Origin: Thermoplasmatales archaeon SW_10_69_26
GTDB lineage: Archaea; Thermoplasmatota; SW-10-69-26
Direction of reading: 5' to 3'
Length of the DNA stretch: 19,336 bases
NCBI GenBank assembly: GCA_003009755.1
Contig: PXUB01000039.1
Coordinates: forward strand, 1-19,336
How positions within the stretch are numbered: position 1 is the stretch's first letter; every line of letters begins with the position of its first letter. The position numbers were made by a program, and so were the translations under genes. Of this stretch, positions 1 to 19,336 are shown piece by piece. The notes under the pieces are model-generated. The model did not search any database. It had not been told where the DNA came from and saw nothing but the letters and a program-made list of their open reading frames with translations.

Positions 1-20
1 GGGAGGTCGTCGTTGCTCAT
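1..20 (-). CDS. 5' end of a leftward gene running off the window
   Basis: An ATG at 18-20 opens a reading frame on the minus strand (MSNDDLP...) that leaves the window after 20 bases. It lies in the same direction as, and downstream of, the 80-aa gene at 155-397, so it would be the next gene of the accessory operon or the first of a new transcript. No good Shine-Dalgarno sequence precedes it. An AT-richer patch at about 74-82 (minus-strand TCTCAATAG) could be a TATA element. Nothing can be said about its product. Confidence 0.4.
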
Positions 21-106
21 GCCTGGGGATGGGGGCCTTGGCGGGAGGCGTTGTCCGCGAACGGTTCGATGTCTATTGAGAGGGCGCGTTCAGCACCCTC
101 TTGATA

Positions 107-124
107 CTCTCTCTCTCTCTCTCT
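107..124. repeat. (CT)9 dinucleotide microsatellite
   Basis: Nine uninterrupted CT units lie in the gap between the 80-aa gene and the next leftward gene. On the transcribed strand this is a GA tract. It abuts the first copy of an intergenic direct repeat, whose second copy (411-443) carries only three CT units before its TTG, so the tract probably expanded in one copy. Confidence 0.9.
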
Positions 125-150
125 TGGGTTTTTCGGAGGCTCAGCCGGGT
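118..150 (-). repeat. Intergenic direct repeat, copy A
   Basis: This 33-nt stretch matches 411-443 at 28 of 33 positions. Both copies sit immediately downstream of a stop codon on the minus strand. The shared core, read on the plus strand, is TTTTCGG followed by a CTCAGC block. Repetition after two successive genes suggests either a duplicated gene-gap unit or a functional reinitiation or processing signal. Confidence 0.7.
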
Positions 151-154
151 CAGG

Positions 155-397
155 TCAGACTTGGATTTGTCCCTTGCCGGAGACGGGGTCGCCGTTGTAG
201 TCCAGGACTTCTTTGACGCTGGCCCAGCCGCCGGAGCCATAGGTGGCAAGCGTCCCGTCCCAGTTGATCTCGGCGTCCTTTCCGGGTCCGTTGAAGAGGA
301 GCTCGACGGAGTTGGGGCGGCTGCCTGTGCCTTCAAAGACGACGGTGCCGACCCGGTCGCCCCGGTAAACCAGGGGTACTTCTTCTGTGCCTGCCAT
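155..397 (-). CDS. Hypothetical 80-aa protein of the accessory operon
   Basis: I do not recognise this family. The 80-aa product is soluble, without Cys or membrane segments, and looks beta-rich (alternating stretches around VVFEGTGS, VELLFNG and INWDGTLATYG). The ATG start is strongly supported by a GGAGGGGGT Shine-Dalgarno sequence immediately upstream (398-406), one of the best ribosome-binding sites in the window. It is the last complete gene of the leftward operon, after the 56-aa gene, and is separated from it by a 36-nt gap containing copy B of an intergenic repeat. Its place downstream of a packaging-type ATPase would fit a small structural or accessory protein of a virus, but that is only inference from position. 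Confidence 0.7.
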   Translation of the reverse strand: MAGTEEVPLVYRGDRVGTVVFEGTGSRPNSVELLFNGPGKDAEINWDGTLATYGSGGWASVKEVLDYNGDPVSGKGQIQV

Positions 398-410
398 ACC
401 CCCTCCAGCC

Positions 411-443
411 TCTCTCTTGAGCTTTTCGGGGCCTCAGCGGGGT
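411..443 (-). repeat. Intergenic direct repeat, copy B
   Basis: Second copy of the 33-nt repeat at 118-150 (28/33 identical). The stop codon of the 56-aa gene (434-436) lies inside this copy. The equivalent TGA is also present in copy A but is not used there, because the 80-aa gene stops 12 nt earlier. Confidence 0.7.
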
Positions 444-604
444 GGGTCGACGGGGATGAGGGGGCCCTCGAGGGCGGTGCGGTCGGTGTAGCCGGCGCCC
501 GTCTCGTCCTCGAGCAGGAGGACTCTCCAGCCCTCTTGGACCTTGACGAACGTTCCCAGGTCGGTGCTCCAGTAGTAGCCGGGCTCGGCGTCCGAGGGAT
601 CCAT
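434..604 (-). CDS. Hypothetical 56-aa protein
   Basis: A short open frame starting with ATG at 602-604 and ending with TGA at 434-436. It encodes a 56-aa acidic protein beginning MDPSDAEPGYYWSTDLG and ending PVDPPR. Third codon positions are almost all G or C, as in neighbouring genes, which supports real coding. It starts 21 nt after the ATPase stop and is followed by the 80-aa gene, so it fills what would otherwise be an empty gap in a tightly packed operon. The pattern of aromatic residues and short strands suggests a small beta fold. The family is not recognised. Confidence 0.65.
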   Translation of the reverse strand: MDPSDAEPGYYWSTDLGTFVKVQEGWRVLLLEDETGAGYTDRTALEGPLIPVDPPR

Positions 605-625
605 GCCCGACCGAGAGGCGGGCCG

Positions 626-1258
626 CTACTTAGGCGGTTGGAGCGGGAAGGGCTCGCGCCAGGTGAGGTCCCCAGCGTGGGCGTGCAAGTAGTGATGCTC
701 GGGCAGACGGTCGGCCAGATGCATCTGTGGGGTGCTGGCGATCTCGGCGAGGTCCTCGGCGTCGTCGCTGGGCAGCCGCCAGGCCAGGACGTGGTCCGCC
801 CGTCGGCAAATCTTGGGAATCTCGTTGCTGCGGTGGATCTCGACCAGTAGGCTGGTGTCCTGCTTGTGGGCGGTCCGCCACAGGGTCGACACGTTGTCCG
901 GGGTCGCCGAGGGACTGGTCCCAGGTACCGCCCGGCTAAACTCGAGCAGGACCACCGCGAGGCCGGGGGCGAGGTTTTCGAGGGCGAGGCCGGCGACGTC
1001 GTCGAGCTGGTCGTAGCCGACGTGCAGCGAGACGCAGGGAGTGTCGACGTCGGCGAGGGCGTCGAGGCTGCGGATCTGGGTCCAGCGTTGGGGCTGCATC
1101 GTGGGCGGCGGGTCGGCTGGGTCGAGCTCGCCTTCGGGGTCGTGGACGATGGCCCGGCGGTGCAGCTCAGCAAGAAAGCAAAGCCCGGTCGTTTTCCCCT
1201 GCTCGAAGTCGCCGGCGGCAAGCACCTTGTCCCCGGGCTCGAGCTGCTGGCCGGTCAT
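626..1258 (-). CDS. P-loop ATPase, HerA/Zot-like (candidate DNA-packaging ATPase)
   Basis: A 210-aa single-domain NTPase. Residues 16-23 (GDFEQGKT) form a Walker A motif. A hydrophobic strand ending in an acidic residue (AVVLLEF, 101-107) is the likely Walker B. The strand at about 136-142 (SLLVEIH), followed by SNEIPKICRRADHVLAWRL (144-162), resembles the sensor segment of HerA/FtsK/Zot-type motors, where an IP..R.A.H stretch precedes a strand. The start is the ATG at 1258, whose ATGA overlap with the upstream zinc-ribbon gene means translational coupling; longer upstream starts lie inside that gene. Small ATPases of this class drive genome packaging in tailless dsDNA viruses or virion extrusion in filamentous phages, and pleolipoviruses also carry a conserved NTPase. 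No membrane segment is seen. The P-loop ATPase call is firm; the packaging role is inferred. Confidence 0.75.
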   Translation of the reverse strand: MTGQQLEPGDKVLAAGDFEQGKTTGLCFLAELHRRAIVHDPEGELDPADPPPTMQPQRWTQIRSLDALADVDTPCVSLHVGYDQLDDVAGLALENLAPGLAVVLLEFSRAVPGTSPSATPDNVSTLWRTAHKQDTSLLVEIHRSNEIPKICRRADHVLAWRLPSDDAEDLAEIASTPQMHLADRLPEHHYLHAHAGDLTWREPFPLQPPK

Positions 1259-1467
1259 AGCACCCCCAGGGTCTTGGCTTGGCTCAGGAGGTTCTCGAGG
1301 TCCTCGAGGCACCGACGCTCGCCGATGGGGACCGCCGCCTCTACGCTGCATCCGTCGCCGCAGGTAATGCAGGTGAGGCTTGCCAAGTGAGGAGACTGTT
1401 TGGCAGATTGGTCGGCGTAGAGATGCCCCTCGGGGCAGGTCCAGAGGCGGAGGTAGACCTCAGTCAC
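1255..1467 (-). CDS. Zinc-ribbon miniprotein (70 aa)
   Basis: The product is 70 aa from a GTG start at 1467. That start overlaps the previous gene's stop as GTGA, and this gene's own TGA overlaps the ATPase start as ATGA, so it is coupled on both sides. Cys11, His15, Cys33, Cys36 and Cys40 (CPEGH ... CITCGDGC) form a treble-clef or ribbon-like metal site. A longer frame upstream (to 1575) is Arg/Pro-rich and is a shadow of the neighbouring gene. The function is unknown; such miniproteins are common in archaeal viruses as DNA-binding or adaptor proteins. Close linkage with the ATPase may mean a functional link. Confidence 0.7.
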   Translation of the reverse strand: MTEVYLRLWTCPEGHLYADQSAKQSPHLASLTCITCGDGCSVEAAVPIGERRCLEDLENLLSQAKTLGVL

Positions 1468-1691
1468 CGGTGTTGCCCCCCGCGGCCGCGACGGCGCTGT
1501 TGGCGTTCTTTGAAGCGTTGGGCGGCGGTTTGGACGTCGCCGACGGGGAGGGTGACGCCGTAGCCGCCGCAGCATTTGACGTCGTAGACGATCATCACGC
1601 CGTCTTCTCCGCCGGCTTTGGCGTACTGGCTATCGGGTAGCGGTTCGCCGCACGTCACGCAGTGCTCGGGTTCGGGCGTCTCGTCGGTCAT
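1464..1691 (-). CDS. Cys-containing miniprotein (75 aa), probable zinc knuckle
   Basis: The start is the ATG at 1691 (ATGA overlap with the 288-aa gene) and the stop forms a GTGA overlap with the 70-aa gene. CVTC (11-14) and an adjacent CC pair (40-41) suggest one metal site. The C-terminal third is basic (RFKERQQRRRGRGGQHR), which would suit nucleic-acid binding. Family not recognised. It is the first of two consecutive metal-binding miniproteins leading into the ATPase. Confidence 0.7.
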   Translation of the reverse strand: MTDETPEPEHCVTCGEPLPDSQYAKAGGEDGVMIVYDVKCCGGYGVTLPVGDVQTAAQRFKERQQRRRGRGGQHR

Positions 1692-2554
1692 GCTTTCAGT
1701 TGCTCCTTGAAGCGGGCTTTGCGGGCGTCGAGGTCGGCGTCGTCGGGTTCGGCATCGGGGCCGGCGTGGTCGGTGGGCGTATGGTCTTCGAGGTCGTCCT
1801 CGGTGGCGTCGTCCTGGTCTTGACGGGCGTTTTGGCGGGCTTCGAGGACGCGGGGGCCGAAGACGGCGACGGTGGTGACGGCAGCGCTCACCTCGGCGCC
1901 GTAGTGGGGGAGGTATTTGGCCACGACGGGACTCCAGGCGTCGACCAGGGCGTCTTCTTCCTGTTGGGAGAGGGGTTGGGCGCCGTGGTTCTCGAGGCGG
2001 CCGCTGACGACGCGGACGGTGCTGGTGACAAGCGGGGCGGCCTCGGCGGGATCCATCGCCGGCGGCTCGTCGTCAAGGCCGCCGCGGGAGGTCTCCTTTT
2101 CGGGGGCGGTCTCCTGGTCCTCGTCCGTGGCCTCGGGGGCATCGCGTCGGGGCTTGGGGCGGTCGTCTCCGCCGGGGAGGCTCCAGGTGGTGGCCTGGGG
2201 CTTGTCGACCTGGGCGGTGGCGGGCTCCTGGTCGCGGAGGTCCTCGAGGTTGCGTCCCCCAGCCTCGGGCCCAGGCTCGGCCTCGGCCTCGGATTCGTGC
2301 TGGGGATCGGGCTCGGTTGGGGCCTCGTCGGCGTCGGGATCGTCGGTGCTGGGGGTCCAGCCGTCGTCGGCGGCCTCGAGCTTGGTTTTGTGCTTCTCGC
2401 GGACGTGGTTGGCCATCGGACCGGCGGGGGCCTGTTTCTCACATATTTGGCATTTGTAGCGGGTTTGCCAGGGCGGGGCGTCGTCGCCCTTGTCATCGAC
2501 CCGGTTGGCGAGGTCTTTCCATCCCATCCAGCCCAGCCATGCCAACCCAGACAC
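1688..2554 (-). CDS. C2H2 zinc-finger protein with acidic linker and helical C-terminal domain
   Basis: The 288-aa product starts at GTG 2554, six nt after the methyltransferase stop; ATG 2527 is an alternative. Residues 35-55 hold a classical C2H2 finger (C35-x2-C38-x11-H50-x4-H55) after a Trp-rich N-terminus. Residues about 60-165 are low-complexity and very rich in Asp, Glu and Pro. Residues about 168-235 look like a compact helical domain (LSQQEEDALVDAWSPVVAKY followed by an alternating hydrophobic segment ending GPRVLEAR). The tail is again acidic. The layout suggests a DNA-binding adaptor with a flexible linker. I do not recognise the C-terminal domain. Its place between the modification enzymes and the ATPase would allow a role in regulation or genome recognition, which is speculative. 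Confidence 0.75.
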   Translation of the reverse strand: MSGLAWLGWMGWKDLANRVDDKGDDAPPWQTRYKCQICEKQAPAGPMANHVREKHKTKLEAADDGWTPSTDDPDADEAPTEPDPQHESEAEAEPGPEAGGRNLEDLRDQEPATAQVDKPQATTWSLPGGDDRPKPRRDAPEATDEDQETAPEKETSRGGLDDEPPAMDPAEAAPLVTSTVRVVSGRLENHGAQPLSQQEEDALVDAWSPVVAKYLPHYGAEVSAAVTTVAVFGPRVLEARQNARQDQDDATEDDLEDHTPTDHAGPDAEPDDADLDARKARFKEQLKA

Positions 2555-2560
2555 AAGTAA

Positions 2561-3427
2561 CTACCCGTCTGTGAGTTCCAAGGTCGGGATTTGGCGGCGG
2601 AGTTGGCGGGCGACGGCGCGGCCCATGGCGAGGGGGACGCTGTCGCCGATGGCTGCCGCGGTGGCGGTCTTGGTCTCGGGGAAGGTCCATTTGTCGGGGT
2701 CCATCCCGTGCAGGCGGGCCATGTCATCGGTGTCCAGCCATCGGATGCTGCTCCGGTTGGCCTCGTCCCAGAGCAGGAATCCGTTGACGGATTTGCTGGT
2801 GAGGGTGTAGCCGGGTTCGTGGCCAGGCAGGACGGGCAGGCGGTTTCGGTCCCGATACGCGGCTTGTTGCTGGAAGTCGGCCATGAGGTTCTCATCGCCG
2901 GGGAGGGCTTCGGCCCAGCCGTTGATGGGTTCGAGGCGTTGGCCGTCGAGGCGGGCCTGGCCGGGGTCGCCGTGGGTCCGAGGGGGGGGGTTGTGGAGGC
3001 CTTTGAAGCCGCGTTCGCGGATCGTGTAGCCGCCGACGTCGCAGTCGCGGACCTTGGTGACGTTGTCGATGCCTTGCCAGCCGAGCATGACGTTCTCGAG
3101 CGCGGTGGCTGCGGGGTCGTAGGCGTCGACGAGGTCGAGCACCGCATCGCGGAGGCTGGTGTCGTGCTCGGCGTTGTTGTTGGCTTGGCTGTAGGTTTGG
3201 CAGGGGATGCCGCCGATGACGACGGTTTGGTTGGGGGGCGAGTAAGCGGCGAGGTCGGCGGCGTCCAGGTCGGTGACGTCGGCGACGTTGCAGGTGGCGT
3301 CGGTGTTTTGCTCGTAGCAGCTGGCCCGTTTGTCGTCGAGTTCCCAGGCGGCCATGACGTCGAAGCCTTCGAGCTCGAAGGCCCGGCCGAGGACCCCGAT
3401 ACCGCCGCACAGATCTAGGACGTTCAC
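2561..3427 (-). CDS. DNA (cytosine-5) methyltransferase
   Basis: The 288-aa product has the C5-methylase motifs in order: motif I DLCGGIG (5-11, SAM binding), motif IV GIPCQTYSQ with catalytic Cys76, motif VI ENV (111-113), the recognition-domain region, motif IX-like RWLDTDDMARLHGMDPD (229-245) and motif X IGDSVPLAMG (260-269). It would transfer a methyl group from SAM to cytosine C5 in a specific DNA sequence. The start is GTG 3427, overlapping the PP-loop gene's stop as GTGA; a frame extending to 3478 lacks family similarity. At under 300 aa it is at the small end of the family. No restriction endonuclease is adjacent, so it is probably a solitary methylase protecting the element's DNA or marking it during replication. 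The target sequence cannot be predicted. Confidence 0.93.
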   Translation of the reverse strand: MNVLDLCGGIGVLGRAFELEGFDVMAAWELDDKRASCYEQNTDATCNVADVTDLDAADLAAYSPPNQTVVIGGIPCQTYSQANNNAEHDTSLRDAVLDLVDAYDPAATALENVMLGWQGIDNVTKVRDCDVGGYTIRERGFKGLHNPPPRTHGDPGQARLDGQRLEPINGWAEALPGDENLMADFQQQAAYRDRNRLPVLPGHEPGYTLTSKSVNGFLLWDEANRSSIRWLDTDDMARLHGMDPDKWTFPETKTATAAAIGDSVPLAMGRAVARQLRRQIPTLELTDG

Positions 3428-4245
3428 AAGGGACCTCCCTCGGTCCTCGGAGTCGTCCCGTTTCCGCAGGTGGAGCAAAGCATCGCCTGGCTGGGATCGA
3501 GCTCGGCGCGGACGGCCCGGCGCTCGGACTCGGTCATCCCGCCCCAGGCCCAGAGGAGGCGGTGGGCCTGGTCGACGTCGTCGGCGAGCTCGTCCTCGAC
3601 GAGCCCCTCGAGGTTCTCGAGCCAGTCGGCGTGTTCGTCCTCGCCGGCGGCGCGGAGATCGAGGAGCTCAGCCGGGCTCCCGTAGAAGCCGCAGAAGCAG
3701 TCGCCGGAGCGGCCAAGGTCGGCCCACAGGGGGTTTTCGGGGAGGTCGTTCTCGGCGATGTGTTCGCAGACCTGGTTCTTCGTCCACTCAGCGAGGGGCG
3801 CGACCCAGGTCCAGCGGTCGGCCTCTTGGACGGGCGTCACGCGACCCATGCGGTTGCGGCTCTCCCGACGCCGGACGCCGGTCCACAGGTGGAGCCCTTC
3901 ACCCTGGCCCCGGCCGCCGACGGTGGTAGCGAGGCGTTCGAGTGGCCTCTCCTTGAGGCGACGGTAGAGGACAGGGTGGTCTCGGGGGCCGGGGAAGCCG
4001 TGCGTGGTGACGATCTCCGCGTAGCTCTCCCGCGTTCGGAGGGTCCAGAGGTGGGCGTCGAGCTCGTCGGCCAGGTCTTCGACGTATTGGCGGTTGCTCT
4101 CGAGGCCGGTGCCGGTGTCGAGGTAGACGAGGAGGCCGACGCCGTGCTCAGTGACAGCGACGTGGGCCGCGGCGGTGCTGTCCATCCCGCCGCTGACAAG
4201 GGCGACGTGGGTCTCGCCATGCGACGGCTCGGGTAGGTCAGCCAA
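3424..4245 (-). CDS. PP-loop ATPase, phosphoadenosine phosphosulfate reductase-like
   Basis: The 273-aa product carries the PP-loop SGGMDST (18-24), which adenylates substrates in the PAPS reductase / QueC / DndC superfamily. Other family-like blocks are YLDTGTGLES (41-50), LWTGVRRRES (120-129) and GRSGDCFCGFYGSPAEL (178-194). Cys160, Cys183, Cys185, Cys257 and Cys260 could hold a metal or Fe-S cluster. TTG 4245 is the likely start, overlapping the HAD gene by 8 nt, and the gene's TGA overlaps the methyltransferase GTG. Viral and plasmid members of this family are common but mostly uncharacterised. Possible roles are sulfur chemistry on DNA (DndC-like) or base modification. The adjacent DNA methylase favours a DNA-modification role, but no cysteine desulfurase or other Dnd/Ssp partner is in the window. 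Confidence 0.8.
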   Translation of the reverse strand: MADLPEPSHGETHVALVSGGMDSTAAAHVAVTEHGVGLLVYLDTGTGLESNRQYVEDLADELDAHLWTLRTRESYAEIVTTHGFPGPRDHPVLYRRLKERPLERLATTVGGRGQGEGLHLWTGVRRRESRNRMGRVTPVQEADRWTWVAPLAEWTKNQVCEHIAENDLPENPLWADLGRSGDCFCGFYGSPAELLDLRAAGEDEHADWLENLEGLVEDELADDVDQAHRLLWAWGGMTESERRAVRAELDPSQAMLCSTCGNGTTPRTEGGPL

Positions 4246-4696
4246 GGCCGGGAGCCTCCTCGAGCTCGTCGGTGATGTCGGCGCCGGCGAGCAGGCGCCA
4301 GGTCCTCGCGAAGATGAAGCGAGCGCCGGCCTGGCTGGCGGCTTTCAAGTCGTAGAGACGGTCGCCGATGTAGACGTCGGCGCCGATCTTCGCGAGGACC
4401 TCGGCCTTCCACGCTCGAGCATCTTCGATGCCCTCCCACGGCTCCGGCTGGAAGTGGACGTCTTCGAGCGGGGGGGTATTCACGTTAGCGAGCTGGTGGG
4501 TCGTCGCACCGGCAAGCCGGGTGGTGCGGGCGGTGACGATGTGGACGTAACAGCGGTGCGCGATGCGGGATAAGAGATTCATCGACGGCCTGTGCGGTCT
4601 TGTCGAGGCCCGGACGCTGACGGGATCGGTGAAGTCGGCGTCCTCTTCTCCGGTGAACAGGGTCCCGTCGAGGTCGACGGCGAGCGTGTTCAACAC
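4238..4696 (-). CDS. HAD-superfamily hydrolase (phosphatase)
   Basis: The 152-aa product has the HAD signatures: motif I VDLDGTLF with Asp8 as nucleophile and Asp10, motif II HIVTART (Thr55), a Lys near 97 for motif III, and motif IV IGDRLYDLKAA (Asp112, Asp116). It contains only a small cap region and resembles 5'-nucleotidase-type HADs, so a nucleotide or other small phosphate is a plausible substrate. GTG 4696, preceded by GAGGGGGGT, is preferred; the much longer frame upstream overlaps other genes and is Arg/Pro-rich noise. It overlaps the Cys-rich miniprotein gene by 7 nt and the PP-loop gene by 8 nt. Together with those genes it may form a nucleotide or DNA-modification module. Confidence 0.85.
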   Translation of the reverse strand: MLNTLAVDLDGTLFTGEEDADFTDPVSVRASTRPHRPSMNLLSRIAHRCYVHIVTARTTRLAGATTHQLANVNTPPLEDVHFQPEPWEGIEDARAWKAEVLAKIGADVYIGDRLYDLKAASQAGARFIFARTWRLLAGADITDELEEAPGLG

Positions 4697-4881
4697 GGAC
4701 CCCCCTCGGTGGCGTGGTCGCCGTATCGGCACCAAACGCAGAGGCGGTTGCAGAAGTACGTGTGGAGCTCGCAGCCGGGCTCGCACTCCTCGCAGGGGCA
4801 CGGGTCTTTGGGTCGGCCGCTTTCGAGGGCCACCGCCTCGTAAAGGTCGGTGACGGCCTCGCAGGAGTTCGGACGGCTCAT
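4690..4881 (-). CDS. Cys-rich metal-binding miniprotein (63 aa)
   Basis: This 63-aa protein contains nine cysteines (7, 28, 30, 33, 37, 44, 48, 51, 63) and His40, most of them packed into residues 28-51. This is enough for two zinc sites or an Fe-S cluster. The ATG at 4881 overlaps the upstream stop as ATGA, and its stop lies inside the HAD gene's start region. The family is not recognised. The density of ligands and the tight coupling to the HAD and PP-loop enzymes make a metal-trafficking, electron-transfer or DNA-binding role possible. Confidence 0.7.
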   Translation of the reverse strand: MSRPNSCEAVTDLYEAVALESGRPKDPCPCEECEPGCELHTYFCNRLCVWCRYGDHATEGGPC

Positions 4882-5105
4882 GTTGGCCCTCCCTCATCAG
4901 GGAGCAGGTCGCGGGGCGTGGGGCCATAGCAGCCCAGGGGTACGCGGTCGTGCCAGACCGCGCAGTCGGCGATGTAGCTTTGGATGAGGTGGCCTTGCTC
5001 GAGATCCTGGGCCTCGAGGACGTCAGGGCCGTCCAGGTCGAGGAGCAGGGCGCCGGGGTCGCCTATGGGTTCGTCTGGCATCGGGTCGTGGCTGTCGCTA
5101 TTCAT
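4878..5105 (-). CDS. Hypothetical acidic 75-aa protein
   Basis: The start is the ATG at 5105, overlapping the stop of the replication-initiator gene by 8 nt; the TGA at 4878 overlaps the next ATG as ATGA. The sequence is Asp/Glu/Pro-rich at both ends with a central segment (LIQSYIADCAVWHDRVPLGCYG) that probably folds. There are two Cys residues. It has no recognisable family. Placement directly after the candidate initiator suggests a replication accessory factor or small regulator, an inference from position only. Confidence 0.65.
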   Translation of the reverse strand: MNSDSHDPMPDEPIGDPGALLLDLDGPDVLEAQDLEQGHLIQSYIADCAVWHDRVPLGCYGPTPRDLLPDEGGPT

Positions 5106-6750
5106 CGTTGTCCTCCTGTCGTTTGATCTCGTGGTCGCGCATCCGCCAGCTGATCGCGTCGTGGCGGAGGCGGTCGGTGTCGGCCGCGTCGATCAGCCGG
5201 CCGCGGCGGACGCTGGGCTCGACGTCGACGGGGTCGCGGTCCTCCTCGGCGGGATCGTGGCCCAGGCTAGCCTGGGCGTCCTCGCTGGCTCCGTCCCCGA
5301 TGGCCTGCTCGCACAGGCGAGCGACGTCGGTGCGGTTGAGGCCGCCGTGCTCCTCGAGCTGCTGCCCGCAGCGGGTGCACATCTCGGCCTCCGGCAGGGT
5401 TACGTAGGTGGCCAGTCGGTCGCGGGCCCGCCATTCGAGCCCGCGCATGTTCTCCGGCGTCGGGGGGTCCAGCCCGTCGCCGCCGGCCGCCTCGTGGACC
5501 AGGGCGCTGGCTATGTCCTCGCGGACGAACGCGAGCCAGCCGGTGTCTTCGAGCTGGCCCCAGAGGTTCTCGCCGGCGTCGGGGTCGGGGACGCCGAGCT
5601 CGTCGGCGAACGCCTGCCAACCGCGGTGGCCGAGCTCGCCGTACCAGCGGCTCATCTGCCAGTTCTCCGGCGTTAGGGCCTGGACGGTCAGGACGCCGGC
5701 GGTGAACTCGTCGAGGGGGACGGTTTGGGTGTCGTGGTCGAGGTCGTCGCGGTCCTCGACGTCGAGCCGGACCCAATCCTGGCCGACGCTCAGGAGGCGC
5801 CGGTTGACGTCCTCGAGGTGGGGCCGCGTGTTGTACTTGGCTCCGTGGCTGAGTTTCGCCAGGTCCTCGCGGTCCCGGACCCACAAGGGCCGGTAGCGGA
5901 GGTTCTGGGTGCCCTCGAGGTCGCGGCCGCTCCAGTCCTCGAGGAGGTCCTTCCAGAGCTCGCGCATCTCGTCGAGCTCGCTCGTGGGCCGGTACAGCGG
6001 GCGCTGGCTGCCCGGCTCGCGCTCGAGGGCCCGCAACTCGCCGTGCTGATTACGGTAAACGGCCGGCGCCCAGACGTGCAGGTGGGGCCGGATCTGGTGG
6101 GGGAGGCTGCTGCTCGTCCGGTGGATCGAGACCCATGCCCCGACGGGCTCGCCCGGCAGGCCCATCAGCCGCCAGGCGTGCTCGAGGAAGGTCTCGCCGA
6201 GCCGGGCGAAGTCCCCGCCGCCTTCGTCCACGATCTCGCCCCAAGCCTCAGCCTCGAGCTCGGGCGGCAACGTGAGCTCGCACCGGATGAGGCCGAGCTC
6301 GCCCCCGCGGCCGCCGACGGCTTTCGCCATCCGCTTGAAACGGTCTCTGGCGGTCGATCCTCGCCCTTGGAAGGCGTTCCAGCTCCGGCCGTGGGGGTCC
6401 CAGCGGTCGCCGCTCAGGTAGGGCCGCCAGGAGGGGTCCTCGTGGCGCTCGCCGTCGCCGGCGTCGGGGCAGGAGACGGCGACGTAGCCCTCGCAGCCGC
6501 CGATCTCGTCGATTCGCTTTTCGTCGGGCAGCCGCGTGGGCAGCTCGCTGAGGACGCCGCGAGGCACGAGCTCGCCCTCGGCCTGCATCCGGTCGTAGGT
6601 GGCCAGGGCCTCCAGCCACGACATGTAGGGGGCCTTGGGCCGGCGCTGCTCCCAGTAATCGAGCACGCCGTCCACGGGAGAGGACTCGTCGGCCACGTCA
6701 TCGAGCAGCCATGCGGGGGCCCGCGCTCCGAACCGATCGGCGGCCGTCAT
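5098..6750 (-). CDS. Candidate HUH rolling-circle replication initiator (Rep)
   Basis: The 550-aa product has motifs in the order expected of HUH endonucleases: a strand LGLIRCELTLP (152-162, motif I position), the metal-binding histidine pair RPHLHVW (His223, His225, motif II), and LSHGAKYNTRPHL (300-312) with Tyr306 as candidate nucleophile (motif III, reminiscent of single-tyrosine Rep and IS91-type YxxR segments). These enzymes nick one DNA strand at the origin and stay linked through tyrosine. The C-terminal part is long and Trp-rich, with a CxxC pair (458-461, MCTRCGQQ) and an acidic end. ATG 6750 is preferred because GGGGGGCCGAG precedes it; an in-frame GTG at 6780 is the alternative. 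It opens the leftward operon, next to a hairpin-rich region that could be its origin. A transposase of IS91 type is a less likely reading. Confidence 0.6.
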   Translation of the reverse strand: MTAADRFGARAPAWLLDDVADESSPVDGVLDYWEQRRPKAPYMSWLEALATYDRMQAEGELVPRGVLSELPTRLPDEKRIDEIGGCEGYVAVSCPDAGDGERHEDPSWRPYLSGDRWDPHGRSWNAFQGRGSTARDRFKRMAKAVGGRGGELGLIRCELTLPPELEAEAWGEIVDEGGGDFARLGETFLEHAWRLMGLPGEPVGAWVSIHRTSSSLPHQIRPHLHVWAPAVYRNQHGELRALEREPGSQRPLYRPTSELDEMRELWKDLLEDWSGRDLEGTQNLRYRPLWVRDREDLAKLSHGAKYNTRPHLEDVNRRLLSVGQDWVRLDVEDRDDLDHDTQTVPLDEFTAGVLTVQALTPENWQMSRWYGELGHRGWQAFADELGVPDPDAGENLWGQLEDTGWLAFVREDIASALVHEAAGGDGLDPPTPENMRGLEWRARDRLATYVTLPEAEMCTRCGQQLEEHGGLNRTDVARLCEQAIGDGASEDAQASLGHDPAEEDRDPVDVEPSVRRGRLIDAADTDRLRHDAISWRMRDHEIKRQEDNDE

Positions 6751-6797
6751 CTCGGCCCCCCGCAGAGACCAAATGCACACGTCTGTACATCAGGGGG

Positions 6798-6805
6798 TAT
6801 TTGAA
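6798..6805 (-). promoter_or_regulatory. TATA box for the Rep-led operon
   Basis: On the minus strand TTCAAATA is a good archaeal TATA element in an otherwise GC-rich stretch. Initiation about 25 nt downstream would fall near 6776, giving a short leader before the ATG at 6750. A TGTACA palindrome just downstream (6785-6790) could be an operator. This supports a promoter dedicated to the accessory operon. Confidence 0.6.
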
Positions 6806-6918
6806 TGGGGGTCGGCGCCCGCGGAACCTGTCTCCCCATTCCCACCAAGGGGGAGCCGACCATACTGGGCGCGCCTCGCGGCACCCTTGGCTGGGATGGG
6901 CTGCCTGGTAGTCGGGAT

Positions 6919-6952
6919 AACCCCGCGCGGCCGCGGGGCGGCCGCGCGGGTT
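6919..6952. repeat. Strong GC-rich hairpin with one bulge
   Basis: Arms 6919-6934 and 6938-6952 pair over 15 bp, interrupted only by one extra C on the left arm, with a GGG loop. It lies between the tRNA-like sequence and the Rep promoter. It could be a replication-origin hairpin for the HUH enzyme or a barrier between transcripts. No U-tract follows on either strand. Confidence 0.7.
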
Positions 6953-6991
6953 CGGTGGTGGACTGTTGGCTCGGTGCTCGAGCCGTAGAAG

Positions 6992-7069
6992 GCCGCCGGC
7001 CGGACTCGAACCGGCGTGGCCCCCGGCTTCGGGCCAGGGGCCGGATCGGCCTGGCTACCTCACGGCGGC
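6992..7069 (-). tRNA. tRNA-like sequence with non-canonical anticodon arm
   Basis: Read leftward, 78 nt fold with a perfect 7-bp acceptor stem (GCCGCCG with CGGCGGC), T8-G9, an archaeal-style D arm (A14, G15, G18-G19 and A21 equivalents, and a U13-U22 opposition as in archaeal Pro, Gln or Glu tRNAs), and a perfect 5-bp T stem with a TTCGAGT loop. The discriminator would be C and no CCA is encoded. The anticodon arm is wrong for a working tRNA. A CCCCT/GGGGG stem leaves an 11-nt loop, while the longest pairing gives a 9-bp helix with loop CCCGAAG, and neither places U at position 33. It may be a decayed tRNA, an attachment site derived from a tRNA, or a viral tRNA mimic. No intron in a typical bulge-helix-bulge is visible. 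Confidence 0.5.
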
Positions 7070-7078
7070 AGCGGAGGG

Positions 7079-7101
7079 CCACCACACGTCGTGTGTGGTG
7101 G
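7079..7101. repeat. Hairpin, 9-bp perfect stem
   Basis: CCACCACAC (7079-7087) pairs with GTGTGGTGG (7093-7101) around a 5-nt loop, starting 10 nt upstream of the 5' end of the tRNA-like sequence on the minus strand. It is one of four hairpins clustered between 6919 and 7183. Confidence 0.75.
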
Positions 7102-7107
7102 TCTATG

Positions 7108-7129
7108 ACCCCCGACATGTTGTGGGGGT
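7108..7129. repeat. Near-perfect 22-nt palindrome
   Basis: ACCCCC and GGGGGT arms flank a centre (GACATGTTGT) that is itself nearly palindromic, so almost the whole 22 nt is self-complementary. It could be a dimeric protein-binding site (operator) or part of an origin. Confidence 0.6.
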
Positions 7130-7137
7130 GGTCGGTG

Positions 7138-7183
7138 GGCGGGCCGGCCGCCGACCTGTGGTGGGGTCGGCAGTCGGCCCGCC
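7138..7183. repeat. Long two-part hairpin downstream of the 74-aa gene
   Basis: GGCGGGCC (7138-7145) pairs with GGCCCGCC (7176-7183) and GCCGACC (7150-7156) pairs with GGTCGGC (7165-7171), separated by a symmetric 4x4 internal loop and closed by an 8-nt loop. It begins seven nt past the stop of the 74-aa gene in the direction of transcription. It could be a transcript end or RNA-stabilising structure, although no U-tract follows. Confidence 0.75.
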
Positions 7184-7189
7184 GGAGGC

Positions 7190-7414
7190 TCACGGTGGGG
7201 TCTCGCCTCCCTCGTCGGTCTCGATCACCAGGGCGAGCGGGGCGGTGGACGTGTCGCCGCCGCTGGCCTGACTGAGGTAGCTATCGACGGCCTCGGTCAC
7301 CCAATTCTCGGGCCCCCCGCTGACGGGGACGGGCAGCCGCCAGCGATCAGTGAGGAACCATATCTCGCCGAGCGGGGTGTGGAGGAGGGGCGTCAGGTAG
7401 GCGGTCTCGGCCAT
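7190..7414 (-). CDS. Hypothetical 74-aa protein
   Basis: Third gene of a leftward three-gene cassette. The ATG at 7414 overlaps the preceding stop by one base (TGATG), indicating translational coupling. The product is soluble and acidic at its end, with an N-terminal segment MAETAYLTPLLHTPLGEIWF and no Cys. The family is not recognised. A strong hairpin follows its stop. Confidence 0.65.
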   Translation of the reverse strand: MAETAYLTPLLHTPLGEIWFLTDRWRLPVPVSGGPENWVTEAVDSYLSQASGGDTSTAPLALVIETDEGGETPP

Positions 7415-7716
7415 CAGGGCCGCGCCTCCCGGGGCTCGAGGATGCCGACGGTTCGGCCCTCGAGGGCGTCGGGGACGTCTTCCCGGGGGCCGTCGTCGAG
7501 CGCGAGGCGGGCGGCCTGGGCGAGGACGCGCTCGGCCCGATCCTGACGGCTCACTCGGAAGACCTTGGCGAGGCCGGGCCGGTCCGGGTCGCCGATGCCG
7601 ACCTCAGCGATGACGACCTCGCCGGCCGAGGCCATGATGCGGACCTCGACGGTGGCCGGAGCCTGGTCGCGGACCTGCTCGAGCAGCTCGCCGGCGGGCG
7701 CCGGGTCGGAGCTCAA
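7414..7716 (-). CDS. Hypothetical 100-aa protein
   Basis: The likely start is TTG 7716, overlapping the upstream stop as TTGA. The product looks like a small alpha/beta fold: a helix (AGELLEQVRDQ), two strands (TVEVRIMASAGEVVIAEVGIG), then a helix (RQDRAERVLAQAARLAL) and an acidic tail. There are no cysteines or membrane segments. I do not recognise the family. Its codon pattern (G/C third positions) matches real genes nearby. It is coupled to both neighbours, so the three proteins are probably made together. Confidence 0.65.
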   Translation of the reverse strand: MSSDPAPAGELLEQVRDQAPATVEVRIMASAGEVVIAEVGIGDPDRPGLAKVFRVSRQDRAERVLAQAARLALDDGPREDVPDALEGRTVGILEPREARP

Positions 7717-8156
7717 GGGCGACCGCCCCCGGCGATCTTGCAGCCGAGCCGGTGGGCGTGCTCGCCGACGTCCTCGGCCTCCTGGCGGATCTCCTCGCGG
7801 AAGCTCTCGAGGGTGCCCGGCCTGACGCCATCGAGGTCGAGGGTGTCGAGGAGCTCGGTGAGCCGGTCGGCGACGTCGTGCAGGGCTCGGGCTCGGCCGC
7901 GTTGGACGGCGTGGGCGTAGGCGAGCGAATCGCTTGCCGGGTCGCCGTCGAGGCGAGCCCGCAGGTAGTCGAGTTGAGTGGAGAGACGGCGGACTTGCTC
8001 AAGAGCGAGGGCAGCCGCCTCGAGCTGCCGTTGGCGCCCGCCGCCATGGCGGCGAGCGTCACCTCGCAGCCGTGAGATGGTTGCGCCGAGGTTGTCGGGC
8101 AGTTGGTCAGAATCTGAGCGCGAGAGGTCGGGGTTGTAGGGTGTCTCGTCGTTCAT
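7713..8156 (-). CDS. Hypothetical helical protein (147 aa), possible coiled coil
   Basis: First gene of the leftward cassette. The ATG at 8156 is preceded by GGAGGGT five nt upstream, but that site lies within strong hairpins (8158-8205). The protein is almost entirely helical by composition, with heptad-like hydrophobic spacing in residues about 45-70 (LEAAALALEQVRRLSTQLDY) and 90-110 (ARALHDVADRLTELLDTLDL). It ends with a short His/Gly tail. There is one Cys near the end. No family is recognised; a structural or DNA-associated role is possible. Whether the cassette belongs to the accessory element or to the host is not clear. Confidence 0.7.
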   Translation of the reverse strand: MNDETPYNPDLSRSDSDQLPDNLGATISRLRGDARRHGGGRQRQLEAAALALEQVRRLSTQLDYLRARLDGDPASDSLAYAHAVQRGRARALHDVADRLTELLDTLDLDGVRPGTLESFREEIRQEAEDVGEHAHRLGCKIAGGGRP

Positions 8157-8157
8157 C

Positions 8158-8205
8158 GGGACCCTCCAGCCTCCCCCGTTCGTGGGGGAGGGTCCGGCGG
8201 GTCCC
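8158..8205 (-). promoter_or_regulatory. Leader with alternative hairpins that cover the Shine-Dalgarno site
   Basis: CCTCCCCC (8170-8177) can pair with GGGGGAGG (8184-8191). Alternatively GGACCCTCC (8159-8167) can pair with GGAGGGTCC (8187-8195). The two overlap at 8187-8191 and so exclude each other. GGGACCC (8158-8164) can also pair with GGGTCCC (8199-8205). On the mRNA the 8159-8167 arm contains the GGAGGG ribosome-binding site of the 147-aa gene, so folding would hide it. This suggests translational control or protein-dependent opening. Confidence 0.5.
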
Positions 8206-8254
8206 GACCTGACTGAGGGGCTCGCGCCCGTCAGCCCCGCCCTACGGCGGCAGG

Positions 8255-8261
8255 CTTATAC
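8255..8261 (+). promoter_or_regulatory. Possible TATA box for the 35-aa membrane miniprotein
   Basis: CTTATAC stands out in the GC-rich stretch and points rightward. Initiation about 25 nt downstream would be near 8283, leaving a leader of about 100 nt before the preferred GTG start at 8381. Confidence 0.35.
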
Positions 8262-8380
8262 GGCGGAGGCAGGGGGACGCGGTGGTTCCCCGGAGGGATC
8301 CAGTTGACGACCTCGTTTCGATGACTCCGCCAGATGCTTCAAGTGGTCCCGCGAGAGAGCCATCGGTGCGAGGTGACACC

Positions 8381-8488
8381 GTGTACGAGTGGCTCCCCAC
8401 GTCGATCGTGATCGCCACCTTCCTCTTCGGCATCCTAGCCGAAGCCATCGAATCCGGGCGGCTCACCGCCTGGACGACCAAGGCCTAA
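8381..8488 (+). CDS. Single-pass membrane miniprotein (35 aa)
   Basis: From GTG 8381 the product is 35 aa with one hydrophobic helix (WLPTSIVIATFLFGILAEAI) and a short polar tail ending in WTTKA. The start is chosen because GAGGTGA (8370-8376) sits four nt upstream, and because third-position G/C jumps sharply at this point: codons upstream in the same frame often end in A or T, those downstream are almost all G or C. In-frame ATG 8321 and GTG 8282 are therefore less likely. It is the only plus-strand gene in the left half. Small membrane proteins of this kind occur in archaeal viruses and plasmids. Function unknown. Confidence 0.55.
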   Translation: MYEWLPTSIVIATFLFGILAEAIESGRLTAWTTKA

Positions 8489-8695
8489 CCGATAGAGCCC
8501 TCGCCGGTGTCCCTTCCCTCACCCTTGCTCCCGCCAGCTCAGGCCAGAGCCCGGGCCGGGGACGTTGATCCCGGCATCGGTCGGATCGCGAGACCGGATC
8601 GGGCGTCGACGGCCTCGGGCGACCACCGTCGTTCGCCTGGGTGAGGGAAGACCTGCAGGAGGGGAGAGCCTCGAACCCGGATGGTCGACGGCGGG
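8489..8695. other. Non-coding stretch before the tandem repeat
   Basis: No convincing gene on either strand. It holds a short imperfect stem (CGGTC/GACCG around 8580) and a CCTGCAGG palindrome (8652-8659). The open frames crossing it are Arg/Pro-rich and run into the repeats. Confidence 0.5.
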
Positions 8696-8881
8696 CTAGC
8701 GATGCTCGCGTTTCGTACGAGCGGTCCGAGGGAAGTGTGCCTTAGGCGTTTCCACTCATCGCAGGTCGGCTTGACGTGATGGGGGAGCCGACCTGCGATT
8801 TCGCACGGGCGCCCGGAACGCTGTGAGGGCGGGCGCCCGTGCTCACTGAGAACCGCCTCGGGCCAAGCGTCTCGAGGCGGA
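8696..8881. repeat. 186-bp tandem repeat, copy A
   Basis: First of two direct copies, starting CTAGCGATGCTCGCGTTTCG. It contains three inverted repeats. H1 has arms 8758-8770 and 8787-8799 (13 bp perfect) with a 16-nt loop. H2 has arms 8803-8814 and 8831-8842 (12 bp perfect) with a 16-nt loop. H3 has arms 8853-8860 and 8873-8880 (8 bp) with a 12-nt loop. A short GCTCG/CGAGC stem lies near the start. No coding potential is evident. Confidence 0.9.
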
Positions 8882-9067
8882 CTAGCGATGCTCGCGTTTC
8901 GTACGAGCGCCCGCGGGAAGTGTGCCCTGAGCGTTTCCACTCATCGCAGGTCGGCTTGACGTGATGGGGCAGCCGACCTGCGATTTCGCACGGGCGCCCG
9001 GAACGCGGTGGGAGGGGGCGCCCGTGCTCACTGAGAACCGCCTCGGGCCAAGCGTGTCGAGGCGGTT
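8882..9067. repeat. 186-bp tandem repeat, copy B
   Basis: Second copy at exactly 186 bp offset. H1 arms 8943-8955 and 8972-8984 (13 bp) and H2 arms 8988-8999 and 9016-9027 (12 bp) are unchanged. The H2 loop differs in sequence from copy A (ggaacgcggtgggagg against ggaacgctgtgagggc) yet remains 16 nt. H3 extends beyond the copy to a 16-bp perfect stem (9030-9045 with 9058-9073, 12-nt loop). In copy A that stem is cut to 8 bp because copy B begins there, implying that copy A was created by duplication. Confidence 0.9.
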
Positions 9068-9077
9068 CTCAGTCACG

Positions 9078-9102
9078 TACGTCCGGCCGCTGGCCGGACG
9101 TA
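9078..9102. repeat. 11-bp perfect hairpin H4
   Basis: TACGTCCGGCC (9078-9088) pairs with GGCCGGACGTA (9092-9102) around GCT. It lies between the tandem repeats and the hairpin at the mcm stop codon, continuing the run of palindromes. Confidence 0.85.
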
Positions 9103-9108
9103 GTGATC

Positions 9109-9144
9109 GACAGACGGCCGCCGTCGTGTGGCATGCCGTCTGTC
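9109..9144. repeat. 10-bp hairpin H5 overlapping the mcm stop codon
   Basis: GACAGACGGC (9109-9118) pairs with GCCGTCTGTC (9135-9144) around a 16-nt loop, the same loop length as H1 and H2. The right arm includes two bases of the mcm TGA (9143-9145), so the structure sits exactly at the 3' end of the mcm reading frame. It may end or protect the mcm transcript. Confidence 0.85.
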
Positions 9145-11266
9145 AATCCCGCACCAACCGGTAGTGGTCGCCGTTGTCGGGCGAGTACAGCGTGCCGCGC
9201 TGGTTCTTCAGCATCTTGATCGTGTCCTCGACCTGGTGCTCGGTGATGCCGCGCTCGGCGGCTTGGGCCACGATCACGTCGTAGGGCGCGCCGTCGGGGT
9301 TCTCCTCGCTGAGCTCCCGCACGATGTCCAGCAGGATGCGGATGCGCTCGCGCTGGCTGTGGCCGACACCGCTGGCGACCAGATCGATGTCCATGAGCCC
9401 GCTGCCGCCCCCGATCTTCCGCAACCAGTACTCGACGATGTCGATGGCTCGCTGGGCGTCCTCGAGCTCGGCCTCGTTCGACAGCCGGATGCGAGCCGAG
9501 GCCTCGGTCAACCGGACCAACGCCTCGAGCTGGCGAGGCGTCAACGGGATGCGGCCGCTGTCCTCGCCGCCTTCGCCGCGGATCTGGACGTAGTAGTCCT
9601 GCAGGTGCTCGCGCGCCTCCTCGGTGAGCACCGGGAAACACTCCCGGCGAGCGTAGGCGACGTACTTGCGCAGGAAGTCCTCGTCGACAGGCGGCTCGAC
9701 GACCTGGTTGGCCTCCTCCTGGTCGTCCTCGGTGAACAGGCCCTCCTCGTGCCGGTCACGGTACTCGCGGATCGCGCCGGCCCTGTGCACGCCCATGATG
9801 TGGTCCGCCAGCTCGCGGTCCTTCTCCTCCTCGGGGTCGTCGGTGAGCGTGAAGATCACGTCGAAGCGGCTCATCAGCGCCGGCTCCATCGTGATCTGCT
9901 CGGCCAGCGGCTGGTTCGGGTCGAAGCGGCCGAACTTCGGGTTGGCCGCGCCCAGGATCGCGCACCGGCTGCGCAGCTCCGCCTGGATGCCGGCCTTGGC
10001 GATCGAGACCGTCTGCTGCTCCATGGCCTCGTGCATCGACGACTGATCCTTGCGGTCCATCTTGTCGATCTCGTCGACCGCGCACAGGCCCTTGTCGGCG
10101 AGCACGAGCGCGCCCGCCTCCAGCGTCCATCGCCCATCGGCCAGATCGTCGCGCACGGCCGCCGCCGTCAACCCGGCCGCCGAGGACGATTTCCCGCTCG
10201 TGTACACCGAGCGGGGCGCGATCTTCTCGGCGAACCCGAGCAGCTGGGATTTCCCCACGCCCGGGTCACCGACGAGGAGCACGTGGATGTCCCCGCGGAT
10301 GCGGGACCCGTCCGGCATGCGCTTGGCGACGCCGCCGAACAGCTGCATCGCCAGCGCTTGCTTCTCCATCTCCATGCCGCGGATCGTGGGGGCCACGCTC
10401 TCCACGATCTTCTGGTAGAGGTCGGGATCGCGGGCGAACTCCATGATCTCCTCGACCTCGTCCTCGCCGATGTCCACCTCGTCGAACTCCTGCTCTTGAA
10501 CCTCGACGCTGTTGACCTCACTGTAGAGGTCGAAGAGGGTGGACGGTTGCCCGTTGATGCGGCGCTGGTCGCTGCGGAGCACCCCGTTGAGGATGATCCG
10601 ATCGCCGGGAGCGACGTCGCCCGCCAGATCCCCTTCGACGTAGGCTTCCAGCCGCTCGGGCTGCTCCCCGCCGCGCAGCCCCTCGGGAGCCTCTTGCAGC
10701 TCCAGACGCTGCGTGTCGACGTAGGTCGAGTCGCCCTCGTCGAACCGGAACTGGCTCTGCTTCTCGCACTGCTGGCAGCCTTGGGGCTCCTTGAACGTGA
10801 GATGGTCGTCCTGCTCGACGTGCTCGGTGTGGCCGCACCGCAGGCACTCGAAGGCGCCGACCTCGAGCTTTGGGCGGACCTCGCTGGCCTTCTTCACCAA
10901 CCCGCGGATCGCGACGAACCGACCCAGGTGTTCGGCCCGCAGCTGCCGGATCGGGACCAGCCAGTGCTCGGGCAGCTCGTAGACGCGCACCGTGATGTCC
11001 AACGGCTCGTCGACGGGCGTCTCCAGCCGCCGCACCGCTTCCTTGGCCGCCTCCAAGCTCTCGACGGGGTTCTCCAAGGTCGCGTCCGCCAGCTCGTCGT
11101 CGTGCTTGGCCAGCTGCCAGTACGGGACCAGCAAGGACGACTCCTCGGGGTAGGCCAACGCGACCTGATCGAGCTGGCTGCGCTGGTACGTTCGGAGGTA
11201 CTGTTCCCAGGAGCGACGGAGGGCTTCCTTCGTGAGGGTCGTGGAGACTTGGACAGGCGTGGCCAT
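9143..11266 (-). CDS. mcm: MCM replicative DNA helicase
   Basis: The 707-aa product is a complete archaeal MCM, the hexameric 3'-5' helicase that unwinds DNA at the fork. The N-terminal domain includes a C4 zinc site (Cys141, Cys144, Cys164, Cys167) and an OB fold. The AAA+ core has Walker A GDPGVGKS (333-340), Walker B CAVDEIDKM (395-403), sensor 1 GAANPKFGRF (439-448) and the arginine-finger segment LMSRFDVIF (464-472). The last 80 residues form the usual winged-helix domain. ATG 11266 is chosen: GGGGTG precedes it and the family N-terminus begins soon after, whereas the upstream extension to 11353 is Pro/Gly-rich; ATG 11281 is a minor alternative. No intein is present. Neighbours give no replication operon. 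It marks the transition from the accessory region to chromosomal genes. Confidence 0.97.
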   Translation of the reverse strand: MATPVQVSTTLTKEALRRSWEQYLRTYQRSQLDQVALAYPEESSLLVPYWQLAKHDDELADATLENPVESLEAAKEAVRRLETPVDEPLDITVRVYELPEHWLVPIRQLRAEHLGRFVAIRGLVKKASEVRPKLEVGAFECLRCGHTEHVEQDDHLTFKEPQGCQQCEKQSQFRFDEGDSTYVDTQRLELQEAPEGLRGGEQPERLEAYVEGDLAGDVAPGDRIILNGVLRSDQRRINGQPSTLFDLYSEVNSVEVQEQEFDEVDIGEDEVEEIMEFARDPDLYQKIVESVAPTIRGMEMEKQALAMQLFGGVAKRMPDGSRIRGDIHVLLVGDPGVGKSQLLGFAEKIAPRSVYTSGKSSSAAGLTAAAVRDDLADGRWTLEAGALVLADKGLCAVDEIDKMDRKDQSSMHEAMEQQTVSIAKAGIQAELRSRCAILGAANPKFGRFDPNQPLAEQITMEPALMSRFDVIFTLTDDPEEEKDRELADHIMGVHRAGAIREYRDRHEEGLFTEDDQEEANQVVEPPVDEDFLRKYVAYARRECFPVLTEEAREHLQDYYVQIRGEGGEDSGRIPLTPRQLEALVRLTEASARIRLSNEAELEDAQRAIDIVEYWLRKIGGGSGLMDIDLVASGVGHSQRERIRILLDIVRELSEENPDGAPYDVIVAQAAERGITEHQVEDTIKMLKNQRGTLYSPDNGDHYRLVRD

Positions 11267-11342
11267 GATCGTGCACCCCATCGCTTCCAGCGGGGACGGC
11301 CGCCATCCCGGGGCCCCTTCACCAGGTTTCTCCGGAAGCAGG

Positions 11343-11350
11343 GGAAAAAC
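11343..11350 (-). promoter_or_regulatory. Possible mcm promoter element
   Basis: On the minus strand GGTTTTTCCCC is the only AT-rich patch upstream of mcm. A transcription start about 25 nt downstream would give a leader of about 50 nt, consistent with mcm having a Shine-Dalgarno-like GGGGTG. The spacing is reasonable but the match to a TATA box is weak. Confidence 0.3.
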
Positions 11351-11401
11351 CACCCCGGGGGCACGCCCACCCCCCTGTTGCGAGTGGAGGGCCCAACCCT
11401 C

Positions 11402-12341
11402 TCACGCCCTATCCTGCTTCCCGCGAACGGTTCGACGGGTTTTCGGTTCTTCTGCGAGCCAGGGCAGATCCGCCCTGAGCAGGCGAAGAGGTCCCGTGCG
11501 ATGCGCCAACGTGGGGCGGTCGGTGATGAGGTCCATCAGCGAGGGATGGCTCGTGGCCCGAGCCAGCTGGCGTTGGCCGTTCACCGTCCAGACGACGATG
11601 GGTCGATCCAGCGAGAAAACGCGAGGCCGGCCTAACCGGAACAACCGGCGCTCGAGCACGAGCCTGTCCGGGTCGGCCTCCTCGACCCACCAGCGCAGCC
11701 GGCGCATGCGGCGGCGCGAGACCAGCAAGCGGTCGGCCCGGTAGGCCCAGGATCAGCCCGGTCGGGCTGGGGTTCCCGGCGTCGTCGGTGTCGCGGACGA
11801 GGTCACGGTGGACCCCGGTCACGACCGCGGCCGGGGTCTCTGCATCGTCCAGCGTCTCCAACACAGCGTCGGTCGCTTGCGGGGCCTCGATCTCGGGGTT
11901 CGCCGGTCCCCGCGAAGACGTCCTCGCCGACGGACCATCGACCCTCGCCAGCTCCTAGTCAAGCTAGACTGCCGGACGTGTTTTGCTTAAGCTCTCGCGC
12001 CGGTCTCGGCAGACCGGGCACGGTCTGCCGAGAGTACGGGCGCCAAGCCCGTGCGAATGAGCGAGGCAAGGTCGCGGAGCCCGAGGAAGGAAACCCCCTG
12101 TGGGTTTTCTCGGTCCCCGAGCTCGGACGAGGAGGTCTGCGAGACGGGGAGTCCGGCCAGCGTCCGGTCGCGGGGAAGAATCGGGATGCCATCGGCCGTC
12201 GAGCGAGGGTCGAGATCGACCGCGTCCGCCAGAGGCGAACGCGGCTTCGACGCTCTCGATCGTGTGCTCGTGGTCGACGACCGGGGCTAAACCGCGATGG
12301 GAGACGACCGGCGGCCGGGTGGCCGGCCACCCCTCCCCCAT
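11402..12341 (-). pseudogene. Glycerophosphodiester phosphodiesterase, frameshifted and interrupted by a repeat
   Basis: The remains of a GDPD gene are read in three frames. The N-terminal part from ATG 12341 has the HRG signature (VVSHRGLAPVVDHEHTIESV). After a shift near 12230, the frame continues ADAVDLDPRSTADGIPILPRD, where the family normally has ELD...T.DG.PV..HD; the catalytic His of HD is Arg here. Repeat copy 1 (11963-12109) then breaks the gene and brings a stop. Downstream, TPAAVVTGVHRD and, after another shift near 11745, FSLDRPIVVWTVNGQ and LITDRP match the C-terminal GDPD block (VWTVN ... TDRP). A further shift is likely near 11905. Three shifts, a mutated catalytic residue and an insertion argue for a true pseudogene rather than a sequencing error. 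It begins 12 nt after the FKBP stop, so it was probably co-transcribed with that gene. Confidence 0.8.
11963..12109 (+). repeat. Palindromic interspersed repeat, copy 1 (with 52-nt extra hairpins)
   Basis: It begins GCTAGACTGCCGG and is identical to copy 2 over the first 44 nt. It then has 52 extra nt (12007-12058), which help form a 12-bp perfect hairpin (12004-12015 with 12022-12033) and a shorter ACGGGC/GCCCGT stem. It rejoins copy 2 for about 50 nt with one substitution and one indel, ending in a GAAACCC/GGGTTT stem. It lies within the GDPD pseudogene. Confidence 0.85.
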
Positions 12342-12353
12342 CGGGTCGGCCGC

Positions 12354-12782
12354 CTACCCCTCGTCCTCGATCTCGACGAGCTCGACCTCGAACGTGAGCT
12401 CGCGACCGGCGAGGGGGTGGTTGCCGTCGAGCGTGACGGTCTCCTCCTCGATCTCCGCGACCGAGACGCGGGCGCGCTGTCCGTTGGGTTGCTGGACCTC
12501 GAGCTGCTCGCCGACCTCGATGTCGTCGGGGACCTGCTCGCGGTCGACCTCGATCATGCGCTCCTCGTCGCGCTCGCCGTAGGCACGGTCGGGCTCGACC
12601 GTGGCCGTCTCCGTGTCGCCGGGGTTCATGCCCTCGACGATGTCCGTGAAGCCCGGAATGACCTTGCCCTCGCCCAGCGTGAACTCCAACGGCTCGCGGT
12701 CCCGCGAACTGTCGAACTCGGATCCGTCGGGGAGCTTGCCTGTGTAGTGGACGCGGACCGTGTCGCCTTCGTTCGCCGACAT
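12354..12782 (-). CDS. FKBP-type peptidyl-prolyl isomerase, SlyD-like
   Basis: The 142-aa product catalyses cis-trans isomerisation of Xaa-Pro bonds and probably acts as a cytosolic folding chaperone. The FKBP core is split as in SlyD: VRVHYTGKLPDGSEFDSS and PLEFTLGEGKVIPGFTDIVEGMNPGD form the first part (about 1-68), an insert-in-flap domain follows (about 70-122), and the chain returns to the FKBP fold with NHPLAGRELTFEVELVEIE at the end. There is no His-rich metal-binding tail. The protein is very acidic. The start is ATG 12782. A weak TATA-like element (CTTACTTGG, about 26 nt upstream) would make the transcript leaderless. The promoter side carries interspersed repeat copy 2, and the GDPD pseudogene follows immediately downstream. 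Confidence 0.93.
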   Translation of the reverse strand: MSANEGDTVRVHYTGKLPDGSEFDSSRDREPLEFTLGEGKVIPGFTDIVEGMNPGDTETATVEPDRAYGERDEERMIEVDREQVPDDIEVGEQLEVQQPNGQRARVSVAEIEEETVTLDGNHPLAGRELTFEVELVEIEDEG

Positions 12783-12824
12783 ACCCTGCGCTAGAAGCTC
12801 TTCCCAAGTAAGGGCTTGCGTCCT

Positions 12825-12918
12825 GCTAGACTGCCGGACGTGTTTTGCTTAAGCTCTCGCGCCGGTCTGAGCGAGGTAAGGTCGCGGAGCCCGAGGAAGG
12901 AAACCCCTGTGGGTTTTC
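12825..12918 (+). repeat. Palindromic interspersed repeat, copy 2
   Basis: Uninterrupted form of the repeat, located upstream of the FKBP gene. It holds CTCGC/GCGAG and GCTC/GAGC stems and a terminal AAACCC/GGGTTT hairpin. Its strand opposite to FKBP reads GCTTAAGC, which could act as a TATA-like element for rightmost-derived transcripts into FKBP, but it is about 70 nt away. Confidence 0.85.
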
Positions 12919-13060
12919 GACGGATGCTGGGTGGCCAGGAAATGTTCACCAAATCGAGGGGGAGCGGTCTCCGTGACCCCCCTCACGGCGGGGCCGCCCT
13001 CAGGCGGCGACGACGCAGGTTCCCCATGTCCGCGGGTTGTAAGCGTTGTCGCCGTCGACA
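12919..13060. other. Gap between repeat copies with two further hairpins
   Basis: No gene supported. It contains CCGTGA/TCACGG (12971-12976 with 12983-12988) and GCCGCC/GGCGGC (12993-12998 with 13003-13008). A short minus-strand frame ending at 13000 reads YFDVDGDNAYNPRTWGTCV; it looks protein-like and may be a remnant, but there is no start or context to call a gene. Confidence 0.5.
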
Positions 13061-13155
13061 TCGAAGTAGCCTCCGGCTACTCCTTCGTCTCGGCTCCGCG
13101 CTTTCACCGCCTGAGGCCGAGCGAGAGCTGAACCCAAGCATCGCCGGCAGTCTAG
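13061..13155 (-). repeat. Palindromic interspersed repeat, copy 3 (diverged, inverted)
   Basis: On the minus strand it begins with the same 12 nt, CTAGACTGCCGG, and keeps AGCTCTCGC, GCGGAGCC and GAAGGA blocks in the same order as copies 1 and 2. The terminal hairpin has a different sequence, AGTAGCC/GGCTACT (13065-13071 with 13075-13081), at the position where copies 1 and 2 have AAACCC/GGGTTT. Pairing is therefore kept while sequence changes. Its edge supplies the TAG stop of the secreted-protein gene. Confidence 0.65.
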
Positions 13156-13976
13156 TCCTCGCGCAGTTGGCGGTACCTGCGCCGCGTCGCCCATCCGGCG
13201 GCCGCGATCGCGGCCACGAGCGCCCCGTAGGCGCCGGTCTGCACCGGCTCCCGCGAGCCGGCGCTGGCCTCCTCGATCGCGAACGAGGTCCGATCGCCGT
13301 CGGCGGGCGTGGTCACTGACAGGGGGACCGTGAGGCCGGTCGGGTGGTCGGTGTCGGTGTGGATCCGCCACTGCGGTTGGGTGGCGCGCTGGTCCCCGCG
13401 GTCGACCTGGTGGACGGACAAATCCACAGAGAGGCCGCTGCCGGCGCGCAGCAGCTCCTGGGTGACGTCGAACGTGAACCGGTAACGCGTGACGTCGTCC
13501 TCGGTCGGCGTGGACACGATGGTCGCCGTCAGGTTCTGCCTGGCGGTGGTGCGGTCGCCGACGTGGACCTGGGCCTCGATCGTCAACGACGGGGCGGCCC
13601 CGGAGCCGTCGTCGACGGGGGTGGCCGCGGGGCCGTCGTCGTCGGAGGGACCGGCCCCGGCGTAGACGTCGAGCACGATCGGCCGCGAGGGGTCCAGGTC
13701 CAGGTCACCGGCCGGCCCGAGGGACCCGTCCGGGTTCTCGAGCACGAGCTCGAAGGCGTGCTGGGTGCCGGCGGTGGACGAGCCCGGGACGAGGGGGGCA
13801 TGCGAGCGGTCCTCGGCGACCGGCGGCCCCGGCAGCAGACGGATCGGCTCGCTGCGGGCCTGCTGGAAGTCCTCGGGCCACTCCGGGTTCAGCCGCAGCG
13901 CGTCGCGGGTCTGGGCCGAGACGGTCCCCACCGCGGCGAACGTCACGGCCAGCGCGAGGGGGATGGACCACCGCAT
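13152..13976 (-). CDS. Secreted, C-terminally anchored protein of unknown function
   Basis: The 274-aa product has a signal peptide (MRWSIPLALAVTFAAVGTVSA) and a C-terminal membrane segment (about 248-265, GAYGALVAAIAAAGW) followed by a basic tail, so the body faces outside. The extracellular part is rich in Asp, Pro and Thr and in beta-type alternation (LTIEAQVHVGD, VTRYRFTFDVTQELL), suggesting an Ig-like fold. No catalytic motif is seen and there are no Cys residues. ATG 13976 is chosen for the signal peptide; a longer frame to 14852 runs antisense to tatC and is spurious. A TATA-like GCTTTTCAG about 28 nt upstream suggests a leaderless transcript. It is divergent from tatC. Its stop codon lies at the edge of repeat copy 3. 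Confidence 0.8.
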   Translation of the reverse strand: MRWSIPLALAVTFAAVGTVSAQTRDALRLNPEWPEDFQQARSEPIRLLPGPPVAEDRSHAPLVPGSSTAGTQHAFELVLENPDGSLGPAGDLDLDPSRPIVLDVYAGAGPSDDDGPAATPVDDGSGAAPSLTIEAQVHVGDRTTARQNLTATIVSTPTEDDVTRYRFTFDVTQELLRAGSGLSVDLSVHQVDRGDQRATQPQWRIHTDTDHPTGLTVPLSVTTPADGDRTSFAIEEASAGSREPVQTGAYGALVAAIAAAGWATRRRYRQLRED

Positions 13977-14001
13977 CACTCCGGCGGTTCGCCGACGCGC
14001 T

Positions 14002-14010
14002 GAAAAGCCT
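14002..14010 (-). promoter_or_regulatory. TATA-like element for the anchored secreted protein
   Basis: Minus-strand GGCTTTTCA lies 26-34 nt upstream of ATG 13976, the spacing expected for leaderless archaeal transcripts. Confidence 0.4.
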
Positions 14011-14091
14011 TCCGGGCCAACCGACCATCGCGCCCACCGACCGCCGTCGGCGGGCCCGCCAGGCCCTCCCGAGGGGGGTCCAGCCCGTCGA

Positions 14092-14099
14092 TTCTTAAA
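14092..14099 (+). promoter_or_regulatory. TATA box for tatC
   Basis: TTCTTAAA stands out in a GC-rich divergent intergenic region, 22-29 nt before the GTG start. Transcription would begin at or next to the start codon. A G-run (14112-14118) also precedes the GTG and could serve as a ribosome-binding site if the transcript starts earlier. Confidence 0.6.
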
Positions 14100-14120
14100 C
14101 GTCACGCACGTAGGGGGGCC

Positions 14121-15017
14121 GTGGATCTGGGTCTCGTCGCGATCGCGGGCTCGGCCCTGCTCGCCATCGCCCTGCTCGCCTGGGCGGTCGCCCGCGTGTC
14201 CCGTCGCGCGCGGGAGATGCACGGCGAAGCGATGGGTCTGCTCGACCACCTGCGCGAGCTCCGCTACCGTGCCCTGGCCTCCTTGGGGGCGATCACGGCC
14301 GCCAGCGTTGCCCTGTTCTCCTTCGACGTGCGCCGGGCGCGCTTGGCCGGGTACGAGGTGTGGGCACCGGTCCCGACCGTCATGGAGAGCCTGGCCTCGC
14401 GCGGGCTCGACTGGATCTTGACCCACGCGCTGCCCGACACGGTGGACGTGGTCGTGATCCAGCCCTCCGAGGCGATCATGGCTCAGTTCCAGGCCTCGCT
14501 CGTCGGCGCGCTCGCGATTGCGGCCCCGTTCGTCGCCTACCAGGTCGCCGCCTTCCTGGCCCCTGCCCTGCATCCGGAGGAGCGACGGGCGGTGGCTTGG
14601 ATCTTGCCGATCGCTCTGTTGTTGTTCCTGGCCGGCATGGCCTTCGCCCTCTGGCTGATGGTGCCGCTCACGCTGCAGACGCTGTACCAGTACGCCGAAC
14701 CGATCGGCGCCAACCCGCTGGCTCAGCCCCAGGAGATCGTGACCTTCGTCCTGTTCACGACGCTGTTGTTCGGGCTGGCGTTCGAGACCCCGCTCGTCAT
14801 GGCCGGCCTCTCCCGATCGGGTCTGGTCTCGCCGGACGCGATGGGGGCCCACTGGCGGGGCGTGGTCGTCGGCGTGCTCGTGCTCGCGGCCGTCGTGACG
14901 GACCCGAACCCGATCACGCAGCTGCTGGTCGGCGTGCCGCTGGTCGTGTTGTACTTCGCGGGCCTGGGCTTGGCCAAGCTCTTGTGGCGGGAACCGTCGA
15001 CGCCAGCCCCCCCCTGA
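14121..15017 (+). CDS. tatC: Twin-arginine translocase subunit TatC
   Basis: A 298-aa polytopic membrane protein, the receptor component for folded Tat substrates. Family hallmarks are LLDHLRELRYRAL at the start of the first canonical helix (about 39-51), the periplasmic-loop/TM2-TM3 region with QPSEAIMAQFQASL, the PFVAYQVAAFLAPALHPEER segment (about 136-155), and FETPLVMAGLSRSGLVSPD followed by the last two helices. An additional hydrophobic helix (about 3-22) precedes the canonical N-terminus, so there may be seven membrane segments instead of six. The GTG start at 14121 has a G-rich stretch upstream and a TATA box at the right distance. TatA is not in the window. The following gene, a secreted protein, starts 51 nt later and may be co-transcribed. 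Confidence 0.93.
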   Translation: MDLGLVAIAGSALLAIALLAWAVARVSRRAREMHGEAMGLLDHLRELRYRALASLGAITAASVALFSFDVRRARLAGYEVWAPVPTVMESLASRGLDWILTHALPDTVDVVVIQPSEAIMAQFQASLVGALAIAAPFVAYQVAAFLAPALHPEERRAVAWILPIALLLFLAGMAFALWLMVPLTLQTLYQYAEPIGANPLAQPQEIVTFVLFTTLLFGLAFETPLVMAGLSRSGLVSPDAMGAHWRGVVVGVLVLAAVVTDPNPITQLLVGVPLVVLYFAGLGLAKLLWREPSTPAPP

Positions 15018-15068
15018 GGCGAGGGAGATACGGAAACCTTCTCAAGCGGCCACGGCCTCGGGCCAGCG

Positions 15069-16022
15069 ATGCGTCCCGCCGCCTCGAGCCTGCTGCTCGT
15101 CGTCGGCCTGTTCGCCACCGTCTGGGTCCCCACGACCGTCGGGGACCCCCAGTTGACGGTGACCGACAGCCCCGACGTCGTCGTCGCCAACGATCCCGAG
15201 ACGATGCGGGACGATCCCGACACCGAGCAACGGGAGTTCAACCCCGAGTACGTGTTCTCCGCGCAGGCTCGCGTGAGCAACGACGCCGAGCAGCGTGACG
15301 TGCAGGCCGAGGCGATCGTCTACCCAGCCCAGGACGTGGAGGAGGATTGCCCCCGCGATCGGCAGGCGTTCCCGGTCTCGTTCGTCTTCAAGCGGCTGAA
15401 CCTCTCGGCCGGCGAGCAGCGCGACTTCGGCGGATCGGCCGACGGGCAGGACGCCCAAGGCGACGAGTACTGGCCGATGGCGATCGCGAAGACGTACCGC
15501 AACGCTCGCACCGGCGACAACGTCTCGATCGAAGAGGGCGAGCACACGTTCTGCACCGCGATCCGCACCACCGGTGAGGATCCCGCCTGCGACCGGGATG
15601 CCAACCGGACCTGCGTGCTCGCGACGGCACCCTTCCAGAGTTACGTGCGCCGGGAGAACGCTGCCCCCGCCGTCACCTCGATGTCGGCCAACCCCGAGAA
15701 CCCGCGACCCGGACAGCGGACGCTGCTCGAGGCGGAGGCGATCGACAACTCCACCGACCCGCGGGAGGACACACTGACTTACGAGTGGAACCTCGAGGAA
15801 CGAACCGTCCAGGGCGCCAGCGTGCAGCACGAGTTCGGCACCGAAGGCGTCCACGAGGTCGAGGTCACCGTCTCCGACGGCTTCGACGAGGAGAGCCGGA
15901 CCCTGCAGGTCCCCGTAGGTGATGTCTCGCTGGACGAGGACCCCCAGACCAGTCCCGTGGCCGGGTGGTTGGCCTCGGCGGTGCTGATCGCGTTCGCGGC
16001 GCGGATCCGCTCCCGAGCCTGA
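15069..16022 (+). CDS. Secreted PKD-domain protein with C-terminal anchor
   Basis: The 317-aa product has a signal peptide (MRPAASSLLLVVGLFATVWV) and a mostly acidic extracellular region with four cysteines that could form two disulfides (CPRD, FCTAI, ACDRD and TCVLA contexts). A PKD or Ig-like domain follows at about 197-287, with the typical LTYEWNLEE and VHEVEVTVSDGFDEESRTLQVPV strands. It ends in SPVAGWLASAVLIAFAARIRSRA-like hydrophobic and basic segments resembling archaeal PGF-CTERM-type sorting or anchor signals. It is probably a cell-surface protein; no enzyme motif is seen. It follows tatC by 51 nt in the same direction, and a weak TTCTCAAG element lies in the gap. It converges on the 72-aa gene, with only three bases between the stops. 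Confidence 0.8.
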   Translation: MRPAASSLLLVVGLFATVWVPTTVGDPQLTVTDSPDVVVANDPETMRDDPDTEQREFNPEYVFSAQARVSNDAEQRDVQAEAIVYPAQDVEEDCPRDRQAFPVSFVFKRLNLSAGEQRDFGGSADGQDAQGDEYWPMAIAKTYRNARTGDNVSIEEGEHTFCTAIRTTGEDPACDRDANRTCVLATAPFQSYVRRENAAPAVTSMSANPENPRPGQRTLLEAEAIDNSTDPREDTLTYEWNLEERTVQGASVQHEFGTEGVHEVEVTVSDGFDEESRTLQVPVGDVSLDEDPQTSPVAGWLASAVLIAFAARIRSRA

Positions 16023-16025
16023 TCG

Positions 16026-16244
16026 TCAGTTCATCGAGGGCCCGGAGAGGTCCGGCTGCAGGCGATCGTCCTCCTCGGCGGCCAAAAGCTCGAAGAACTC
16101 GCGGTAGCCGTTCAGCTCCTCGGGCGGGATCCGGGACAGCTCCGGGAGTTGGCCGAGCTCTTCCTCGCAGAAGTCGAGGAACTTCTCCAACTGCCAATCG
16201 GCCAGATGGACCGTGGCCTTGACGTATTCGCGATCCTCCTCCAT
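16026..16244 (-). CDS. Small acidic hypothetical protein (72 aa)
   Basis: ATG 16244 starts a 72-aa, strongly acidic, helical protein (MEEDREYVKATVHLADWQLE, then an LDFCEEELGQL segment) with one Cys and no membrane segment. Codon use matches host genes. Family not recognised. Upstream lies a perfect 10-bp hairpin; downstream it converges on the PKD-protein gene. Confidence 0.65.
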   Translation of the reverse strand: MEEDREYVKATVHLADWQLEKFLDFCEEELGQLPELSRIPPEELNGYREFFELLAAEEDDRLQPDLSGPSMN

Positions 16245-16253
16245 CGTGAGGCA

Positions 16254-16281
16254 CCTTGCCCCGAGGCACGCCGGGGCAAGG
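16254..16281. repeat. 10-bp perfect hairpin upstream of the 72-aa gene
   Basis: CCTTGCCCCG (16254-16263) pairs with CGGGGCAAGG (16272-16281) around an 8-nt loop, ten nt ahead of the ATG at 16244. It could end the transcript of the RnfC-like gene upstream or act as an operator for the 72-aa gene. Confidence 0.75.
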
Positions 16282-16347
16282 ATGGCCTACCCCGGCCCTG
16301 CTAATGAACGTTTCCGAAGGACCACGGGAGGTGTCAGGTGTCTTCGA

Positions 16348-17403
16348 TCAGCGCTGGATCTCCACGTAGTCGTCCGCGATCTCCCTCACGCGACCCGGGA
16401 TCGAGGCGTGTAGACCGACGGAGAGGCCATCGGCGGGGTGGCCTAGGGCCTGCCCCTCGTCGACGCTTTCACCCTCCTCGATGGTCAGACGCGCCGGTTT
16501 CCCCACCGCGTCCGTGCGCGGGATCCGCACCCGGTCGACCTCGTCCTCGATGTTCACGATCTCGTCCGGTGCCCACGGGGCGTCGATCGCGTTGTGCTCG
16601 TAGTCCGGGTCAGGGTAGTAGCGGTTCTTGGGGTGCTTGTCGGGGTCGGCCACGAGGAGGGCGTTCGTGGTCCGCGTGACGGGAGCCTTGGGGTTGTCCG
16701 CGATCGGGTCGGCCACTTTGTCGGACAGGATCGGGCCTCCGTCCCACGCCTGGTGGTCCCGGTGGTCGTCGATGTCGGAGCCGTGGATGGCGAACAGGTC
16801 CTCGAGCAGCGTCCCGATCGGGGCCTCGTACACGGTCAACGGCTCGACCTCGCCGTAGAAGTGGGTGAACTTCGTCGTCACCGGCTCGGCGCGGAACACA
16901 GCGTTGTAGACGTTCCACAGCGTCTCGTTGTTGTTCACGACGATCCCGTGATCGATCGGCAGATCCGAGGCGGGGATCTCCCAGCCCAGCAGCTCGCGGC
17001 ACAGCGCCCGCTCCTCACCGTACTTGTACTTCGGTTCGAAGTAGCCGACGCTGAACTTGCGCAGGTCCTCGGCCAGCTCCTGCAGCTCCTCCAGGTAGGG
17101 TTTGGCGACCTCTTCGGCGCCGATGATCGCCACGTCCATGCTGAAGCAGGCGTCGAGGTAGTCGAACACGTCGACGAGAGCCTCGGGCTCGTCGCGGAGC
17201 AACAGCTTGTCCGCGTAGTACCCGGGCTCGCTCTCGGCTGCGTTCACGATGAGCAGGCGAGGCGCCGTCTCGTACTTCTTGTACGTCGGGAAGCCGCCTC
17301 CGCCGGCTCCCACGACCCCGGCTTCCTGCATCATCCCGATCGCGTCGTCCGGGGACCACGTGACCGGGACGTCGACACCACCCAGAGACGCCGTGTGAGG
17401 CAT
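16348..17403 (-). CDS. RnfC/PduS-like flavin oxidoreductase without Fe-S cysteines
   Basis: The 351-aa product has the NuoF/RnfC/PduS-type nucleotide-binding N-terminus: GAGGGGFPTYKK (32-43) and NAAESEPGYYADK (54-66), where RnfC has an NGAECEP block. A putative SLBB-like region follows in the middle (around PIGTLLEDLFAIHG). A barrel-sandwich domain at the C-terminus (about 288-351, RVRIPRTDAVGKPARLTIEE ... SVGLHASIPGRVREI) is placed as in PduS rather than at the N-terminus as in RnfC. Relatives shuttle electrons from NADH via FMN to Fe-S clusters, but only two Cys (86, 135) are present here and no CxxC, so no 4Fe-4S cluster can be bound. ATG 17403 is preferred over TTG 17424; a GTAAAGA element 31-37 nt upstream may be the TATA box. 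No other Rnf or Nuo subunits are nearby. The electron partner is unknown. Confidence 0.75.
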   Translation of the reverse strand: MPHTASLGGVDVPVTWSPDDAIGMMQEAGVVGAGGGGFPTYKKYETAPRLLIVNAAESEPGYYADKLLLRDEPEALVDVFDYLDACFSMDVAIIGAEEVAKPYLEELQELAEDLRKFSVGYFEPKYKYGEERALCRELLGWEIPASDLPIDHGIVVNNNETLWNVYNAVFRAEPVTTKFTHFYGEVEPLTVYEAPIGTLLEDLFAIHGSDIDDHRDHQAWDGGPILSDKVADPIADNPKAPVTRTTNALLVADPDKHPKNRYYPDPDYEHNAIDAPWAPDEIVNIEDEVDRVRIPRTDAVGKPARLTIEEGESVDEGQALGHPADGLSVGLHASIPGRVREIADDYVEIQR

Positions 17404-17469
17404 GACCAAGCCACGATGCCACAAGGCCTTGAGTCTTTACCCGTTCACCGTCAGCTACCCAAGCGTGAG

Positions 17470-18465
17470 TTACGGGGGCGTAGGGATCTGTTGGGTCAGA
17501 CAGTGACAGGCACCGTACCCCGCGACCAGCGGCTCGGCAGGGATGGGGACGATGCGGCGGTCTCCGAACGCCGCCGTCAGCCGCTGGCGAGCCACCTCGT
17601 CGTTGGGGTCGTCGTACACCGGCAACAGGACGACCTCGTTGCCGATCGCGAAGTTCGCGTACGTGGCCGGCCGCGGCGAGCCGCGGACCGTGACCGGGTC
17701 CGGCTGGGGGAGGCCGACCACGTCGAGGTCCCCGCGAGCCGCGAGGGCCTCGCGGTTGGCGGCCAGCGGCTCGTGGGCCGGCTGGCCCGGGTCGGCGGTG
17801 GCGAGGGCGAGCGTGTCCGGGTCGACGAAGCGGGCCACCGTGTCGATGTGGCCATCGGTGTCGTCGCCCGGCAACCCCGCCTCCAGCCAGACGACCTCCT
17901 CGGCGCCGAGCACACGCTCGAACAGGGCGTCGACGGCGGCCTCGCTGGCGTGCCCTCGGCCCTCGATCAGGCACTCGCGCGTCGTGAGCACGGTCCCCTG
18001 GCCGTCGGTCTCGATCGCGCCGCCCTCGCAGACCGCCTCGACACGGGTCCGCGGCAGACCGTGGGCCTCGGCGACGAACGCGGCGAGGTCGTCGTCGCGC
18101 TCGAGGTCCTCGTACTTGCCACCCCACGCGTCGAAGCGCCAATCGATCGCCGCCCGCTCGTCGCCGCGGTGGACCACGGTCGGGCCGGTGTCCCGCAACC
18201 AGGCGTCGGCGTGGTCCTTCTCGTGGAGGACGAGATCGCCCACCGAGCGCGTGCTCAGGATCGCCTCGGCCTCGGATCGGTCCTGGGGTCGCACGAGCAG
18301 GTGCACGGTCTCGCCGCGGGAGAGAGCCCAGACCATGCGGGCAACGGCCTGGCGGGCCTCCTCGAGACCCGCGATCCAGGTCCGTTCGTCGTGGGGCCAA
18401 GCCAGCCAGGTCGCCTCGTGGGGTTCGAACTCGGCCGGCCAGCGGACCTCGGGAGCCTCAGTCAT
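17470..18465 (-). CDS. aguA: Agmatine deiminase
   Basis: The 331-aa product belongs to the agmatine deiminase branch of the guanidine-group-modifying (pentein) fold: agmatine + water gives N-carbamoylputrescine + ammonia. The family landmarks are AWPHDERTW (22-30), DAWLRDTGPT (87-96), EGGAIETDG (147-155), TDGHIDTVARF with His206, and the catalytic Cys322 in GYGACHCLTQQ near the C-terminus. Its length is normal for the family. ATG 18465 overlaps the stop of the upstream amidase gene by 8 nt, so the two enzymes of the pathway are translationally coupled. No signal peptide is seen; it acts in the cytoplasm. Confidence 0.93.
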   Translation of the reverse strand: MTEAPEVRWPAEFEPHEATWLAWPHDERTWIAGLEEARQAVARMVWALSRGETVHLLVRPQDRSEAEAILSTRSVGDLVLHEKDHADAWLRDTGPTVVHRGDERAAIDWRFDAWGGKYEDLERDDDLAAFVAEAHGLPRTRVEAVCEGGAIETDGQGTVLTTRECLIEGRGHASEAAVDALFERVLGAEEVVWLEAGLPGDDTDGHIDTVARFVDPDTLALATADPGQPAHEPLAANREALAARGDLDVVGLPQPDPVTVRGSPRPATYANFAIGNEVVLLPVYDDPNDEVARQRLTAAFGDRRIVPIPAEPLVAGYGACHCLTQQIPTPP

Positions 18466-19333
18466 CGAGCAGCCGCCTCGTCAGCCCCTCGTACAGGTCC
18501 GGTCGGCGGTCGCGGAGGAACGGCCAGGTCTTGCGCATCTGCTGTGAGCGGTCGAGGTCCAGGGTGGCGTGCAGCACGTGCTCCTCGCCGACCGGGGCTT
18601 GCTCGTGGACCTTGCCCAAAGGACCGGCGACGAAGCTGGCGCCCCAGAAGGTGATCGGGGCCTCGCGCCCGACGCGGTTGGCGGCAGCCACGTACACCTC
18701 GTTGGCCAGGGCGTGGGCGCGCTGGGCCAGCAGCCAGGCCTCGCGCTGGTCCTCGGCCACGTCCTCGTCGGCGTCGGCGTGTCCGATGCAGGTCGGGTAC
18801 AGGATGACGTCGGCTCCCTCGAGGGCGGCCAGCCGCGCCGGTTCGGGGAACCACTGATCCCAGCAGATCATCAGACCGATCGTGCCCGCGCTCGTTTCGA
18901 CGACGAGCGGTCCCTCGTCGCCCGGCGTGAAGTAGTACTTCTCGAAGAAGTTGGGATCGTGGGGGATGTGCGTCTTGCGGTAGACCCCGGCGATCGAGCC
19001 GTCCTGCTCGATCACGGCCGCGCTGTTGTGGTAGACGCCGGGCGTGCGCTTCTCGAAGATCGGGGCCACGATGACGACGTCGAGCTCGTCGGCCAGCGCG
19101 CCGAGCCGGTCGGTGGTCTCGCCGGGGATCTCTTCGGCCCAGTCGAAGCGGTCGGGGTCCTCGACGCGGGGCAGGTACTCGGTGCGGAACAGCTCCTGCA
19201 GGCATACGAGCTCGGCTCCCTGCTCCACGGCTTCCCGGACGAGCTGCTCGTGGCGCTCGAGGTTCTTCGAGGGATCCCCGCGGTCGGGCGACTGGATCAA
19301 GGCGAGCTCGATCTCGCCGGCGTCCGATGCCAT
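18458..19333 (-). CDS. aguB: N-carbamoylputrescine amidase
   Basis: The 291-aa product is a nitrilase-superfamily C-N hydrolase with the Glu-Lys-Cys triad: Glu47 (LQELF), Lys120 (YRKTHIPHDPNFFEKYYFTPGD) and Cys157 (MICWDQWFPEP). The HIPHDPNFFEKYYFTPGD stretch is highly characteristic of the plant and bacterial AguB type. It hydrolyses N-carbamoylputrescine to putrescine, CO2 and ammonia. The gene is complete; its ATG at 19333 lies three bases from the window edge, so its promoter is not visible. The 8-nt overlap with the deiminase gene downstream places both enzymes in one operon. This is a two-step route to putrescine, in contrast with the agmatinase route of many archaea. Confidence 0.94.
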   Translation of the reverse strand: MASDAGEIELALIQSPDRGDPSKNLERHEQLVREAVEQGAELVCLQELFRTEYLPRVEDPDRFDWAEEIPGETTDRLGALADELDVVIVAPIFEKRTPGVYHNSAAVIEQDGSIAGVYRKTHIPHDPNFFEKYYFTPGDEGPLVVETSAGTIGLMICWDQWFPEPARLAALEGADVILYPTCIGHADADEDVAEDQREAWLLAQRAHALANEVYVAAANRVGREAPITFWGASFVAGPLGKVHEQAPVGEEHVLHATLDLDRSQQMRKTWPFLRDRRPDLYEGLTRRLLDD

Positions 19334-19336
19334 CGG

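Follow-up and report, generated by a model that had tools for sequence, protein, structure and literature searches.

A compact row of leftward genes, headed by a candidate replication initiator, lies at one end of a contig from the uncultured, GC-rich Thermoplasmatales archaeon SW_10_69_26, raising the question of whether these genes belong to the chromosome proper or to a mobile element residing in it. The window analysed here, 19,336 nucleotides in full, comprises bases 1-19336 of the 54,741-base contig C39 (54.7 kb), in a genome of 2.8 Mb and 49 contigs that is 95% complete. We favour, with moderate confidence, the reading that these genes form part of an integrated archaeal mobile element, either a temperate virus or a cryptic plasmid, interrupted by an insertion sequence (IS).

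Operon architecture and the contig end

The features of the locus, in window coordinates, are:

1-98 (about), minus strand: left end of an IS1595-family IS, with terminal repeat and first transposase codons (MSNDDLP...), recognised from repeat copies elsewhere
155-397, minus strand: g12, 80-aa protein (ORF, GC3 0.77; no Pfam match)
434-604, minus strand: g11, 56-aa protein (ORF, GC3 0.89)
626-1258, minus strand: g10, 210-aa P-loop ATPase, possibly HerA/FtsK-like (Walker A GDFEQGKT)
1255-1467, minus strand: g09, 70-aa Cys-rich protein (ORF; CxxC)
1464-1691, minus strand: g08, 75-aa Cys-rich protein (ORF; CxxC)
1688-2554, minus strand: g07, 288-aa protein (CxxC...HxxxxH close to the N-terminus; acidic over a long middle and tail)
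2561-3427, minus strand: g06, C5-cytosine DNA methyltransferase, 288 aa (Pfam DNA_methylase, E 6e-24)
3424-4245, minus strand: g05, PP-loop (PAPS-reductase-like) protein, 273 aa (PF01507; KA-4 and HFTV1 homologues)
4238-4693, minus strand: g04, HAD-family phosphatase, 151 aa (phrog_1238, E 6e-5; HAD-SF-IIIA, E 8.5e-4)
4690-4881, minus strand: g03, 63-aa Cys-rich protein (two CxxC motifs)
4878-5105, minus strand: g02, 75-aa acidic protein (ORF and codon pattern)
5098-6750, minus strand: g01, candidate HUH rolling-circle initiator, 550 aa (motifs ELTLPP, PHLHV and KYNTR in order)
6796-6810 (approximate), minus strand: TATA-like promoter element region upstream of g01 (sequence reading)
6922-6950, no strand: perfect 13-bp inverted repeat with a 3-base loop, upstream of g01

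The first-pass annotation had described twelve complete leftward genes, mostly joined by overlaps, and the ORFs bear this out. Twelve complete ORFs run leftward from 6750 to 155 and, as read from the coordinates, 8 of the 11 junctions overlap, either by 8 nt (5098/5105, 4238/4245) or by 4 nt (4878/4881, 4690/4693, 3424/3427, 1688/1691, 1464/1467, 1255/1258), the others being short gaps (2561/2554, 626/604, 434/397). GC3 of the ORFs is 0.77-0.93, with a codon-position GC pattern like that of the flanking chromosomal genes, indicating that all twelve are real genes; the GC content of the operon does not differ from that of the chromosome. The TATA box assigned to the first gene was likewise found, as a TATA-like TTCAAATA ~50 nt upstream of the g01 ATG. 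The inverted repeat at 6922-6950 is a candidate origin hairpin or terminator. To the right of the operon lie ordinary chromosomal genes encoding MCM, FKBP, TatC and a Nuo51-type protein; the MCM gene is single-copy, no second one having been found in the genome.

Since the window begins at base 1 of C39, window position 1 is the contig end. Copies of the IS end located there (window 1 to ~98) occur at C39:54643-54741 (100% identical), at the end of C4 (92%) and, as part of whole elements, in C47 and C32. The C47 copy encodes an IS1595-family transposase with Zn_ribbon_IS1595 (PF12760) and DDE_Tnp_IS1595 (PF12762) domains, and the element shows the hallmarks of that family: a zinc ribbon with an ISXO2-like transposase, inverted ends and an 8-bp target repeat. 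Because positions 1 to ~98 carry the end of this IS, the minus-strand ORF from ~19 (MSNDDLP...) is its transposase; the assembly broke at the repeat, and C39 ends inside the IS. The operon had been expected to run leftward out of the window into viral genes, but what is found there is the end of an IS1595-family element and of the contig itself. Leftward extension of the contig, proposed as a check, ended at the same point: the matching right half of the window's IS, identifiable by the target repeat ATCAAGAG, did not turn up in the bin, where the left ends of most contigs and some right ends were checked. The IS end at C6:1-100 was considered as the continuation and rejected. It is identical to that at C39:54643-54741, and the flanks of the two share the 8-bp target repeat CTCGACAG, which pairs C6 with the other end of C39 and makes these contigs probable neighbours.

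Candidate initiator, ATPase and small proteins

The g01 protein is likely an HUH Rep, an assignment to this family that we base on its motifs. The rolling-circle motifs appear in the right order, with ELTLPP at ~156-158, PHLHV at 222-226 and KYNTR at 305, placing the candidate catalytic tyrosine at Tyr306. The three-motif pattern was met only in g01 among 1,434 ORF segments of the genome (at least 200 aa) and in 1 of 20,000 shuffles, figures that flatter g01 because the pattern was composed after the protein had been seen. Searches of Pfam, PHROGs, NCBIfam, PDB sequences, plasmids, phages and viral contigs gave no significant match to g01, and a homologue was absent from all other genomes of the class (seven genomes in all, source genome included) and from 291 other genomes of the same phylum. 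Profile comparison by hhalign with alphapleolipovirus Reps and SNJ1 RepA was null. A single-sequence AlphaFold model (pLDDT 40) has a strand and helix order compatible, at low confidence, with an HUH core, and Foldseek returned for it a weak list including the HUH relaxases NES and TraI, with no E below 0.001; the single-sequence structure predictions, that of g01 included, were poor and uninformative models. Of the HUH initiator first proposed, the three ordered motifs, including H-x-H, therefore stand, whereas homology to any known Rep family was not found. Such a Rep would initiate rolling-circle replication by nicking one strand through Tyr306, and the GC hairpin a short distance upstream of g01 may be where it does so.

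Two other initiators were compared. SNJ1 RepA (Simuloviridae) has RPHVHL around its H-x-H and a downstream Tyr, as in g01, but the two share no alignable homology beyond ten residues. The Rep-Arvir initiator of archaeal viruses and plasmids, similar in size to g01 and located near a DNA hairpin, is described as a family distinct from HUH (PMC13107129). This family was set aside for g01, which gave no significant match to HRPV-3 ORF9, taken as the family's counterpart.

The g10 protein has a clear Walker A motif (GDFEQGKT) and a Walker B identified by eye only. Its best match covers 23 residues of HRPV-1 VP8, around Walker A. No significant family or profile match was obtained in Pfam or PHROGs or in comparisons with the pleolipovirus ATPase profile and the KA-4 ATPase, and no homologues were found in viral contigs, plasmids or phages. 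The HDPEGEL that follows Walker A recalls the DPKGEL of HerA/VirD4 proteins, which we treat as a lead only. Of the HerA/Zot-like packaging ATPase named in the first-pass annotation, the Walker A was thus retained but a significant family match was not. The protein may move DNA, for packaging or transfer, and a packaging-type role would be one form of this.

A C2H2 protein had also been named. In g07 a Cys/His stretch (CxxC...HxxxxH, N-terminal) does precede an acidic tail, but no family match was obtained, and 389 genomes of the same phylum held no relative beyond noise at E ~0.005. At the search sensitivity used, the candidate Rep, the ATPase and this acidic, putative zinc-finger protein are orphans. 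None of the twelve operon proteins has a hydrophobic segment above KD 1.6 and none is a predicted membrane protein; no capsid, spike, integrase or partition gene is recognisable in the operon.

Modification genes and their viral counterparts

The PP-loop and C5-methylase enzymes reported among g04-g06 were supported by Pfam (PAPS_reduct, PF01507, E 6e-14 for g05; DNA_methylase for g06), and the HAD enzyme, g04, by matches that are weak yet consistent across libraries. The PP-loop protein has full-length homology to halovirus proteins, with the motif SGGMDS and 48-56% identity over ~250 aa: it is 56% identical to a gene of a Halobacterium sp. KA-4 region that looks like a provirus, 48% to gp58 of Haloferax tailed virus 1 (HFTV1, Haloferuviridae) and 38% to gp21 of Halorubrum tailed virus 29 (HRTV-29). 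Judged by these alignments, g05 is clearly a gene of halovirus type; homologues were found on haloarchaeal plasmids too. A survey of archaeal tailed viruses relates the PP-loop gene of HRTV-29 and HFTV1 possibly to sulfur assimilation (PMC8651126). In our searches g05 also scored as SspD-like (E 3.5e-8), which hints at sulfur or DNA chemistry, and the six operon proteins scanned included no partner from the Ssp/Dnd phosphorothioation set (SspABCD or DndABCDE). In g06, motifs I, IV (PCQ), VI (ENV) and X are present, VIII (QxRxR) was not found and IX was seen by eye only. Homologues of the methylase and the HAD protein in viral contigs, plasmids and phages were limited to one plasmid methylase at 24%. 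Together, the PP-loop, HAD and C5-methylase proteins may modify DNA or nucleotides, most likely against host restriction.

The mixture of PP-loop, HAD and methylase genes had been called unrecognised, a view that comparison with viruses revised. HFTV1 gp58-gp60 encode a PP-loop protein, a 44-aa ORF and then a DNA methyltransferase in the same direction, so the pairing in the operon is not new; the HFTV1 methyltransferase is weakly similar to g06 (E 7.5e-5). The pleolipovirus Halfgib1 has a Dcm methylase. The parts of the operon are thus of familiar types, and HFTV1 already has the most striking pair among them. HFTV1 and HRTV-29 differ from the operon in being tailed, with terminase, portal and helicase, and in having no HUH Rep or HAD gene by the cassette in the annotated regions compared. 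In KA-4, the surroundings of the PP-loop gene include a P-loop ATPase (packaging PHROG, E 2e-9), a XerC/D-type integrase and several proteins of structural type that are strongly hydrophobic, the features that make the region look like a provirus; as in the operon, a zinc-finger-plus-acidic-tail protein is also nearby. Beyond the PP-loop protein, however, the region has no significant match to a window protein, the two ATPases do not align significantly, and its integrase and hydrophobic proteins have no counterpart in the operon.

A resemblance to pleolipoviruses or PM2-like viruses had also been suggested. Members of the Pleolipoviridae do share features with the operon: PHLHV in the HRPV-1 Rep, CxxC proteins, an ATPase whose Walker A is similar and, for Halfgib1, the methylase. 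The resemblance did not extend to the family comparisons of Rep and ATPase, which were null, and the operon lacks a spike or membrane protein. In the pleolipovirus records compared, the ATPase gene follows spike and membrane protein genes, whereas none lies upstream of g10 in the window. The core of the family (spike, internal membrane proteins, VP8-type NTPase) was accordingly not found within the operon, the NTPase profile comparison being non-significant.

Putative integration and alternative readings

ARAGORN places a tRNA-Ser(CGA) at window 6991-7069, whose T-arm and acceptor stem are both good. Rfam, which scores 41 other tRNAs in this genome at 43-74 bits, reports none at this position even at E 1; the sequence is possibly a decayed tRNA. 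Integration at a tRNA gene was rejected: Rfam refuses the sequence, its T-arm is not repeated exactly elsewhere and the window has no integrase. No att repeat was found for the element. Around the MCM gene of five relatives in the class there are no relatives of the operon genes and nothing else is conserved either, so comparison with an empty site yields no element boundary.

We nevertheless infer an integrated, mobile origin. The three rolling-circle motifs in order, with g01 absent from the class and phylum genomes searched, argue for a mobile element, as do the kin of the PP-loop protein in the integrase-bearing KA-4 region, HFTV1 and HRTV-29, the HFTV1-like order of PP-loop and methylase, and the many tiny Cys-rich proteins in a compact operon, as in archaeal viruses. 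Against it count the lack of an integrase, capsid, spike, partition gene, att repeat or Rfam-accepted tRNA, the chromosome-like GC, and the assignment of the Rep and ATPase families from motifs, with poor models and null profile comparisons. The IS1595 insertion hides what adjoins the left end, where the contig breaks.

An archaeal provirus of tailless or pleomorphic type, with structural genes just past the IS, would explain why the PP-loop gene has kin in a virus and a provirus and why Rep, ATPase and small Cys-rich proteins occur together, as in pleolipoviruses; the 23-residue similarity of g10 to VP8 fits as well. We regard it as unlikely, given the missing membrane and spike proteins, the null hhalign comparisons with pleolipovirus Rep and ATPase profiles, and the absence upstream of g10 of the genes that precede the pleolipovirus ATPase. 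An integrated cryptic plasmid that acquired a halovirus modification cassette is possible, if on the doubtful side: a Rep heads the operon, there is no structural gene, the modification genes would shield a plasmid from restriction and haloarchaeal plasmids carry PP-loop homologues, but Rep and ATPase have no match in plasmid records and no partition gene is seen.

The chromosome-like GC and codon pattern, the orphan proteins with their uninformative models, and the lack of an integrase or att repeat would suit a stable island of rapidly evolving chromosomal genes, such as a defence island, in which g01 is not a Rep. This we hold to be very unlikely, as the Rep-type motif set is rare in the genome, kin of the operon genes are absent near MCM in the five class relatives (though nothing else is conserved there), and PADLOC models give no complete defence system. 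Also distinctly unlikely is a virus of a new family, infecting a poorly sampled archaeal class, of which the operon would form the half devoted to replication and modification, with an HUH Rep unrelated in sequence to known ones. If the favoured reading, an integrated mobile element, is correct, it would add such an element to an archaeal class where our searches met nothing related to it, and halovirus modification genes would reach a distant archaeal lineage. It would also add a further divergent candidate to the rolling-circle initiators, in keeping with how often archaeal replication proteins go unrecognised.

Several other features of the genome were observed. Between the tRNA-like sequence and MCM, window 7190-8156 holds three further leftward ORFs (74, 100 and 147 aa) with overlapping junctions; Pfam gives no convincing match for them, and they may be part of the same element or of the chromosome. 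Directly downstream of the MCM gene, window 8685-9065 contains a ~190-bp tandem duplication, 93% identical and rich in inverted repeats. Fragments of a MITE-like short-repeat family with inverted ends lie at window 11963-13160, and this family occurs near many contig ends of the genome. Lastly, at C19:58919-61842 a tRNA-Phe (Rfam 73.5 bits) is directly adjoined by genes for a tyrosine recombinase and a Prim-Pol, which mark an integrated element of this genome distinct from the one discussed above.

Follow-up and report, generated by a model that had tools for sequence, protein, structure and literature searches.

In the genome of Thermoplasmatales archaeon SW_10_69_26, dozens of strand-oriented rows of near-perfect hairpins follow tRNA and protein genes at their 3' ends, and the array next to mcm is one of them. 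Often, such a row consists in part of a mirror copy of the end of the gene itself. These arrays form a real class, which is directional and conserves structure, and for which neither a described element type nor a name was found in the literature searched so far. The window, i.e. the whole stretch of DNA analyzed here (19,336 nucleotides), corresponds to contig C39 of a host genome of 2.82 Mb, which is 95% complete.

The array next to mcm

The array extends over positions 8659-9148 on the minus strand, starting at the stop codon of mcm and running toward lower coordinates. In MCM searches the window came out close to Thermoplasmatota; the top named relatives shared ~51% identity. Read from mcm toward the far end, the following parts were located:

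9143-11353, minus strand: mcm, archaeal MCM helicase (Pfam MCM domains, E 3e-95); stop codon at 9143-9145, 3' end facing the array
9105-9148, minus strand: first hairpin, gene-end type X-loop-X'; inverted repeat of 14 nt, 93%, one mismatch, spanning the mcm stop codon
9078-9102, minus strand: hairpin with 11-bp stem and 3-nt loop; perfect inverted repeat
9030-9073, minus strand: hairpin with 16-bp stem and 12-nt loop, then linker GA; perfect inverted repeat
8988-9027, minus strand: hairpin with 12-bp stem and 16-nt loop, then linker GAA; perfect inverted repeat
8943-8984, minus strand: hairpin with 14-bp stem and 14-nt loop, then GAGT; perfect inverted repeat
8882-8908, minus strand: half R1 module GCTCGTACGAAACGCGAGCATCGCTAG, compared with R1 members; other arm lost at the duplication junction
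8853-8880, minus strand: second copy of the 16-bp hairpin, shortened to 8 bp by the duplication junction; 12-nt loop
8803-8842, minus strand: hairpin, second copy, with 13-bp stem and 14-nt loop, then linker GAA; perfect inverted repeat
8758-8799, minus strand: hairpin, second copy, with 14-bp stem and 14-nt loop, then GAGT; perfect inverted repeat
8690-9065, minus strand: tandem duplication with copies 8690-8880 and 8876-9065, start spacing 185-186
8659-8714, minus strand: degenerate R1-family module at the far array end (covariance model R1, 33.8 bits, E 6e-7)

The left arm of the first hairpin, GATTGACAGACGGC, comprises the last mcm codon, the stop codon and 8 nt, and is followed by a 16-nt loop and by GCCGTCTGTCGATC, a near-perfect inverted (mirror) copy of this arm; its perfect core at 9109-9144 consists of a 10-bp stem around a 16-nt loop. 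The same X-loop-X' layout recurs at other genes and tRNAs. A search for displaced copies of the mcm end yielded none. Within the tandem duplication (94% identity over 155 nt) the copies differ at 1 of 70 stem positions versus 11 of 120 other positions, i.e. loops and linkers. The R1 module at 8659-8714 exhibits the outer stem GCGAGCATCG and a CT bulge, with ACCAT replacing ACCG in the loop. Plasmid and phage records gave no DNA match, and no Rfam family matched at gathering score in the window.

The long perfect inverted repeats within a 185/186-bp tandem duplication, which a preliminary description had reported, are present well beyond chance, and seven repeats were located. The coordinates assigned to the array at that time, 8696-9144, proved too narrow, with the R1 module beginning at 8659 and the last hairpin reaching 9148, and part of its sequence is related to other places in the genome: the 27-mer found at 8696-8722 and again at 8882-8908 also occurs on contigs C6 and C38 with 2-3 mismatches. 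Furthermore, the loops of H1, H2 and H5 had been described as exactly 16 nt long. The maximal loops measure 14, 14, 14, 16, 12, 3 and 16 nt; both copies of the hairpin H2 close one further pair (T-A), which leaves 14 nt, H3 has 14 nt in copy 1 and 16 nt in copy 2, H4 12 nt and H5 3 nt, and neither copy was found to have a hairpin of at least 7 bp at the position of H1. A scan of 1.51 Mb of the genome unveiled broadly distributed intergenic loop lengths as well, with a peak at 11-17 nt and a tail to ~35 nt, while loop lengths in coding DNA were flat. Because of this breadth, and because the 16s observed here are partly a counting effect, a special role of this number was rejected. The proposal that one machinery reads hairpins with length-constrained 16-nt loops can point to several loops here which are 16 nt long if the innermost H2 pair is left open; with maximal loops of 3-16 nt in the array and the broad distribution in the genome a fixed loop of 16 nt is ruled out, and such a machinery has become highly improbable. 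What endures of the geometric reading is that structure is kept while sequence changes, together with rules of position and strand.

Elsewhere in the window, positions 626-8156 contain mostly unassigned minus-strand genes, of which a C5 DNA methyltransferase, a PAPS-reductase-like protein and a HAD-like protein match phage families; this block beside the mcm array is possibly an integrated element. The minus-strand tRNA-Ser(CGA) at 6991-7069 is followed, ~40 nt past its 3' end, by a hairpin with a 13-bp stem and a 3-nt loop (6922-6950). Positions 12826-13155 and 11958-12109 belong to a family of ~330-bp imperfectly palindromic repeats with dozens of related sites in the genome, many of them at contig ends.

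Hairpin arrays at gene 3' ends across the genome

For the genome survey, 1.51 of 2.82 Mb were read in pieces, using gene models made in this analysis. Intergenic perfect stems of at least 10 bp amounted to 232, compared to 31-34 in first-order Markov sequence of the same size, and those with loops of 10-20 nt to 91 compared to 4-11. At a stem length of at least 12 bp, 92 intergenic stems were found versus 0-3 per 255 kb of random sequence of intergenic composition, five of the 92 falling in the mcm array. The Markov null and the coding control exclude a chance origin of the hairpins. Clusters of at least three hairpins were observed 17 times in 1.51 Mb and not once in mcm loci from other archaea, which totaled 851 kb. 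These 80 loci without any such cluster rule out a conserved mcm-linked origin or regulator, and conservation of the array at mcm in relatives, which had been suggested as a check, was not observed among them.

Neighboring hairpins (non-overlapping choice) are most often spaced by 2-4 nt (66 pairs), the linkers being mainly GA, GAA, GAAT, GAAC or GAG, and in 41 of 48 pairs the direction of the GA linker corresponds to the strand of the upstream gene or tRNA. Spacers between convergent genes are enriched in clusters (14 of 124, compared to 11 of 241 divergent spacers), and straddling hairpins are found at 20 3' gene ends versus 5 5' ends. Arrays are also located at genes resembling orc1/cdc6 and a cytochrome oxidase subunit. 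The arms are highly diverse, 179 different ones being present among 198 intergenic hairpins, and only sub-families such as R1 share sequence.

The R1 family is characterized by an outer stem around GCGAGCATCG, a two-base CT or TT bulge, a variable inner stem and ACCG in the loop. The covariance model gave 19 strong matches at 13 loci, window included, and every one of the 19 members lies downstream of a gene or tRNA of its own strand, at a distance of 35-428 nt. Relatives, of which 480 kb were scanned, gave no match at E < 0.01. In an alignment of 14 sequences 94.8% of the cells are paired, a value which was never attained by shuffles. Both sides changed at 14 of the 18 pairs, where the covariation of the outer stem is partly built in, since this stem was preselected for perfect pairing in the first list; the inner stem, which was not preselected, exhibits both-sided changes at all 6 pairs.

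Copies of the adjoining gene end are most evident at tRNAs. Downstream of 15 of the 32 tRNA candidates a direct or inverted copy (at least 12 nt) of their own 3' end was identified, which is a lower estimate because a few of the 32 calls are probably false. For comparison, the upstream controls gave 3 direct copies and 1 inverted copy. Direct downstream copies of at least 12 nt are present at 11 of 32, as expected of tRNA-targeting islands, and most direct copies comprise 15-19 nt and begin at the T-loop. With variations, the units follow one order: tRNA 3' end, spacer, inverted copy of T-arm and acceptor strand, GGTTC, hairpin, GA, hairpin, GA and direct copy from T-loop to 3' end. This order was seen at tRNA-Leu (C14), tRNA-Val (C42), tRNA-Arg (C34, C19), tRNA-Met and tRNA-Gln (C46) and tRNA-Glu (C41), the units at tRNA-Leu, -Val, -Arg and -Met being ~110 bp long. 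Direct copies of the tRNA 5' part (17-25 nt) were noted upstream of tRNA-Arg 9987 on C34, tRNA-Val 19003 on C42 and tRNA-Ser 123698 on C1.

Among the protein genes, mcm, cox3-like and htpX-like genes and others carry the inverted (mirror) layout of their ends. Exact direct copies of at least 16 nt occur genome-wide at 5 3' ends versus 0 at 5' ends, and the end-copy signal of the protein genes is modest on this scale. One array with a ~90-bp period (G000:C19:44500-44956), in which a gene 3' end recurs five times between the hairpins, outwardly resembles a CRISPR.

The relatives searched all lay outside the host genus. Similar units were found at some tRNAs of four genomes from other families of the same class (G002, G003, G004, G006), and none of 27 tRNAs of the same-family genome G001 had a 3'-end copy; the presence of arrays among relatives is patchy. 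Several tRNA units of relatives have the loop GAGCGNAGCGA, which presumably contains the very stable d(GCGAAGC) mini-hairpin with tandem G-A mismatches flanking and which we regard as a lead. As a general marker this loop was discarded, the pattern alone not exceeding its reversed control genome-wide. Tandem tRNA-end units are found at L315 and L316 (G002) and at L325 (G003), with hairpin stems that differ between the units in G002; these loci are usable for dating unit turnover.

Origin and upkeep of the hairpins

Comparison of tandem copies showed 8 pairs with both-sided changes, each of which restored the pairing, versus 3 with a one-sided change, and overall changes were found at 19 of 286 stem positions versus 89 of 478 others (p 2e-6). 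Likewise, 20 R1 matches gave 55 both-sided versus 11 one-sided changes, G-T pairs accounting for ~4%. The paired changes favor a constraint which is templated or acts at the DNA level, as opposed to slow compensatory change in an RNA. This bears on the idea of a functional 3'-end RNA, according to which the arrays would be part of transcripts, as 3' UTRs or tRNA trailers, and serve as RNA-decay barriers, terminators or binding sites, transcription giving rise to the strand rule. The 3' position and sense orientation, the enrichment between convergent genes, the lower rate of change in stems and the conserved bulge and loop of R1 are all consistent with such an RNA. However, the arrays, with their rare G-T pairs and dominant both-sided changes, are unlike typical RNA helices, many tRNAs would have their T-arm and acceptor strand paired with the mirror copy, and the presence among relatives is patchy, and we consider a functional RNA quite improbable.

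Perfect hairpins have been described to arise and to be maintained through template switching (PMC8794818), and in yeast quasipalindrome mutation was seen only under high transcription (PMC3820800). Following this published route, the arrays could be mutational scars: replication would stall at the ends of heavily transcribed genes, a fold-back or template switch would write the mirror copy, an upstream return would duplicate the gene end, and the same process would keep the arms identical, neither a mobile element nor a function being needed. In support, each mirror copy corresponds to the particular gene end beside which it lies, and the paired changes in tandem copies and R1 together with the few G-T pairs fit templated copying better than stepwise RNA evolution. 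Left unexplained are the modules common to distant loci (R1 at 13 loci, with conserved bulge and loop), the GA linkers and the excess in only some genomes, with no copies at the G001 tRNAs. Scars are, in our view, a rather unlikely account of the arrays. How perfect palindromes arise and persist is a general question in hairpin evolution, and paired changes in recent tandem copies provide a direct test of their origin and upkeep, i.e. of selection versus templated correction.

Only three phage-integrase-type (tyrosine-integrase) genes were found in the genome, adjoining and convergent with tRNA-Phe, tRNA-Gly and tRNA-Glu, whose displaced copies lie 13.4 kb, 4.4 kb and 15 kb away, respectively; the integrase gene of the tRNA-Gly island is at C2:33411-34055. 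The end of the tRNA-Gly island reads X'-GGTTCA-hairpin-GA-hairpin-GA-X, the same layout as that of the ~110-bp tRNA units, and mainly for this reason the units are read as possible gene-free island derivatives. The tRNA-Glu island, and the tRNA-Phe island beside its first distal copy, are devoid of the terminal hairpin pair. An integrase gene lies inside the element in the three islands and is absent from the small units and the mcm array. Several integrases of relatives also adjoin tRNA 3' ends; the integrase islands of G002, G004 and G006 had no tRNA copies at their distal ends within the stretches fetched, and G003 possesses units and no phage-integrase-type gene above threshold.

Since the boundary of the tRNA units is formed much as at the integrase islands, the units may be non-autonomous integrative elements which enter at gene 3' ends. 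We tentatively favor, with somewhat less than even confidence, that the array consists of hairpin cassettes which are non-autonomous and accumulate behind genes, at their 3' ends; these cassettes would be integrative and possibly moved by a tRNA-targeting recombinase. Each cassette would comprise one or few inverted repeats (stems of 8-18 bp), which a GA-type linker connects head to tail and which have the orientation of the preceding gene. The first hairpin would be built from the gene's own 3' end and its mirror copy, further modules (R1 and others) would then be added, and tandem duplication would lengthen the row; at tRNAs, the unit would be placed between the tRNA and the displaced T-loop-to-3'-end copy. 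Tyrosine recombinases that target tRNAs and act on palindromic DNA might move the units in trans, and we propose that the arms stay identical because they are a recognized structure and/or are corrected by template switching. We infer mobility and a mobilizing enzyme for the cassettes, and any function for the host would be putative.

It is unlikely that one enzyme set acts on so many different gene ends, and ordinary site-specific integration would not be expected to yield a mirror copy specific to the target. No close relative showed an empty site. The upstream copies of the 5' part at three tRNAs, all of which have downstream copies too, also count against cassettes, as do the negative search for a displaced mcm end, the islands devoid of the terminal hairpin pair and the units of G003, where no integrase gene exceeded the threshold. 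Most of the layout is accounted for by cassettes and the mirror copies are better explained by template switching; both may act together. A more far-reaching notion, which we place on the unlikely side, is a class-wide archaeal element type that would copy the 3' end of any gene it settles behind into its own hairpin arm, so that tRNA and protein genes would gain strand-oriented, GA-linked cassettes whose identity is structural and not sequence-based. If the arrays are read correctly as elements, the archaeal class has a previously unnamed hairpin element at a large share of its tRNA genes (here about half) and at many protein genes.

Comparison with known systems

In agreement with the preliminary description, the array was not recognized as CRISPR, REP or a described attC type. 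The REP/BIME palindromes of bacteria are intergenic, often located at gene 3' ends and clustered, and the arrays resemble them in this respect. REPs are conserved in sequence and have RAYT, a relative of Y1 transposases, whereas the stems here differ from locus to locus. REP/BIME elements mobilized by RAYT were ruled out by this diversity of arms (179 in 198 hairpins) and by the lack of any Y1 transposase match (PF01797) in the 95% complete genome. Casposons insert at the 3' ends of tRNA or protein genes with a short duplication and are similar in this regard; with no match to Cas1 (PF01867) in the genome, a casposon or CRISPR adaptation product was ruled out. A retroelement or retron product was likewise dismissed, the genome having no match to reverse transcriptase (PF00078).

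Double-hairpin and repetitive hairpin-forming elements of mitochondria (DHE/RHE; fungi, sponges) are comparable in being short non-coding hairpins, dispersed, divergent and patchy between relatives, and are thought to be mobile (PMC2800124). Dispersed hairpins of conserved structure and divergent sequence, the hallmark of the DHE/RHE type, are found in the arrays as well; DHE/RHE are mitochondrial, whereas the arrays are archaeal. DHE/RHE are not known to mirror the end of a host gene, to be joined by GA linkers or to obey a strict strand rule at 3' ends. The attC sites of integrons, including archaeal integrons (PMC9668308), resemble the hairpins as folded recombination sites with structure prevailing over sequence and with bulged bases; the arrays differ in that no cassette genes lie between the hairpins. 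Archaeal tRNA-targeting islands and their remnants, as described for Sulfolobus islandicus (PMC3718332), have in common with the units the tRNA 3' end as target, a displaced 3'-end copy and a tyrosine integrase. In contrast to these islands, the units are ~100-200 bp long, gene-free and made of hairpins, and their mirror-copy layouts are found at protein genes, too.
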